A stretch of 64,000 nt of DNA from Blastocatellia bacterium. GTDB taxonomy: Bacteria; Acidobacteriota; Blastocatellia; Chloracidobacteriales; JADJPF01. The stretch covers positions 124,001-188,000 of the forward strand of contig JANWYG010000022.1 in the NCBI GenBank assembly GCA_025057015.1. Reading direction: 5' to 3'. Shown here one piece after another: positions 1 through 64,000 of the stretch; within the stretch, counting starts at the first letter, position 1, and every line of letters starts with the position of its first letter. A model generated the notes under the pieces. That model searched no databases and was not told where the DNA came from. It saw only the letters and a program-made list of their open reading frames with translations. The translations under genes and the position numbers were made by a program.

Positions 1-349
1 TTAGATTTAACGTAAAGCTGCTACCTTGATTCATGCAAGACTTTATGTTGTCTAGGAGTTCAGCTATAGAGCCAAACCTTTCTCCCATAAAAGTTGCAAT
101 GCGGTCAAGTGTCGAGTCTCCTTCTTGTTCGGGCGGGATAGTTTTGATCTGAAATCCTCGAGCTTCGAGAAATCGAACTATTTTGCAAGTATCATTGTTA
201 GCGGGCTGGGGCAAGTCATGCTCTATTTTCTTTTTTGTTTGCACAGCCAACTTCGGTTGAGGTGGTCTTCCGCCTAGAGCTTCCGCTATGCTTTCCAAGG
301 CGATTGCTATACGTTCTAATAGGGTCACTATGTCAGGTCTATTCATCAT
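1..349 (-). CDS. Hypothetical protein, partial (runs off left edge)
   Basis: This reading frame is open from an ATG-ATG pair at 349/346 to the left edge of the window, giving at least 116 residues with no stop. It begins MMNRPDIVTLLERIAIALES, an amphipathic helix, followed by a charged linker and a segment (FLEARGFQIKTI, then GERFGSIAELLDNIKSCM) that looks like a small helical domain. No signal peptide or membrane segment is seen. Its start overlaps the stop of the upstream exported-protein gene by 8-11 bp, so the two are probably co-transcribed. The ribosome binding site is weak, which fits translational coupling. I do not recognise the family. Confidence 0.6.
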   Translation of the reverse strand, partial: MMNRPDIVTLLERIAIALESIAEALGGRPPQPKLAVQTKKKIEHDLPQPANNDTCKIVRFLEARGFQIKTIPPEQEGDSTLDRIATFMGERFGSIAELLDNIKSCMNQGSSFTLNL

Positions 350-1097
350 TTATTGCCAGATTTTTATCGATAGTTAAAGAAAGTTTACCGTGGAGTTTCA
401 GCTTTCCTTGTTCTGCGGTATAGGTTATGTTCTCTATCGAAATTTTCTCGAATTTTATGTTTGACGGCATGGAAACGGGTTTAAGTAGAGAGGCCGCATT
501 AAGCTGAAGTTCTCTTGCGGTGTCTAGATTAGTTCCTAGAACTGATATAGGCAGCGAGAAGTCAACTTTTGCCGTTAATGTCTTCGCTGTAGGTCGTAGC
601 TGAGAGTTTTTGCCAGCAGTTTCTAAACAGAGCGGCAGATGCTCTTGCATAACTACTCTTATATCTGGTTCAGCTGTATAGCCGAACCCAAAATATTTGC
701 CTTGAACGGTAGATCTGAGCTTGCCTGACAAGCTCAAGTACGTATTTATTCTACCATTAGAGATGGAAATAATGCGAGCTTCTTTTATGTTGAGTGAGCC
801 GCTACCGCTGGTTATGTCGAGGTAGTTTTGAGTCGTAGTTATTCCCAGGTCAGATGTGAAAGAAAATAGCCTACTTGGAAATATCTTGACTGTTAGGTCT
901 TCTTGCGACGAATGGGCAAACTTCGAGGCTAGCTCGTCTATGAAGCGCCGATCAAGGGATATAACGAAATCGCTGTCAGCTTTTTCTATACTCAAGTCTT
1001 TACTTAACGAGGCTATTTCAGCATCAAGGTTTGTGCTAGCAGAAGGAGCGAGTAGGCAAAGAAGCGATATGGGAATCAAACTGCGTTGAAACAGCAT
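339..1097 (-). CDS. Exported protein of unknown function
   Basis: About 252 residues. I chose the ATG at 1097 because GGAG lies nine bases upstream and the protein then starts with a typical signal peptide (MLFQRSLIPISLLCLLAPSAST). A start ten codons further upstream would bury the signal. The mature part is rich in alternating beta-strand patterns and ends NLAINDE. It resembles, in length, layout and an early D-x-x-[IV]-x-[LV]-D motif followed by a helix, the exported 226-residue protein at 23765-24445. Both may be periplasmic lipid- or ligand-binding beta proteins, but this is only a pattern similarity. It is followed by a partial gene that overlaps its stop. Confidence 0.7.
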   Translation of the reverse strand: MLFQRSLIPISLLCLLAPSASTNLDAEIASLSKDLSIEKADSDFVISLDRRFIDELASKFAHSSQEDLTVKIFPSRLFSFTSDLGITTTQNYLDITSGSGSLNIKEARIISISNGRINTYLSLSGKLRSTVQGKYFGFGYTAEPDIRVVMQEHLPLCLETAGKNSQLRPTAKTLTAKVDFSLPISVLGTNLDTARELQLNAASLLKPVSMPSNIKFEKISIENITYTAEQGKLKLHGKLSLTIDKNLAINDE

Positions 1098-1267
1098 AAT
1101 TTTGAACTCCGGCTGAAGAATAGACATATTGTCAGCAGTATTAACTAGTTTCTACGGTTACTATTATAACTTTCGAGGGCACGGATCGAGCTATGATGCT
1201 CTTGGACGGCTGAGGCTTTTCTGTTAGACTTGCGTGAGAAGGTTATCAAAACGTCTTAGGACGAAGC

Positions 1268-2011
1268 TTGAACCTACCTAACTCGCTGACTATTTTGAGG
1301 ATATTTCTAGTTCCGCTGCTGGTGGTAGTTTTGCTGACCAGGCTTTCAGAGGACTGGTTTGGGATCTCACAGCAGACTCTAGGGGTAGCGCTTTTCCTGC
1401 TCGCTGCTTTGACTGATCTGCTAGATGGTTGGTTAGCACGCCGGCGCGGGCAGATAACGACGCTAGGTACTTTGCTCGATCCCATAGCTGACAAGCTGTT
1501 GATTTCTGCCGCCTTTATCTCTCTGGTGGAAAATCGGCTAGCACCTGCTTGGGCGGTAGTGATAGTCATTGCGCGCGAGTTTGCTGTTTCAGGTCTACGT
1601 TCGATAGCTGCTGCAGAAGGTTTTACTATAGCGGCGTCTAAGATGGGTAAGCTGAAGATGGTAGCTCAGGTGCTAGCGATAACTCTGCTAATAGTAGGTA
1701 GTGACAATGGAGCTCCACCAGTGAATGGGAGTTCCTACTTTGCCGCAAGAGCCGCTTTTGAAGCTGTTTTGGCTGGAGAAGGTTCACTGCGTGACCTACA
1801 AGTTTTATGCTATGGTCTCGGTCGCGCTATGCTTTGGATAGTGGTCTTCTCAGCGCTCTATTCGATGTACGGCTATTTTAGAAAATTCTATGGTAAGGTA
1901 CGCGATCGTATCCAAGTACGCGAGCGGCGTAGGCTACGCGAGTTGATACGCAGGCGTAGGCGTATACCTTACGGCGAAAGTTTTGGTCATCAGACTCCTG
2001 ATTTGCCTTGA
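1268..2011 (+). CDS. pgsA: CDP-diacylglycerol--glycerol-3-phosphate 3-phosphatidyltransferase
   Basis: Inner-membrane enzyme making phosphatidylglycerol phosphate from CDP-diacylglycerol and glycerol 3-phosphate, the committed step to phosphatidylglycerol and cardiolipin. The 247-residue protein carries the complete CDP-alcohol phosphotransferase signature D-G-x2-A-R-x8-G-x3-D-x3-D at about residues 55-78 (DGWLARRRGQITTLGTLLDP, then IAD), with hydrophobic membrane helices around it. It starts with TTG at 1268, preceded by AGGA. The N-terminus MNLPNSLTILRIFLVP is the usual PgsA start. The C-terminus after about residue 200 is unusually rich in arginine and longer than in most homologues. The stop overlaps the TTG start of the next gene by four bases. 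The PgpA gene for the next reaction is at 11194. Confidence 0.93.
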   Translation: MNLPNSLTILRIFLVPLLVVVLLTRLSEDWFGISQQTLGVALFLLAALTDLLDGWLARRRGQITTLGTLLDPIADKLLISAAFISLVENRLAPAWAVVIVIAREFAVSGLRSIAAAEGFTIAASKMGKLKMVAQVLAITLLIVGSDNGAPPVNGSSYFAARAAFEAVLAGEGSLRDLQVLCYGLGRAMLWIVVFSALYSMYGYFRKFYGKVRDRIQVRERRRLRELIRRRRRIPYGESFGHQTPDLP

Positions 2012-3564
2012 ATATCACGACCTTCCAGGCGAGATTTATAGTAACTCTATCAGCGCTAGTGTTTGGTGTTATTGCGCTTTTCTATTTCTACACTGAAGGC
2101 TTATCAAACATCTATGGTGATGGCATATCACATCTGAATATAGCCAGAAAAGTAGTGGACAGCAGCTCAACAAGCTTGTGGGAAAGATATGTTCAGCTGG
2201 GTTCGCCGTGGCTACCATTACAGCATCTGCTAATGTTGCCTTTGGTGTGGCAAGACTTCCTGTGGCGGTCAGGACTTGCTGGTAGTATTGTCTCCTTAGC
2301 GGCTTACGTTTTGTCTGTATTACTATTCTTCGAGATAGGCTCGCTGCTTGGTGCAGAAGAAGGCACTTCTAAGCAGCGCAGCGTGAGCTCTGGATTTGCT
2401 GCTGCTACTTTGTTATGCCTGAATCCAAGTTTAATCTATCTGCAGACGACGCCGATGAGCGAACCTTTATTCATATGTGCCGCAGCTGCTACGGTCTGCA
2501 GCTTGATGTATTGGGTAGAGCGGCGAACGCGGCGGGCCTTACTTACTTCAGCAGCGATAGCTGCTATATCGACGCTTACTCGATACGAGGCCTGGAGTCT
2601 TCTTCCAGGTGGTTTTCTTGCGATTGTTTTGTTGCAACAAGGTAAGAGGCGGATAGTTGATGCTTTGATTTGGGCGGCGATAAGTAGCCTAGGCTTGCTT
2701 TATTGGCTATGGCATAACTTTGCTATTTACTCAAATCCGCTGGAGTTCTTGACAGGGTACTACTCGGCAAGAGGAATTTTCGCTAGGCAAAGCGAATTTC
2801 TAGGCTGGTCTGACTTTGCCAGCGGTAGCTTACTGCTGTCGTTAGGAATTGCTTTGCTTGCTTCGGCTGCTTGCTGTGGTACGCTGTCGGTTATAGTTGC
2901 GCTTTTCACGCTTTGTCGTGCAGTGGCTAAGCTGTTCTCTGAAGGACTGAATAGGCGACCACGGTTAAGCGTGGCACTGCTGCTTACGTTACCATTTTCT
3001 TTCACCGTGTACGGCTTGATGAGCGGTAACATACAAATATATCCGCTTAGTGCTATAGCGCTACTCAACGTGCGGTATGGAATAGGACTGCTTTTGCTTC
3101 TGTGCGGACTCGTTGGCATTTGGCATAGCCGGCAGTTATTTCTCGTATCTGTGCTGGTACTAGGGCAGTACTTTTGGATGTGCCGATATGGATACAAGGA
3201 GTTAGCTGTGGTACAGGAACCGCTCAGAAACAGTGTCTATACTCGAGAAGCACGAGCAAGGAGCTATCTAGAAGAATACCTACGTCGTCATCCTCCAAAG
3301 AAGAAGGTACTCATCTGTGGTGGGGACAGAACAATCTTACACGCAGGACTTCACTACAGAGACGTCAAGCTCTTTTACGACACAGCTCAGGGCTTAGATT
3401 TGGAAGGTGTAGAAACAATTGTAGTAGTCGAAGGCGATGCTCTGTGGAGAGAGTTAAGCAAGCGGCCGCTAGAGGGTTTTATCTGTATCTATAGAGTTGG
3501 ACCAAGGCCTGAGATAGCCGTCTGGGAGCGATTATACCGCCTTAGTACCGTGAGTGAGCGGTAG
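2008..3564 (+). CDS. Polytopic membrane glycosyltransferase-like protein (GT39/DUF2029-like)
   Basis: A 518-residue protein with about ten hydrophobic segments and a soluble C-terminal part from about residue 400. The N-terminal loop after the first helix contains [18 protein letters not shown], which has the acidic-residue arrangement seen after helix 1 in GT-C fold (dolichyl-phosphate-mannose-type) glycosyltransferases, followed by [14 protein letters not shown]. It probably transfers a sugar from a polyprenyl carrier on the outer face of the inner membrane; the substrate cannot be told. The gene starts with TTG at 2008 inside the pgsA stop (TTGA overlap), so it is translationally coupled to pgsA. 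Its 3' end overlaps the convergent histidine-kinase gene by 76 bp. Confidence 0.78.
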
Positions 3565-6500
3565 AACTGTTCTCTGATTTGATCGAGTAGCTCGTTAAGC
3601 CCGTCAGACTTCTCTAGTTTAGCAAGTTGTTCTAGGGTCTTACAGAGCAAGTTCATCTCATCAAAACCGAAGTTTGCTGCAGTTCCCCGCAACCTATGAC
3701 TCAGGAGAACTATTTGGTTGAAGTCATTTTCTTTGATGGCAAACTGCAGATCCTTTATCAGCTGAGGAACGTCTCTGACAAACATCTCTGCGAGTTCAGC
3801 CATGATTTCGGCACCTACGCTTTCTGAAAGTCTCGACAAAGTATCATCATACAGATTAAGCGGCTTAATAGACCTGGTGTATTCTTTCAGCAAGCGGTTT
3901 AGTTCTTCATTACGTAGCGGTTTGGTCAAGAAGGCATTCATGCCTGCTTCTAAACTTATCTGCTTGTCTTTATCCATAGCAGCGGCAGTGACGGCTACTA
4001 TAAACGGCCTAGAGGGACTTGACTCGGCTCTAATCCTACGCGTAGCTTCTAGTCCATCCATTTCTGGCATATGTAGATCCATAAATATTACGTCATACCT
4101 CTTTAAGCGGAATGCTTCTAGGCCTTCTCTGCCATTGTTAGCTAGATCTGCCTCGTAGCCAAGTGTGTTTAGCATCCGCAACAGGACTTTCTGATTGATT
4201 GGATTATCTTCTACTATCAGTATAGAAATATCTTTGTTAATTGGCTGTTGTTCAATCTGTTCATTGTCTATAGCACAGACGGCTCCCGTTGGCACTTCTT
4301 GCAGAATAGCTTCTTGCAGTATCGTACGTCGCACAGGTTTGACTAGGCAGATAGTACCTTTAAAGTCTACGGCTTCTCGCTTTACATCGGTGAGTATTAA
4401 CTTTGTCACTGCTTGCCTAAAGAGCTGAAGGTCTTCTGTGGATATGCCGCGAGCTACATCTACAAGAGCGTAGTCATACTTGTTGGTTTTTAAGAAGTCT
4501 CGAGCAACGGCTATTGAATCAAGCAGGTCTACTTTTAGTCCTAGATTTTCGGCCTGTATAGCAAAGAAGCGCTGAGTGGAGGAGTTGGGTTCTACTATGA
4601 GACAAGTCTTGCCAGAAACCTCTGATACGTTTGGCAAAGCTTGTTCAGCTATCGAAGGCAGCTCTAACTTGAAGTAGAAGATCGAGCCTTGGCCAGGTGT
4701 ACTTTCGACCCATATCTCACCGTTCATCAGATCGAGTAGTCGCCTGCATATCGCAAGTCCAAGGCCTGTACCGCCGAACTTACGCGTGGTTGAGGCATCG
4801 CCCTGCGTAAACGCTTCAAATAGCTTACCTAAGTGCTCTTTTGGTATTCCTATACCTGTGTCTTTGACCGAAAAGTTAAGAATCCATTTTTCAGATAGAC
4901 TTTTTGAGCCGCTGACCTTTACTTCTATGTATCCTCTTTCGGTAAACTTTACTGCGTTCCCTACCAAGTTGCTGAGTATCTGCCGCAGGCGTGTTGGGTC
5001 TCCTAAGAAGTATTTTGGGATATCAGGCTCTACCACATAGACCATCTCGAGCCCTTTCTGTTGGGCTTGTATGGCAAATAAATCTAGGGAGTCTTCTACG
5101 AGATCCTCTAAGCAAAAACGGCACTTTTCTAGGACAAGTTTGCCAGCCTCTATCTTCGAAAGATCGAGAATGTCGTTCAATATGACCAGCAAAGCATCGC
5201 TGCTTCTGCGGATAGTTTCCAGGTAGTCACGCTGTTTTGTGCTGAGTTCTGTCTTAAGAAGTAGGTCTACCATCCCAATTATGCCGTTCATGGGAGTACG
5301 TATTTCGTGACTCATCGTAGCGAGAAACTCAGACTTGAGTTTTGTAGCTGATTCGGCTTGTATGAGGGCAGCGGCAAGCTGCCGATTTTTATCATCCATA
5401 GCGGCAAGGGCTTGCTGTAGTTCGGCTGTGCGGTCTGCGACTTTTCGCTCAAGCTCTTGATTTTTTTGCCTGAATTGTTTGATTTGGCACTGTACTAGTA
5501 AGTAAATCGAAGTCACAGCAAGTAGTGAATATAGTAGATATGCCCGCCAAGTACGCCAAGGCGCTGGCAGTATAGTAAACTTGAACGTAGCTGGACCGTA
5601 GACCGTGCCTGTGTAATTGCGTGCCCAAACCTTTAGTACATATGTTCCGGGATCTAAGTTGGTAAACTCGCGGTTTGAATTTTCTGTCCATTCTCCCATG
5701 CTTTGGTCAAAGCCTACGAGCTGGAAGCTGTAACGGGTTTCTCTTTCTCTGAAGTCATCTACGAGGGATACGCGAAAGTGTAGTGAGGTGTTACTATGGT
5801 CAAGTATGATTTCTCGGTTTTGTGCTGATAGAGGTAAGCTGAGGTTACCATAGTTTGCTTTATTAGTGCTGAGTTGTTGTATAAGCACTTTTCTGTCATA
5901 GTTACTGTCGGCAAGTTCTTTTGGGTCAAACAAAGCTGCTCCAGCGACTGTTCCTACCCAAACTCTGTCATAACTATCTATCATCGAAGCATTAATGTTA
6001 CAATCACTTGCAGGTAATCCCTCCTCTGTAGTAAATGCCTGTATGCTATAACCGTTTCCTTGAGGTGTAAGCAAGCTCACTCCTGAATCTGTGCACAGGT
6101 ATATTTGTCCTCGCTTGTTTGAGAAGATGCTGTAGACAGTATTGCCTGGAAAAGGCAGTTCTGCAACTTTGGTATTTATTTCAGGCTGCAGGTCTTCGTT
6201 TAGTACAAGCAAGGCAAGACGCGTATGCTGCTTACCGACCCAGAGACGAACCTTGCCGTCGCTTGATCGTTCTTGCATGAAACAGAAGATAGGGCTTTTG
6301 AGTGCTGGATCATTTATGACTGTCCATTCGTTTTTTTTAAGGCTTAGCAGTCCAAATGCCGTGCCTACCCAGAGAGTACGTTCTCCTTTAGTATCAATAG
6401 TTTCGGCTAAAGAATAGATAGAATTATGTAATAGCGGCGAGTTTTGGTTTGTGTAGCTTGTCCATTTGTTCTTTTTATACTCAAATAGGGAGAGTCCTCC

Positions 6501-7853
6501 GCCCGAAGTAGCTACCCACAAGGCGGCTTCTCCGTCGGCTAGGCGAGTCGGTAGTATCCTTCTGATGAAGTTAGAAAGCAAACCGCTGTTCGAGGTGTTA
6601 TATGCAACCAAACTGTTGGCTCGTGCTCTTACAAGGCCGTGCTTAGCAGTTGCTATCCAGATGCTATCTTCAGCCCGAAGCATTTGGTTAACACGATCAT
6701 ACTCTATGAAACGGTTTATATGGCTAGAGTCTACTAGTTTTCCATCCCTGAGAATGTTTATTCCTTGGCTGGTTGCTATCCAGACTTCTTGTATAGGATG
6801 GCTACTATTTTCCATAAATCCCCATACAAGGTCGCTTGAAAGTCTTGGATTAAGCAAATCGAGCACCATCCAGTTGCTGAGGTTGAACCGCGCCATGCGA
6901 TTGTTTGTTGTAAGCCATAAATTGCCACTCGGAGTAAATAGCAGGGAACGAACTATGTTATTGGGTATGTTGGAGTTGGAAGTATTATAGACCTGCCACT
7001 TACCGTCTTCATATCTTGCTAATCCTTCGTCGGTAGCCACGAAGAGTATTTTTCTGCCTGATGGCGAAGTGACTTCAATCAAGTCACTTACGGCGTTAGT
7101 AGGCAAACCAGAATTTTTGTCGAGTTTTTTTAATTTTCCTCCTTCATAGACTATTAGTCCAAACTCTTGAGTTCCCACGTAGACTCTCTGCTGGTCTTCG
7201 GTCGAAAGATCCTTGATGAAGTTTATCCTTTCATTTACTTCTATCGGAACTTGCGTTTTCTGTTTAAATCCTTCACTGAGATCTACTAGTATGAGGTCTT
7301 TGGCTTTTACTATCCAGAGGCTGGATGCTGAAGTAGTGGAGCTTGCTAGCGCTGAGACGCCTACCATGAGGCTTTCCCAAGAAAGATTTTCACCTCGTTT
7401 TGTTCCTATTAACAGCTCGTTGCTGTCATTCAGTACGACGATCTGTTTCGTGGCTTTTAGTTCTATCAATCTTGTAACATCGTCTAGATTAACCCCGGTG
7501 TTTAGTGAGTTATAAGTAGTCCATTGGCCACTGAAGTAACGTGAAGCACCGTCACCTTTGGTTCCAAACCATATGCTACCGTCTTCGGCTACACATAGGT
7601 CTGCTACGAAATTCGATCTTTGCTTATTTGGTAAGTCAAATATAGTCCAGCGAGTACCGTCATAGACTGCAGCTCCGTTCCAACTGCCTACCCATATGTA
7701 TCCATATTTATCTATGGCGAGTTTAGTGAGGGTATCTTTAGATAGTCCTTCACGGTAGCTGATCACTTTGAACATAGGTCTGCCACCACTACTGTAGGCT
7801 ATGACTACTGTGGCCAGGTTAGTCAATAGAAGTAAGCAATAGAGGATTTTCAT
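3489..7853 (-). CDS. Hybrid histidine kinase with two-component regulator propeller, two receiver domains and Hpt
   Basis: A 1454-residue membrane sensor kinase. In order: a signal peptide (about 1-20); about a dozen regulator-propeller repeats such as [17 protein letters not shown] and [15 protein letters not shown] (about 30-640), forming a periplasmic sensor; a Y_Y_Y domain (about 690-760); a transmembrane helix (about 762-788); a coiled coil; HisKA with [11 protein letters not shown], phospho-His near 847; HATPase with NAVKFTERG and GTGLGLAI; a first receiver that is partly degenerate (VEP in place of the acidic pair); a second intact receiver ([14 protein letters not shown], Asp near 1259; KP); and an Hpt domain with [13 protein letters not shown], His near 1386. 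It therefore holds an entire His-Asp-His relay. It begins one base after the stop of the kinase-like gene upstream, so the two are co-expressed. The ligand is unknown. Confidence 0.93.
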
Positions 7854-7854
7854 A

Positions 7855-10674
7855 CTATCTAGCCAGCGACCTAAATTCGGTATAGGTTTGTGAAAAGCGA
7901 TCTCCGTTTTTGGCAGGAAACTTGAAGTTATATTTCTTGCCGAGGACTTTCATACCGACTTTGTCAGAGCTGGAGACTTGTATCTCGGAGATGCCGTTTA
8001 GCGGAACTCTGAATCCATGGTCGCTATCTGTAGTAAAAGTTACACCTTGCTGGGTTACGGTAAGCGTACCTGAACAAGAGCCGAAAGCATGATCATGGAT
8101 GACGTTAGCAGAAAATGGCTCTATACGCTTGTCCTTTGCAGCAAATTCACTTTTGATCGCTTCTATGCGCTTCTCTATGAAGGAGCGAGGATACTCACTG
8201 TTTCCACCAGCACGTAGAGCTTTTTCATAATAGCTTAAAGCCATAGAATTGTCATTCCTGTTTTCAGCTATCTGGGCTAATGCTACCAGCGAAGGCACAT
8301 GATTAGGATTGATGTCTAACACTTGGTGAAAGTAGCTTATTGCTGAGGCTAGTTGACCTCGTTTCCAATTAGCACTTGCCAGGTAGAAGAGAGTATCACT
8401 ATCTCTAATACCTGCTTTGACGGCAGTTTCTAGCTCAGTAGTTGCACCTAGGTAGTCACCGGCAGCATATTTTTGTATGCCTAGTTCGCGACGTTTGCGA
8501 GGGTCTGCGAGCGATGCAGCTTGCTGCTGCTGAGCAAGCTGCTCGCGCAGAGTCTTAAGGCGTAGAGCTGCTCGCTTGTCTTCTGGAAAAAGCCGCAGCA
8601 GCTCTTCAAACTTTTGTATCCCTATCTTAGGGTCATCTTGCACGCTAGCTTCGGCTTGTCGGATGAGCTCTTCCTTAACGCGCTGGCGCAATCGTAATCC
8701 GACAGGATTGTTTCTTTCTATGGCCAGTATCTGGGCAGAGTAATAGTAAGCCGAGGCTTGGGGTGGTTCTGTCAACCGGCCAGTTCTGAGAGCCTCTTCA
8801 GCAGCTGACTGAAGTGCGGCAAGCTCTCCACGCCTAGAGGAGAGTTCCGCCTCGAGTTTACGCAGTGCTTCTGCAGCTTTGTTATCTTCCGGGAATTTTT
8901 CTGTTATGCTTGAGTACACTTGCTGCGCAGTAGCAAGATCGCCCTTTTGGTATGCTGTTTCTGCTTGTTTAAACAGCGCGTCTTTGATGTTTTGCATCAT
9001 TTGTGGCACGCGCTGATCTAGGGGATTTATACTCAAAACGGCATTGCAGTAATAGAAAGCATTGTTATTTTCTGGAGAAATGTAGTCCCCTCTGGCAAAG
9101 GCTTCTTGGGCAAGATTAAAGAATTCCTCGGCACGTTCTTCTGGGCTACTGCCATTACTGCTACTGGCTTCTGGGATGACCTTCTCTGGTTGAAGCGATA
9201 TCAAAGGTAGGGTAACTGTCTTGCTGGCTGTAACAGTTACGTCTCGCTCCACGGGCAGGTATCCCTGCTTTGAAAGCTTCAGTTTATGTACCCCGGCAGG
9301 AACCTGCTCGAGCTCAGCAGGTGCCAGCCCTATCACTTTACCGTCTAGTTCTATCTGCGCTCCTGCCGGTATGGTGGTTACTATTATTGTTCCTACCCTA
9401 GGTCGAAAAATAGCAAGCGATAGTATAGCAGTAATTGTCAGAAAGCCAATGGCAGCAAAGACAAACATTATCCAGTATTTGATAGGAACCTTTACTTGCT
9501 TCGTTATAACGGAAGTTTGTTGAGGCACGGAAACAGACTCCTGTTTCGAAGTACGTTGTTGTATATTCTGAAGCGTTTTCGGTTTCGTAGTAGGAGGCAT
9601 TCTCTCTACAAATGCTTCCGGTGCTTCTTGTGAATGAACACGGTCCGCTACTTGTGCGACTGCTAGTTGGTTAGCAGAGGCCTTTGCTACCTGACGCGGG
9701 ACAGCAATTTCGAGTTCTATTTCTCGTAGTTGCAGCAACAATTCACTTAGTGTTGGCCGCCTTTTCGGATCGAAACTTAGTGCCTCCAGCATTAGCTTTT
9801 CAAGCGATGCGGGTACACCGAATGATGGATCTACTGCCAGTAGGCGACGTTGAGAGTCTGTTATATAAGCAACTGCACTTCTGCTGTCCTTCTCGACAAA
9901 AGGTGGTTGCCCGCTGATTAAGTAGTAACATAGTGCTCCTAGGCTGTAAACGTCGCTCTTTTCTCCTGTCTGCTCGCGACTACCGGCTAGCAGTTCTGGA
10001 GCATAGTAGACGCTTGCGTCCTTACCTAACAGTTCAGTTGCGCACTTTTTTAGAGCCGCAAAATTGTATGAAGCTACAGTGCGTCCTATACCAAAATCTA
10101 GTAACTTTATCCTCGAAGTATCTTGCCTAGGGGCAATATGCTCTTGTATCAACAAGATATTGTCTGGAGCTAGGCTACCGTGTGTAAAGCCTGCGCGGTG
10201 CGCTTTATCTATTATCTCAGCTATGCACAAAAGCATTGCTACGGCGGACTTGGGTGCCATCCGACTGCTGTTTTGTATGAAACTTTCTAGCGTAATGCCA
10301 GGAATATACTCGCTTACGATCCCTTTGCGACCATCGTTCAAAGTGATGATGTGGTACGTAGCTGGAACTTCAGCTATTGCAAGACCCTCGCAGAGCAACG
10401 CTCCTACGGTTTCAATTCGTTCATAGAGTTCAGGGTTTATCAGCTCCGGATGGAAAAGCCTGATACAGTAATCATTCCCAGAAGATTGAGCAGTAGCTCT
10501 ATATACTACGCCTAGAGCGTCAGTCCTCAGCCTCTCCCGTACGGTGAGACCACCTGTGTTTGTTCCAAGTGGAAGATAGACAGCATCAGAGCAGTAGAGT
10601 AAGGGCATACCGTCGGTTGAGCAGAATCTCAAGGCTTGTGTGTATATAGCATTACATTTGGGACAAACTGGCAT
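7855..10674 (-). CDS. Kinase-like (pseudokinase) protein with zinc ribbon, PEGA and TPR domains
   Basis: 939 residues. It starts with a small zinc-ribbon-like motif (CPKC at 4-7, FCSTDG at 17-22), then a serine/threonine-kinase fold (about 35-320). The kinase core looks inactive: the VAIK lysine position reads CIR, the glycine loop is eroded ([10 protein letters not shown]), and the catalytic loop is HGSLAPDN at about 165-172 rather than HRDLKPxN, so the catalytic Asp and Lys are missing. DFG (about 192-194) and the YAPE segment remain. After a linker comes one transmembrane helix (about 398-421), a PEGA domain ([15 protein letters not shown]), TPR repeats (about 520-830) and a C-terminal beta domain. 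It is probably a scaffold or signalling adaptor feeding the hybrid kinase one base downstream. An extended -10 box lies upstream. Confidence 0.88.
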
Positions 10675-10706
10675 CAGCTAAATCCACACTTAGGCTTTAG
10701 AGTGAA

Positions 10707-10715
10707 AGTATACCA
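10707..10715 (-). promoter_or_regulatory. Extended -10 promoter element for the kinase-like gene
   Basis: On the minus strand the sequence reads TGG-TATACT (TATACT at 10712-10707), an extended -10 element about 32 bases before the start codon at 10674. No good -35 is visible, as expected for extended -10 promoters. It would drive the kinase-like gene and the hybrid kinase behind it. Confidence 0.5.
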
Positions 10716-10809
10716 TAATGGGGAATGCCGCTGCGACTTTTAGCTAGAGGATATGCACTATGTATGCAGTGGATGTTAAAAAGGAGGATTTTGAACAACA
10801 AAAGAGATG

Positions 10810-11181
10810 TTAGATTCCAAACTCCTCCTTAAAGTGTTGTAAGAGTATTTTATATTCTTCTTTTATCTTTTCTAAAAATTGCACCGCTTCGTCTATACGG
10901 CCTTCCTTGGCCTCTTTTTCTAAAGAGGCACAAACGACTGACAATCTGTTTGCTCCTAGGGGTAAACAAGAACCTTTGAGCTTGTGTGCAAGACGGTAGA
11001 TTTGCATAGCTTCTCGAGCGGCAATTGCAGCTTCCAGTTTGTTGATATCCTCTGTTGCAGTCTGTTTGAAAATCTCGAATAGCTCGGTAAGAAAATCTTG
11101 CCCTTCTTCTCCTTCAAGCTGACATAGCTCGCGTAGCACTTCTCGATCTACTATTTTGGGTGAATCAGACGCGTTTGACAT
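10810..11181 (-). CDS. Stand-alone histidine phosphotransfer (Hpt) protein
   Basis: A 123-residue, helical cytoplasmic protein with the Hpt signature RLAHKLKGSCLPLGANRL, in which the His of HKLKGS (about residue 67) is the phospho-acceptor. It would pass phosphoryl groups between receiver domains of hybrid kinases and response regulators. The hybrid kinase at 53422 lacks its own Hpt domain, so it is a possible client, whereas the one at 3489 has one fused. The gene follows pgpA by 12 bp, at the end of the tubulin/Hsp70 block, and 135 bp precede the next gene. Confidence 0.88.
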   Translation of the reverse strand: MSNASDSPKIVDREVLRELCQLEGEEGQDFLTELFEIFKQTATEDINKLEAAIAAREAMQIYRLAHKLKGSCLPLGANRLSVVCASLEKEAKEGRIDEAVQFLEKIKEEYKILLQHFKEEFGI

Positions 11182-11193
11182 ACTTAGAAGGTA

Positions 11194-11607
11194 CTATACG
11201 ATCTTAAAATATACAAGCACTTGCAAACAGCAAAGCGTGTATACTCCTGCAACAACGTCGTCCATCACTACATCAAATCCGCTGCGAGCTGTCCTGTCAA
11301 AGTAGCTCGCCGGCCAAGGCTTTACTATGTCTAGTAATCTGAACAAAGTAAAGCCTACAACCACTGTCTTCAGATTAGGCTGCGATGCGAACATAGCTAT
11401 TAGAAAACCTACTATTTCGTCTATGACTATCTGCTGAGCATCAATAACGCCGAAATGCCTGCCTGCTAGGTCGGCTGCTATGCAACCAAGAATGGTCAAC
11501 GCAATACATAGAGCAAAATAAATGACAAGAGGGGTTTGCAGTAGCACTAAAAGCAAGTAAACCAACACCCCGACTAGCGTCCCGGCCGTGCCTGGAGCTA
11601 CAGGCAA
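11194..11607 (-). CDS. pgpA: Phosphatidylglycerophosphatase A, start uncertain
   Basis: Membrane phosphatase converting phosphatidylglycerol phosphate to phosphatidylglycerol, the step after PgsA. The sequence has the family motifs PVAPGTAGTLVGVLVY at the N-terminus and IVIDEIVGFLIAM in the middle, plus several hydrophobic helices. The only conventional start in frame is TTG at 11607, which cuts into the conserved segment. The same frame remains open upstream and encodes ALALATGLGSGYLPVAPGT, exactly what PgpA proteins have before this motif. No ATG, GTG or TTG occurs in that extension, up to and into the overlapping upstream gene. A GAGGG sequence precedes an ATC codon at 11695-11697, so a rare start such as ATC is possible. 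Coordinates given are the minimal version. Confidence 0.85.
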   Translation of the reverse strand: MPVAPGTAGTLVGVLVYLLLVLLQTPLVIYFALCIALTILGCIAADLAGRHFGVIDAQQIVIDEIVGFLIAMFASQPNLKTVVVGFTLFRLLDIVKPWPASYFDRTARSGFDVVMDDVVAGVYTLCCLQVLVYFKIV

Positions 11608-11687
11608 GTAGCCACTGCCTAGTCCGGTTGCTAACGCTAGTGCTGCTTTGCCGTATATGTTGCTGATTGGCCGTTTCTGTATTGAAT

Positions 11688-12371
11688 TTAGGCTGATATC
11701 ACTACCCTCGCTTTTATCAATATCCGACCGTCTTTTTCATATCCTCTGCTTCTTACCGCAAGTATCACCCCTCTTTGCTCAGCTAGCTTTTGTTCGACCG
11801 GCTCATGCTTCGTAGGATCATATGTAGTGCCTATTTCGGGATAGATGTGCTTGAACCCTAGGGTATTGACCAGCTCTAGAAATGTTTCTTCGAGCTGTGG
11901 TTTTTTTTCTACATGAGCGCTTAGCGGTAGCAATACGCTATCAAGCCAGTTTATCCTCTCGAATGGCGTTCGAGCAAAGTCTATAAATCCCGTCAAAGGC
12001 TCATCACTGAAGATATACTCTGGCAGATTCGACTTTAACATTTCGGCTACCTGTCTGTCAGACGTCGATAACTTCTCGATAAGCACTCTTACCTGCTTCA
12101 ATAGAGGAACCTTAGAATGTAGCAGCCGAACCCAATCGCTTTTTAGAAAACCAGGAAGTTCTCTGCGCAAAGTTTCAAGTTCTGCCCAGATCAAATTCAA
12201 TTCTTCCTCTTGAGACGCAGTCAAGGCTTTAGCGTCTTTTCTACTTTCAAGAGCTTCTAGTCGCCGCCTTAGCTCGGCATGTTCGGCACGTATGCCTTGC
12301 AATTCCCTAAGGACAACCAATACAGCAGCGAAAATCACCGTGACTATAAACGCAAGCAGTAGATAATACAT
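11688..12371 (-). CDS. Membrane-anchored GrpE-like protein
   Basis: 227 residues: an N-terminal transmembrane helix (about 3-21), a charged coiled coil (about 24-75), a helical middle, and a C-terminal domain (about 171-227). The last domain reads IYPEIGTTYDPTKHEPVEQK, then GVILAVRSRGYEKDGRILIKARVVIS. This matches the pattern of the GrpE beta-wing (G.x.FDPx.HEAV...V.....GY...GRVLRPA.V.VS). GrpE is the nucleotide exchange factor of DnaK, so this is probably a dedicated exchange factor, tethered to the inner membrane, for the Hsp70-like protein encoded nine bases upstream. True GrpE is soluble and dimerises through its long helices; the membrane anchor is the unusual part. Assignment rests on pattern recognition and gene neighbourhood. 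Confidence 0.72.
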   Translation of the reverse strand: MYYLLLAFIVTVIFAAVLVVLRELQGIRAEHAELRRRLEALESRKDAKALTASQEEELNLIWAELETLRRELPGFLKSDWVRLLHSKVPLLKQVRVLIEKLSTSDRQVAEMLKSNLPEYIFSDEPLTGFIDFARTPFERINWLDSVLLPLSAHVEKKPQLEETFLELVNTLGFKHIYPEIGTTYDPTKHEPVEQKLAEQRGVILAVRSRGYEKDGRILIKARVVISA

Positions 12372-12380
12372 TGCGGCTGA

Positions 12381-15300
12381 TTAACCTACTAGGGGGACTT
12401 GGTACTTATCTTTGTTCTTACCGTCGGTAAGACGTACTTCTATGCCTTCACCTTCGGGCAATAGCTCAAACTCTACTTCCAACTCGACACCATCTGCAAA
12501 GTTTCCACATCTTATAGGGTAGCAGTTGACCTGAGGATTTTGTATCAGCTGGGGATTCTGTTCATAGCCAAAGTAGTAGTAAAGTTCGATGACTGAGTCG
12601 CGTATCTTTAGCTTGCGCTTGTGTAATGCTTCTTGAGTACCGGCAACCGTCCCTCGATGAAAAACAACGTCTAGTTGATGAAACTTTCCTGCTAGTCCTA
12701 CATCGCAGGGCAATGTGTGCTTTATCTCATCTATAGAGAAAGGTAAAGAGTCGGGAGAGCTGACATAGAGTAAAGCACCTTTCATAACACCCGTCTTGAC
12801 GTCTTCATCTACCAGTATTTGACCTGTAAACTCTTGAAGCATCTCCTTTACCATAGGTAGTTTAGAAGAGTTGCCTCCAAGCAGTATGAAATCGAGTTTC
12901 CCTTCTGATAGCAAGCCGCGCAGACATAGCCGTTGCAGCATGGCACGCAGTGCATCGGTGGCTTTCTCTATATGCTTACGAAGTAGAGATTCTATGGCGT
13001 CTTTTTCTAAGAATGTGCTAAACACATGCCAAGACTTGCCGTCATGAAGGCTACGGCGAAATTCTTCGTCAAAGAAACTGGTCGAGCTATAAAAGTTCCT
13101 CTTTAGTTCTTCAGCACTGCGGGCTAGTTGAGAATAATTCACCCTAATTTCGTCTTCGACGACGGAGTTTAGCTCTTCGATAGACTTAGGAAAGGCAAAA
13201 GCGCTACGACTTTCTGCCGGTACTAGTTTCTCGTAAAGGTACCGCGCTAGCTCGAAAGTAAGTAGTTCTCCACCTAAATTTATCCCAGCCACGTCTAGCA
13301 ATCGGACTTTGAACTGTCCTTTGGATTGTTCAAGTCGAAGGATTGCTATGTCGGTAGTGCCTCCGCCGAAATCAAAGACGCCGAAACTCTCCAAACCTAG
13401 TATCTGCTGGTTTTTATAGAAATAGTTTATAGCTAGCGCCAGGGGTTCGCTTGTAGCAAGCACTACGTTTTCTACCCCTGCCTTCTTGAAAGCTTCACTT
13501 AGCCTCTCACGTTGCTTTTTGCCAAACAGCACGGGATAAGTCAGTACTATCTTCCGTGGCCTTAGACCGTGTTTGCTTTCTATAGTTTCAAAAAGCCTAG
13601 AAGCATAGATCTCGACTAGTTCATCTGCTGTCTTATGATGCGGTCTTTCGTGACGAACATCGAGGAAGGTCTGGGTTTTTGGTTTGTCGCTCATAAGTAG
13701 CGGCTTGAATGCCCAGGCGGTCGAGCGAAGATCTCGTAGACTGGTAAAAAGCTTACTATACGCCACTACGCCGTGCTCTACTATCCCTTCTTCTATATCT
13801 ACGAACTGCAGACAAGTCGGACTTTCTTGTAGGTCTGCGTCTTCTAGAGACAATATTTTGAACCGTCCCTTCTCGAAGAGAGTAGCACAGCTGTTACTTG
13901 TGCCGAAGTCAATAGCTATCCAACTGTCAGACTGGTCAGGTGCCTTGAATTCGAACTTGATATCTATCGGTTGATTGCACTCGATGTCTAGCTGCGGGTC
14001 ATAGTAACGGAGTTGTAGGTTGACGTTCTCGAAACCGGGTTTGCGACCAGATGTATCAGCCAGAAGCTGCAGCTCGACTCTTTCCCCTGCACCAAGATGA
14101 GCTATACTTGCCGGATTTATGGTGAGCCAATCTGGTATACCTTGAATTTCTATCTTCTCGGCTTTGCCTTGGCCAAGAATATCCTGTCGCTTGTTTTGTA
14201 AGGATAATTTTACAGGTACCTTCTGCCTGCTAAGTATTATTGCCTCGTTGCCGAGCAGATGCGTTGGACTCACGCTTAAAATTGCCGTCGGTACATGGGT
14301 TATTTGTAAGATGAAGTTTCTAACTCCTAGTTCTTCAAACGACACTGCTAGTACGCCGACAGCAGGTAAGCCTTTAAGCCCAAGATTAAACTCTACTGGA
14401 TGAGCAGCATCAAGCACGTATAGCTTACTTGACTCCCACCGTTTTTCGCCTTCGACTATGAAAGACAAACAGTTAATGGTAAGAGCCATTTCGCTGTCTG
14501 TTTCTAACTTGCAGCACAGGGTCTGTTGCTCAAGCGGCAAGAGTACTTCATAACCATTTTTCAGAGGAATGGGTTTTGGATGTAATAATTTCAGCAGAAT
14601 TTCTGGAGGCCGCTTCAATAAGAGAGGTATTTCCTTTACCTTACCGTGGTAGAGGAATCTGAAAGTACCGCTTCTTCGTCCATAATAAGTAGTAGGGTCA
14701 ACAGTTATCGATATAGCTATCGCTTCATTCGTATCAAGGTAAACCTCACGATAGGGTGAGACTTTCGCCTTGACTTGCAATACCTCGAACTCAGCAAGGT
14801 TTATAGGAATGAGACCAGTATTTGTTATTCGGAAAGATTTAGTGTAGGGCGTATTGCTAGCCTCGTCTATGTATATGACTACTTCGTTAGGTACTTCGAT
14901 GTTGACTATGGTTTTCCCACATCCAGAGCAATAGCTGTCGGTATCAGTAAGTATTTCCCATTCACAGTTAGGGCAGTTGATAGTTGGTGGAACTAGTTTT
15001 GGTTTAGTGCTGGCAAGTTCATCGTCTAGCTTAGGTTGGGCTGTAAGTATGCCTCCGCTGAAAACGCCCTGGTTAGTAGTGCCTACGGACTCGACTTCTG
15101 GTTTGCTTTGAATAGTTCCTATTTGTGGGCCTTCTGGCTTAGCTATTTTCGCAGGAGTTGGAGGCTCGACTGCTTCTTGTCGTGAAGGATCGTTTGGCAG
15201 AGGTTTTTCAGAGGGGCGTTCTGTAACTGGGCTTTTGACCGATGGTTCCAAACGGTTAGCTTTGTCGTCTGTTTTAGCAGGTGAAGTAACAGTTTGAGGA

Positions 15301-15575
15301 GTAGATCTTCTTGTTTCCTTGTTGCTACTACTTTGTTGTGTAGCAGCAGTTGGAGGAAGTAAGTGTGCTAACTCTTTAGGCAGTGGTAAGTGTCTGTTGT
15401 ACTGAGCACGTCGTAGATAGTCTATGGCAAGCTCTGCTTCTTGCTTGTCTCTGGGATTTGTGGCTGAGTACTTTTTTGAGTTGTACTTGCGCAAAGTAGC
15501 AAAGTGAGCGTTTTTTATCTGCGACTCATCTGCATTTTCTTCGTTAATGCCTATGAAACGCAGGTAGTCATTCAA
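12381..15575 (-). CDS. Chimeric Hsp70-like protein with J-like N-terminus, zinc ribbon and Ig-like region
   Basis: A 1064-residue protein. Residues 1-65 resemble a DnaJ J-domain (helix, ESQIKNAHFATLRKY, helix), but the HPD tripeptide is absent (NSK at 32-34). A low-complexity Pro/Ser/Thr linker follows (about 75-195), then a four-cysteine zinc ribbon (C201, C204, C216, C219), then a beta-rich region of Ig-like or ASH-like repeats (about 225-545). An Hsp70 ATPase domain begins near 550 with IAIDFGTSNSCATLF, has FDFGGGTTDIAIL near 730 and ILLGGNSSKLPMVKEML near 895, and is followed by a short substrate-binding-like beta domain without the usual helical lid. It is predicted to be a cytoplasmic ATP-driven chaperone or actin-fold switch. 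It lies between the ankyrin gene (4-bp overlap) and the GrpE-like gene. Confidence 0.88.
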   Translation of the reverse strand: MNDYLRFIGINEENADESQIKNAHFATLRKYNSKKYSATNPRDKQEAELAIDYLRRAQYNRHLPLPKELAHLLPPTAATQQSSSNKETRRSTPQTVTSPAKTDDKANRLEPSVKSPVTERPSEKPLPNDPSRQEAVEPPTPAKIAKPEGPQIGTIQSKPEVESVGTTNQGVFSGGILTAQPKLDDELASTKPKLVPPTINCPNCEWEILTDTDSYCSGCGKTIVNIEVPNEVVIYIDEASNTPYTKSFRITNTGLIPINLAEFEVLQVKAKVSPYREVYLDTNEAIAISITVDPTTYYGRRSGTFRFLYHGKVKEIPLLLKRPPEILLKLLHPKPIPLKNGYEVLLPLEQQTLCCKLETDSEMALTINCLSFIVEGEKRWESSKLYVLDAAHPVEFNLGLKGLPAVGVLAVSFEELGVRNFILQITHVPTAILSVSPTHLLGNEAIILSRQKVPVKLSLQNKRQDILGQGKAEKIEIQGIPDWLTINPASIAHLGAGERVELQLLADTSGRKPGFENVNLQLRYYDPQLDIECNQPIDIKFEFKAPDQSDSWIAIDFGTSNSCATLFEKGRFKILSLEDADLQESPTCLQFVDIEEGIVEHGVVAYSKLFTSLRDLRSTAWAFKPLLMSDKPKTQTFLDVRHERPHHKTADELVEIYASRLFETIESKHGLRPRKIVLTYPVLFGKKQRERLSEAFKKAGVENVVLATSEPLALAINYFYKNQQILGLESFGVFDFGGGTTDIAILRLEQSKGQFKVRLLDVAGINLGGELLTFELARYLYEKLVPAESRSAFAFPKSIEELNSVVEDEIRVNYSQLARSAEELKRNFYSSTSFFDEEFRRSLHDGKSWHVFSTFLEKDAIESLLRKHIEKATDALRAMLQRLCLRGLLSEGKLDFILLGGNSSKLPMVKEMLQEFTGQILVDEDVKTGVMKGALLYVSSPDSLPFSIDEIKHTLPCDVGLAGKFHQLDVVFHRGTVAGTQEALHKRKLKIRDSVIELYYYFGYEQNPQLIQNPQVNCYPIRCGNFADGVELEVEFELLPEGEGIEVRLTDGKNKDKYQVPLVG

Positions 15576-16057
15576 GGCTCCTCTCCCCTTTCATTTAGTA
15601 CCTGTACGACGGACTCATGCTTGTTTTCTGTCGCATAAATTAGCGCTGTCTTCCCTTCGCTGCTCTTGATATTAGGGTCAGCACCTTTTGAAAGTAACAA
15701 CCTTACCGTCTCTACGTTGCCTTTCTGGGCAGCATACATAAGAGCTGTCTTTCCTTCATTGCTCTTAAGATCTATAGCTGCTTTTGCCTCAAGCAGCGTC
15801 TTTACTATGTCGTTGCTGCCGTTTTCTGCAGCATACATGAGGGCTGTCTTACCAAGTTTGTCTTTGATGTCTATCTCTACACCTTCTGCTAATAGTTGTT
15901 TTACTGTTGCTAAGTCGTTTTTCGAAGATGCAGTAATCAAAGCTTTGTCGCTGTCAAGGTATGTATAGACTATCATTCCTTCTAGTACTATGCCGACTAT
16001 GTAGAGTAAGGCAATTATTAGTTTGGTGTGACCTGGTGGCTGTTTTATCACTTTCAC
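15572..16057 (-). CDS. Membrane-anchored ankyrin-repeat protein
   Basis: 161 residues with an N-terminal transmembrane helix (about 13-33, LIIALLYIVGIVLEGMIVYTY) and about four ankyrin repeats (36-158). The repeats show the usual core GKTALMYAAENGSNDIVKTL and GADPNIKSSEGKTALIYA. Ankyrin repeats bind proteins, so this is likely an adaptor fixing a partner to the membrane. From the positive-inside pattern the repeats could lie on either side; the N-terminal lysines favour a cytoplasmic N-terminus with the repeats outside, but this is uncertain. The stop overlaps the start of the Hsp70-like gene by 4 bp, and the tubulin-like gene ends 11 bp upstream, placing it inside the same operon. Confidence 0.88.
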   Translation of the reverse strand: MKVIKQPPGHTKLIIALLYIVGIVLEGMIVYTYLDSDKALITASSKNDLATVKQLLAEGVEIDIKDKLGKTALMYAAENGSNDIVKTLLEAKAAIDLKSNEGKTALMYAAQKGNVETVRLLLSKGADPNIKSSEGKTALIYATENKHESVVQVLNERGEEP

Positions 16058-16068
16058 TGCCTCCGTAT

Positions 16069-19000
16069 TCAGGAACGTAGCTGCTCAGCATGGTCTTCTA
16101 GCAGTTTGATTAAGTCATCTGTAAGTTTATACTCTTGCTGCATCTTCTTGAGTTCCTCACGAGCCCAGTCTTCCACTGCTCTTGGTGTCGTTACCAGCGC
16201 TGTGTAATTGTCCAAGTAGCTGGTGATGCTGTTTTCTAAGTTTCTGGCTTCTTGAAGAGATATCCCAACTTGTTCGGCTTCTTTGTCTAGATCAGCTCTG
16301 AACAGCTCTATATCGTTAGAGCCATTACCGTAGAGACCGAGGAAGAAAGTAGCATACGTATAGTACTTTTCAGCAGTATTGCTGGATTTCGGTAATTCTT
16401 CTTCCTCTATCTTCTTTGCGAGAACTTCATTTATGCCTAACTGTTTTCTATAGTTGTCGAGTGCTCGTCGCTGGGGTGGGCCTAAGTTACCTTGTCCAGC
16501 TTTTATCATCAATTTCACTCGCTCTCGATACTTAGCTACGACATCCTTCGAGACTTCACCTGGAATTTCTGCTGGGGAAGTTGGTTTCTCGGTCTGTTTC
16601 ACTTCTTCTCCTGCGAGCAGTTTGTTCAACGTCTCTTTGTTAGTTCTTATCTTTTGCCAGTCTAGCATCTTACAGCGTAGGTTTGATGAGTGATCCTCGG
16701 CTATGTCGGCTAACTCGCTACAGTAGAGGTCGGCATGTTTGGCTAGCAGATTTCGCACCCTGAGTACTTCGTCACTTTTAAAAGCACTGGAAAGGCGTCT
16801 TTGTAGATATTCTATTCTCTCGTTATAGCATGCTGCGTCGCTGGGATTACTGTCTAGTGACTTTTCCATAACTATCCAGGCGAGAGCACTGCCTCTGTGT
16901 GAGAACTGCTTGTGCAGCTCAGCCTCTGCTTCTTCTATCATTTTCTTTAGCTCGCTACGTAGCTCGACTGAGCTTGTGATCTTGGCTAAGCATTGCTCGT
17001 AAGTACCTAATGACTCTTCGCTAAATCGCGTTTTAAGTGGATCTATTGGGCGGCTGAAACTGTAGACTTTCTTTCTATTACTAGTTATATCTTGATTGTC
17101 TGCTACGTTTATTTTGCCGTACGTAAGAGCTAACACGAAGTGCCTTCTGGCTTCTTTAGAAGGATCTTTACCTCGGATAAACTCACCGAGCAGCGCTTTA
17201 TTCTCCTGCCAAGCTTTCTCATCAAAGGCGGTAAGATGTAGGCTGCCTTTTGGTAAGTCCCGTAGGATATCGGTCCAAGTTGTAGTAAATAGTACACGGT
17301 TATTTTGAAGGGTTGATACTGCCTTTTCGAGTAGGTTTTTATCGGCAAAAGCTGGGATTTCTCTGCTTATTTCGTACATCTCTTCGAGTAAACACTCACG
17401 TTCAGCAGAAACCAGCTTCTCACGGTCTCCGTTTGGTAGCTCTACTTCACGTTCCGGAAAAGGTTGTCTTTCTCCGTTGACTAGCTCATTTAATAGTGCA
17501 TACCATAAGAGCAGATGTCCTTTGAACTTTTCGTTCTCTTCAAGAAGCTTCTCTTCTTTCAGTTTCTTCTTGACTTCTGAGACCTGTTCTAACAGTTTTT
17601 CTCGCAAAGGATGAATGCTTGTTTCTTCATATAGGTTATTTATAGCTGCTTCGAACATTCCCAGGGTCTTTTGCTGAGGATTCAATTTATGTGTATCACG
17701 CTCGTCATAGTAGACCATCGAGTAAATTCTGTCCCGCGGATCGTACTTGTTCTCATTTTCGGTTTGCTTGATTACGCCTGCAGCTAATCCTAAAACGAAT
17801 GCCTTTATCGAGCGAAGGTAGCGTTTGCGGCTATCTTCATCGCGATAAAGTATGTCATTCATCATAAAACGGTTCTTGGTGGTAAAAAGATCTATCTGTG
17901 ACTTGTCTTTTTCCTTCTCTCGGAAAGCTCTTCTCATTTCTTGCAGGCTAGATAATGACGCCAAACAAATGCCTGCTATTTCGCCATAAAATACGATTTC
18001 ATGCGTGTTGCCTATCGGCTTAAAGTCGATGCTCATCGACCCGCTTTGGAAGCTTTCTACCATCTTGTGCAGGTGTCTATAGTTAGGATGGGATGTATCC
18101 ACACCTATAAGCATTTTGTGTGCACCTGAAGGTACATATAGCTCTCCAGGTACAGCATCATTGAAGTGTACCCATCCTTTTGCTAGGTTGAAGCATTCTT
18201 CTACCTGCTTTCTGACTATGCTTTCGTTATAGTTTTGTGGAAACAGCAAGTCGAGGACATGAATGTTGATGCGCTCGGAGACTTTCTTTTCTAAGAACTC
18301 GATCAATTTAGAAATTACTCTTTTTTCCGTAGAGTCGTTGCCTATGTTCTCAGCCAGAGCACTTACGGTGGGCTTTTCTATGACTCCTATCTGGTGAAGA
18401 TGGGACAATAAATCCTCAGAATATCTTGAAATCCGCAGTGGAGCGTTGATTGCTGACTCTATTATGGCATCTTCGGCAGCTACTACATTTCTATAGTACT
18501 TGTCCAGGTCAGATTCATATAGTCTTAGGTCTATTTTCGAGCTGTCATCCTTCTGGCGGTAGTATTCGGAGAGGAGCAAGAATTCGCTCCTTTTTTCCGT
18601 CATCAAAGTGTTTACGCTAAACAACTCCCTACGTAGCTCAGTCTCTACAATCTTTGCTAGTTCATCTAATAACTTGATGTATGTCTCATAGACATACTTG
18701 TATCCCGAGGCACGTAGGTATTTAAATGTGCTTTCGTTCCACCTATCCTTCTGTACTTGTACGGCATCTTTCCATCCGCCAAAAAGTTTCTCCCAAGAAG
18801 ACTTGCCTTCTAGCTCTTGTAGTTCCCGTAGTGCGGACTGATATTCACTAGCGGCCGAGGTACGCTGCTTTTCTTCTGCATCCATTGCCTGTATAGCTTT
18901 CTCGCGATAGTGCTGTCCTCGCAAGATTGATGGTAGGTTATTTACTATCTGCAGGACATAATCGAATCCGTAACTCGGATGTGATAAACGTTCTTTGAGC

Positions 19001-20487
19001 AGTTTGAGCATTTCGTTGTGTGCGTTCTTGATAGTCTCTTCATAGCAGACCTGCCTAATATGTCGCACGAAATCACCCCATCGGGAGGGATCTTTCGGGT
19101 CATCCTCGCGTAGATGGTCTCTTACAAAAGACTCGGTAAACTTCTGTAGTTCACGTGTACTACCGGGGGAAAGTTGATCAAAATTGAAACTTTGCAGCTT
19201 TGCGTCTATTTTGCTGCGGCAGATCTGTTCGATTGTAAGCTTGTCCTTGATTTCGAGCGAGCGGCGGAGATCTTCATAAGAAAGCCGACACTCCTTTAAA
19301 AAAGCTAGTGCATAATCGATGGCCTTTGCGCGGCCTTCACCACCTAGCCAATAGCCTAGTATTTCAGCAGCTAAGCGGTAAGTGCAGGATTTTACTATTT
19401 GTTCGCGAGGATAGTAAATCCGGCTCATACCGAACGAGGAATAGCGACGAGGAAGGGTTTCTGTAAGGATCTCCCGATTACCATCTGGCGTAGGGTGCTT
19501 GTATACAGCTACTTGAAGGGTGTATTGTGCGAGGTTGGAGCGGAAGCTGCGCTTGTCATCACTGAATTGTCCGCTCTTGAAATCCTGTATCAGAGCGCTA
19601 GCTATCATGTTGTATAGGGTTACATCGTCCGTGGTGTTGCCGACTATGCAACGTCCGTCTACCAAGTAGGTGTGCTGATAAAGAGGAGGTGAGATTTGAC
19701 GCGGCTCCTGCTCAAAGTAAATAGTGAAATTGTTGTCGTATTGGTAGTGGTTCAGTTCTATTAGTGCTGCATAGCCGTTAGCTACGCAACGCGGATCTCT
19801 CATCTTAAACACTTCCGGCAGTACTAGTATCAAATGCGTTTCTATGCCGTTGATGGTATGTAGCAATGCGCCCATGTCTAGAAAAACGCCCGATCCAGTA
19901 CCACCGGCAGATGAGCAGATCACGAACACGTTTATCGTGTTGGTGTAGATTTGCAGGTTTCTGGCACCTGGATGTTCCAACCTGTTGAGATCGATGCTAC
20001 GTAATTGTCTTACTAGCTCTTCCAGCTTCGGCCTGATCTTGTTTTGGCCGTAATGATGAAAGAAACCTAGCCGCGAAGCTACTCGTACCTGGCCAGCACC
20101 TTGGCCTAAGTCTCCAAGTCTGCGTAGCTGGGGATCGGGTTTGAACCATGGTTTCAGGCGAGGATAGCTGTTGACTTCGAGAAACTGAGCAACGTTTACT
20201 TTAAGCGGTATCCATTCACTGTCGGTGAACTGCTTTGCTTTAAAGAGTGGATCTCGGGTTATGTCCTTGCTTGTGTCTTTGCTCGAGCGTTCGTCTGTAT
20301 CTAGGTGAAGAAACTTTATTATAGGGAAGTTATAAAAGCTGCCGTATTCATCTATTACCCAATTACGTACACGCTGTAGCACGTTGCCGCCCGTTCCGCC
20401 GATGCCTATCAATAGCGTAGGCCGAACTTTACTGGCATTGGCATCGGTTTTTGCTGCAATGGTAGCCTGTATATTTCTGTAGCTCAT
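16069..20487 (-). CDS. Large tubulin/FtsZ-like GTPase
   Basis: A 1472-residue protein whose first 210 residues carry a tubulin/FtsZ-type GTP-binding domain: TLLIGIGGTGGNVLQRVR at about 25-42 (the first nucleotide loop), FLHLDTDERS near 59, and VICSSAGGTGSGVFLDMG at about 189-206, matching the tubulin signature GGGTGTG. This corresponds to the Pfam family Tubulin-like, in which the GTPase is followed by a very long C-terminal region. The rest (about 400-1470) is mostly charged and helical, with coiled-coil stretches. No membrane segment is seen. It probably forms GTP-dependent filaments in the cytoplasm. It sits between a small membrane protein (4-bp overlap) and the ankyrin gene. Such proteins have been reported, from my memory, beside VWA genes and proposed to remodel membranes. 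Confidence 0.88.
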   Translation of the reverse strand: MSYRNIQATIAAKTDANASKVRPTLLIGIGGTGGNVLQRVRNWVIDEYGSFYNFPIIKFLHLDTDERSSKDTSKDITRDPLFKAKQFTDSEWIPLKVNVAQFLEVNSYPRLKPWFKPDPQLRRLGDLGQGAGQVRVASRLGFFHHYGQNKIRPKLEELVRQLRSIDLNRLEHPGARNLQIYTNTINVFVICSSAGGTGSGVFLDMGALLHTINGIETHLILVLPEVFKMRDPRCVANGYAALIELNHYQYDNNFTIYFEQEPRQISPPLYQHTYLVDGRCIVGNTTDDVTLYNMIASALIQDFKSGQFSDDKRSFRSNLAQYTLQVAVYKHPTPDGNREILTETLPRRYSSFGMSRIYYPREQIVKSCTYRLAAEILGYWLGGEGRAKAIDYALAFLKECRLSYEDLRRSLEIKDKLTIEQICRSKIDAKLQSFNFDQLSPGSTRELQKFTESFVRDHLREDDPKDPSRWGDFVRHIRQVCYEETIKNAHNEMLKLLKERLSHPSYGFDYVLQIVNNLPSILRGQHYREKAIQAMDAEEKQRTSAASEYQSALRELQELEGKSSWEKLFGGWKDAVQVQKDRWNESTFKYLRASGYKYVYETYIKLLDELAKIVETELRRELFSVNTLMTEKRSEFLLLSEYYRQKDDSSKIDLRLYESDLDKYYRNVVAAEDAIIESAINAPLRISRYSEDLLSHLHQIGVIEKPTVSALAENIGNDSTEKRVISKLIEFLEKKVSERINIHVLDLLFPQNYNESIVRKQVEECFNLAKGWVHFNDAVPGELYVPSGAHKMLIGVDTSHPNYRHLHKMVESFQSGSMSIDFKPIGNTHEIVFYGEIAGICLASLSSLQEMRRAFREKEKDKSQIDLFTTKNRFMMNDILYRDEDSRKRYLRSIKAFVLGLAAGVIKQTENENKYDPRDRIYSMVYYDERDTHKLNPQQKTLGMFEAAINNLYEETSIHPLREKLLEQVSEVKKKLKEEKLLEENEKFKGHLLLWYALLNELVNGERQPFPEREVELPNGDREKLVSAERECLLEEMYEISREIPAFADKNLLEKAVSTLQNNRVLFTTTWTDILRDLPKGSLHLTAFDEKAWQENKALLGEFIRGKDPSKEARRHFVLALTYGKINVADNQDITSNRKKVYSFSRPIDPLKTRFSEESLGTYEQCLAKITSSVELRSELKKMIEEAEAELHKQFSHRGSALAWIVMEKSLDSNPSDAACYNERIEYLQRRLSSAFKSDEVLRVRNLLAKHADLYCSELADIAEDHSSNLRCKMLDWQKIRTNKETLNKLLAGEEVKQTEKPTSPAEIPGEVSKDVVAKYRERVKLMIKAGQGNLGPPQRRALDNYRKQLGINEVLAKKIEEEELPKSSNTAEKYYTYATFFLGLYGNGSNDIELFRADLDKEAEQVGISLQEARNLENSITSYLDNYTALVTTPRAVEDWAREELKKMQQEYKLTDDLIKLLEDHAEQLRS

Positions 20488-20867
20488 TCTTCTTGCCTCC
20501 TGCCGCCTAGAAGTACCTTAAAGACAAGATGTGCTAACCAGACAAGGGCTATGAAGAAGAAAAGCAGCTTCCAGCCTGTCGGGTATAAGTATCTAAAAAA
20601 CAATAGAGTAAATAATATAAGCGCATAAAGTAGGAATAGCGATATACCTATTTGCTGTGCTTCACTGAGAGGATAGTAGTTACGAACTAAGAATGGAACT
20701 AAACCACCTCTGATAAGCAGCAGGAACATTATCAGGCAGCTGACTATAAATATGGCAGTGTACTTTATTACATCCATTCTCGTAGCATTTGGAGTAAGGC
20801 CTATTGCATTTGCCGTGTCCGCTATAACCAGTAAAGCAGGTAATACTGCTAGTAATGCTCGTCTCAT
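20484..20867 (-). CDS. Small polytopic membrane protein
   Basis: 127 residues with a likely signal peptide (1-21, ending IADTANA) and three hydrophobic helices at about 34-55, 70-92 and 96-118, finishing in a basic tail GGRRQEE. No family is recognised. It overlaps both neighbours by 4 bp (the VWA gene upstream, the tubulin-like gene downstream), so it is almost certainly part of their complex. A plausible role is a membrane subunit linking the VWA protein to the cytoplasmic tubulin-like protein; this is inference from position only. Confidence 0.75.
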   Translation of the reverse strand: MRRALLAVLPALLVIADTANAIGLTPNATRMDVIKYTAIFIVSCLIMFLLLIRGGLVPFLVRNYYPLSEAQQIGISLFLLYALILFTLLFFRYLYPTGWKLLFFFIALVWLAHLVFKVLLGGRRQEE

Positions 20868-22474
20868 GGTTCCTCTCCTTCTGTCCTACCCTTTGGACGC
20901 TCTGTGCGGATGTATAATCTGTAAGCTACGTCATCGTCAGACGCTTCTTGTCGAGCTAGCGCTATATCGCTGTGTAAATCAGGTACGCGCTTGAATGCGC
21001 TTTTCTTCGGCTCAAACTTCCAGTGTGTACCCCAATCACGGCATAGTCTTCCCAGGATCTCTCCAGAATCAGACTTTATAGTAGCAGCCTGATTGCGTCT
21101 GAGAGAGTACAATTTATAAAACTCAAAGCTGTCGTCGAAGCTAACATAGTAGTATCTAGGTTTTACCAGCCAAACTACCATGCTTATCATAGTTGTGGAC
21201 AAAATCCCCGCAAGTAGCAAGACTAATAGTAGCCTTGTTCCAGTGTTTCTAACTTTTGGTTTTAGTTCTAGGTGCAACTCTTCCATGTCAACCGCTTGTG
21301 GACGGAAGATTTCGGGAATATCTGCGGTGCCGAAAATGCCTTTCATTTTATCTGGGAGTTCCAATTGTAGCTGGACGTCTTTAACACGTGCTGTAAGCGT
21401 ACCTTGCATGGAGAATTCTTCGTCAAAGATATCTTTAAAGAGCGTGGAATAGTTATTTCTAGAAGGATTTATGCTGACTTGCGGAGTGGTAAAAGTCACG
21501 ACGAAGGTTTCTTCAGAGCGAGGTTTCAAGCTCTTTATCTTATACGGTTGCTGTGGGGAGAAACTAAAATCGCTACCACTTATTTTGCTAATGCTATCTC
21601 GTTCAGGCTGTAAGTCTGAAGCTACTAGCTCTAACTTGGCGGAAGTGATTACGTGATAATTAAAGCGCGAAGAAATTACTATCTCTACCGTGCCGCTAAG
21701 AGGTGAATTTTCGTCTACTGCGTCGAGTCTAAGTTCATCACGAAGCTTTAGACGAAGCGTATTGCGTTCTAGAGGTTTCATCTGAAAAGGTTTGCCTTGC
21801 ATGAACTTCTCCAACTGCTTCGTGGAAATATATTCTTCTTCCCAGCGCGTTAGTTCTTCAACTTCAAGGGGCTTTTCTGTTGCTGCCACTATTGCGTACA
21901 GCATCAATGAGGAAAGATTGTTTATACCTTCGCGTTTAATCGGGTAGGCATAGACCATCTGTATTTGCTTGTTGTTTGCTAGCAGCGAGTAAAACTTGCG
22001 TGTATCTTCAGCTTCCTGACTTGCACCGCTATCGGCTATGTTGTCGGTAAGTAACCAGATAAGGGCTTGTCTGCCGCCAAGTTCCGCTAATAGCTGCTCT
22101 AAAGCATCTGGCATACGCGTGCTCTTTATGTCTTCCGGAGAAGTAGCTCCTATGACGTCTAACTTTCCGTATGGAGGAAGCAGCAGGTCTATTCGTAACT
22201 GCGAGGCTTTGATGGGAGATTGTACTACGTTTGTTACGCGATTAAAGGTAATTATTGAGATAGTGTCATTTGGTTTACAGGTGAGTTCTATTAGTTCTTT
22301 GAGAAAGGCTTGGAATACGGGTCGACGGTAATAGTAGCTCTGCGGGCCAGACTTAGGCTGGGGATAGCCATCGTACATGCTGGCTGAATTATCCAGCAGA
22401 TAGTATATGTTTTCGCTGCGGGCTTGGTGGACTGGCAGTAGTAGCAGTAATATAGCGATGAGTCTAGAAGTCAA
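20864..22474 (-). CDS. Exported, membrane-anchored VWA-domain protein
   Basis: 536 residues: signal peptide (1-20), then a von Willebrand factor A domain starting ENIYYLLDNSASMYDGYP with a complete metal-site motif D-x-S-x-S (D28, S30, S32) and a later hydrophobic strand LIWLLTDN. Beta-rich regions follow (about 240-400), then one transmembrane helix (about 411-434) and a C-terminal cytoplasmic domain of about 100 residues. VWA domains bind protein partners through a divalent metal. The topology puts the VWA domain in the periplasm and the tail in the cytoplasm, ideal for passing a signal across the membrane. It overlaps the upstream propeller-like gene by 11 bp and the downstream small membrane gene by 4 bp. 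Confidence 0.88.
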   Translation of the reverse strand: MTSRLIAILLLLLPVHQARSENIYYLLDNSASMYDGYPQPKSGPQSYYYRRPVFQAFLKELIELTCKPNDTISIITFNRVTNVVQSPIKASQLRIDLLLPPYGKLDVIGATSPEDIKSTRMPDALEQLLAELGGRQALIWLLTDNIADSGASQEAEDTRKFYSLLANNKQIQMVYAYPIKREGINNLSSLMLYAIVAATEKPLEVEELTRWEEEYISTKQLEKFMQGKPFQMKPLERNTLRLKLRDELRLDAVDENSPLSGTVEIVISSRFNYHVITSAKLELVASDLQPERDSISKISGSDFSFSPQQPYKIKSLKPRSEETFVVTFTTPQVSINPSRNNYSTLFKDIFDEEFSMQGTLTARVKDVQLQLELPDKMKGIFGTADIPEIFRPQAVDMEELHLELKPKVRNTGTRLLLVLLLAGILSTTMISMVVWLVKPRYYYVSFDDSFEFYKLYSLRRNQAATIKSDSGEILGRLCRDWGTHWKFEPKKSAFKRVPDLHSDIALARQEASDDDVAYRLYIRTERPKGRTEGEEP

Positions 22475-23708
22475 ATCTACATACCTCCCCGTTTTCAGAA
22501 ACAGTATAAAGTGAGTTGTTTACAGCGAAAGCATCCACTACATTTGAATCGTCTGAAGAGGCGTCTCCCAAGAGCCGCCGTTCGAGGGGACTTGACGGAT
22601 CGATTAACAACAGTTTGCCATCGCTGCATAGTACTAGCAACAAGCCTTGGCTGTCTTCAAAAAGGTATGAGGTACTGATGTCAGAAGCCCTTTCTATTCC
22701 TCCGGGATGCTCATAAAAGAGCAGTTCTTCGTGCTTGGCAATTACTATTTTGTTTCTTACGCACTTTAGCCTACTTATGCCTCCACCAACCTGTATTATT
22801 TTCTTCAGTTGCGGCTTGTCTGGGAGAGTAATTTCCAGGAGATATCCTTCGGAAGATACGCAGAACACTTTCCTGTCTAGCGCTTCTGGAAAAACTTCAT
22901 AGCGCAAGTTTTCGGCCAAGACTTTAATCCCCTGCTTTGTTAGCTTAACTATCTTGGCCTCTTTTGTCATCGCATCTTTCGCCCAGTAAATTGCTGAGTT
23001 TGGGATGATTTGGCGAAACAGTAACAAGTGTTTGCCATCGTCGAGATAGAGTGGTTCAACTGCTGTTTCTCCTAGTCGTAGTAGCACAGCTTGCTGTTGG
23101 TTGGAATATGCTGGAACGAACAAATTATCTTCTTCAATGTATCCTTCACAAGCATACGTTACGCTCAGGTTTTCTGGAACAGGAGTTTGCTCGATGTTTT
23201 TGAGCCACCTGTGTGGATGTATGCTAAAGCTTAGTAGCTGATGTTTTCCTATGATTGCAAGCCGAGTTATTACTTGCATGGGCTGAGTAAGCGGTTCAAC
23301 CGAGCTAATTTGCTGTTGCAATTCGGCCGGGATTTCTATGGTTTCAAGCTTCTTGCTGAGTGTATGAACCAGCTTGAGTTCCCCTTCGTAAGTTAGTATC
23401 CACAGGTGTGTTCCTGTAAAGCAGGTTCTGAAATTACGGATACGTCTTCCTAACTGAACCACGTACTTGTTAGGTAGCGAATCTGAGTGTAAATTGATAC
23501 GACTTAGCAGGCTGTTCTTCCTGATAAACCAGCCGAATGGTTTACCGCAAAAACGGCAGTAAAAAGCATCGCCGCGGTTGCTAGTTTGCCGGGAATTGTC
23601 ACACTGCGAGCAAGTCCGTAGTGCTGTACCGCAGGTATTACAGAAGTTAGGAGTAGGATCATATTCGTTGCAGCGAGGATTGGGGCACCTTGTTTTCGTA
23701 CTTTGCAT
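22464..23708 (-). CDS. Double zinc-ribbon protein with propeller-like repeats
   Basis: 414 residues, no signal peptide or membrane helix. The first 55 residues hold two zinc ribbons: ligands C8, C13, C23, C26 and C33, C36, C51, C54. The remaining part is made of short beta-strand repeats, for example QGLLLVLCSDGKLLLIDP and NNSLYTVSENGEVCRFDF, typical of a beta-propeller of the WD40/PQQ kind; it is probably a cytoplasmic interaction platform. The ATG at 23708 has GAGG seven bases upstream (GAGGCAACAAATG). This is the first gene of the tubulin/Hsp70 run; a 56-bp divergent promoter region separates it from the plus-strand operon at 23765. Zinc ribbons recur in the Hsp70-like and kinase-like proteins downstream. 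Confidence 0.78.
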   Translation of the reverse strand: MQSTKTRCPNPRCNEYDPTPNFCNTCGTALRTCSQCDNSRQTSNRGDAFYCRFCGKPFGWFIRKNSLLSRINLHSDSLPNKYVVQLGRRIRNFRTCFTGTHLWILTYEGELKLVHTLSKKLETIEIPAELQQQISSVEPLTQPMQVITRLAIIGKHQLLSFSIHPHRWLKNIEQTPVPENLSVTYACEGYIEEDNLFVPAYSNQQQAVLLRLGETAVEPLYLDDGKHLLLFRQIIPNSAIYWAKDAMTKEAKIVKLTKQGIKVLAENLRYEVFPEALDRKVFCVSSEGYLLEITLPDKPQLKKIIQVGGGISRLKCVRNKIVIAKHEELLFYEHPGGIERASDISTSYLFEDSQGLLLVLCSDGKLLLIDPSSPLERRLLGDASSDDSNVVDAFAVNNSLYTVSENGEVCRFDF

Positions 23709-23745
23709 TTGTTGCCTCTTTGCTTATTAGGTATCTATGAGCATA

Positions 23746-23754
23746 TGGTATAAT
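23746..23754 (+). promoter_or_regulatory. Extended -10 promoter, near-leaderless transcript
   Basis: TGG-TATAAT is a perfect extended -10 element whose last base is only ten bases before the ATG at 23765. Transcription would start about at 23761, leaving a leader of a few bases and no room for a ribosome binding site. It lies in the 56-bp gap between two divergent operons. Confidence 0.6.
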
Positions 23755-23764
23755 CTCCGCTAAG

Positions 23765-24445
23765 ATGCAAGTGTTGGTATTTTTAAGTATTGCTGTCGTT
23801 CTTTGGCTTGCCGTTGGTTTGCCGGATACGCCTACAGACGAGCTTGAGCGGCAACGTTTAGCTAGCCTTTCTGCTTTACGAGATCGCCTGTTGGATCCTA
23901 CTCTTCGAAGCAAAAGTGATCTTACCATAGTTGTAGACGAGGACCTATTCAACAAAGTATTAGCGGAGTACTCTAGCCGCGAATTTGGTTCAAGCGAACT
24001 GTTTCGATTGAAGCTCCATAATCCTAAGGTAAAGCTCCGAAATGCTCTCGCTCTCGTATCTATGGAAATAGAGGTGCTGTCATCGAACAGCTTTCTTGCT
24101 AGCCTAGGCAAGCTTCAGGCAGCAGCGCAGCTTCATTTCTCAGCCGATAACGGGGTTTTGTTGGCTCGGCCGAGAATAGTGAATTTAGCTGGATCTGGAG
24201 GTAGCGCAGTAAGCTTGGAACAAATCAACACTTTGCTTGCTCCTATTAGTATTCCGCTTAGCTTTAATGTCGACAAAGTGCTTCAGCCTCTGTCGATAAA
24301 GCAGACTACACCGGTAGCGTTTGAAGCAACAGTCCAGCCACGACGTATTGCTGGTAGAGTAAATGTATTAGAAATCCTCCCGCTGGATAAGCGATTGGTT
24401 GTATTGGCCAAGATAAGGGAAGTAAATGTTTCTGAGATGAAATGA
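23765..24445 (+). CDS. Exported or membrane-anchored protein of unknown function
   Basis: 226 residues with an N-terminal hydrophobic segment (MQVLVFLSIAVVLWLAVGLP) acting as signal or anchor. The rest is beta-rich, with SKSDLTIVVDEDLFNKVLAEY near residue 50 and SISIPLSF-type strands later. The layout resembles the exported protein at 339-1097, and both might be periplasmic ligand-binding proteins; no family is recognised with certainty. No ribosome binding site precedes the ATG, consistent with the near-leaderless promoter directly upstream. Its stop overlaps the receptor gene by 4 bp (ATGA), so it is the first gene of a five-gene operon that includes an outer-membrane receptor and lipid-sugar enzymes. 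Confidence 0.72.
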   Translation: MQVLVFLSIAVVLWLAVGLPDTPTDELERQRLASLSALRDRLLDPTLRSKSDLTIVVDEDLFNKVLAEYSSREFGSSELFRLKLHNPKVKLRNALALVSMEIEVLSSNSFLASLGKLQAAAQLHFSADNGVLLARPRIVNLAGSGGSAVSLEQINTLLAPISIPLSFNVDKVLQPLSIKQTTPVAFEATVQPRRIAGRVNVLEILPLDKRLVVLAKIREVNVSEMK

Positions 24446-26880
24446 GACTTTTGTTATTGCTGTTGATATCAGTTAGTTGTTTTGCTCAAGGAGCTAAGCT
24501 AAAGGGAGTAGTTTATCGTCTAGACGTCGACGGTAGCCGTAAGCCTTTGTCCGAGGCTATAGTTCGGCTTGAAGGAACGGCACTTAGTAAGTATGGGTAT
24601 GTCGAAACCGTAACTGACGTTGATGGACTGTTTCTCTTAGAAGACCTTCCACCTGGAGACTATACGCTGCAGATAAGTCAGGAAGGCTTCCAGCCATATT
24701 TCAAAACTTACAAGTTGCTGCCCGGTTCAGTAGACACGCTTGAAGTAGTCCTTCAGCTTGAAGAAATGAGCGAAGTTGTAGAAATCAAGGCTGAGGACAG
24801 CTCGGGTATAGATCGTAGCCAAGTGTCTATTGCTACGAAAGTTACCGACCGCGTGCTGCGAAACGCTCCTCTCGCAAATGAGCGGTTTCAAGAAGCGCTG
24901 CCTTTGGTACCTGGCGTAGTGCGAGGACCTGACGGCATACTTAACGTTAAGGGCACACGTGCAGGTCAAAGCGGCTTACTTGTAAATAGTGCTAATGTGA
25001 CAGATCCAGTAACAGGAGATTACGCAATCAGCTTGCCGCTGGAAGCCGTACAGTCAGTTACGGTGCTGTCCAGTCCCTATCTTGCTGAGTACGGCAGATT
25101 TACAGGTGCGGTGACTACAGTCTCTACTCGTTCAGGAGGAGACAAATGGCGGTTTCTATTTACTAACTTTACTCCGCGACTGCGTAGGCGCATCGATGAA
25201 CGGGGTCGTAGCCGTTTAGTAGGTATAGAGTCATTTACGCCACGGCTGATACTTACCGGGCCGCTTATCAAGAGCAAGCTGAGTATATCTCAGTCGTTTG
25301 AGTACAAGTTCGTGCGTACGCGGGTTCCATCGTTACCGGAACTTAGAAATGATACTGTTTTGGAGACCTTTGACTCATTTACTCAGCTGGACTATGTAAT
25401 TAATCAGCGTAACACGCTCACAAGTATAGTGTCGTTCTTTCCCCAGAATTCTAGTTTTGTTAACCTAAATACCTTTAACAGCATGGAGGTGACGCCTAAT
25501 TTTCGTCAGCGAGGCTTTTTTATCTCTACGGTCTTGCGCTCCGTAGTTTCGCAAAGTGGCTTGCTCGAATCTAACTTCTCCGTCAAGCGATTTAATGCAT
25601 TTGTGTTTCCTCAGGGTGACGACCCTATGATCGTAGGAGTAGAGCGTAACAGCGGAAACTATTTCAACCGTCAGTCGCGTTATTCTACCCGCTATGAAGG
25701 TTTTGCATCATACTCTGTCTCTATAGGCAAACATCAGCTCAAGCTGGGTACTAATTCGAGCCTGAGCACTTTTGATGGGTTTGATACTAGCAAACCTGTC
25801 TTGATAACGCGCGCCGATTCCAGTCTAGCCCAGGAGATAACTTTTCTTGGCGACGGTCGAGTGTCAGCCAAGGTATTTGAGCAGAGCTTTTTTGTACAGG
25901 ATAAGCTGTTGGTGGGGCCGCGGCTGGGAGTCGATTTTGGCCTGCGGTACGACTTTAGCAGCTTGGCGAGACAACATAACTTTGCTCCTCGTTTTGGCTT
26001 CGTGCTCGTGCCTTTTGCCGATGGTAAGACAGTAGTAAGGGGTGGTATAGGAATTTTTTATGATAAGTTACCTTTAGGTACAGGCGTGTTTGATAGTCTG
26101 CAGGGTAGGCAAATAGTATTCTTCCTAAGAGAAGGCGGGATAGTTAGCAAGCAATTGTTTACTACTGGTACTGCTGGGCAGTTGGTTGCACCTTATAGCA
26201 TTTCATCTACGTTGGAAATAGACCGTAGGATTTATAAACAATTCTACTTGCGGGTGGGTTTGCAAAAGCGCAACGGCCACTCTGAGTTTATTGTAATACC
26301 GGAGGAGTCAAAGTCGCAGATATTGCTTTCAAACATGGGACGTTCTAGCTATACAGAACTGCAACTTACCGCCAGGTACAAGGTCAGCGACAGCGATGAG
26401 CTATCGGTTTCGTACGTGAGATCGCGCTCTTATGGCGATCTCAATGACTACAATAGCTTATACGGCAACTTTCGACAACCCCTTATCAGGCCTAATGAAC
26501 GGGGGCGGTTAGCTTTTGACGTACCAGATAGATTGCTGTTGTCCGGTACGGCTGAGCTGCCGTTAAAACTGATCCTAGCTCCGCTTGTGGAAATACGAAC
26601 AGGCTTCCCGTATGCTGTAGTGGATGAAGAACAACGGTATGTTTCCCGAAATATAGATCGTTTCCCTAGGTTTTTCTCAATCGACCTGCAAGTAATGAGG
26701 CCGATTGCTATTCCTTTCAAGGATAAAAAGATTAAGGCTCGCGTTGGAGTCAAGATTTTCAACCTGACAAATCACTTCAACCCGCGCGATGTTCAGTCTA
26801 ATCTTGCAAGCAGCAGTTTTGGCAGTTTTTACAACAGCGTTCCTAGAATATTTCGAGGTAAGTTTGAGTTCGATTTCTAA
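24442..26880 (+). CDS. TonB-dependent-receptor-like outer-membrane protein with carboxypeptidase-regulatory domain
   Basis: 812 residues. After a signal peptide (1-16) comes a carboxypeptidase-regulatory-like domain (about 20-110: LKGVVYRL...TVTDVDGLFLLEDLPPGDYTL), then a plug-like domain (about 130-240: LPLVPGVVRGPDGILNVKGT) and a long beta-barrel rich in aromatic, alternating strands, ending with Phe (FRGKFEFDF), a typical outer-membrane insertion signal. No classical TonB box is obvious, as is common in the Acidobacteriota oar/TonB-type family. Its ligand is unknown. It sits between an exported protein gene and a glycosyltransferase gene, so it may handle or be assembled with the surface glycolipid made by the module downstream. 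Confidence 0.85.
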   Translation: MRLLLLLLISVSCFAQGAKLKGVVYRLDVDGSRKPLSEAIVRLEGTALSKYGYVETVTDVDGLFLLEDLPPGDYTLQISQEGFQPYFKTYKLLPGSVDTLEVVLQLEEMSEVVEIKAEDSSGIDRSQVSIATKVTDRVLRNAPLANERFQEALPLVPGVVRGPDGILNVKGTRAGQSGLLVNSANVTDPVTGDYAISLPLEAVQSVTVLSSPYLAEYGRFTGAVTTVSTRSGGDKWRFLFTNFTPRLRRRIDERGRSRLVGIESFTPRLILTGPLIKSKLSISQSFEYKFVRTRVPSLPELRNDTVLETFDSFTQLDYVINQRNTLTSIVSFFPQNSSFVNLNTFNSMEVTPNFRQRGFFISTVLRSVVSQSGLLESNFSVKRFNAFVFPQGDDPMIVGVERNSGNYFNRQSRYSTRYEGFASYSVSIGKHQLKLGTNSSLSTFDGFDTSKPVLITRADSSLAQEITFLGDGRVSAKVFEQSFFVQDKLLVGPRLGVDFGLRYDFSSLARQHNFAPRFGFVLVPFADGKTVVRGGIGIFYDKLPLGTGVFDSLQGRQIVFFLREGGIVSKQLFTTGTAGQLVAPYSISSTLEIDRRIYKQFYLRVGLQKRNGHSEFIVIPEESKSQILLSNMGRSSYTELQLTARYKVSDSDELSVSYVRSRSYGDLNDYNSLYGNFRQPLIRPNERGRLAFDVPDRLLLSGTAELPLKLILAPLVEIRTGFPYAVVDEEQRYVSRNIDRFPRFFSIDLQVMRPIAIPFKDKKIKARVGVKIFNLTNHFNPRDVQSNLASSSFGSFYNSVPRIFRGKFEFDF

Positions 26881-26886
26881 GCAGTT

Positions 26887-28425
26887 ATGAGCAGGCGCGA
26901 GCTTTTTATCCTGGTACTTGTCCTTGCCGTAGGCGTTCTTCTGCGTGTCTATCGGCTAGATGCTTATGGGCTTGGTGAGGACGAAACGCACAAGCTAATA
27001 GCTACTACTCTTTACCGCCAAGGTGACATCTCAGCAAATGCCGAACATCCGATGCTGATGAAGGTCGTTTGTACGCTCTTTGTGACTGTGTTTGAGCGGT
27101 TGGGAATTGCATCTGCTGAAGTAGCCTTAAGGCTACCAAACGCGCTAGTGGGAGCTCTGACTGGACTAGTGATTTACGTTTTTGCCCGACGACTATTTGA
27201 TGAAAAAGTAGCTATGCTGTCTGCTGCGATCTGGTCCATAGCGATGCCTGCTCTGATGATCAACAGAATAGCTAAGGAAGATACTTTCTTAGTTTTCTTT
27301 GCTTGGGCGGGCTACTACTTGTTTCATATAGCCAAACAAGTTCAGATTGAGCCAAAAAAGTCTAGGTTTTATGCTGCTAGCGGGGCGAGCTTCGGCTTGA
27401 TGATTGCCTCAAAATACTTTCCACACTACATGGGCTTGAACTTTCTCTATTATCACTTGATAGGACCGAACTCTTGGAACAGCAAGATAAGTGCAAGGCA
27501 CCTGTTTCTTTTCTTTTCTGTACTGATCTTCGTACTGCTGCTTTTTAATCCCGTTTTGCTCAAGCTAGATACCTTTTCGTACATGTCTGCGTACTTTAGG
27601 GAACTGAAACAAACGCATCAGGGCTTATGGATGATGGGAAAGCTCTATCATAATGAAGCTAGCGGAATAGCTGGAACTACCCCAGTCTATTTTTACCTCC
27701 TGGCATTGGCCATAAAGATGCAGTTACCGCTGGTTCTGGCATTGTTGCTTGGCATCGTAGAGCTATTCCGGCGTAGCGATGACGAAGCATTCTTTATAAA
27801 GATGCTGTTTCTACTTTGGCTGATACCTTTTTCGCTCTTTCCGTCAAAATGGCTGCGGTACATGCTCTCGCTGATGCCGGTAGTAGCAGTGATAGCAGCA
27901 GTTGGAATGACAAAGCTCATCCAGTGGTTTGGTCGAGCTGGTAAAGTACTTGCCGGGGTGCTGCTTACTTCAGCACTGTTTTCTGCAATAGCTGCAGCGC
28001 CTTTCTACTCGCTCTACGTAAATCCTTTAGCTGCTTCTCAGGTAGGCTACTTTTTCCCTCACGATGAATTCTATGATTTAGGACTAAAAGAAGCAGTAGA
28101 GGCTATAGCAAAAGAGGCTGCAGCCGGAGCGACCGTAGTCTGTGAAGCACCTAAGACGGCTAAATATTACGCCCAAGTCTATGGACGGCCTGATATAAAC
28201 ATAGTTGTCGGCTCCTCGCGTAGCTTCTGTCTACCTGCCAAGGGTGATGTGTATGTAATAGTACAAGACGGCAGAAGGTATTTTGAAAACATTACGTTCC
28301 TCGATTCTATAGAAAAGCAATATCGGCCCGTAATGCAGATACAAGCTTGTGGTGCTACGGCTTTGCGCATATATCATCTTGGTAGCCAAGCTGGAGATAG
28401 AGAGCAAATCGTCAAGTTAAAATGA
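26887..28425 (+). CDS. GT39-family (ArnT/PMT-like) membrane glycosyltransferase
   Basis: 512 residues with about eleven hydrophobic helices. The first periplasmic loop contains YGLGEDETHKLIATTLYRQG followed by AEHPMLMKVVCTLF; the acidic pair and the HP motif are typical of dolichyl-phosphate-mannose protein mannosyltransferase / ArnT-type enzymes, which move a sugar from undecaprenyl phosphate to lipid A or protein on the periplasmic side. The soluble tail (from about 390) includes ATVVCEAPKTAKYYAQVYG. It lies six bases after the receptor gene and overlaps the YdjC-type deacetylase gene by 4 bp. Acceptor and donor sugar cannot be read from sequence. Confidence 0.85.
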   Translation: MSRRELFILVLVLAVGVLLRVYRLDAYGLGEDETHKLIATTLYRQGDISANAEHPMLMKVVCTLFVTVFERLGIASAEVALRLPNALVGALTGLVIYVFARRLFDEKVAMLSAAIWSIAMPALMINRIAKEDTFLVFFAWAGYYLFHIAKQVQIEPKKSRFYAASGASFGLMIASKYFPHYMGLNFLYYHLIGPNSWNSKISARHLFLFFSVLIFVLLLFNPVLLKLDTFSYMSAYFRELKQTHQGLWMMGKLYHNEASGIAGTTPVYFYLLALAIKMQLPLVLALLLGIVELFRRSDDEAFFIKMLFLLWLIPFSLFPSKWLRYMLSLMPVVAVIAAVGMTKLIQWFGRAGKVLAGVLLTSALFSAIAAAPFYSLYVNPLAASQVGYFFPHDEFYDLGLKEAVEAIAKEAAAGATVVCEAPKTAKYYAQVYGRPDINIVVGSSRSFCLPAKGDVYVIVQDGRRYFENITFLDSIEKQYRPVMQIQACGATALRIYHLGSQAGDREQIVKLK

Positions 28426-29288
28426 AGCTGCTGATAGTCAATGCAGACGACTTTGGTCTCACTAAGGGTGTAAACCGAGCGATCATAGATGGGCATCTGG
28501 GCGGCATTATTACTAGCGCTACTATGATGGTTACCGCTCGGGCTAGGGATGATGCCGTAGCGCGGCTTGCCGATGCTCCGCTACTTTCCGTAGGCTGTCA
28601 TCTTGTGCTAGTGGACGGGAAACCTGCAGCTAGACCCTCGTTTGTAAGATCGCTGGTTGATACGACAGATAGTTTTCCAAAGACGTTCAGTAGCTTCTTG
28701 CTTAATCTCTCTTCGGGTCGGGCAAAGATAGCTGAGATTGAACTCGAGCTGCGCGCGCAGATAGAAGAGATGCTAGCCCTTGGTATAGAGCCTAGCCATC
28801 TTGATTCGCATAAGCATACCCATGCGCATCCGAAGATAGCTGACATAGTGTTGCGGCTAGCTGAGCAATATAGGATAAAGTGTGTTCGTAATCCTTATGA
28901 GTCTGCCTTTGACAATAAGGTGGCAGGAGTGCTATCAGCAAGGCGCCTAATCGCGGCTGCTATGTTGGCTTTCAAAAGTAGTTTTATGAATAAGATAAAG
29001 CGGCATAATTTGTTTTGTCCACAGCATTTTCACGGCTTCGTCGTTACAGGCCGTCTAGGTCCGGAGAATATCCTGTCCGTGTTAGAAAAAGTTGAGCAAG
29101 GAGTAAACGAGCTGATGTGTCATCCGGGATTTCTAGACGATGAACTGCAAGATATGCCTACAAAGCTAAGGCAGAGCAGAGAGCGGGAGCTTGCCGCAGT
29201 CAAGTCCGAGCAGGCTCGCTTGGCGGTAGCTAAGCTTGGCATCAAACTAACTTCTTTTGCCGCTCTACGCTCGGAGAAGCTGATATGA
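28422..29288 (+). CDS. YdjC/HpnK-family carbohydrate deacetylase
   Basis: 288 residues. The N-terminal NADDFGLTKGVNRAIIDGHL and later SHLDSHKHTHAHP are the metal-binding Asp and His motifs of the YdjC/ChbG family; the HpnK members are found with hopanoid or glycolipid genes. Such enzymes remove an N-acetyl group from an amino sugar. No signal peptide is seen, so it acts on the cytoplasmic side. It overlaps the GT39 gene and the GT2 gene by 4 bp each. Between an ArnT-like and an ArnC-like enzyme, it takes the position of the ArnD deformylase in the Arn pathway, suggesting that it de-acylates a polyprenyl-linked sugar; this role is inferred. Confidence 0.88.
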   Translation: MKLLIVNADDFGLTKGVNRAIIDGHLGGIITSATMMVTARARDDAVARLADAPLLSVGCHLVLVDGKPAARPSFVRSLVDTTDSFPKTFSSFLLNLSSGRAKIAEIELELRAQIEEMLALGIEPSHLDSHKHTHAHPKIADIVLRLAEQYRIKCVRNPYESAFDNKVAGVLSARRLIAAAMLAFKSSFMNKIKRHNLFCPQHFHGFVVTGRLGPENILSVLEKVEQGVNELMCHPGFLDDELQDMPTKLRQSRERELAAVKSEQARLAVAKLGIKLTSFAALRSEKLI

Positions 29289-30277
29289 AACGTGACAAAG
29301 TGAACTACTCAGTGGTGGTGCCATTCCACAACGAAGAGGATAATATACCTATCTTGTACAAGAAGATAGTCGCTGTGATGCAGGGTAGGTATGAACCGTT
29401 TGAGATGGTTTTCGTAGATGACTCTAGTACTGATTCAAGCTACGATATCCTGTTAGATATAGCGCTAAACGACGAGAGAGTAGTACTTGTCAAACTTAAA
29501 CGCAACTATGGCCAGACAGCCGCTCTTGCTGCCGGCTTTGATCATGCCGAAGGGGACATAATTATTTCTATGGACGGCGACTTACAACACGATCCGCAGG
29601 ATATACCGTTGCTTGTCGAGAAGCTCTTTGACGGTAATTATGATATCGTTTCGGGTTGGCGAAAGAAGCGTGTTGACAATTTGTTGTTACGACGCATCCC
29701 GTCGCGTGTAGCAAACTGGATGATGGCGAAACTTTCTGGAGTTGAACTACACGACTTCGGTACTACTTTCAAGGTCTACCGTAAGAGCACTATTAAGCAG
29801 ATAAACCTCTACGGAGAAATGCACAGGTTTATTCCTGCGTTAGCATCTTGGAATGGCGCCCGCATTACTGAAGTGCCTATTAAGAACGTCGGGCGTGAGG
29901 CTGGAAAATCACACTATGGCATTTCTCGCACTTTTAGGGTGATGTTCGATCTTCTTACGGTACGCTTCTTGCTCAAATACGTTACCCGGCCGTTGCACTT
30001 TTTCGGCCCGATAGGCCTTGTTACTATCTCCTTAAGCGTCTTGCTAGGTCTCTTTTTGTTGCTATGCAAGCTGCTTAGCGTCGATCTTTTCGTCGAACAT
30101 GGGCCGCTACTGATACTTGCGGCGATGATGTTTCTTGCAGGTATACAACTTATCTGTACGGGACTAGTGGCTGAGCTGCTTGCGCGTACCTACTTTGAGT
30201 CACAAAACAGGAATATCTACACTGTGGAACGATTGGTAATCAAAGCAGCTGACGTTCCTATAGGCAAAGAGGGCTGA
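29285..30277 (+). CDS. GT2-family polyprenyl-phosphate glycosyltransferase (DPM1/ArnC-like)
   Basis: 330 residues. An N-terminal GT2 domain shows VVVPFHNEEDNI, FVDDSSTDSS and the catalytic-region motif MDGDLQHDPQDIPLL, followed by two C-terminal transmembrane helices (about 235-260 and 270-295). This matches enzymes that attach a sugar from a nucleotide donor to undecaprenyl phosphate in the inner leaflet (ArnC, GtrB, DPMS). It is the last gene of the operon and overlaps the deacetylase gene by 4 bp. Its stop lies one base before the end of the convergent NtrC-type gene. It probably supplies the lipid-linked sugar used by the GT39 enzyme encoded upstream. Confidence 0.9.
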   Translation: MKRDKVNYSVVVPFHNEEDNIPILYKKIVAVMQGRYEPFEMVFVDDSSTDSSYDILLDIALNDERVVLVKLKRNYGQTAALAAGFDHAEGDIIISMDGDLQHDPQDIPLLVEKLFDGNYDIVSGWRKKRVDNLLLRRIPSRVANWMMAKLSGVELHDFGTTFKVYRKSTIKQINLYGEMHRFIPALASWNGARITEVPIKNVGREAGKSHYGISRTFRVMFDLLTVRFLLKYVTRPLHFFGPIGLVTISLSVLLGLFLLLCKLLSVDLFVEHGPLLILAAMMFLAGIQLICTGLVAELLARTYFESQNRNIYTVERLVIKAADVPIGKEG

Positions 30278-31603
30278 CTACTTCTGTTTCTTTATATCGA
30301 ATTTTTCTAACCTGTATTGTAGCGTGCGGAAAGTAAGCCCTAACAGTTTTGCAGCCCTAGTAATATTCCAATCTGCCTGCTCCATAGCCTGCAGTATGAG
30401 TGACCGCTCTAGATCTTCAAAAGAGATCCCTTCGGGAGGAAGTTTGCCGAAACTACTTGTTGTGCTGCCAGATCCAGCTTGTCTTATTTCAATAGGCAGA
30501 TCTTCTACGTCTATGTACTCCGCTTCGCAAAGTAGTACGGCGCGCTTTATTGCAGATTCAAGCTGACGAACGTTTCCCGGCCAGGAGTAGTTGATTAGTA
30601 ACTTTTGGGCCGCTGGAGTAAGCCCTTTTATCTTCGCTGCTGCAGGCTGCCGCGCAAGGAAGTAGTCTATCAATATGGGTATATCCTCTTTGCGTGATCT
30701 TAGAGGCGGCAGGTGAATGGGAATGACGTTCAGTCGATAGTATAGATCTGATCTGAAGGAGTTCTCTTTGACCATCGCTTCAAGATCGCGATTGGTGGCA
30801 GCTATGAGGCGTACGTCTATTTTAGTGGGGCGAGTGCTGCCTACGCGTAGTATTTCCCTTTCTTGAAGAGCACGCAGGATTTTAGCCTGCATGCTGATAC
30901 TCATGTCACCTATTTCGTCTAGAAAGAGGGTGCCATTAGCAGCAGCTTCAAATAGCCCTTTCTTGTCTGTATGTGCGCCGGTAAAAGCACCCTTTTCGTG
31001 GCCAAACAGTTCTGATTCTAGCAGGTTTTCGTTTATAGCAGCACAATTGACGGCACAGAAGTTGGCTGAAGCTCGGCGCGAGTTTTCATGTATCGCTCGC
31101 GCTACAAGCTCTTTTCCGACACCTGACTCGCCTCGTATCAGTACTGTCTCGTCTGAAGCTGCTATTTTGAGGATTATCTTCTTGATCTTCTGAATTTCAG
31201 CCGACTCACCTATGATGGCAGTGTCTAACTTTCTAAGTCTACCTAGGGCTACTTTTATGACTTCGAGCAGCTTTTCTCTGTCAAGTGGTTTTTCTAGATA
31301 GTCATATGCACCGAGCCTTATAGCTTCCTTTGCAGAATCAATAGACCCATGGGCTGTCATCAGAATGACTATGATGGAAGAGTCTATCTGCAGTAGATGC
31401 TGTAAAAGTTTGATTCCGTCCATGCCGACCATCTTTAGGTCTGTCAACACGAGGTCGTATCTTTCTTGGCGAATCATTTTGAGTGCTTGTTCGCCGCTTG
31501 CAGCGCTCGCTACGCAGTAGCCTTCTTCGTTGAGGATTAGTTCCAATATCTCACGCTGGCGTCTTTCATCGTCTACTACTAGTATCTTGCTATGGCGAGG
31601 CAT
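30278..31603 (-). CDS. Sigma-54-dependent response regulator, NtrC family
   Basis: 441 residues when started at the ATG at 31603, which has AGGAG six bases upstream. A receiver domain (KILVVDDERRQ, LVLTDLKMVGMDG with the phospho-Asp near 55, and YLEKPLD) is followed by a sigma-54 AAA+ domain with Walker A GESGVGKE, the sigma-contact loop GAFTGA, and Walker B ANGTLFLDEIGD. The C-terminal Fis-type helix-turn-helix is ADWNITRAAKLLGLTFRTLQ. It activates sigma-54 promoters when phosphorylated. No cognate histidine kinase is adjacent; the hybrid kinases in the window could be partners. A MerR-type gene diverges from it across 127 bp. Confidence 0.93.
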   Translation of the reverse strand: MPRHSKILVVDDERRQREILELILNEEGYCVASAASGEQALKMIRQERYDLVLTDLKMVGMDGIKLLQHLLQIDSSIIVILMTAHGSIDSAKEAIRLGAYDYLEKPLDREKLLEVIKVALGRLRKLDTAIIGESAEIQKIKKIILKIAASDETVLIRGESGVGKELVARAIHENSRRASANFCAVNCAAINENLLESELFGHEKGAFTGAHTDKKGLFEAAANGTLFLDEIGDMSISMQAKILRALQEREILRVGSTRPTKIDVRLIAATNRDLEAMVKENSFRSDLYYRLNVIPIHLPPLRSRKEDIPILIDYFLARQPAAAKIKGLTPAAQKLLINYSWPGNVRQLESAIKRAVLLCEAEYIDVEDLPIEIRQAGSGSTTSSFGKLPPEGISFEDLERSLILQAMEQADWNITRAAKLLGLTFRTLQYRLEKFDIKKQK

Positions 31604-31637
31604 GTTTGCTCCTGATATAGCTTTAACGAAAAGCAAG

Positions 31638-31667
31638 TTGACATGAGCATAATATAAACAATAACAT
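31638..31667 (+). promoter_or_regulatory. Putative sigma70 promoter of the merR-type gene
   Basis: A perfect TTGACA (31638-31643) lies 18 bases before TAACAT (31662-31667), a moderate -10. The 12 bases GTTGACATGAGC that include the -35 also occur in front of gatA at 35767-35778. The element lies in the gap between the NtrC-type gene and the MerR-type gene. Confidence 0.45.
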
Positions 31668-31730
31668 ATTGGCAGTGTTAAGCTTAAACAAAGCTGCTTT
31701 TACATAATAATCTACATAAGGATCGCAAAA

Positions 31731-32138
31731 ATGCAGCAGACAAAGGCAATACCTGACAAGCTTTTTTTTAAGATAGGTGAAGTGTGTGAGCTGCTGCAAG
31801 TGCAGCCGCATGTATTGCGTTATTGGGAATCAGAGTTCCCAGCTTTATCTCCTCAGAAAAGTCGATCAGGACAAAGAGCTTATAGGCGAAAGGATGTGGA
31901 AATTGCGATGCGCATAAAGCAGTTGCTTTATGAAGAAGGGTTTACTATAGCTGGCGCAAAAAGGAAGCTTCAAGCTGAAAGTCGAGCGACAAAACTAAAG
32001 GTTGTACCTCCGGATGCTGTGGAGGAGCGCACTGCACCGGTGCGGGTGTTGCAGCTTACTGACCGTCAGCGCAAAGCTTTGATGCAGATTAAGACTGATT
32101 TACAGGCTCTGTTGACAAAGCTCTCTAAGAGTATATAA
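31731..32138 (+). CDS. MerR-family transcriptional regulator
   Basis: 135 residues. The N-terminal winged helix has [20 protein letters not shown], then [10 protein letters not shown] and [21 protein letters not shown], the standard MerR DNA-binding domain (about 10-80). The C-terminal part is a short helical, coiled-coil dimerisation region without a recognisable ligand-binding domain or metal-binding cysteines. This short form is widespread next to tRNA-Pro and surE-like genes in several phyla and its target is unknown. The ATG at 31731 follows AAGGA by eight bases. tRNA-Pro lies immediately downstream and might be co-transcribed. Confidence 0.9.
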
Positions 32139-32153
32139 TTTAGCTCTCCTAAG

Positions 32154-32230
<77 letters not shown>

Positions 32231-32255
32231 TCTTCATTAACTGGAACGGAAAGGT

Positions 32256-32285
32256 AGGGGGGCAGCGAGCCCCTTAATTTTTTTA
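32256..32285 (+). terminator. Rho-independent terminator after tRNA-Pro, abutting surE
   Basis: A G/C-rich hairpin (GGGGC at 32259-32263, loop AGCGA, GCCCC at 32269-32273, extendable by G-U pairs) is followed by TTAATTTTTTTA. The T-tract ends directly at the surE start codon at 32286, so the terminator occupies the space where a ribosome binding site would normally be. Confidence 0.75.
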
Positions 32286-33080
32286 ATGTATAAGATATTG
32301 GTAACTAATGACGATGGAGTGGATTCCGAAGGAATAATAGTTCTTGCCGAAGCGCTAGCTGAACTGGGCGAAGTAACCGTAGTGGCCCCTCTGAACAACA
32401 TGACGGCAGTGTCACATTCTATTACGTTAAACAGGCCGTTACGTATAGAGAAACGTGCTGAGCGCTGCTATGCAGTGGACGGGACCCCAACTGATTGCGT
32501 AGCGCTGGCAGTGAACTTGGTAATGAAAGATGACCCTCCAGCTTTAGTGGTCTCTGGTATAAACAAAGGGGCAAACCTGGGCGATGATGTCCATTATTCC
32601 GGCACGGTCGCTGGTGCCAGGGAGGCTACTATGTACCGTATCCCTGCTATTGCCGTTTCACTTGCTGGCAGAAGTAACTACAAGTTTGCTCCAGCAGCAG
32701 AGATTGCTGTGAAAGTGGCTGCTAAAGTATTAGCAAACGGCTTGCCACATGGTACACTACTTAATGTAAACGTTCCTCGGACAGCTATCAAAGGTGTAGT
32801 AATTACCCGACAAGGCACGAAGCTTGCTCGTACCAAGATAATAGAAACGCTCGATCCAAGGCAACGCAGCTTCTACTGGATAGGCGAAGAGTTTGTCAGC
32901 TGGGACAACGAACTCGGTACAGATTATGCAGCAGTAAATAGCGGATTTGTTTCAATTACTCCGCTCAAAAATGACGCAACTGACTATTCACGTATAGAAA
33001 TGTTGCAAACTTGGGATGAGACTTGGCTGCGCGCAGATTCAAAGCAGTTCGAGGAGCTTTTGGGCAAGGACAAGCAGTGA
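32286..33080 (+). CDS. surE: 5'/3'-nucleotidase SurE
   Basis: 264 residues. The N-terminus MYKILVTNDDGVDSEGI carries the metal-binding DD pair of the family; SHSITLNRPLR and VSGINKGANLGDDVHYSGTV are further conserved segments. SurE is a stationary-phase-linked 5'/3'-nucleotidase and exopolyphosphatase acting on nucleoside monophosphates. The start is certain from the conserved motif, yet no ribosome binding site precedes it: the bases upstream are the T-tract of a terminator. The isoaspartate methyltransferase gene pcm follows four bases after the stop, the classical surE-pcm arrangement. Confidence 0.95.
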   Translation: MYKILVTNDDGVDSEGIIVLAEALAELGEVTVVAPLNNMTAVSHSITLNRPLRIEKRAERCYAVDGTPTDCVALAVNLVMKDDPPALVVSGINKGANLGDDVHYSGTVAGAREATMYRIPAIAVSLAGRSNYKFAPAAEIAVKVAAKVLANGLPHGTLLNVNVPRTAIKGVVITRQGTKLARTKIIETLDPRQRSFYWIGEEFVSWDNELGTDYAAVNSGFVSITPLKNDATDYSRIEMLQTWDETWLRADSKQFEELLGKDKQ

Positions 33081-33084
33081 AACC

Positions 33085-33735
33085 GTGTCTAATAATGACA
33101 TTCACTATCTTGCGCGACAGCGTATGGTTAAGAACCTGCGTTCTCGCGGGATAAAAGACGAACGAGTGCTGAAGGCAATGAGTGTGGTACCTCGCCACCT
33201 CTTTGTAGAAGAGGCTCTAGCCTACAAAGCTTATGGCGACCATCCTTTACCTATAGCCGGCGGTCAAACTATCTCCCAACCGTACATAGTAGCCCGTATG
33301 ACTGAGCTGCTCGAAGTAACTAAAGCTGATAAGGTCCTCGAAATAGGAACAGGTTCGGGCTATCAAACGGCAATACTTGCCCACGTAGCGGGTATGATCT
33401 TCTCTATAGAGAGAATAGAAGAGCTAGCCAGACTCGCAAAAGCACGTATACGACAGTTAAGCTTAGATAACGTGATCATTCGCTGTTCGGACGGTAGCGT
33501 TGGTTGGCCAGAATATGCTCCCTATCAAGGTATACTTGCCGCCGCTGCTGCTCCACAAGTTCCTCAGCCGCTTATAGACCAACTTGCCGTGGGTGGTCGC
33601 TTAGTGATGCCTGTCGGTACAGAAAAAAATCAGATACTGGTACGTGTCTGTAAGACAGAGAAAAGTACTAAAATAGAAGAACATGGTAGTGTTATATTTG
33701 TCAAAATGATAGGCAAACAGGCATACGAGAGCTAG
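33085..33735 (+). CDS. pcm: Protein-L-isoaspartate O-methyltransferase
   Basis: Repairs damaged proteins by methylating L-isoaspartyl residues with S-adenosylmethionine. With the GTG at 33085 the protein is 216 residues. An earlier in-frame ATG at 33016 would add 23 residues lying inside surE and unlike the family, so I rejected it. Family signatures: RMVKNLRSRGIKDERVLKAM, VPRHLFVEEA, GGQTISQPYIVARMTELL, and the SAM-binding VLEIGTGSGYQTAILA. The VPR and GQTIS motifs are typical of Pcm. It is encoded four bases after surE, so the two are probably co-translated. Its 3' end overlaps the convergent DUF2723 gene by 4 bp. Confidence 0.94.
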   Translation: MSNNDIHYLARQRMVKNLRSRGIKDERVLKAMSVVPRHLFVEEALAYKAYGDHPLPIAGGQTISQPYIVARMTELLEVTKADKVLEIGTGSGYQTAILAHVAGMIFSIERIEELARLAKARIRQLSLDNVIIRCSDGSVGWPEYAPYQGILAAAAAPQVPQPLIDQLAVGGRLVMPVGTEKNQILVRVCKTEKSTKIEEHGSVIFVKMIGKQAYES

Positions 33736-35702
33736 TCTATTAACCTAGATAACCCGTCTTTGGCTCCTTTGTTGTCGGGATTAATAGCGAGCGCCATTCT
33801 ATACGCAGCAGCAGCTTCTTGTTTGTTTCCCTTCTCTCTATGTATGTCACCGATGACTTCATAAGCTTTGTCTAGCTTGGGATTTAAGTTTACAGACTGT
33901 TTTAGCATCTCAAGTGCCTCTTCATATCTCTTACCTAAGCTCAGGTAGATACCACAGTTAGCAAACATCGATGCGTAAAACGGTAAGACCTTCTTCCTAG
34001 CCGTGTCGTCTAAATAGACCGTACCATCTGTTAGCCCGCGTAGCTGTAGCCCTACCTTTACTTCTTCTGGTCTATAGATCCTGTCTTCGTAAAGTCGCAA
34101 CACTAGCCCTTGCGGTACCCAGTTAAGACTACTTCCCACACCGGGCTCCATAGGTATAGTTGAGAAAACAGGCCTACTGCTTTCCATATGGTAACGAATA
34201 AAAGCGTTTATCACAGCTACGAACTTCTTGCTTATGGAGTTAGCATCATAAGGTTGGTCATGCTCAAATGACCACAGTTCGCCCATATAGGCGTCTACTT
34301 CTTGCTTACAGTACTGCATCATCTCCGGGTACTCCTTGGTAAGATACCCGTATACGTACCAGGAACGTCGAACTAAGTTTACATCTATCACCGTAGCGTC
34401 AGTTCTGAAGCCTTCGATATGGCGCAAATACAAGTAAGGCGAGTAAAATTGCCAATCAGCAGTAAGCAGTAGTCCGCCTCGTCCGATAGGCTTCATTACG
34501 TTCTCGACGAGGTCTACCGCTATCATATATTTGCTTTTGTCACTTCTCTGATAGTGAAGGTAGAAGCTTACTGCAGGTAGTAGGCAAAACGCAGCTATCA
34601 CGATGACTTGCCTTTGCTTACTCGATAGCTCATAGACATGCCGCGCGGCTATAGGACAACTTATCGCAAGAACGAGTGAGGTTGTAAGATAATAGGCGTC
34701 CTTGTCTTCTGCGATCTCGTAGTTGAATGCGTAGAGTAAGTTGAATATGACAGCGCTCAGTAACGACCAAAAGATAGTGCGCTCGCGTAGGTACAGTAAA
34801 TAAAACCCGTAGCAACCAAGCACTAGCCCAACAGGAGTAATTTCGTTGCTTATCAGCCCCAAAAAAAATCGTATTTCCCTGCTTAAAAAGTCTGCATCCG
34901 TACTGAAGAGATTTACTTGATACTGCTTGCCAGAGATATGCCAGTAGAAGCGTTCCCAGCTTGAGGGATCTCCCCAGTTGATAATAGGGTTGCGGGCTGC
35001 TGCTAGAGGTAAGTACAAATATACTGCTAGACCAGCTAAACTGGAAAGACATATCCAAGCTAGCTTTTTGCCGAAGAACAACCTTTTATTGGTTTTCCAA
35101 ACCAGCACTAAAATCGCCGGAAGCAGCAAGATGAGCGTGACGTGATGTACTGCAAGCCCTAGTCCATAGAAGGCAGCAGCAAATAGCAACAGCTTGTCAT
35201 CGGGTGTACCAAGAAGATTAGTTCGCCGCCACCGAAAGATTAGCCATAGGATTACAGCTACCAGTGCAGAGTTTAGCGTATAAACCTCGGCTACGGCAGC
35301 GTAATACCAAAGCGTAGCAGACGAAGCAAAAAGTATTCCTGCTGCTGTTGCTACTGTTACATCTACTTGCTGCGGCAGAGTGAACGCCTTCTTTTTCTGA
35401 GTTTTGATAGGCTTAAGTAAAGAGAGTATCTCTAAAACAAGTAGCGTAACTACTCCAGAAGCTGTAGCTGCCCAGAAGGTAGACATAAAGGCTAGTCGAG
35501 CTGCTATGCTGCCTAGCGGTAGCTTGCTAAATATGTGTCCTAGCAGCACATAGAGAGGAAAACCCGGAGGATGAGCTACACCAAGCAACGTAGAGGCCGT
35601 AATAAGCTCCCCGCTGTCTACTAAAGTTACCTGTCTGGCATAGGTTGGTAGATAGCCAGCCAGTGCTACTACCGGTACTAGTGCTGCTATTTTTTTGTAC
35701 AT
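33732..35702 (-). CDS. DUF2723 membrane protein with C-terminal TPR repeats
   Basis: 656 residues from the ATG at 35702, which is preceded by AAGG; an upstream extension lacking features was not used. The N-terminal segment LPTYARQVTLVDSGELITAS, then HPPGFPLYVLLGHIFSKLP, is the hallmark of DUF2723, a GT-C-like membrane protein family. About eleven hydrophobic helices follow, then a soluble part with tetratricopeptide repeats near the C-terminus (LGKRYEEALEMLKQSVNLNP, GNKQEAAAAYRMALAINPDN). Family members are thought to be glycosyltransferases or O-mannosyl-type enzymes of the bacterial surface; the substrate is unknown. It is convergent with pcm and divergent from gatA. Confidence 0.87.
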   Translation of the reverse strand: MYKKIAALVPVVALAGYLPTYARQVTLVDSGELITASTLLGVAHPPGFPLYVLLGHIFSKLPLGSIAARLAFMSTFWAATASGVVTLLVLEILSLLKPIKTQKKKAFTLPQQVDVTVATAAGILFASSATLWYYAAVAEVYTLNSALVAVILWLIFRWRRTNLLGTPDDKLLLFAAAFYGLGLAVHHVTLILLLPAILVLVWKTNKRLFFGKKLAWICLSSLAGLAVYLYLPLAAARNPIINWGDPSSWERFYWHISGKQYQVNLFSTDADFLSREIRFFLGLISNEITPVGLVLGCYGFYLLYLRERTIFWSLLSAVIFNLLYAFNYEIAEDKDAYYLTTSLVLAISCPIAARHVYELSSKQRQVIVIAAFCLLPAVSFYLHYQRSDKSKYMIAVDLVENVMKPIGRGGLLLTADWQFYSPYLYLRHIEGFRTDATVIDVNLVRRSWYVYGYLTKEYPEMMQYCKQEVDAYMGELWSFEHDQPYDANSISKKFVAVINAFIRYHMESSRPVFSTIPMEPGVGSSLNWVPQGLVLRLYEDRIYRPEEVKVGLQLRGLTDGTVYLDDTARKKVLPFYASMFANCGIYLSLGKRYEEALEMLKQSVNLNPKLDKAYEVIGDIHREKGNKQEAAAAYRMALAINPDNKGAKDGLSRLID

Positions 35703-35767
35703 CTCTATTGCCTTCAAGCAAAGATATACAGATTTTGTGTTATAGCTACTAGTGACGTCAAATCGGG

Positions 35768-35795
35768 TTGACATGAGCTAGTTTTAGATTATTGT
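35768..35795 (+). promoter_or_regulatory. Putative sigma70 promoter of gatA
   Basis: TTGACA (35768-35773) and TATTGT (35790-35795) are separated by 16 bases and lie about 33 bases before the gatA ATG. The -35 region shares the 12 bases GTTGACATGAGC with the merR-type promoter at 31637. Confidence 0.5.
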
Positions 35796-35828
35796 CTCTC
35801 GTGCAGAAATGTGTTCTTCGGAGGCTAT

Positions 35829-37319
35829 ATGGACGTATCTGGCCTGACCATAGAAGGATTGCATCGTGCTCTAGAAGCGCGAGAAGTTACAGTGGAAGAG
35901 ATATGCAAGGCTATTTTCGAGCGCATAGAGCGGCTCAATACGACGCTGAACGTGTATATTACTGTGACTTATGAGCAGGCTATAGAACGGGCTCGCGAGC
36001 TAGATGCTCAACTTTCCACAGGATACAAACCCACAGGGCTATACGGCGTACCTGTAGCGATTAAAGACAACATTTGTACTAAGGGCATTAGGACTACCTG
36101 TGCGTCACGTATCTTAGAAAACTTTGTTCCGCCATATTCTGCTACGGCTGTGGAAAAGCTGCATGCTGCCGGAGCGGTGATCCTGGGTAAGACGAATTGT
36201 GACGAGTTTGCTATGGGCTCATCAAACGAGAATTCTGCCTTCGGCCCAGTGCGTAATCCCTGGGACTTAAGCCGAGTACCTGGTGGCTCAAGCGGAGGTT
36301 CGGCTGCTGCTGTGGCTGCTGATCTATGCGTAGTAGCCTTAGGCTCTGATACCGGTGGATCGGTGCGTGAACCGGCTTCTTTTTGTGGCGTAGTGGGTTT
36401 GAAGCCTACATATGGCAGGGTCTCTCGCTACGGACTGGTGGCCTACGGTTCATCTCTCGACCAGATAGGACCTATTGCCAAAACTACTGCTGACGTGGCT
36501 AGAACGCTGCAGGTAATAGCCGGTTGGGATGAACACGACGCCACTTCGGCGAACTTGCCCATAGATGACTACCTAGCTGCGCTTAACTCGGATGTTCAGA
36601 GTTTGAGATTGGGCGTACCAAAGGAAGCTTTCGGGGTAGGGCTTGCTCCTGAAGTAAAGCGCGCAGTAGAGACTGCCATAGCCAACTTTGAGACTATGGG
36701 AGCAAGCTTGGTAGAAGTCACGCTTCCGCACCTAGAATATGCTATAGCAGACTATTACATCATAGCTACGGCTGAGGCTAGCGCTAATTTAGCTCGCTTT
36801 GATGGTGTTCGCTATGGTTACCGTGCTGAAGGTGTAGAGACGCTGGCGGAGATGTATCAGAAGACTCGAGATCTCGGCTTTGGTGCCGAAGTCAAACGCA
36901 GGATAATGCTTGGCACTTATGTACTCTCTTCGGGTTACTACGATGCTTATTATTTGAAAGCGCAGAAAGTTCGTACCTTGTTGGAGCAGGATTTCCGGAA
37001 TGCCTTCACGGCTTGCGACCTGATAGTTACGCCTACAGCACCTACTCCGGCATTCAAGCTTGGCGAGAAGATCTCCGACCCACTCGAGATGTATCTTGCT
37101 GATATTTACACCGTAACGATAAATCTTGCTGGATTGCCGGCAGTAAGCTTCCCCTGTGGTTTCTCATCTGATGGGTTACCTATAGGCTGTCAGCTCATAG
37201 CACCGCATTTCCAGGAGGCACGACTACTTGCTGCTTGTCATCAGTATGAGCAAAACTATCCAACAGCTCATCCTAGTGCCAGAACCTCTGCGGGTTCTCT
37301 ACGGTGGCCATCACTTTGA
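35829..37319 (+). CDS. gatA: Glutamyl-tRNA(Gln)/aspartyl-tRNA(Asn) amidotransferase subunit A
   Basis: Amidase subunit of the GatCAB complex, which releases ammonia from glutamine to convert Glu-tRNA(Gln) or Asp-tRNA(Asn). The ATG at 35829 has GGAGG five bases upstream; a start six codons earlier was rejected. The 496-residue protein has the full amidase catalytic triad in its usual positions: K79 (VAIKDNI), S154 in GGSSGGSAA, and nucleophile S178 in [34 protein letters not shown] is also typical. GatB and GatC are not nearby, so the genes are unlinked. The last bases overlap the convergent HD-domain gene by 9 bp. Confidence 0.96.
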
Positions 37320-38438
37320 GCTGATTAATCTTAGCAAGGCCTTTGATCCTTTCTTTAAATAGAGTTGGTAAAGGCCTATTTCCGTATGGCTTGCTAGAAG
37401 CTGATTGCGTAACCAATTGAAGCGTTCTCCATCAAGAGCTTCGTCAGACCAACCTAGCTCTGTCTTTGCTAGTTCTCGGAGAATTCCTACTGTTGCTGCG
37501 GCTGCATGGCCAGAATAATGATAGTCGGCGTCTGAAAGGTGCACTATGAAATGCTCAGGTCGAGCTTCAGATGCTATGTCTAGCTCGTCATCTTTAGCTT
37601 TGAGTGTGCCGTAGCTCACTGGGTCTACGCGGGCTATGATCGCTGCTGCCCGTAGATAACTTACTACTTTTTTGCGTAGAGGTGATGGCGCCGTAGGATC
37701 GTGGGCTGAAGCCATAGCGATTACAGCTTCAGCGGGAAAGCCGCGTACATACATTTCTGCTATACCAAGGATATGATGTGCACCCGTGCCAGCTATTTGC
37801 TGCTCTTCATAAAGAGAACCATCTTTCTTCCACTGGAAGACGAGAGTCTTCATTATGTCGTGTAGGACTATACCGCAGATGACCAGATCTGGATCTACTG
37901 AAAAGCCGCTACCGCTAGTGTCGAGCGGATATTGGCGCTTGTAGTTTTCTATCATACTTAGGCCAGCACGTAGGTTGTATGCCGTATGGACAGCTAATCC
38001 GCCTGGGTAAGAGTGATGGCCAGCTAGAGACTTTGCTGAACGGTAGTAGCTGCCAGGTGCTGCCAAAAAGCTTTGAGCTGCTTTCGTTGGGTCTTTTACC
38101 GGTATGTAGATGCCTTCTAGAGACACCTCAGCTGTAATCAGCCCGGCGGAACGAAGTTCTGATAAAACCTGCTCGCGTTCTTTTTGTAGTGGGGCCTTTG
38201 CTTGATAAGTTGGGGCTGGATTTGTTATCAGCTCTTCGGTCAGGCGTCTAAGTTGCGGATTTCTTATCTTCGCGATTTGTTGCTTGACGTAAGCGGCAGC
38301 CATAATTGCTGGTCGAGCTTTTTCAGCAATCTTCTGTGCCCTTTCATTGTTTGTCAAACTATCTTCGGTTTGTGCCTTAGTTATTGTAAACAGCATCAGC
38401 AAGGCCATAGATATCCTTTTCACGCTTTTCTTAAACAT
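37311..38438 (-). CDS. Exported HD-domain protein
   Basis: 375 residues with a signal peptide (about 1-23, [17 protein letters not shown]). The middle contains [33 protein letters not shown] and [10 protein letters not shown], and AMASAHDP, which together form the metal-binding histidines and HD pair of an HD-type phosphohydrolase. HD proteins normally act in the cytoplasm on nucleotides, so an exported one is unusual; the substrate would be periplasmic. It follows the LpxL-like gene by 16 bp and shares its strand, suggesting co-expression, and overlaps gatA's end convergently. Confidence 0.78.
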
Positions 38439-38454
38439 AGCCTAGAGCTCCTTG

Positions 38455-39408
38455 CTAGTAGAGTTCTGCCTCGCCTTCAGGTCTGGTTTTCCATCTTCTG
38501 TGCACCCAAAGCCACTGATCGGGATGGCGGCGAACATACTCTTCTACTATTTTTTGAAATCGCTCGGTATTTAGGCGTATATCTTCTTTGAGGTCGCCTG
38601 TGCGTATTATCTCGACTTCTCTGCCAAAATGTATTATGTGCACCTGGCGTTGCTCATCCCAGAAGGTGAAAGACGGCAAGACAACGGCATTTGTGCGTAG
38701 CGCTAAGGTTGCTAATCCAGGAGTTGAGCAAGCTTTAAGACCGAAGAAGTCGCAAAAAATGCCCATATTGCGTACCGTATTCAGATCTATCAGTATGCCA
38801 ACAGCCTCGCCTTTTCTAAGAGCTGAGAGTACGGCTCGAGAAGCGTTGTTTTTGTCTATGGTGCGATTGCCGTGTAGCGTCCTGTATTTTTCCACGAGCT
38901 GGTCTATATAAGGATTATCTATTTTGCGAATGAGAATGTTATGCGGGTATCCGTTTAGCGAATGGGCAAAAGATGATAGTTCCCAAGCTCCTAGATGTGC
39001 AGTAAGCATCAGTACACCACGGCCCGAACTTAAAGCTTTTAGATAATTGTCTAAGCCTTCGTATTCTACCACTTTAGAAATTTCTTGGCGGGTATATCGT
39101 GGAAAGTAGCTAAATTCAGCAAGCAGTCTTGCAAAGTTATCGAATACTTTCTTAACCATACGTTGGCGCTCGTTTTCGTCAAGTTGAGGCATAGCGATTT
39201 CTAGGTTCCTTAAGGCTATTAGACGTAGCCTATGAGCAGTTAAGTAACAGATACGGGCTATGACAGCGGCTATTGCATAAGATAGCTTCCTTGGAAGACT
39301 ACCAAGCAGAAGTAGCACCATCTTGACGAGCAAATACTCTGAGTAACAGCGAAGCTTCTTGATCATCCGAGGGAATCTAAGATAGCTCTGCTTCTTTTCT
39401 GTGATCAA
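38455..39408 (-). CDS. LpxL/HtrB-family lysophospholipid acyltransferase
   Basis: 317 residues. A membrane helix near 25-60 precedes the acyltransferase domain, with the H-x4-[DE] catalytic motif HLGAWE (about 138-143) inside LMLTAHLGAWELSSFAHSLN, then NNASRAVLSALRKGEAVGIL and CDFFGLKACSTPGLATLALRT. The C-terminus YVRRHPDQWLWVHRRWKTRP is characteristic of lipid A late acyltransferases. It would add a secondary acyl chain to lipid A or to a related lipid at the inner membrane. It lies upstream of the exported HD gene on the same strand, and 70 bp separate it from the divergent lipoprotein gene. Confidence 0.9.
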   Translation of the reverse strand: MITEKKQSYLRFPRMIKKLRCYSEYLLVKMVLLLLGSLPRKLSYAIAAVIARICYLTAHRLRLIALRNLEIAMPQLDENERQRMVKKVFDNFARLLAEFSYFPRYTRQEISKVVEYEGLDNYLKALSSGRGVLMLTAHLGAWELSSFAHSLNGYPHNILIRKIDNPYIDQLVEKYRTLHGNRTIDKNNASRAVLSALRKGEAVGILIDLNTVRNMGIFCDFFGLKACSTPGLATLALRTNAVVLPSFTFWDEQRQVHIIHFGREVEIIRTGDLKEDIRLNTERFQKIVEEYVRRHPDQWLWVHRRWKTRPEGEAELY

Positions 39409-39478
39409 GTTTTTAGTATCTCAGTCAGTTTGACACAGGCATGTTAGTTTGCTAATCTCAAGTTTTTAGCTACTTGTT

Positions 39479-40453
39479 ATGAATTTCTGCGCGAAACTCT
39501 TTGCTATTTGGCTTCTATTTATTACCGTCGGCTGTGTCAAAACTACTAGGCATACTGCGATAACTCTTCAGACATACGACGGCTTAAGTGCAGCCCAGCT
39601 GATAGAACGCATAAATAGCCGTAAGGCGAATGAGCTTAGCGCTGGTGCTTCTATCACTGTGATCGATCTATCGAAGGCGAAAGAAGGTAAGGTGGAGCCG
39701 TATCGTCCTGCTGATGGGTTAATAGTGTTGCAGCGGCCGGAGATGATACGGTTGCTTGTACGAATACCGATCATCAAGCAGAATATAGCGGATATGGTAA
39801 GCAACGGCGAGAAGTTTTCCATAGCTGTATATTATCCTGAGAAGTACAGGCAGTTCCTAACTGGTAGTAATGCCTCGAGTTACGAAGACCGCTTCTCTAT
39901 GCTTATGGAAAGGGACCCGAAGGCGGCTGAGTTTAGCAGTTTTGTTAGAATACGTCCGCAACACCTCACTGAAGCACTACTTCCCAGGCCGGTTTCTATT
40001 GGACAGAGTTATTTTGTCGTTGACCGTTTGCTTGAAGAAGACGAGCAAATTTCTGCAACGAAGCGGCGGCGAGTACTGAAAACCTATCAGGTGTTACATG
40101 TGCTTGACAAGGGAGCAGATGGCCAACTTTATCTACAGCGCGAGTTTTGGTTCGATCGGACCAGTCCGTCTCTTCCACTTGCAAAGCTGATAGTTTATGG
40201 TGCTTCTGGGATGATCACTTCTGAGATAGCATATAAAGAATATAAGTACTTCGAAGATGGGACTTACTGGCCGCGGCAAGTGGTTATAAAGCGTGCGCCG
40301 GACCGGTACGCAATGGAGCTTAACTTTCATAGCGTCAACAGGAACTTCCAAGTAACAGAGCTGACTTTCAGATTGGAAAATCGCGAAAACCTCCCTTTCA
40401 AGGACTTGGACGCTACTTCGAACCTTTCTCCAAAAGCCTCTCCGGATCGTTGA
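39479..40453 (+). CDS. Outer-membrane lipoprotein, LolB/DUF4292-like
   Basis: 324 residues. The N-terminus MNFCAKLFAIWLLFITVGCV is a lipoprotein signal with the lipobox VGC. The mature part starts with a helix (GLSAAQLIERINSRKANE) and continues with beta-strands (GLIVLQRPEMIRLLVRIPII, then MITSEIAYKEYKYFEDGTYW, and ELNFHSVNRNFQVTELTFRL), reminiscent of the half-barrel of LolA/LolB and DUF4292 proteins. A possible role is to receive lipoproteins or lipids at the outer membrane. It is the first gene of a run with an ABC permease (1 bp gap), its ATPase and a LolA-like protein. Confidence 0.75.
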   Translation: MNFCAKLFAIWLLFITVGCVKTTRHTAITLQTYDGLSAAQLIERINSRKANELSAGASITVIDLSKAKEGKVEPYRPADGLIVLQRPEMIRLLVRIPIIKQNIADMVSNGEKFSIAVYYPEKYRQFLTGSNASSYEDRFSMLMERDPKAAEFSSFVRIRPQHLTEALLPRPVSIGQSYFVVDRLLEEDEQISATKRRRVLKTYQVLHVLDKGADGQLYLQREFWFDRTSPSLPLAKLIVYGASGMITSEIAYKEYKYFEDGTYWPRQVVIKRAPDRYAMELNFHSVNRNFQVTELTFRLENRENLPFKDLDATSNLSPKASPDR

Positions 40454-40454
40454 T

Positions 40455-41555
40455 ATGGAATACGAGCTGATACTTGCGAACATAACGCAGCGCCCTATGC
40501 GCACTTTTATAAGTATCGTAGGTGTTGCACTTGGGGTAGTACTTGTAGTGGTAGTGGTAGGTCTTTCGCGGGGAATGCTAAAGGAGCAAGGCCGGCGTAA
40601 CTCAAATTTCGGGGCGGAGATTATTTTCCGTCGCCCGGGAGCACTAAGCTTTACCTCGACTTCTGGTCTGTCTATGCCCGTACAGTACGGTCCGAAGCTT
40701 GCGCAGATAGAGGGTGTAAGCATGGTGAGTCCCTTGGGACAATATCTCAAGCAGTCGAGTCAAGGTTTTGGTGTTGAGCTGGTCGATGGCATAGACTTTC
40801 CTACCTACGTCCGAGTAAGCAGTATCAGGATAGTCGAAGGTGGCCCTTTTGAGACTGAGATGGATGTAATAGTGGACCGCGTTTATTCTCGCAACAAGAA
40901 CGTAGTAGTAGGAAGTAAGGTCGAAATTTTTGGCAGGCAATTTCGTGTAGTAGGTATCTATGAGCCAGAAGTCGGTGCAAGGATCAAGATGCAGCTCGAT
41001 ACCATGCAGCGCCTGTTGGGAGCGAAAGAAAGATGTAGCTACTTTTATGTTAAGTGCGTGGATCCTGCCTTGCAGGAAGAGGTTGCTAAACGTATAAACG
41101 CTCAACTGCCGGGTAATCAGATCATATTTGTGCGTGACATACCGGTGCTTTATGAGCGTGGATCTAAAGCTCTCAACACATTTCTGCAGGTTGTAATTGC
41201 CGTAGCTCTGATAGTGAGCACCCTAGTGATATTGCTATCGATGTACACTACTATCATAGAAAGGACTCGTGAGATAGGTATACTGAAAAGTCTGGGTGCA
41301 TCTCGGTCGTTCATCGTCCGCACTATACAGCAAGAGGCTATCTTAATTAGCATTCTTGGTGTCTTGCTTGGCTACCTTCTGGCAGTAGCGGTGCGAGAGG
41401 TAGTTATGCAATATACTGCACTAATAGTGGATATCGAGCTGAAGTGGATGTTGTATGCTGGACTGATTGGCATAATAAGCGGCTTTCTTGGTTCGCTCTA
41501 TCCCGCCTTGCGAGCCGCGGCCCAAGATCCTATTAAGGCCATAAGCTATGAGTGA
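40455..41555 (+). CDS. ABC transporter permease, MacB/LolC/FtsX family
   Basis: 366 residues with one N-terminal transmembrane helix (about 18-38, [20 protein letters not shown]), a large periplasmic domain (MacB-PCD-like, about 45-240), and three C-terminal helices (about 245-270, 295-325, 335-355) carrying the FtsX-core signature [35 protein letters not shown]. Such permeases pull lipoproteins or other substrates out of the membrane instead of pumping small solutes. Only one permease gene is present, so it probably works as a homodimer. The neighbouring ATPase overlaps by 8 bp, and lipoprotein and LolA-like genes flank it, pointing to lipoprotein release. Confidence 0.88.
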
Positions 41556-42234
41556 AAAAAAGGTAATTGAAACGATAGATCTAAAAATGACCTATAAAGC
41601 GGGCAAGGTTGCAGTACATGCTCTCAGAGGAGTAGATTTAGTAGTCGAACAAGGAGAGTTTGTGGCAATAATGGGGCCTTCTGGATGTGGTAAGTCTACG
41701 CTTTTACATATCCTCGGCTGCATGTTGAAACCTTCTTCGGGTAAGGTAGTCATAGACGGCGAAGATGTCTCCAACATGAGTGAGCAAGAACGTACAGAAG
41801 TGCGTCGTCGCAAGATTGGATTTGTGTTTCAAAAGTTTAACTTGTTTCCTACGCTTACTGCCGAAGGCAACATTCGCCTTGCAGAACGTATAAGAAAGAA
41901 CGGTAGGCTGCCTGATAGTGGGGGGGTTAGCATGTCAGAAATCCTGAAGCTACTCAATCTGGAAGGTCGGTTGCATCATAAACCTGCCGAAATGTCTGGC
42001 GGTGAGCAGCAGCGCGTCGCCATAGCGCGGGCTCTTGTAAATCATCCGGCTATAGTGCTAGCAGATGAGCCTACGGGTAATCTGGACAGCGAGCATTCGC
42101 AGATAGTTCTAAATATGTTTAAGCAGCTCAACGAAAAGTTTGGGCAGACTATTTTGATGATAACTCATAGCGAAGAGGCAGCTTCGGTGGCAAGTAGAAT
42201 ACTTCGAATGCGTGATGGACGGATCTTGCAATAA
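41548..42234 (+). CDS. ABC transporter ATPase, LolD/MacB type
   Basis: 228 residues with all ATPase motifs: Walker [11 protein letters not shown]-loop VFQKFNLFP, signature [15 protein letters not shown], Walker [14 protein letters not shown] and switch H near THSEEAA. The [19 protein letters not shown] and DEPTGNLD patterns are typical of the LolD/MacB/FtsE branch. It overlaps the permease gene by 8 bp and clearly energises it. A small membrane protein and a LolA-like protein follow, supporting a lipoprotein-sorting role rather than macrolide export. Confidence 0.92.
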
Positions 42235-42254
42235 AGTCCTCCGGTCGATTAGAG

Positions 42255-42596
42255 ATGATAAAGATATGGGAAGTAATAAAAAAAATAGTTCTGTGGTCCT
42301 ATGATCGCGGTACTTGGCAATACGACTTGTTAGCTGTGTTGATACTTGCATTTATCTTTCTGACACCACATTCCGTACTGGATGGGCGCATGGCTAACAG
42401 AGATGCCACCGAAGTCTACATCCCTGCATCTGAATTAGCTAAAGAGCGGTTGGATAAGGATGTCAAACTTGCTGAGCTGCTCGCAAAGTCAGCCTCAAAA
42501 AGGACTCGGCGTGAGCTTGTCGTCGAACGTATCGAACCTGATTTTGATGATGATGCTAAGCTCAAAGGCTTTCGAGTCTACTGTGTGCCAAAATGA
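42255..42596 (+). CDS. Small single-pass membrane protein
   Basis: 113 residues with one hydrophobic segment at about 24-42 (YDLLAVLILAFIFLTPHSVL), preceded by basic residues, and a charged C-terminal part ending RVYCVPK. No family is recognised. It lies 20 bp after the ABC ATPase and overlaps the LolA-like gene by 4 bp, so it belongs to the same operon and could be an accessory subunit of the transporter. Confidence 0.7.
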   Translation: MIKIWEVIKKIVLWSYDRGTWQYDLLAVLILAFIFLTPHSVLDGRMANRDATEVYIPASELAKERLDKDVKLAELLAKSASKRTRRELVVERIEPDFDDDAKLKGFRVYCVPK

Positions 42597-43273
42597 TTTT
42601 ATCTAGAGAAGCGATGTGCAAATTGTTAGTCTTACTTTTCGTTGCACCTCTGTGCTTTGCTTCCCAGAAGGAAGATGAGGTGCTCAAAAAAATGGAGGCA
42701 TCAGGTAAGACTCTGAAAAACTTGACTGCCGAGCTGTGGCAACAGAAGACAAACACGCAGATAGGCATTCAAGAACCTGCCGAAGTAGGCAAACTCTACT
42801 ACGTGCCTGCCAAGAATGGTAAATTCAAACTTAGGATAGATATCACTACTCCGCCCAAGACCATAGTTGTTGATGGCGATCATGTAAAGTTCTACCAACC
42901 TGAAATACGGCAACTTTTGCTTACTTCTCTCAAGAGAGCTTCCCAAAACCAATCAGTTGCATCGCTAGCTATAACGTTTGGCTCTGTAGACGTGATTCGA
43001 AGTAACTATGAAGTGAGGTACCTGAGAGATGAGGTAGTTGACGGCGAAGGAACTGCCGTTTTGCTGCTAGTACCAAAGACAAAAGGGCCGTACAAACAGA
43101 TAGAACTGTGGATATCTCAAAAGCAGTGGTTACCTGTACGACAGCGCTTCGTGGAGTTAAACGATGATGTCATAGTGATCAAGTTGTCAAATATCAAGCT
43201 CAATACGAACTTTGACTCGTCAAAGTTGATAGACAGTTTCAATCCTCCTAACGTCAAGATTATCAAGGGGTGA
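42593..43273 (+). CDS. LolA-like periplasmic lipoprotein carrier
   Basis: 226 residues with a signal peptide ending near LLFVAPLCFA (about residue 23). The pattern VLKKMEASGKTLKNLTAELWQQ, GKLYYVPAKNGKFKLRIDIT, VVDGDHVKFYQPEIRQLL and QIELWISQKQWLPVRQRFVE fits the LolA/LolB half-barrel: the early helix, the GxL.....PGRFR.DY-type strand, and the DG.xLW.Y-type loop. LolA carries lipoproteins through the periplasm. It is the last gene after a MacB-type ABC transporter. Its end overlaps the convergent lipoprotein gene by 11 bp. Confidence 0.8.
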   Translation: MILSREAMCKLLVLLFVAPLCFASQKEDEVLKKMEASGKTLKNLTAELWQQKTNTQIGIQEPAEVGKLYYVPAKNGKFKLRIDITTPPKTIVVDGDHVKFYQPEIRQLLLTSLKRASQNQSVASLAITFGSVDVIRSNYEVRYLRDEVVDGEGTAVLLLVPKTKGPYKQIELWISQKQWLPVRQRFVELNDDVIVIKLSNIKLNTNFDSSKLIDSFNPPNVKIIKG

Positions 43274-43745
43274 TTGCTACCGTGCGACCTTGTATCTCTA
43301 GAGTCCCAGATTGAACTTGTAGCGGGAAGAATACTATCCCTTTAGCGGGAGGAGTAATCGGTTTGGAGAGGTCAAGACAAAGAGAGAGAAACTTTGCTTT
43401 TTCCTCTTTGCTAAGTACTAGCGGATACAGTGTGACGTCATAACTGTCGAGGACCTTGTCATATACCTTTTCAGCGCGCAAGGGAGTGATACGTCGGCCG
43501 TCACTCGTTACAAAGTATATGGACTTGCTGCTGAAACTCTTGCCGCTGTTTACCTCGACAATGACCGGTAGAAGCCCTAGCAAGTACGGATTGAAGTCTA
43601 GAGTGTCTACCGCTGTATCTTCGTCAATTATGGCTGCTCGCAGCGGCTGTGTTTCATCAGCGGTTACTAGTTTCTCAGGTCGTACTCGCAGTGGCGGGCT
43701 GCAAGCTTGAAGTAATACTAGAAGCAGTAAACAAATTCTGGGCAT
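43263..43745 (-). CDS. Putative lipoprotein of unknown function
   Basis: 160 residues with a lipoprotein signal MPRICLLLLVLLQAC (lipobox LQAC, Cys near residue 15). The mature part is beta-rich (LPVIVEVNSGKSFSSKSIYF, GIVFFPLQVQSGTLEIQGRT). No known domain is recognised. It is read toward the LolA-like gene, overlapping its end, and diverges across 31 bp from the CxxCH protein gene. Confidence 0.72.
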   Translation of the reverse strand: MPRICLLLLVLLQACSPPLRVRPEKLVTADETQPLRAAIIDEDTAVDTLDFNPYLLGLLPVIVEVNSGKSFSSKSIYFVTSDGRRITPLRAEKVYDKVLDSYDVTLYPLVLSKEEKAKFLSLCLDLSKPITPPAKGIVFFPLQVQSGTLEIQGRTVAITP

Positions 43746-43776
43746 TCTTGAATAAGTTTAGTAAGGTGAGGTGAAG

Positions 43777-44052
43777 ATGAAAAGATTAAAACTAACTTTA
43801 TTCGCTTTGCTAGTCATTACTGTTTTTTCTGTGGATTGGACTGTGGGACATCCGGCTTTCCTCAAAAAAGCCAAGAGCATGGGGCTTGCTGCTAAAAACT
43901 GCACTTTCTGCCATGAGAGTCCAAAAGGTGGTAAGAAGTGGAACGAACGAGGACTTTGGCTCAAAGAGCAAAAAAAACAACGTGGGGCGAAACGAGTGGA
44001 TGTAGAATGGCTCAGAGACTATCCTACCGATAAGGCTGCGCTTGAGAAGTGA
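43777..44052 (+). CDS. Small exported CxxCH protein (monohaem cytochrome-like)
   Basis: 91 residues from the ATG at 43777, which has GAGG six bases upstream; a GTG two codons earlier was rejected. A signal or anchor segment (MKRLKLTLFALLVITVFS) is followed by HPAFLKKAKSMGLAAKNCTF then CHESPKGGK, that is, a single haem-attachment motif CTFCH at about residue 41. A lysine- and arginine-rich tail follows. This suggests a small c-type haem protein; the sixth ligand cannot be identified with certainty. The stop overlaps the rsmB start (TGATG), an odd pairing with a cytoplasmic methyltransferase. Confidence 0.75.
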   Translation: MKRLKLTLFALLVITVFSVDWTVGHPAFLKKAKSMGLAAKNCTFCHESPKGGKKWNERGLWLKEQKKQRGAKRVDVEWLRDYPTDKAALEK

Positions 44053-45335
44053 TGAATGTATCGCCAGCGCGCAGGCTAGCTCTAGAGATACTCAGACAGA
44101 TAGAGAAAGGAGCTCGCGCTTCGTCAGCTTTAGCGAACCTGCGCGCTGATAAGCCGGTAGATCGCAGGTTAGCCACTGAGTTAGTGATGGGAGTGCTGCG
44201 AAATTATCGGCTACTTGACTACCTGATCGAGAGGTTTTCCACCAAAAAAGTTGACAAATTCGATGCTGAGGTACGCCTTGCGCTTAGACTTGGAACATAT
44301 CAACTGTTCTGTTTGGATAAGGTTCCTGAAGCAGCAGCCGTAAACGAATCGGTTAACTTAACGAAGCTTCACTGCAAGTCTGCTGCAGGACTAGTTAATG
44401 CTATACTACGCAAGTTGTCAGAAAATAAGACTCATCTAGCGAAGGATATAATCAAACTAGCACCACCTATAAAGTATTCACACCCTGACTGGCTTTATGA
44501 GCGGTGGCAGCGGTTTTGGGGGAAAGAGGCTGAGGCCATAGCTGCCGCAAATAATCAGACACCGCAGGTTACTTTCAGGTTTAACCTTCTGCACCCTGAA
44601 GTAGAGCAGGCAATGAAGACATTGGAAGGGCTTTATGAACCCGGTAGGTTGCTTAGTTCTGCGTGTAGGTTGCTACCTGATGCGCAGCGTGAGCTACTCG
44701 ATAGTTTTGTATCTAAAGGTGCTTGCTACATACAGGATGAGGCCTCGCAGTTTGTCGCTGAGTTAGTCGATGCAAGACCTGGGCAGACAGTACTCGATCT
44801 GTGTGCTGCTCCCGGGGGAAAGACTACGTTGCTTGCAGCGAGAATGTGTAACGTAGGGAGGCTAATTGCTTGTGAATCGGATCGCTCTCGCTTCGAAATA
44901 CTGGCTGCAGCCGTACGTAGGATGCAGGCAAAAGTAGAGCTCTACTGCTGCGATGCAACAGCCGAACTACCTTTTGAGGGGATATTTTTTGATAGGATAC
45001 TTGTAGATGCTCCTTGCTCTGGCACAGGGACCCTTGCTCGCAACCCCGACATACGTTTGCATTTGCGTCCGGAAAAGCTGTCGGAACTTTCTTCTATACA
45101 ATATAAAATCCTCTGTAATGCTGCCTCGCGGTTGGCTGCTGGTGGCAGGCTAATTTACGCGACTTGCTCGCTAGAGCCTGAAGAAAATGAGCATGTAGTC
45201 GAGGCATTTCTTGCGTCTCACAAGCATCTCAAACTTCTCACCTTACAGCCTGATACTGGCAAAGCTCTAATACGTCTTTGGCCTCATAAGGATAGTACAA
45301 GCGGTTTTTTTGTCGCAGTGTTCGAGATTTCCTAA
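44052..45335 (+). CDS. rsmB: 16S rRNA (cytosine(967)-C(5))-methyltransferase
   Basis: 427 residues. The N-terminal NusB-like domain (ARRLALEILRQIEKGARASS, LATELVMGVLRNYRLLDYLI) is followed by a SAM-dependent RNA methyltransferase domain with VLDLCAAPGGKTTLLAARM, the catalytic pair CSG in LVDAPCSGTGTLARNPDIR and YATCSLEPEENEHVVEAFL. These are the two conserved cysteines of RNA m5C methyltransferases. It methylates C967 of 16S rRNA. The ATG at 44052 shares its A with the stop of the CxxCH gene. Confidence 0.94.
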   Translation: MNVSPARRLALEILRQIEKGARASSALANLRADKPVDRRLATELVMGVLRNYRLLDYLIERFSTKKVDKFDAEVRLALRLGTYQLFCLDKVPEAAAVNESVNLTKLHCKSAAGLVNAILRKLSENKTHLAKDIIKLAPPIKYSHPDWLYERWQRFWGKEAEAIAAANNQTPQVTFRFNLLHPEVEQAMKTLEGLYEPGRLLSSACRLLPDAQRELLDSFVSKGACYIQDEASQFVAELVDARPGQTVLDLCAAPGGKTTLLAARMCNVGRLIACESDRSRFEILAAAVRRMQAKVELYCCDATAELPFEGIFFDRILVDAPCSGTGTLARNPDIRLHLRPEKLSELSSIQYKILCNAASRLAAGGRLIYATCSLEPEENEHVVEAFLASHKHLKLLTLQPDTGKALIRLWPHKDSTSGFFVAVFEIS

Positions 45336-45381
45336 AGAGCGCGTTAGCTTTTTGCGGATACATTATTCTTCGGAGAAAGTG

Positions 45382-46107
45382 ATGCCACAAGTAATCTCGG
45401 TCGAGGACGCTTCGGGCGCGCTCTATGAGATAGATCTCTGGATGCTTCGCTATGAATGGTTCGAATTTTTGACGCAACAGCAACAAAAAGTGCTACTTGC
45501 TAGGAAGAGGATTAAACTTGGTGTTCGAGCAAGCAGTTTGCTTTTACACCTTAGCTTAGATTACTCGAGGGTCTACCGCATAGACGAGTACACGCTACAG
45601 GGAGATAGCTTATATCTAGTATTATCATCGACCCAAGAAAAAGAGTATGCTTTATTAGTTGGACTTAGTAAAGGATGGGCGCATAGATCGGCAACTGAGC
45701 TTCTGCGTGAACATTGTACTGGCAAGTTCCTTACTTATTCAGCACACCGCGGTCGAATCAAAGCTGTAGTGCGACAAAGTGAAAGAGACTTGCGGGCATT
45801 CTTTCTGGCTGATTTTTCGGTCAAGACTCATTACCGTCTGTTACTTGCTGAAGCTATCGAGTGGTACAGCCGTTGTGTAAGGCGCTATTCATCATTGCGG
45901 TTTTTCAGCTTGATCCTCCCAGAAAGTACCGTAAACAAAGTGTCTGCACTGGTGTCATTGTTCAAGCCGTTGAGTTGCGAGTTAGTCTTGGAGGCACTTA
46001 GTGTAGATGGTATTTATCCAGTTAAGCCTTTTTGGCAGATGGAGTTAGCTTTAAATCCGCCTGAACGCTCTCGTTACGTAGACAGTTTCTTCTGGGATTT
46101 TCTTTAG
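45382..46107 (+). CDS. N-terminal part of a split PD-(D/E)XK-type protein
   Basis: 241 residues from the ATG at 45382 (GGAG six bases upstream; MPQVISVEDASGALYEIDLW), ending FFWDFL before TAG at 46105-46107. It holds beta-rich and basic stretches (FLTYSAHRGRIKAVVRQSER) and no clear catalytic motif by itself. The ORF in the +1 frame, overlapping from 46082 to the end at 46636, has no usual start codon and continues with the nuclease core. I therefore think this is the first part of one protein, about 417 residues, in which the frame changes at CTT TAG C (46102-46108). A similar long protein, with the segment ending in a WLE motif and a later IELK motif, is familiar to me from Acidobacteriota, from memory only. 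Confidence 0.72.
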   Translation: MPQVISVEDASGALYEIDLWMLRYEWFEFLTQQQQKVLLARKRIKLGVRASSLLLHLSLDYSRVYRIDEYTLQGDSLYLVLSSTQEKEYALLVGLSKGWAHRSATELLREHCTGKFLTYSAHRGRIKAVVRQSERDLRAFFLADFSVKTHYRLLLAEAIEWYSRCVRRYSSLRFFSLILPESTVNKVSALVSLFKPLSCELVLEALSVDGIYPVKPFWQMELALNPPERSRYVDSFFWDFL

Positions 46108-46636
46108 CGGCGAATCCTCGGCAGGCAATTCGGCTGTTCAAAGTTGGTTAGAAATTACCTGTAAGACAGGGTCTTCTGCTGTCAGTAGTAGGCATAAATC
46201 ATTTGAAAAGCAGCTAGAGGAAGTAGTAAAGCGCAACTATAGCAAGCTTGATCCGGACTTAGTAGAGGTTTACGGACAGTTATCGGTATTTACTGGGCGT
46301 TGTCGGCTGCAGTTTGACTTAGTTGGAGTACGTGCTGACGGCAGGCTTGTGTTGATCGAGCTAAAGGTGTCGGAGGATGCAGGGTTTCCGTTACAGGCGC
46401 TCGAGTATTGGTGCAAGGTTGAGGCGCTTAGGCGACAGGGCTATTTTAGTGATCTGTTTGACCAGGTTGCCGATGCTCCGGCGTTAGTTTATCTTGTCGC
46501 TCCGGCACTTAGGTTTCATAAGAACTTCTGGCGTCTCTGTACGTTCGTAGACAGCAAGGTACCGCTTTATGGCATCGGAATAAACAGCGATTGGCACAGA
46601 GGCCTTAAGATATATTTCTTCAAGAGGGCAAACTGA
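46106..46636 (+). CDS. C-terminal PD-(D/E)XK nuclease-like part, +1 frame continuation
   Basis: This frame is open from 46082 to the TGA at 46634-46636, but contains no ATG, GTG or TTG until the GTG at 46349, which falls inside a conserved motif. Read from the slip site it encodes SGESSAGNSAVQSWLEITCK, a helix (FEKQLEEVVKRNYSKLDPDL) and the nuclease core QFDLVGVRADGRLVLIELKV, where D (46316) and E-x-K (46358-46366) form a PD-(D/E)XK metal site. The conserved helix after it includes PLQALEYWCKVEALRRQGYF. It probably continues the protein encoded at 45382. Alternatives are an ATT start at 46097, or a genuine broken gene. Function unknown, possibly DNA binding or cleavage. Confidence 0.68.
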   Translation, partial: SGESSAGNSAVQSWLEITCKTGSSAVSSRHKSFEKQLEEVVKRNYSKLDPDLVEVYGQLSVFTGRCRLQFDLVGVRADGRLVLIELKVSEDAGFPLQALEYWCKVEALRRQGYFSDLFDQVADAPALVYLVAPALRFHKNFWRLCTFVDSKVPLYGIGINSDWHRGLKIYFFKRAN

Positions 46637-47553
46637 TGGAGATAACAGGAGGGCTGTTGCTAGACAAGGCTTCTGGTGTGACTTCTCATGACTTGGTAGA
46701 CAGTGTTAGGAGATTGCTGAAGACCAAGAAAGTGGGGCATACAGGGACTCTCGATCCGTTTGCCACGGGGCTGATGTTGTTGTGCATTGGTCGTGCTACT
46801 AAGCTTACGGGCTATCTTTCTGCTAGCAGTAAGGAATACGTGGCTAGAGCGAGGCTCGGCGTGGCTACAGACACGCAGGATGTTACGGGTAGAGCTATAA
46901 GCTTGCCGGTTTCTACTGAAGGGATAGGTAAGGGTGAGCTGCTTCAGGCAATTCGCAGTTTTGTTGGTCGTCAGAAGCAGCTACCGCCTATGTACTCTGC
47001 TAAGAAAGTTGGGGGTAAACCTTTGTATAAGCTAGCTCGTCGTGGATTGGACGTAGAGCGTCATAGCGTTGAAATAGAGGTAGAGGAGCTGCAACTACTT
47101 GAGTATGAATGCTTTGCCGTAGATGGGCTTCAGCAAGCGACCTTTAGTTTCAAAGTAGTCTGTTCGGCAGGTACTTACGTGCGTACGCTTGTTCATGATA
47201 TCGGTCAGAGACTTGGCTGTGGAGCACACTTACTTGAGCTACGTAGAACTCGTATAGGTAGCTTCTCGATTAAAGAAGCTTTGACTTTACAACAAGTAGC
47301 GGATGCCGTTTTGAGACGAGAGCAACCTGTCATAGCGGCAGTTGAACTACTTCGTGGCTGGCCTGTGGTCGTACTTACTGACGATGAGCTAAGGGCGGTG
47401 ATTAACGGGCGGAGCATTGATTGCAAGCTCGAGTTTGGTTTGGGAGAGTTAGTGGCGCTGGTGGATAATGACCGTTGTCTTATAGCTGTTGCTGAAGTGA
47501 CAGGTTCGCCTAGAGGGCGGATACTGAGGCCGCGTAGTCTGATAGGGAAATAG
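46636..47553 (+). CDS. truB: tRNA pseudouridine(55) synthase
   Basis: 305 residues. The catalytic motif is KKVGHTGTLDPFATGLMLLC, with the nucleophile Asp in TLDP (about residue 40); GGLLLDKASGVTSHDLV is the conserved start. YSAKKVGGKPLYKLARRG and CSAGTYVRTLVHDIGQ follow as usual, and the C-terminal part (about 230-305) is the PUA-like domain. It makes pseudouridine 55 in the T loop of tRNAs. The ATG overlaps the stop of the nuclease-like frame (TGATG), consistent with translational coupling. Confidence 0.96.
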   Translation: MEITGGLLLDKASGVTSHDLVDSVRRLLKTKKVGHTGTLDPFATGLMLLCIGRATKLTGYLSASSKEYVARARLGVATDTQDVTGRAISLPVSTEGIGKGELLQAIRSFVGRQKQLPPMYSAKKVGGKPLYKLARRGLDVERHSVEIEVEELQLLEYECFAVDGLQQATFSFKVVCSAGTYVRTLVHDIGQRLGCGAHLLELRRTRIGSFSIKEALTLQQVADAVLRREQPVIAAVELLRGWPVVVLTDDELRAVINGRSIDCKLEFGLGELVALVDNDRCLIAVAEVTGSPRGRILRPRSLIGK

Positions 47554-47590
47554 GTGATGAAGTAATAGCTGTTTTTAGGGTTTTTGCTTG

Positions 47591-47599
47591 TGCTATACT
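47591..47599 (+). promoter_or_regulatory. Extended -10 promoter element for prkA
   Basis: TGC-TATACT is an extended -10 element, 44 bases upstream of the prkA ATG at 47644, in the 90-bp gap after truB. There is no convincing -35. The same pattern is seen upstream of the kinase-like gene at 10707-10715 and the exported-protein gene at 23746-23754. Confidence 0.5.
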
Positions 47600-47643
47600 C
47601 AATTAGTCAGCAAACCTGCGAGACTATGGCGGGGGTATAGGAG

Positions 47644-49572
47644 ATGGATCAGAAGGATACATTCGATATAGTTCGGCTGCTTCAGTCACATCGTCGTGAA
47701 CGCGAGCGGCTGCATTGGGAAGGGACTTTTCGGGACTATTTCGAGCTAGTTGTAGCCAACCCTAAAATTGCCCAACTCTCCCACGCCAGAATATGCGATA
47801 TGATTTTGAGCGCAGGCGTGGAGAAGATCAACGAAGGTAGCAGAGACGAGATTACTCGCTATAAGTTTTTTAGCGGAGAGCTGTATGGTATAGAAGAGCC
47901 TATTTCTAAGCTGGTTGAGTATTTTAAGTCTGCAGCACAGCGTCTCGAAGTGAGAAAGCGTATTCTGCTACTTATGGGACCAGTAGGTGGCGGCAAGAGC
48001 ACGATAGTCACTCTTCTCAAGCGTGGTCTGGAGCAATGGTCTAGGACTGATGCGGGAGCTACTTATGCGATTAAGGACTGTCCGATGCACGAAGAGCCGC
48101 TACACCTTATTCCAGAACCACTGCGGCCTGAGATAGAGAAGCGTTATGGCATATACATAGAAGGTGATCTCTGTCCGCAGTGCCGCTATAACCTCGAACA
48201 CGTCTATCACGGTCGACATGAGGACGTTATTGTTAAAAGAATACTATTTTCTGAAAAAGATCGCATAGGTATTGGCACGTTTGCTCCGTCTGATCCTAAA
48301 TCTCAAGATATCACGGAACTAACTGGCTCGATAGATCTTTCGACCATAGGAGAAGTGGGTGTAGAGAGCGATCCGAGGGCGTATCGCTTCGATGGTGAGT
48401 TAAATATTGCTAACCGCGGGCTGATGGAATTTGTCGAGATGCTCAAAGTAGACGAAAAGTTCTTGTACTCACTGCTGACACTTTCACAAGAGCAGTCGAT
48501 AAAAACGGGTCGCTTCGCGATGATATACGCTGACGAGGTGATCATTTCTCACACTAACGAGAACGAGTACAAAGCTTTCGTAGGAAATAAGAAAAGCGAA
48601 GCATTGCAAGACCGGATCATAATGATTAAGGTGCCTTATAATCTCAAGGTCAGCGAAGAGGAACGGATCTATAAGAAACTGCTTGAACAGTCTGAGGTGC
48701 TCAAAAACGTCCACATAGCACCTAACACGCTGAGAGTAGCTGCTATGTTCGCTGTGCTGACGAGGCTAGAAACACCGAAGAGAGCCAATGTTGACCTGGT
48801 CAAAAAGATGAAGCTTTATGATGGTGAAGACGTAGAAAGTTTCAAGATGAAGGATGTACGTGAGCTCAAGGAAGAAGCGGAACGAGAAGGTATGGACGGT
48901 ATCAGTCCTCGTTACATTATCAATCGTCTATCTGGTGCGTTAGTCAAGGAGAATGTCAAGTGCATTAATGCCATAGATGCTCTGCGCGCTATCAAGGACG
49001 GTTTCGAACAGCATAGCGGTATTAGTCCCGAAGAGCGTGAACGCTATATGAGCCTTATCTCTCTTGCTCGTAAGGAGTATGACGAAATAGCCAAAGTAGA
49101 AGTTCAGCGTGCCTTCGTCTATTCGTTCGAAGAGATGGCCAAGTCGCTATGCAATAACTATCTGGACAACGTGGAAGCCTACTGTAATAAGGAGAAGATA
49201 AAAGATCCGATTACCGAAGAGGAGCTAGATCCTGACGAGAAGCTGATGCGGTCTATAGAAGAGCAGATAGGCATTTCCGAAAACGCAAAGAATACATTTA
49301 GGCAAGAGATACTAATACGCATTTCGTCTTATGCACGTAAGGGTAAGGTCTTTGATTACAATTCGCATGAACGTCTAAGAGAAGCTATAGAAAAGAAGAT
49401 CTTTGCAGATCTTAAGGATGTTGTAAAGATTACTACTTCGACGAAGACGCCTGATGCTGATCAGCTAAGGCGTATAAACGAAGTGTTAGATAGGTTAGTA
49501 CGTGAGCACGGCTATTGTAGCATTTGTGCAAACGAGCTGCTGAGCTATGTAGGGACACTGCTGTCGCGTTGA
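47644..49572 (+). CDS. prkA: PrkA-family serine protein kinase / AAA+ protein
   Basis: 642 residues. The N-terminal AAA+ part has Walker A GPVGGGKST (near residue 112) in ILLLMGPVGGGKSTIVTLLK, a zinc-finger-like CPQCRY, and the segment GLMEFVEMLKVDEKFLYSLL; the C-terminal part is the PrkA domain. PrkA proteins are required for stress, sporulation or nitrogen-starvation responses and work with SpoVR and DUF444 proteins. The family is described as a kinase but carries an AAA+ fold; recent work, from memory, suggests ATP-dependent protease-like activity. The ATG at 47644 has a purine-rich leader. A clear terminator follows 26 bp after the stop. Confidence 0.95.
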   Translation: MDQKDTFDIVRLLQSHRRERERLHWEGTFRDYFELVVANPKIAQLSHARICDMILSAGVEKINEGSRDEITRYKFFSGELYGIEEPISKLVEYFKSAAQRLEVRKRILLLMGPVGGGKSTIVTLLKRGLEQWSRTDAGATYAIKDCPMHEEPLHLIPEPLRPEIEKRYGIYIEGDLCPQCRYNLEHVYHGRHEDVIVKRILFSEKDRIGIGTFAPSDPKSQDITELTGSIDLSTIGEVGVESDPRAYRFDGELNIANRGLMEFVEMLKVDEKFLYSLLTLSQEQSIKTGRFAMIYADEVIISHTNENEYKAFVGNKKSEALQDRIIMIKVPYNLKVSEEERIYKKLLEQSEVLKNVHIAPNTLRVAAMFAVLTRLETPKRANVDLVKKMKLYDGEDVESFKMKDVRELKEEAEREGMDGISPRYIINRLSGALVKENVKCINAIDALRAIKDGFEQHSGISPEERERYMSLISLARKEYDEIAKVEVQRAFVYSFEEMAKSLCNNYLDNVEAYCNKEKIKDPITEEELDPDEKLMRSIEEQIGISENAKNTFRQEILIRISSYARKGKVFDYNSHERLREAIEKKIFADLKDVVKITTSTKTPDADQLRRINEVLDRLVREHGYCSICANELLSYVGTLLSR

Positions 49573-49598
49573 TAGTTGTCAAGTAACTAGTACTTTTC

Positions 49599-49626
49599 AA
49601 GGCTCGCCGTGCGAGCCTTTTTATTT
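49599..49626 (+). terminator. Rho-independent terminator after prkA
   Basis: A perfect stem (AAGGCTCGC at 49599-49607, loop CGT, GCGAGCCTT at 49611-49619) is followed by TTTTATTT. It lies between prkA and the alpha/beta hydrolase, so readthrough, or a second promoter, is needed for the DUF444 and spoVR genes downstream. Confidence 0.85.
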
Positions 49627-49643
49627 CAATTAAGGAGAAGTAG

Positions 49644-50591
49644 ATGGCGGCTAAGAGATTACTTGCATTTACTACGGGGCTTGTTGCAGGAGCTGCGGTT
49701 GCTGTCAAGTATGCTAGTAGACCCAGAGATGTTCGCTGGCTTGACTATGCTCATCTTTTGCCGCATGCCAGAACTAGTCAGTTTCGTGTAGTAAACGGTG
49801 TCAGACTGCACTTGCAAGAAAAGAACCGCTCAGCAAAGGAGACAATTGTGCTTATTCATGGCTACTGCTCGTCGAGCTATACATGGAGCAAGTGTTTGGA
49901 CCTGATAGCTGAGGCCGGCTATCGCGTGATAGCTCCTGACCTTAAAGGTTTTGGCTATTCTGAAAAGCCGGTTGATAATCGTTACAGGGTCGAGGATCAA
50001 GCGGATTTGATAGCTGGATTGCTTGACGCACTGGAAGTACGAGAAGCTACGTTAATTGGGAATTCTTATGGTGGAGCCGTAGCTATGGTAACAGCACTAC
50101 GGCATCCTCAAAGGGTAAGACGGCTGGTTTTGGTGAATGCTGCTTATGATAAGACCGGACTTCCACCATTGCCGCGAACTTACCTGTATTATCTTTTACG
50201 TGGGATAGTGCCCATACTTATGTCTCGACGGTTGGTCAAATCTGTGATGTCGAGGCTTTACTACAACCGGGACGTTATTACTGATGAGCATGTGGATTCT
50301 TATTTTCGCCCTCTCGTTTCAGCCTCTTGTCAAGCTGCTGCACTAGCTACTTTTAGGCAATGGGACTTGAGTCTCCTCGAGCGAGAGATGTCTCAAATAC
50401 GGCAGCCGACTCTCATAATTTGGGGTGAGGAAGACCACCTTTTGCCGGTCAGGAATGGAGCGCACATACACCTTACCATAGAAGGATCGGAGTTTATAGT
50501 AATCCCCGAGTGTGGGCATGTTCCTCAGGAAGAGCGTCCACAGGATTTTGTAAGTTTAGTTGTTGACTTCTGTAAGAAGGAGCTAGTATGA
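49644..50591 (+). CDS. Alpha/beta hydrolase
   Basis: 315 residues with a hydrophobic N-terminal segment (LLAFTTGLVAGAAVAVKYAS) that may anchor it or act as a signal. The hydrolase core has ETIVLIHGYCSSSYTW (oxyanion hole), the nucleophile elbow GNSYGGA (Ser near residue 147), an acidic residue in IWGEEDHLLP and the catalytic His in IPECGHVPQEERP. Substrate not predictable. The ATG at 49644 has AAGGAG nine bases upstream. It is inserted between prkA and the DUF444 gene, overlapping the latter by 4 bp; the usual cluster in other bacteria lacks it, so its involvement there is an open question. Confidence 0.9.
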   Translation: MAAKRLLAFTTGLVAGAAVAVKYASRPRDVRWLDYAHLLPHARTSQFRVVNGVRLHLQEKNRSAKETIVLIHGYCSSSYTWSKCLDLIAEAGYRVIAPDLKGFGYSEKPVDNRYRVEDQADLIAGLLDALEVREATLIGNSYGGAVAMVTALRHPQRVRRLVLVNAAYDKTGLPPLPRTYLYYLLRGIVPILMSRRLVKSVMSRLYYNRDVITDEHVDSYFRPLVSASCQAAALATFRQWDLSLLEREMSQIRQPTLIIWGEEDHLLPVRNGAHIHLTIEGSEFIVIPECGHVPQEERPQDFVSLVVDFCKKELV

Positions 50592-51751
50592 CTGTACAGC
50601 GCAATGATTGGAGCTTACAGCGCAAAGGTATAATGGACCAAGAGCGACATAGAGAGCGTGTAAGAGAAGCCATAAGGAAGAACTTAGGATCCATAGTTTC
50701 TAACGAGTCGATTATTTTGTCCGATGGAAAAAAGACGGTCAAGATTCCTATTCGCTCGCTCGACGAATATAAGTTCCGCTATAACTACCGTAAACAGAAG
50801 CAAGTAGGTCAAGGTAATGGCAACTCTAAGGTCGGTGACGTAATAGCTAAAGAGGCGAAACCAGGTAAAGGTGCGACAGGCCAAGGTTCAGCTGGTTCAG
50901 CGGCTGGACAAGAGTACTACGAGGCTGAGGTCGATATAGACGAGCTTGCTGGACTCATCTTTGAGGATTTGCAGTTGCCATACTTACAAGAAAAAGCAAA
51001 AAAGGCTATACCGTCTACACAAACTAAGTTTACTGAGATAAGGCGTGCTGGAGTACTATCTAACCTTGACAAGCGCAGAACGATACTTGAGAACATCCGC
51101 CGTAACGCTCGCGAAAGAAAGAAAGCCGAGATAGGAGGATTCAAGAAAGAGGACCTACGCTTTAAAACTTGGGAGCAAGACGTTAAATACGAGTCTAATG
51201 CAGTCGTTATAGCTATGATGGACGTTTCCGGTTCTATGGGTGAGTTCAAGAAGTATGTGGCTCGGAGTTTCTATTTCTGGATGGTCCGGTTCCTGAAGAC
51301 AAAGTATGACAACGTCGATATAGTGTTTATCAGCCATCATACTGAGGCAAAGGAAGTTACCGAGGAACAGTTTTTTACTCAAGGTGAGTCAGGTGGCACC
51401 GTGGTAAGCTCGGCCTACAAGCTAGCACTTTCTATCATAAAGGAGCGGTATAATCCCCGTGACTGGAACATCTATCCGTTTCATTTCTCTGACGGAGATA
51501 ACTACTATTCGGACAATGATGAGGCAGTCAAGCTCGCCGATGAGTTGATCTCTACGTGCAACCTTTTTGGATATGGGGAGATAGGAGATGAAGGAGCTTC
51601 AAGCTATAGACGCTCTAGCGGCGCGTTGCTCTCCATTTTTAGGGACAACTTAAAGAAAAAAGACCGCTTCATAGGCGTCAGAATAGATAGTAAAGAAGAT
51701 GTTTACCCAGCTCTAAAACAGTTCTTTGGTAAGCGTGGTACTAGGATATGA
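50588..51751 (+). CDS. DUF444 family protein (YeaH/YhbH-like, VWA fold)
   Basis: 387 residues. The N-terminal part has [20 protein letters not shown] and [20 protein letters not shown], and the C-terminal half is a VWA-like domain with a metal-site motif D-x-S-x-S in [13 protein letters not shown], followed by [29 protein letters not shown] and [15 protein letters not shown], all diagnostic of DUF444. It cooperates with PrkA and SpoVR in starvation and stress responses. The gene overlaps the hydrolase gene by 4 bp and spoVR by 4 bp. A basic, glycine-rich linker (about 75-115) is of low complexity. Confidence 0.95.
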
Positions 51752-53151
51752 TGGTCGACAAAGAAGTAAAGGCTTTGGAAGATGCCTTGGAAAAGATCTG
51801 GAACATAGCTATCAGGAATGGCCTAGATCCATTTCCAGTTAGATTTGAAATTGTCCCCGCTGCAGTAATGTACGAAATAGGCTCTTATGCGTTGCCAGGT
51901 AGATACTCACACTGGACCTTCGGCAAGGCCTACCACAGAATGAAAACCATGTACGACCTAGGCCTGTCAAAGATCTACGAGGTGGTTATCAATACTAATC
52001 CGGCGTATGCTTTCCTTCTTGAAACAAACTCGCTGCTGCAGAACATGATGGTAATGGCGCATGTGCTTGGTCACGTGGACTTTTTCAAGAACAATATCTA
52101 CTTTTCTAAAACCAATCGTCGAATGATAGACTCGGCGTCACTTCATGCCCAGCGGATATCCGAATATGAGTTTAAGTATGGGCGAAAGGTGATTGAGGAG
52201 TTCTTAGATGCCGTCTTGTCGATAGAAGAACATGTCGATCCGGACTTCTTCATCAACAAAAAGCAACCGTCTTCCAAACAGGCATCTGCAGTAGCTACGT
52301 CAGCTTATGATGACCTTTGGAATCTGGATAAGCTGAAACAGACAAAAACCGACAAGGTTGAAAAAAAGACCGAAAGAAAAGACCTTCCTACTAAAGATCT
52401 CGTCTATTTCATCATGCAGAACTCGCCGGTGCTAGAAGATTGGCAGCGTGACATCATGGCGATGATACATGATGAAATGCTCTACTTCGTGCCGCAGATG
52501 CAGACCAAGATAATGAACGAAGGTTGGGCCTCTTACTGGCACGCTAGGATAATGCGCGAGCTTGATCTTGATACAAAAGACCATCTGGAATTTGCTGAGC
52601 TACACTCAAGCGTTGTTTCGCCGCACAAAAATCAGCTAAACCCATATTACCTAGGATACAAGATCTTTGAGGACATAGAGCGGCGCTGGAACGAACCTAC
52701 TAAAGAAGAGAGAGAAAAGTATGGCCGCAAAGGAGGTGAAGGTAGAGCTAAGATCTTCGAAGTACGCGAACTAGATAATGACATTTCTTTTCTACGCAAC
52801 TACTTGACGCGTGAACTCTGTGAAGAATTAGATCTTTTTGTCTATCAGTTAGTAGATGAAGAAGACTGGAAAATCACGGATAAAAACTGGCAGAAGGTTC
52901 GAGATACTCTTGTTTCTAACATGACTAACTTTGGCTTTCCATACATAGAAGTCGTCGATGATGACTACAATCGCAACCGCGAGCTTTTCTTGCGTCATCG
53001 CTATGAAGGCGTAGAGCTAGACATACCATATGCTAAGAAAGTCTTAGAATATGTCTACAAGTTGTGGGGACGTACTGTCCATCTGGAAACTGTTGTCGAT
53101 AATGAAACTACCGTTTACCGCTTTAACGGTAAGGACCACAGCGAAGATTGA
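51748..53151 (+). CDS. spoVR: SpoVR family protein
   Basis: 467 residues. [38 protein letters not shown] and [16 protein letters not shown] are characteristic of the SpoVR family; the His-rich segments ([21 protein letters not shown]) may bind metal. An insertion of lysine-rich low complexity occurs around residues 170-215. SpoVR is needed for spore cortex formation in Bacillus but is widespread in non-sporulating bacteria, with PrkA and DUF444. The start overlaps the DUF444 gene by 4 bp. The gene ends 58 bp before tRNA-Lys. Confidence 0.95.
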
Positions 53152-53167
53152 AGCCTACACCGAAGGC

Positions 53168-53195
53168 TTGACAACTGCTGCCAGCATAGTATAAT
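53168..53195 (+). promoter_or_regulatory. Consensus sigma70 promoter of tRNA-Lys
   Basis: TTGACA (53168-53173) and TATAAT (53190-53195) are both perfect matches and 16 bases apart, ending 14 bases upstream of the first tRNA base. This is the strongest promoter seen in the window. Confidence 0.85.
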
Positions 53196-53209
53196 TGAAC
53201 CTCTTGTAA

Positions 53210-53282
53210 GGGCCGTTAGCTCAGCTGGTAGAGCAGCAGACTCTTAATCTGCGGGTCGTAGGTTCGATCCCTACACGGCTCA
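53210..53282 (+). tRNA. tRNA-Lys (CTT)
   Basis: A 73-base cloverleaf: acceptor GGGCCGT/ACGGCTC (one G-U pair), D stem GCTC/GAGC, anticodon stem GCAGA/TCTGC with loop CTCTTAA (anticodon CTT), T stem GTAGG/CCTAC with TTCGATC loop. The CCA end is not encoded. Confidence 0.97.
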
Positions 53283-53326
53283 TCAATGCCCCTTCCTATA
53301 GAATCCTTATAAGAACTTTTCCCATT

Positions 53327-53346
53327 TAGCCTTAAGGTCAAGGCTA
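53327..53346 (+). terminator. Possible weak terminator hairpin after tRNA-Lys
   Basis: TAGCCTT and AAGGCTA form a perfect 7-bp stem with a six-base loop AAGGTC. The tail that follows (TAATTAAGTTG) is A/T-rich but not a clear T-tract, so this is a tentative call. Confidence 0.35.
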
Positions 53347-53354
53347 TAATTAAG

Positions 53355-53381
53355 TTGACTGAAGTCATAACTTCTTATAGT
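53355..53381 (+). promoter_or_regulatory. Putative promoter of the second hybrid kinase
   Basis: TTGACT (53355-53360) and TATAGT (53376-53381) are 15 bases apart, 40 bases before the ATG at 53422. Spacing is shorter than optimal. Confidence 0.4.
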
Positions 53382-53421
53382 TTTTAGTCGAATATATTAC
53401 TTTTCTTCGAAAGATGGAAAA

Positions 53422-56400
53422 ATGCCTTCGGCTCTCAAAAAGGGACTGATTTTTCTGAGAGTATGGGTTTTTCTTGCTTTGTCTTGTATCCTTCTATGTG
53501 ACTACGCTTATTGCTTAGATCCTAATACTAGGATCAGCCAGTACTCTTACAGCTTCTGGGATAAAGATAATGGGCTACCTTCGGGAGCTATTCTGGACAT
53601 CACGCAGGACAATTACGGTTATCTTTGGATTGCAACTTATAATGGCCTTGTAAGATTTGATGGTATTAGTTTCAAAACTTATGACAGCGGTAACACTGCT
53701 CAACTGTTGAATAACGGTATACGTAGGTTATGTTGGGATAATAGCAGAGAAACACTTTGGATAGCTACAAACGGTGGTGGCTTAAGTTCCTACAAAGCTG
53801 GTAAGTGGAAACACTATGGGCTTAAGGATGGATTGCCAAACGAAATAGTTACGACGCTCTATCAAGCTCCTTCAGGGCTAATTTATGTTGCCACTCGAAA
53901 CGGAGTAGTTTACTTTGACCCTTCTATAGAACCGATAAGATTTGTTGCTGTCCAGACTTCAGATGGTGCGAAGCTCGATAGCGTTACCTCTATAAACTTC
54001 GCCTCGGGTAGCATTCTTTTATGTAACTACCAGAGTGTTTACAGAATAGAGCAGACTTCGCCTGCTTTAGCAGAAGTATTTGTTAGTCTAGATAGGCAAG
54101 TAAGGACAGTGCTTTATGATAGTAAAGGGATCCTGTGGATAGCAACGCGGGGGGCAGGGCTGTACTGTTGGAAAAGTAAAGAAAAGCTTGTCTATAGCTC
54201 CGCTAATAGTCCTGTTACTGATGTTGTGAGTTCGCTTTTTGAAGATAAGCACCAGAACGTTTGGATAGGTTGCATAGGCAAAATTGTTAGGTACAACAGG
54301 GAAACGTTCGATGCGTTTACTATCCCTGAAGAAGCTCTTTCGGTAGAGTCTATTTATGAAGATAGAGAAGGCAACCTTTGGCTAGGTACTTATAGAAACG
54401 GCATTTATAGACTGCATGATGTAAAGTGTAGGACTTGGTCGAAGAGTGAAGGCCTTGCTAAGAATGTTATTCAGCATGCCTATGTAGAACAAGATGGTGG
54501 TGTCTGGCTAGCCACTGCAGGAGGACTGAGCTATCTCAAGAATGGCACTGTGACAAATTATTCGTCACTAAAGGAGGACATGTATCGCTACGTGATTCGA
54601 GATGCTAAAGGTGGGCTTTGGGTAGGTGGAAGGTCGGGCCTTTTCTTGCTGCAAGGGAATACTGTTAGGAGTTTCAGTAAAGCCGATGGTCTACCAAGTG
54701 AATATGTTAGAACATTGCTTTTGGATCGCATCGGGAAACTCTGGATAGGCACAAACGAAGGACTAGGATGCTATGATGACAAAACGGAAAGATTTACGTC
54801 TTTTACACGCGAAGATGGGCTAGCTTACGGTACAGTGCTCGCGCTTTATGAAGCAGAAGATGGTACTCTCTGGATAGGTACTGATGGCGGAGGTCTCAGT
54901 AGTTACAAGGACGGGCACTTTACTAACTACGATACTAGTGCAGGACTGGCTAGTAACGTCATTTTCTGTATATACAAAGATAGCAGAGGTAACTTTCTGA
55001 TAGGGACAAATGCCGGCTTAAGCCGACTGCGTGATGGTAAATTCCAAACTGTAGGTATTGCACAAGGGCTCACCGCAAACATCTTGCAGATTCTAGAAGA
55101 TAATTTTGGTAATCTCTGGATAGGAAGTAATGATGGTATCTATAAGGTTTCTATAGAAGAGGTCGAGGAAGCTTTCAATGGTAAGAGACAGCAGCTAAGT
55201 GTTATGCGTCTTACCAAAGAAGACGGTATGAAAACTGAGGAATGTACGCCAGCAGCGTATGCTTCTAAGTCTACGGAAGGCCTGCTTTACTTTCCTACGG
55301 TGGGAGGTGTTGTAGTCATTGACCCTTCGTCAATACCTATTAACAGACTGCCTCCTACCTTGGTGATAGAAAGTTTGCTTGCCGATGGTAAAGCGGTTGA
55401 CTTAACGAGAGATATAGAGCTTGAGCATACGAGTAGGCGTTTAGAGATACGTTATGCTGCACTCAGTTTGTCAGTGCCTAGTCGTGTCAAAGTCAAGTAT
55501 AAACTTTCCGGAGTAGATAAGGATTGGGTTGACGCGGGCACTCGCCGAGTAGCCTATTATACGGTTTTGCCGCCGGGTGATTATGAATTTCGCGTCATCG
55601 CTTGTAACGAGGATGGCGTGTGGAACGAACAAGGTGTGAGTTTAAGGTTTCGTGTAGCTCCGCCTTTTTGGATGACTTGGTGGGCACAGGGTATATATGT
55701 GATTCTGCTCCTTTCTGTAATTTATGGTGGGATCAAGCTAAGAACCAGTCTGCTAGAAGCACGTAACCGGATCTTGCGTGCAAAAGTCGATGAACGAACT
55801 AAGGAACTTGCAGAGAAAAATCGTTTGCTTGAAGAGCAACGCAACGAGTTGCAGCAGGCAAATCTCAAGTTGCAAGAGCTCGACAAGATGAAAGCTGACT
55901 TTGCAGCGATGCTAGTACACGACCTTAAATCACCGCTTACTGTCGTTCGTGCTACTCTGGCGATGTTAGAGGATGGTGCTTTTAAGCCTGAAGATCAGCA
56001 GCGTTTCATACAGACTTCACAACGTAACCTTGACAAAATGCTGTCCCTTATTAATGACACGTTGGAAGTATATCGGATGGATGCACAAGGTACGACTGTA
56101 AACGCTGTAGAGATAGACTCCGAGCGTTTGTTGAGAGATAGCTCTGAAAGTGCCAGAATAAGCGCTACTTCGCAGGGGATAGAGTTTGAGGTAGATTTTG
56201 AGCCACAACTGCCAAAGATTAAAGGAGATCCTGACAAACTCGAACGGGTGCTTGCAAATCTTCTGTCAAATGCTATCAAGTTCACTCCGGCAGGTAAAAA
56301 GATAACTGTTCGTGCTCGGCGGGTTGAGAAGGAAGGTAGAGGTATGCTGCAAGTGCAAGTAGCAGATAGGGGCGAAGGTATTCCTGAAAGCGCCATCCCT

Positions 56401-56982
56401 TATCTGTTCGATCCTTATAGGCAAGCAAAGCAAAAGCACGCTAAGGCTGGTGTAGGACTCGGTTTAGCGATAGTGAAGCGGATAGTGGAAGCACATGGTG
56501 GTGAGATAACGGTCACAAGCAAGTTAGGCGAGGGTACCACTTTTACTTTCACTCTCCCAATTATGGTAGAAGAGCAGCCTAAAGATGTGTCGCTGGCTCT
56601 TCCAGAAGGTAAAAAGCTGCGAATACTGCTGGTCGAGGACGATAAAGTGAATAGAATGGTCGTTGAGTCTTATTTGCAGCAGAAAGGGTATGATTATGAT
56701 GTAGTTACTGATGGACAACAGGCAGTCGAGGTTTTTTCTAAGAATCGGTATGACTTAATTTTGATGGACTATAGGATGCCTCATCTTGATGGACTAGAGG
56801 CTACAGTAAAGATTCGGGCTTTGGAGTTAGGCCCATCAAGGACGCCGATAATAGCTTTGACAGCAGGGTCTAGAGAGGATACCAAACTTTGTCTAGAAAT
56901 GGGTATGGATGACTTTTTGGAGAAGCCTTTCCGTCCAGAAGTGCTTGAGAAGAAGATAAGCAAGTGGGTAAGGAAAAACTGA
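53422..56982 (+). CDS. Hybrid histidine kinase with two-component regulator propeller
   Basis: 1186 residues. Signal peptide (about 1-31), regulator-propeller repeats (about 40-590, e.g. NYGYLWIATYNGLVRFDG, GTLWIGTDGGGLSSYKDGHF, GNLWIGSNDGIYKVSIEEVE), a Y_Y_Y domain (about 655-740), a transmembrane helix (about 757-775), a coiled coil, HisKA with FAAMLVHDLKSPLTVVRATL (phospho-His near 833), HATPase with NLLSNAIKFTPAG and GVGLGLAIVKRIVEAHGG, and a C-terminal receiver (LLVEDDKVNRM, LILMDYRMPHLDG, phospho-Asp near 1116, LEKPF). There is no Hpt domain, so an external phosphotransfer protein, such as that at 10810, would be needed. The 2Fe-2S protein gene overlaps its stop. Confidence 0.93.
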   Translation: MPSALKKGLIFLRVWVFLALSCILLCDYAYCLDPNTRISQYSYSFWDKDNGLPSGAILDITQDNYGYLWIATYNGLVRFDGISFKTYDSGNTAQLLNNGIRRLCWDNSRETLWIATNGGGLSSYKAGKWKHYGLKDGLPNEIVTTLYQAPSGLIYVATRNGVVYFDPSIEPIRFVAVQTSDGAKLDSVTSINFASGSILLCNYQSVYRIEQTSPALAEVFVSLDRQVRTVLYDSKGILWIATRGAGLYCWKSKEKLVYSSANSPVTDVVSSLFEDKHQNVWIGCIGKIVRYNRETFDAFTIPEEALSVESIYEDREGNLWLGTYRNGIYRLHDVKCRTWSKSEGLAKNVIQHAYVEQDGGVWLATAGGLSYLKNGTVTNYSSLKEDMYRYVIRDAKGGLWVGGRSGLFLLQGNTVRSFSKADGLPSEYVRTLLLDRIGKLWIGTNEGLGCYDDKTERFTSFTREDGLAYGTVLALYEAEDGTLWIGTDGGGLSSYKDGHFTNYDTSAGLASNVIFCIYKDSRGNFLIGTNAGLSRLRDGKFQTVGIAQGLTANILQILEDNFGNLWIGSNDGIYKVSIEEVEEAFNGKRQQLSVMRLTKEDGMKTEECTPAAYASKSTEGLLYFPTVGGVVVIDPSSIPINRLPPTLVIESLLADGKAVDLTRDIELEHTSRRLEIRYAALSLSVPSRVKVKYKLSGVDKDWVDAGTRRVAYYTVLPPGDYEFRVIACNEDGVWNEQGVSLRFRVAPPFWMTWWAQGIYVILLLSVIYGGIKLRTSLLEARNRILRAKVDERTKELAEKNRLLEEQRNELQQANLKLQELDKMKADFAAMLVHDLKSPLTVVRATLAMLEDGAFKPEDQQRFIQTSQRNLDKMLSLINDTLEVYRMDAQGTTVNAVEIDSERLLRDSSESARISATSQGIEFEVDFEPQLPKIKGDPDKLERVLANLLSNAIKFTPAGKKITVRARRVEKEGRGMLQVQVADRGEGIPESAIPYLFDPYRQAKQKHAKAGVGLGLAIVKRIVEAHGGEITVTSKLGEGTTFTFTLPIMVEEQPKDVSLALPEGKKLRILLVEDDKVNRMVVESYLQQKGYDYDVVTDGQQAVEVFSKNRYDLILMDYRMPHLDGLEATVKIRALELGPSRTPIIALTAGSREDTKLCLEMGMDDFLEKPFRPEVLEKKISKWVRKN

Positions 56983-57275
56983 TGTCTATCTATAAGAAAC
57001 ACGTATTTGTTTGTACAGGAGGTAAGACCTGCCCCACTCAAGGTAGTATGGAAACGTTCTTTGCTATGAAGAATCTCGTCAAGGAGTTGGGGCTTAAAAG
57101 TGATATCCGCATAAACAAAGCTGGCTGTATGGGTGAGTGTGGCTCAGGGCCTATGGTGGTGGTCTATCCTGATGCAGTATGGTATGCCGGAGTGAACGAA
57201 GAAGGGGGCCGACGCATCGTTAACGAACATCTCGTCTCGGGCAGGGTAGTAGAAGCTCTGCTGCACCATAGGTAG
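56982..57275 (+). CDS. Thioredoxin-like (2Fe-2S) ferredoxin
   Basis: 97 residues from the ATG at 56982, sharing a base with the stop of the kinase gene (TGATG). KKHVFVCTGGKTCPTQGSM and INKAGCMGECGSGPMVVVYP provide four conserved cysteines (C10, C15, C47, C51) that ligate a [2Fe-2S] cluster in the thioredoxin-like ferredoxin family. The C-terminus WYAGVNEEGGRRIVNEHL is also typical. It is probably an electron carrier; its partner is not known. The overlap with a sensor kinase gene is curious, but may only reflect compact packing. Confidence 0.9.
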   Translation: MSIYKKHVFVCTGGKTCPTQGSMETFFAMKNLVKELGLKSDIRINKAGCMGECGSGPMVVVYPDAVWYAGVNEEGGRRIVNEHLVSGRVVEALLHHR

Positions 57276-57284
57276 CAGAGCTTA

Positions 57285-57842
57285 CTAGCTTAACATTTCG
57301 AGAAACATCTTGTGTATGCGAAGGTCTGAGGTAAGTTCTGGATGAAAAGTAGCTCCTAGGACTTTTCCTTGGCGGATGAGGACGGGCAATCCCTGATGTG
57401 TGGCCAGTACTTCGACGTCGTTGCCTACGGCGGTAATTATCGGTGCACGAATAAACACAAGTTCCATCTCGCCTATACCTTTGACTTCAGCTTTCGCTTC
57501 GAAGCTATCTATCTGCCTGCCGTAACCGTTGCGTTTGACTGCTATGTCTAGAATTCCCAGCGAGTCTTGTCTAGGGCAGGAAACCTCGCGAGCAAGGAGT
57601 ATGAGTCCCGCACAGGTGCCAAAAGTGGGCCGTGTAGCAGCAAACTCGCGCAGCGGTTCCTTAAGATGCTCCTCGTTCATCAGTTTTAGCATCGTAGTGC
57701 TTTCGCCGCCAGGCAAGACTATTGCTTGTAAATCTTGTAGTTGCGCAGCATTTCTGATTTCGACAGCTTCTATACCAAGTCGAGTAAGTGCTTCACAGTG
57801 CTTTTTGTATGCACCTTGTAATGCTAGAACTCCTACCTTCAT
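57285..57842 (-). CDS. pdxT: Pyridoxal 5'-phosphate synthase glutaminase subunit PdxT
   Basis: 185 residues. MKVGVLALQGAYKKHCEALT and IVLPGGESTTMLKLMN start the fold; the catalytic Cys is in FGTCAGLILLA (about residue 77), and the His-Glu pair in VLGATFHPELTSD near residue 167. PdxT supplies ammonia from glutamine to PdxS, which makes pyridoxal phosphate from ribose 5-phosphate and glyceraldehyde 3-phosphate. The gene follows pdxS by 3 bp, and is convergent with the 2Fe-2S gene. Confidence 0.96.
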   Translation of the reverse strand: MKVGVLALQGAYKKHCEALTRLGIEAVEIRNAAQLQDLQAIVLPGGESTTMLKLMNEEHLKEPLREFAATRPTFGTCAGLILLAREVSCPRQDSLGILDIAVKRNGYGRQIDSFEAKAEVKGIGEMELVFIRAPIITAVGNDVEVLATHQGLPVLIRQGKVLGATFHPELTSDLRIHKMFLEMLS

Positions 57843-57845
57843 TTT

Positions 57846-58727
57846 TTACCAACCGCGTGTCTGTAGCATTTCTTCTTCCGAGAGCTTAGAAATTTCTATG
57901 CCTCGCATGGGTTCACCAAGTTCATAGCTGACTTCTAAAAGTACTTTCGGATCGTTGTAATGTGTAACTGCTTTAACTATTGCACTTGCTCGTGCTGCAG
58001 GATCGGCGCTCTTAAATATTCCGGAGCCGACAAAAACTGATTCAGCACCAAGTTGCATGCAGAGCGCTGCGTCTGCTGGAGTGGCTACTCCGCCTGCTGC
58101 AAAGTTAGGCACGGGAAGTTTTCCGTCGCGGGCTACCATTAATACCAGCTCGTAAGGTGCTTGTAGGCGCTTGCTTTCAGCTAGTAGCTCGTCTTTGCTC
58201 ATCACAGTAAGCTGACGAATTTCGCGGCGAATGGCTCTCAAGTGTCGCACTGCTTCTACTATATTGCCAGTACCAGCTTCGCCTTTGGTGCGGATCATGG
58301 CGGCCCCCTCTGCTATACGCCGCAGAGCTTCGCCTAAATTGCGTGCTCCACAGACAAATGGAACGCGAAAGATGTGCTTGTCTATGTGATGCTCTTCGTC
58401 TGCTGGAGTAAGGACTTCACTTTCATCTATGAAGTCTACTCCCATTTCTTGAAGTATTTGGGCTTCTACGAAGTGGCCTATGCGCACTTTGGCCATTACT
58501 GGTATAGAGACAGCATCCATGATCTCACGGATCTTCTTAGGCGAGGCCATCCTTGCTACGCCACCTTCGCGGCGGATATCTGCCGGTACTCGTTCAAGTG
58601 CCATAACTGCAGCAGCTCCTGCAGCTTCAGCTATTTTTGCTTGTTCTGCGTCTGTTACGTCCATTATTACGCCGCCCTTGAGCATCTCTGCTAAGCCTGT
58701 CTTTAGTCTGAGAAGTGACTGAGTCAT
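57846..58727 (-). CDS. pdxS: Pyridoxal 5'-phosphate synthase subunit PdxS
   Basis: 293 residues from the ATG at 58727, which has AAGGAGG upstream; the longer frame reading back to 58814 is inside the regulator gene and was rejected. Family motifs are complete: [58 protein letters not shown] (catalytic Lys), [37 protein letters not shown] and [20 protein letters not shown]. It forms the dodecamer synthase with PdxT. The start overlaps the stop of the pdxR-type gene by 4 bp. Confidence 0.97.
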
Positions 58728-60187
58728 TTTATCCTCCTTAGTTTCTCTCTGATAAGCGTGCCGAGAACGGCGACACCTTCGTCTATTTGCTCTGCATCGG
58801 TACGCGAAAAGCACAGCCTGAAGCAGTTTTTTCCGCTACCATCGATGTAAAATTGCGTACCTGGAATAAAAAATATGCCGTGTTTGCGGGCTTCATCAAG
58901 CAGCTCAGCAGCATCTAGCACTTGTGGCATCGTTACCCAGACTGCATAACCGCCTTCAGGTCGTGTCCAAGATACGCCTTCGGGCATCTCACGTTCCAGC
59001 GCTTCTAGAAGTCTACGCCGACGTAGACGGTATATCTTATGTATCCGCTTCAAGTGAGCGTCATAGTACCCTTGGGCACAAAACTCGGCTAGGGCTGCTT
59101 GCATAAGCAGATTGGTTTGAAAATCTAGGCAACGCTTTGCTTGAACTAGCCTTTCTACTATAGCCTCTTGTGCTACGATCCAAGCCACACGCGCGCCGGG
59201 AAACAGTCCTTTCGAGAACGTTCCCAAGTAGAGCACTGCTCCGGTCGAATCGAGGGCTTTGACGGGAACTATGGGTGTACCTTCAAGCCTGAGATCTTTC
59301 TCGTAATCGTCCTCAATTAGGATAGTGCCGTATTTTTGAGCTATTTCTACGAGCTTTTCACGTTGCTCAAGCTGCATGGTTGCTCCTGTAGGATTGTGAA
59401 AGTTCGGCATGACGTAGGCAAGCTGAACAGGTTTTTCCCTAAGTCGTTGTTCAAGCTGATCTAGTTCGAGACCATAGTTGCCTACTGGTACGGTAACGAT
59501 TTCAGCTTGGTATTGTGCGAGTACCGGGAAGAGCTCTGGATAGGTTGGTGATTCTATGACCACTCTGTCTCCTGGGTCGGTTAGTATGCGCATTACTAGG
59601 TCAAGCCCTTGCTGTGAACCACTTACTATGACTATTTGTTCTACCGAAGCCGATATGCTGTAACGTGCGAGCCTCATGGATAGGTATTCTCGCAGAGGCC
59701 TGTAGCCTTGCGGATCCCCGTACTGTAGTAACTGTTTACCGCGCTCGCGCAGGCAGTTATTTATGGCGCTGCGAAATAGTTCTATCGGGAAGAGATCTTC
59801 TTCAGGCGTTAGCCCAGAAAATAGTATCCTATCGACCCGTCCCTCGCCGAAATGCTCCCATTTATGGCGGTGTAGCAACTCGCTGCGACGCGAAAAGCGT
59901 GGCCTTAGTAAACTCTGCTGGCCAGATGAAATACCTACTTGCAGCTTTTGTTGGGGCAGGACATAAGTACCTTGTCCGACATGGGAGGCGACATAACCGT
60001 CAGCTTCTAGCTCTTCATACGCAGTGCAGACGGTTGTGCGATTGACGCCAAGCGATTCAGCTAGGCTACGTGAGCTAGGTAGCCGATCGCCGGGCTTAAG
60101 TCTTCCTGCCAGTATTAAGCCGACGATATGCTCTTTGATCTGTTCGTAAACCGGAGTATGACTGTCTCTGTCAAGCTTGATGAGCAT
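58724..60187 (-). CDS. pdxR: MocR/PdxR-type regulator (GntR wHTH plus aminotransferase-like domain)
   Basis: 487 residues from the ATG at 60187; a TTG nine codons upstream is the alternative. The N-terminal GntR winged helix ([40 protein letters not shown]) is fused to a fold-type-I aminotransferase domain (about 110-487) with [30 protein letters not shown] and the PLP-binding Lys in [20 protein letters not shown]. PdxR proteins sense pyridoxal phosphate and control pdxST. Here it is upstream of, and overlaps, pdxS and is on the same strand, so it likely autoregulates the operon. No clear operator could be recognised. Confidence 0.88.
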
Positions 60188-60298
60188 CTTTTTCAGCTTA
60201 AGAGAGATTGACAAGCTTGAAAACTACCAATTCGGCAGAAGTTGTGCCATGCCAATCTCGTATCGGCAGCAGATACTATGCAAAGTAGCCGAGTCGTG

Positions 60299-60304
60299 TA
60301 GAAT
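60299..60304 (+). promoter_or_regulatory. Possible -10 box of cdd, leaderless transcript
   Basis: TAGAAT (60299-60304) lies only seven bases before the cdd ATG at 60312. This is the distance typical of leaderless genes in phyla where TANNNT boxes precede start codons directly. No ribosome binding site is seen. Confidence 0.35.
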
Positions 60305-60311
60305 TGTGACG

Positions 60312-60704
60312 ATGTCGAATAAAGTACTCCTCGAACTTGCTGTTAAGGCTCGTCAGAACGCCATAGCACCATATTCTGGCTTTTGCGTAGGAGCAGCTTT
60401 GCGTGCTACTGATGGCAGCATCTACACAGGTTGTAATATAGAAAACTCTACTTTAGGTCTTACTATTTGTGCTGAGCGAGTTGCTTTGCTCAAAGCTCTT
60501 TCAGAAGGTAAGAGGCAGTTTGAGCGCATCAGCATAGTGACAGATACAGAAACGCTTACTCCGCCTTGCGGCGCTTGCAGACAGCTGCTATGGGAGTTCT
60601 GCGGGAATATCGAGGTAGAACTAGCAAATCTGCACGGCAAGAGCGAGACTAGGACCATGCTTGAGCTCCTGCCGCTACCGTTCGATAGTAGAAGCATCGG
60701 CTGA
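60312..60704 (+). CDS. cdd: Cytidine deaminase
   Basis: 130 residues from the ATG at 60312, which matches the short homotetrameric enzyme; the upstream frame to 60177 was rejected. SGFCVGAALRATDGSIYTGC leads into NIENSTLGLTICAERVALLK, with the zinc and catalytic CAE, and PCGACRQLLWEF has the other two zinc cysteines. It converts cytidine and deoxycytidine to uridine forms in pyrimidine salvage. It diverges from pdxR and ends eight bases before the convergent FHA gene. Confidence 0.94.
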   Translation: MSNKVLLELAVKARQNAIAPYSGFCVGAALRATDGSIYTGCNIENSTLGLTICAERVALLKALSEGKRQFERISIVTDTETLTPPCGACRQLLWEFCGNIEVELANLHGKSETRTMLELLPLPFDSRSIG

Positions 60705-60712
60705 AGGTATGT

Positions 60713-61675
60713 TCAACCTTTGTAGGCCTGGATTATAGTCGTCTTCATGGGAGTACGGCGTTCTACTTTCGATATGGTGCGTTGTGCAGCCTGCTGCAAG
60801 GCTAACTCCTTTAGGTCGAGCTGATCGAGTATGTTGAATTTGACTCGTGCTTTGCCTAGAACAAGTATGTCTCCGTCCTCCAAAGCTTCGGGCTTTTCTA
60901 CCAAGATTTTCTGCTCTCCTCTCTCGATCCAAGTTCGATTAGCGCTGCCTAGGTCACTCAACCAAAATTTCCCGTTGCGGTATTCTATCCGAGCATGGCT
61001 ACGAGAGACGCTGTTTGAGATAGCCTCCGCATCGTCTACTTGTGAGAAAACGAAGTCGTTCTTTCGAACAAACATCCCTGATTCGTCTCGCACTACTCTC
61101 ATTCTTCCTATGTAAGTTATCTCTTTGGTGATCAGAAAGTTGTTGCGATAGACATCGGCATTAAGCGCCATCAATCGGCCTACCTGCGGGATAGCTGGCT
61201 TACGCTCTTGCACGGCTAGGATCTGCTTTTTAACGTCATCTATAACTATGTCGAGAACATCTGCCTCTTCAGCTAAGGGCCAGTCAAGAGTGAGCGTTAT
61301 GCGGCCAGTGCTGTACATCAGACGGCTGCTGCCACGGCTCAGCAATTCAGTTTCGGCGCGCAGAGGCATCAGGATATGTAGCTTCTGCTCGGCTAAATAA
61401 AGAGTAAGCAGATTCAGTAGTTCGGCTGAGTTAAAGAGTCTCTCTACGTCTTCTTCTCTGTTGGCCTTGTCTTCATACATCAATATCCTGAGCACGTTTG
61501 GAACACAAACCAGCCCGTCAGTCCAGGTAACTCTCTTTATACGTAGCTCTTCCCCGAGCTGATAGATGATCTCTTTGGCATCTATGTCCTCGGCAAGTAT
61601 CGTACTACTTGATTCCACAGCCTTATTGATTATTGCCTCTATTTGAGCAAGATAGGGATTGCTAAAGTCTATCAT
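60713..61675 (-). CDS. FhaA-like protein with C-terminal FHA domain
   Basis: 320 residues from the ATG at 61675, which has GAGG six bases upstream. The N-terminal part (about 1-100) resembles the FhaA N-terminal domain (IEAIINKAVESSSTILAEDI, then VTWTDGLVCVPNVLRILM), a middle region (about 110-200) follows, then an FHA domain with ISNSVSRSHARIEYRNGKFW and LSDLGSANRTWIERGEQ (phosphothreonine recognition S, RSH and N). FHA domains bind phosphothreonine, so a serine/threonine kinase should exist. The kinase-like gene in this window lacks catalytic residues, so it is not an obvious partner. A C-terminal basic segment follows. Confidence 0.88.
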   Translation of the reverse strand: MIDFSNPYLAQIEAIINKAVESSSTILAEDIDAKEIIYQLGEELRIKRVTWTDGLVCVPNVLRILMYEDKANREEDVERLFNSAELLNLLTLYLAEQKLHILMPLRAETELLSRGSSRLMYSTGRITLTLDWPLAEEADVLDIVIDDVKKQILAVQERKPAIPQVGRLMALNADVYRNNFLITKEITYIGRMRVVRDESGMFVRKNDFVFSQVDDAEAISNSVSRSHARIEYRNGKFWLSDLGSANRTWIERGEQKILVEKPEALEDGDILVLGKARVKFNILDQLDLKELALQQAAQRTISKVERRTPMKTTIIQAYKG

Positions 61676-62040
61676 ATTCTTCCTCAAGCTTTGCTTTAAC
61701 TATGGTTTAGGCAAGACGCACTTAAGAACTAACAGCAAAATAACACAACTGTGGCTTAAGTCAATGCTGGCAGTGTAGAAACAGCTAACCTTAAATCCCA
61801 AGAGAAGTGAGTGATGATAAAACTGGTTACGCTAATGTGGCCTACTGCAGAACTTCCTCAAGTCCTAAGGATACTCGAGAAATTCGGTATACTATCGAAG
61901 AGCTAATCCTCTGAAGAAGGCTCCTAAGAGCGCTGGTATAGATGTGAAGGAAAAAGCATGTGCTTTAGGAAGCATTCTTAGGCTCTACTCGCCCGTGAGG
62001 AGGTAGCAGTTTGTCGAGCGGAGGGCACAGAGAAAGGAGC
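61676..62040. other. 365-bp gap without a convincing gene; possible structured RNA
   Basis: The stretch between the FHA gene and the TgpA-like gene contains no supported protein gene. It does contain inverted repeats: CCTAAGA near 61922 pairs with TCTTAGG near 61977, and GGCTCCT (61919) with AGGAGCC (62035). Part of it may be a small structured RNA on either strand, or a promoter region. A 30-codon ORF at 61814-61906 with a modest ribosome site is too weak to call. Confidence 0.35.
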
Positions 62041-64000
62041 CTAGCCTCTTTGTGAAGAGGTTACTTCCCTGAAGGTTTCTGCTACTTTTATATAGTACCA
62101 GCGAGAGTATACCTTTCTAAATATCCGTATTCTGTAAAGCAGTCCCCATGAGCGAGCGCTATAAAGCGCCCGCTCTGCTGTTTGTTCCAAACCTTGCTGG
62201 TTTGTGCACCACTCGAGCATTTGCTCTCGTTCTTTGCTGAGGCCTAGGAGCACTCGGTTGGGATTTGCCAGCCAAGTCCTACTTACAGATTCTACTATTT
62301 CTCTACCGACCGCCGGATCAGATTTCAGCACGAGCGAGCGTAGCAGATCTAGGTTGCGGTCGCTTACTGCAATCTCGGCTATACTGCGCCTTAGCCAAAA
62401 AAGACGGCCAATCTCCTTCTGAAAGTTATGTGAAATGCGCATCCAAGATTTGGCCGAAGTGCTGTCGTTTTTTAGCATAGCTAGCCTAGCTAGGGCTATG
62501 GCAGCCTCAGCCATTATTCTATAGCCTTCAGCAGTGTGTGATAACGCGTGAGCTTGGACTAGATGAGCTCCAAGTGATAAGGCTAGCGACAGTTCGCGTT
62601 CAGCTTCTTGCAGGTGGCCTCTTAGGAACAGAAGATAGGCCTTCCACAGTAATGGCTCTTCGACGTTTCTTTCTACGACTATTCTATTTAAATTGTGTAG
62701 GGCTATGTCTTCTACTTCGGCAGTGTCAAACCGACTGCAGGCAGCAAGCTGCTCTAACAACTGTAGATCAGATTGTTCGAGGTATTTTTCTATTGCTTGT
62801 ATTTCCGTTGGAGTAAGTTTTGGATAGCTATTCCAAGGAGATACAACTGCTAGCTCGGCAAAGATCAGTTGCTTTGTAGCAAGGTAAGAGGCGGCATTAC
62901 CGTCTTTTGTGCGTACTTTCTCTAGTATTCTAGCAACATTTACTTCAAGCGGTGCTAGCTGGTACTCTAAGTCAATAGGCTCGTTAGTATAAAAGCAGCG
63001 CTCGTTGAAGACGTAGTACCCTACGGTAACTGTTACGACTCCAAGTAGCGAAGTTGTAGCAAGTATCCAACTGCTACGCCTTATCTTTTGCGCAAGGTCA
63101 AGTTCTACAGGACGTGAGCGCAATTTTGCGAGCAGTTGCTCAACTTCTTTTCTCTCGTTCGTATCTAAAGCAGAGTTGGCATAGCGCACGCGGTTATAGA
63201 TCGAGGTGATCTTTGTTACCTCTTCAAAGTTTACTTCTGCAGCGAACTCTCTAGGAGTCTGTTCCGGACGTTTATGGAAACCGTGTCGGTGCAGCAAAGC
63301 CAACATTTCGTTGTAAAACAGTATTGCAGAGGTCTTCCTGTCGGAACGTGCCCTCCAGCGAAGAAACGGCAAGACTAATCTTCCGAAACTACTTGTAAAC
63401 AGTGTCTCCGGAGCAAGTATCCAGCGTTTGTGCAGTTTTTTAAAGTGCCAAAAAAGAGCTATACCTGTGATGAGCGTTACTGCAATAGCTAGTTTTGGAA
63501 TATGCTTTGTCGGTAGCTTAGCAGCGTGTAGCTGTGCAAATGACCGATTCAAAGTCGATTTTAGGGATTGAATGAAGTGTGAGGCTGATCTTTGCACCGT
63601 CCCAGCTAGATAAGTCTGGCGTTGTGTGTCGTAGGTTATGACATAGTCCATCCAGAGCATCCTGATTGCGTCGAGGTACTTTCCGATGCCAGCAATCAAG
63701 CCTGACTGTGGCTGGGCGCTTCCAAGACTTGGCGTGGGGTCAAATTCTACCCATCTATCTATCGACGGGAAATAGACTTCTACCCAGGAGTGAGCATCTG
63801 ATTGACGGACGACGTAGAATCCACCAAGTTCGTTGTACTCGCCCGTTTGGAAGCCGTTGACGATACGTGCTGCTATGCCTTGCGAGCGGAGTAGCACTAC
63901 CATAGCACTTGCGAAATACTCACAGTGACCTTGGCGTAGGTTGAACAGAAAATCTACGAGCGGATCAGCTTCCTCTGTCCGTTTGAGCTCCAGCGTATAA
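62041..64000 (-). CDS. TgpA-like transglutaminase membrane protein with C-terminal repeat extension, partial
   Basis: The frame is open from the right edge to a stop at 62041. The first segment inside the window reads LRQGHCEYFASAMVVLLRSQ, then DAHSWVEVYFPS and WVEFDPTPS: the Cys, His and Asp of a transglutaminase-like catalytic triad. A transmembrane helix (LAIAVTLITGIALFWHF), a DUF4129-type domain (NEMLALLHRHGFHKRPEQTP) and a second membrane helix (SSWILATTSLLGVVTVTVGY) follow, and then an additional 290-residue helical region, possibly TPR-like, to the stop. TgpA family proteins are inner-membrane transglutaminase-like enzymes of unclear substrate; the C-terminal extension is longer than usual for that family. 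The N-terminal membrane part lies beyond the window. Confidence 0.87.
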   Translation of the reverse strand, partial: YTLELKRTEEADPLVDFLFNLRQGHCEYFASAMVVLLRSQGIAARIVNGFQTGEYNELGGFYVVRQSDAHSWVEVYFPSIDRWVEFDPTPSLGSAQPQSGLIAGIGKYLDAIRMLWMDYVITYDTQRQTYLAGTVQRSASHFIQSLKSTLNRSFAQLHAAKLPTKHIPKLAIAVTLITGIALFWHFKKLHKRWILAPETLFTSSFGRLVLPFLRWRARSDRKTSAILFYNEMLALLHRHGFHKRPEQTPREFAAEVNFEEVTKITSIYNRVRYANSALDTNERKEVEQLLAKLRSRPVELDLAQKIRRSSWILATTSLLGVVTVTVGYYVFNERCFYTNEPIDLEYQLAPLEVNVARILEKVRTKDGNAASYLATKQLIFAELAVVSPWNSYPKLTPTEIQAIEKYLEQSDLQLLEQLAACSRFDTAEVEDIALHNLNRIVVERNVEEPLLWKAYLLFLRGHLQEAERELSLALSLGAHLVQAHALSHTAEGYRIMAEAAIALARLAMLKNDSTSAKSWMRISHNFQKEIGRLFWLRRSIAEIAVSDRNLDLLRSLVLKSDPAVGREIVESVSRTWLANPNRVLLGLSKEREQMLEWCTNQQGLEQTAERALYSARSWGLLYRIRIFRKVYSRWYYIKVAETFREVTSSQRG

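What the first reader, a model, noticed from the sequence alone, without database searches (positions are those of the whole stretch)
11688..23708. Operon linking a tubulin-like GTPase, an exported VWA protein and an Hsp70/GrpE-type chaperone pair
Seven minus-strand genes are packed with overlaps of 4-11 bp or gaps of 9-11 bp: zinc-ribbon/propeller-like, exported VWA with TM tail, small membrane protein, 1472-aa tubulin-like GTPase, anchored ankyrin, Hsp70 chimera, anchored GrpE-like. From memory, large tubulin-like proteins have been reported beside VWA genes and proposed to remodel membranes (Makarova and Koonin 2010), with a GTPase and OmpA-type partners. I do not recall one that carries a dedicated Hsp70, a GrpE-like factor and an ankyrin anchor. 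The set fits a periplasmic sensor coupled through membrane anchors to a chaperone-controlled cytoplasmic filament. The function is inferred; the layout is visible.
Basis: partly seen in the sequence, partly recalled or inferred. Interest (0 to 1): 0.88.

Follow-up and report, generated by a model that had tools for sequence, protein, structure and literature searches.

The report
Tubulin-like GTPase operon with chaperones
An acidobacterium carries one operon that joins a giant tubulin-like protein, an exported sensor-type protein and its own Hsp70 chaperone with a membrane-tethered helper; relatives of the whole set recur in several bacterial phyla, so it looks like a real, unstudied membrane machine rather than a chance cluster.

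Summary
Seven minus-strand genes (11688-23708) are packed with overlaps of 4-11 bp or gaps of 9-11 bp. Pfam confirms Tubulin_2 (E 6e-62), Hsp70, GrpE and ankyrin; the VWA and zinc-ribbon/propeller assignments are weak alone but supported by homologues.

The core is a known kind: FtsZl1/Tubulin_2 plus VWA (Makarova & Koonin 2010). What I did not find described is a dedicated Hsp70 plus membrane-anchored GrpE in the same operon without a DO-GTPase. Kaur et al. 2020 report tubulin and Hsp70/GrpE as separate, non-overlapping themes of GTPase-centred systems.

The combination is not a one-off. Linked Hsp70, an adjacent membrane-anchored GrpE-type protein, VWA and tubulin recur in Acidobacteriota, Desulfonema magnum, a deltaproteobacterial MAG, Niveispirillum and (GrpE only suggestive) Gemmatimonadetes, in two gene orders.

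Limits: most Tubulin_2 loci lack chaperones, as does the genome's own paralogous operon; in sister genera the chaperone pair is encoded away from the tubulin gene or not found. The ankyrin gene is local. Membrane-controlled, chaperone-driven remodelling of a tubulin-like polymer is inference; a conflict (anti-phage) role is the main rival. New variant of a known kind.

The parts
22464..23708 (-). Gene A, 414 aa: N-terminal double zinc ribbon (CxxC at 23, 33, 51) and propeller-like body, no TM
   Evidence: (DZR E 0.014, weak); homologues with PQQ_2 propeller hits in L025, L052, L061 found by one family HMM
20864..22474 (-). Gene B, 536 aa: signal peptide, VWA domain with MIDAS motif DNSAS, TM at ~412-431, cytoplasmic tail of ~100 aa
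   Evidence: (VWA_2 E 1.4e-3); homologues 54-57% identical in sister genera and across phyla
20484..20867 (-). Gene C, 127 aa: small membrane protein (3-4 hydrophobic segments)
   Evidence: homologues near the tubulin gene in L038, L049, L056, L058, L060 and in sister genera
16069..20487 (-). Gene D, 1472 aa: Tubulin_2/FtsZl1-type GTPase; T1-like loop GxGGTG at 28-33, signature loop AGGTGSG at 194-200; long, mostly helical C-terminal part
   Evidence: (invariant G28, G30, G31, G33, G195, G196, T197, G198, G200, D204 in 26 sequences)
15572..16057 (-). Gene E, 161 aa: one N-terminal TM and ankyrin repeats; local addition, not conserved in related loci
   Evidence: no counterpart in related loci
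12381..15575 (-). Gene F, 1064 aa: zinc ribbon (CxxC 201, 216), Ig-like middle region, Hsp70 nucleotide-binding domain (553-919, phosphate loops IAIDFGTS and DFGGGTTD intact), beta substrate-binding domain (~948-1064), no helical lid
11688..12371 (-). Gene G, 227 aa: N-terminal TM, coiled coil, C-terminal GrpE beta domain on the cytoplasmic side

Best explanation
The operon encodes a membrane-associated machine of the FtsZl1-VWA kind that has its own Hsp70 system. SHOWN by sequence: a tubulin-fold GTPase, an exported VWA protein with a TM and cytoplasmic tail, a small membrane protein, an Hsp70 with intact ATP loops plus a lidless substrate-binding beta domain, and a membrane-anchored GrpE-type exchange factor; the set recurs across phyla. 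INFERRED: the anchored GrpE protein holds the dedicated Hsp70 at the inner membrane and drives its nucleotide exchange there; the Hsp70 binds the tubulin-like protein or the cytoplasmic tails of its membrane partners and drives assembly or disassembly of a tubulin-like scaffold (compare Hsc70 uncoating clathrin, or the actin-fold FtsA partnering FtsZ). The VWA domain, and in relatives the periplasmic part of the GrpE protein, would report envelope state across the membrane.
For: Tight operon. Tubulin fold. Hsp70 domains: NBD, ATP loops, SBD-beta (hhalign to the genome's own DnaK 403-513, E 5e-6, probability 86%, against 0-0.4% for 8 column-shuffled controls). All seven Hsp70 genes found in 41 dereplicated tubulin loci (699 kb) lie on the tubulin gene's strand with 0-4 genes between; Desulfonema magnum adds one just beyond the flank. 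In each, an anchored protein with a GrpE-type C-terminus accompanies it: a GrpE-beta HMM built without loci L061, L086, L106 ranked exactly the anchored protein of the Hsp70 cluster in those three loci as the top three non-training hits of the gene set (E 3e-6, 2e-3, 0.39; the last not significant). Two gene orders (chaperones before: L038, L048, L052, L053, L056+L123; after: window, L061, L086, L106). Tubulin-linked Hsp70s fall on one side of a branch (78/69 support, 80% of bootstraps; 0 of 500 label shuffles as low). In 297 phylum genomes only G000 and G286 score as the anchored GrpE type (111 and 183 bits; all others at most 51, ordinary GrpE), and these two have the strongest tubulin-like matches (the profile was trained on both).
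Against: No evidence of polymerisation or of a D-F contact. Makarova & Koonin could not align the T6-H7 region of FtsZl1, so filament formation by the usual route is doubtful. Most Tubulin_2 loci, including this genome's paralogue at C16 (L025, with PP2C instead), lack chaperones. In sister genera F-G is not beside D, and in G306 (87% complete) F and G were not found. Bootstrap support for a single origin of the linked Hsp70s is modest and several branches are long.
Confidence: 0.42

Rival explanations
1. A biological conflict (anti-phage or anti-competitor) system: the tubulin-like protein and Hsp70/GrpE form an NTP-dependent assembly that responds to envelope damage or infection, as Kaur et al. 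2020 propose for DO-GTPase systems with tubulin or HSP70/GrpE.
For: Shared component types (tubulin, vWA, HSP70 with and without peptide-binding part, GrpE, zinc ribbons, FN/Ig-like domains). Patchy distribution: 11 of 297 phylum genomes have any D-like match.
Against: No DO-GTPase2 in eight genomes, the window's and seven relatives with related loci. PADLOC gives only ankyrin and a weak Hsp70-region match. All four genomes of the window's family keep D and its paralogue, unlike a fast-moving defence island; no effector domain recognised in the operon; base composition ordinary.
Confidence: 0.25
2. Assembly factors: the Hsp70/GrpE pair only folds or assembles the large operon proteins (1472-aa tubulin-like protein, VWA protein at the membrane) and takes no part in regulation.
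For: Dedicated chaperones beside large complexes are common (general knowledge); related operons do without them.
Against: Membrane anchoring of the exchange factor, with a periplasmic part in most relatives, and the zinc-ribbon/Ig fusion of Hsp70 suggest a localised role rather than general folding. The genome already has several ordinary DnaK genes and a GrpE.
Confidence: 0.22
3. Coincidental neighbours: F-G is an independent module that happens to sit downstream of a known A-B-C-D operon.
For: F-G orthologues lie on other contigs than D in G305 and G304.
Against: Same-strand linkage of Hsp70, GrpE-type protein, VWA and tubulin in seven further dereplicated loci plus Desulfonema, in two gene orders, and the Hsp70s share an N-terminal extension, often with zinc ribbon and Ig-like region.
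Confidence: 0.08

Closest known systems
FtsZl1 (Pfam Tubulin_2, PF13809) - vWA operons, Makarova & Koonin 2010 (PMC2875224)
   Same: Tubulin_2 GTPase of >1000 aa with helical C-terminal part, operon with an exported or membrane vWA protein and small membrane proteins
   Different: That paper's main text mentions no Hsp70, DnaK, GrpE or ankyrin; here no P-loop GTPase or OmpA domain is among the Pfam hits of the operon
GAP1-N2 / DO-GTPase systems, Kaur et al. 2020 (PMC7159879)
   Same: Component types: tubulin, vWA, HSP70, HSP70 without peptide-binding part, GrpE, zinc ribbons, FN-like repeats; predicted to act near the membrane
   Different: DO-GTPase2 absent from the genome and seven relatives, no GAP1 domain among the operon's Pfam hits; tubulin and HSP70/GrpE, described there as non-overlapping themes, occur together here
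Canonical DnaK-GrpE
   Same: Hsp70 NBD with intact phosphate loops and SBD-beta; GrpE beta domain
   Different: Hsp70 has a ~550-aa zinc-ribbon/Ig-like N-terminal part and no helical lid; GrpE is anchored to the membrane and encoded in the operon
FtsA-FtsZ
   Same: An actin-fold ATPase and a tubulin-fold GTPase tied to the membrane (what it may work like)
   Different: No sequence membership: F matches HSP70 far better than FtsA, D is Tubulin_2, not FtsZ

Membership tests
FtsZl1 / Tubulin_2 (D) | Match to PF13809 over the curated cut-off | tested here: met
   210 bits against a cut-off of 27, E 6e-62
FtsZl1 / Tubulin_2 (D) | Tubulin signature loop GGGTG[ST]G | tested here: met
   AGGTGSG at 194-200 (first G is A, as in relatives); G195, G196, T197, G198, G200 invariant in 26 sequences
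FtsZl1 / Tubulin_2 (D) | Tubulin/FtsZ fold | tested here: met
   AlphaFold model, Foldseek best PDB hits all FtsZ/tubulin, probability 1.00, E from 1.5e-4, TM-scores low (about 0.3-0.5 by target)
FtsZl1 / Tubulin_2 (D) | Operon with a vWA-domain protein | tested here: met
   Gene B with MIDAS motif DNSAS; Pfam VWA_2 only E 1.4e-3
FtsZl1 / Tubulin_2 (D) | GTP hydrolysis and filament formation | not testable with these tools
   needs purified protein
GAP1-N2 DO-GTPase system | DO-GTPase | tested here: not met
   PF19993 found in none of 8 genomes while the control Corynebacterium glutamicum rang
GAP1-N2 DO-GTPase system | GAP1 protein | tested here: not met
   no GAP1 model among Pfam hits of the operon's proteins; elsewhere in the genome not searched
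GAP1-N2 DO-GTPase system | FNIII-repeat component | tested here: inconclusive
   Ig-like/ASH-type middle region of the linked Hsp70s, weak hits; FN-like protein in G286/L038, not in the window
Hsp70 (F) | Nucleotide-binding domain with intact phosphate loops | tested here: met
   HSP70 E 8e-20; IAIDFGTS and DFGGGTTD
Hsp70 (F) | Substrate-binding beta domain | tested here: met
   hhalign E 5e-6 against the own DnaK, shuffled controls 0.17-0.96
Hsp70 (F) | Helical lid | tested here: not met
   protein ends after the beta domain
GrpE (G) | C-terminal beta domain that contacts Hsp70 | tested here: met
   PF01025 31.6 bits, cut-off 25.8; a profile of the anchored type finds ordinary GrpE-sized proteins throughout the phylum, the own GrpE included
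GrpE (G) | Nucleotide exchange activity and dimerisation helices | not testable with these tools
   N-terminal half is TM plus coiled coil; activity needs an assay

The most novel reading that the evidence does not exclude
A dedicated, membrane-anchored Hsp70-GrpE motor that assembles or takes apart a bacterial tubulin-like polymer in response to a periplasmic VWA sensor: a chaperone-driven cytoskeletal system for which I know no described counterpart in bacteria.
Probability: 0.3. Interest if true: 0.85.

Novelty: new variant of a known kind. Interest (0 to 1): 0.62.

Why it matters
The FtsZl1 branch of the tubulin superfamily was described in 2010 and I found no experimental characterisation of it in the searched library. 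A recurrent partnership with a dedicated Hsp70 and an anchored exchange factor makes a concrete, testable prediction about how at least one subgroup is controlled, links two universal machines (tubulin-fold GTPases and Hsp70) in one operon, and points to a named strain with a complete genome (Desulfonema magnum 4be13) in which the archetypal cluster is present.

Tried and rejected
Single-protein scan of genome contigs with D found nothing; the alignment query gave 350 relatives. A J-domain-like look of F residues 1-60 was tested with Pfam on its own: no hit, so not claimed. AlphaFold of F 540-1064 was too poor to use (mean pLDDT 53, six sequences); the beta-domain claim rests on profile alignment instead. 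A first GrpE-beta profile contained a spurious ORF and was rebuilt. DO-GTPase membership rejected. Ankyrin as a core part rejected. Kinase 7855-10674, Hpt 10810-11181 and the PgpA-like ORF 11194-11607 considered as extra operon members: gaps of 80 and 135 bp and no counterpart noticed in related loci; left out. The tree of D is a short search with long branches; not used to argue gain or loss. PDB sequence search with D gave nothing. Promoter and terminator scan was near chance level, not used.
Full report
WHAT IS THERE. Seven minus-strand ORFs fill 11688-23708: A 414 aa, B 536, C 127, D 1472, E 161, F 1064, G 227. Junctions are -11, -4, -4, +11, -4 and +9 bp, and good Shine-Dalgarno-like sequences precede B to F. 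The next gene downstream lies 80 bp away; upstream, a divergent gene starts at 23765. This is an operon by any ordinary standard; transcription itself was not tested.

DOMAINS. Pfam: G carries a GrpE domain (E 1.6e-7, over the cut-off) at its C-terminus; F an HSP70 nucleotide-binding domain at 553-919 (E 8e-20); E ankyrin repeats (E 3e-42); D Tubulin_2 (E 6e-62). B's VWA (E 1.4e-3) and A's zinc ribbon (E 0.014) are below the cut-offs, but B has the MIDAS motif DNSAS after a signal peptide, and homologues of A in L025, L052 and L061 hit PQQ-type propellers. D residues 1-600, modelled with 26 sequences (mean pLDDT 74.6, pTM 0.52), match only FtsZ and tubulins at the top of the PDB list (probability 1.00, E from 1.5e-4; TM-scores are low, about 0.3-0.5 by target). 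F's phosphate loops are intact and its last ~115 residues align to the beta substrate-binding domain of the genome's own DnaK (E 5e-6; column-shuffled controls 0.17-0.96); the helical lid is missing.

ORGANISM. The genome (3.33 Mb, 97% complete) belongs to Acidobacteriota: G286, given as same phylum, has the contig length (129,002) of QHVT01000016.1, titled Acidobacteria bacterium gp7. Likewise same-family genomes G304 and G306 match contigs titled Blastocatellia, so class Blastocatellia is likely.

IS IT CONSERVED? A scan with an alignment of four tubulin-like proteins gave 350 relatives; 80 loci were kept. Gene calls and family HMMs show an archetype in Acidobacteria gp7 (L038): Hsp70 with zinc ribbon and Ig/ASH-like region - degenerate Hsp70-like protein - anchored GrpE protein - zinc-ribbon propeller - exported VWA with TM - small TM protein - Tubulin_2 - trypsin-like - FN-like protein. 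Close versions occur in a Deltaproteobacteria MAG (L048), SZUA-115 (L053), Chloracidobacterium UBA7656 (L052) and Desulfonema magnum, a named strain with a complete genome (L056 plus L123); versions cut by the ends of the stretch in L058 and L060. A second order, VWA - TM - tubulin - Hsp70 - anchored protein, as in the window, occurs in a Bryobacteraceae MAG (L061), Niveispirillum (L086) and a Gemmatimonadetes MAG (L106, where one further gene lies between Hsp70 and the anchored protein). Pfam confirms HSP70 in L038, L048, L052, L053, L061, L086 and L106 and GrpE in L026 (the G286 copy of L038), L048, L052 and L053, some GrpE scores being below the curated cut-off. For L061, L086 and L106 Pfam does not see GrpE; a dedicated GrpE-beta HMM built without them ranks exactly these three anchored proteins first among non-training proteins (E 3e-6, 2e-3, 0.39). 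The last is not significant alone.

STRENGTH OF LINKAGE. In 41 dereplicated tubulin loci (699 kb) all seven Hsp70 hits are on the tubulin's strand with 0-4 genes between. Tubulin-linked Hsp70s group apart from DnaKs and a DUF3731-type pair with modest support (78/69; 80% of bootstraps) and share a long N-terminal extension (alignment). In 297 genomes of the phylum, a profile of the anchored GrpE scores 183 and 111 bits in G286 and G000 and at most 51 elsewhere, the latter being ordinary GrpE; the profile was trained on both, so the informative part is the absence elsewhere.

LIMITS. Most Tubulin_2 loci, e.g. Janthinobacterium, cyanobacteria and Ignavibacteria, have no Hsp70 in the stretch held. 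The genome's own second operon (C16, L025) has A', B', C', D' and PP2C but no chaperones. All three same-family genomes have orthologues of D (53-79% identical over the matched stretches) and of D'. In G305 the set is split into C-D, A-B and F-G clusters; in G304 A-B-C-D and F-G are on different contigs, the D contig ending inside D; in G306 F and G were not found. No ankyrin gene was seen with any of these loci. So the chaperone pair is a recurrent but dispensable partner, and the window's single operon is one arrangement of it.

MECHANISM. The sequence shows parts and topology; it does not show assembly, sensing or contacts. The best-supported reading is a membrane-tied Hsp70 cycle (anchored GrpE, dedicated lidless Hsp70) acting on a tubulin-like scaffold or its membrane partners. 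Rivals are a conflict system, a mere folding factor, and coincidence; the last is poorly supported.

COMPARISON. Makarova & Koonin 2010 (PMC2875224) described FtsZl1-vWA operons and proposed membrane remodelling; no Hsp70 or GrpE is mentioned in the main text. Kaur et al. 2020 (PMC7159879) described DO-GTPase systems in which tubulin and HSP70/GrpE appear as non-overlapping themes. No DO-GTPase2 is present in eight genomes checked here. Literature searches found no description of the combined, GTPase-less set, within a library limited to open-licence papers. Hence: new variant of a known kind.

Noticed in passing
G000 contig C16, L025:6286-14123: A paralogous operon in the same genome: zinc-ribbon propeller, VWA, TM protein, Tubulin_2, then a PP2C phosphatase; no chaperones. 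The paralogous tubulin gene is present in all three same-family genomes.
   Followed up: partly
L038:3647-5098, L123:9738-11387: A degenerate Hsp70-like (ASKHA) protein sits between Hsp70 and the anchored GrpE in some relatives; absent from the window.
   Followed up: partly
L038:13964-15810 and counterparts in L048, L049, L056: A trypsin-like and an FN/carboxypeptidase-regulatory-like anchored protein follow the tubulin gene in the archetypal clusters, not in the window.
   Followed up: partly
window 3489-11181: A 1454-aa hybrid sensor kinase with propeller, a Ser/Thr kinase with PEGA and TPR domains and an Hpt protein lie just downstream on the same strand; proteins similar to parts of the sensor kinase follow the tubulin gene in G305 and G306 (L135, L136).
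   Followed up: no
L037:6007-11068 (G000 contig C4): Two Hsp70-like proteins in tandem (one with DUF3731) plus a DUF2760 protein: another dedicated Hsp70 module in the same genome.
   Followed up: no
tubulin genes of L038, L048, L049, L053, L056, L058, L060: These related tubulin-like proteins carry about eight CxxC motifs (C-terminal double zinc ribbon by Pfam in the G286 copy); the window's D has none and instead a different ~130-aa C-terminal part.
   Followed up: no
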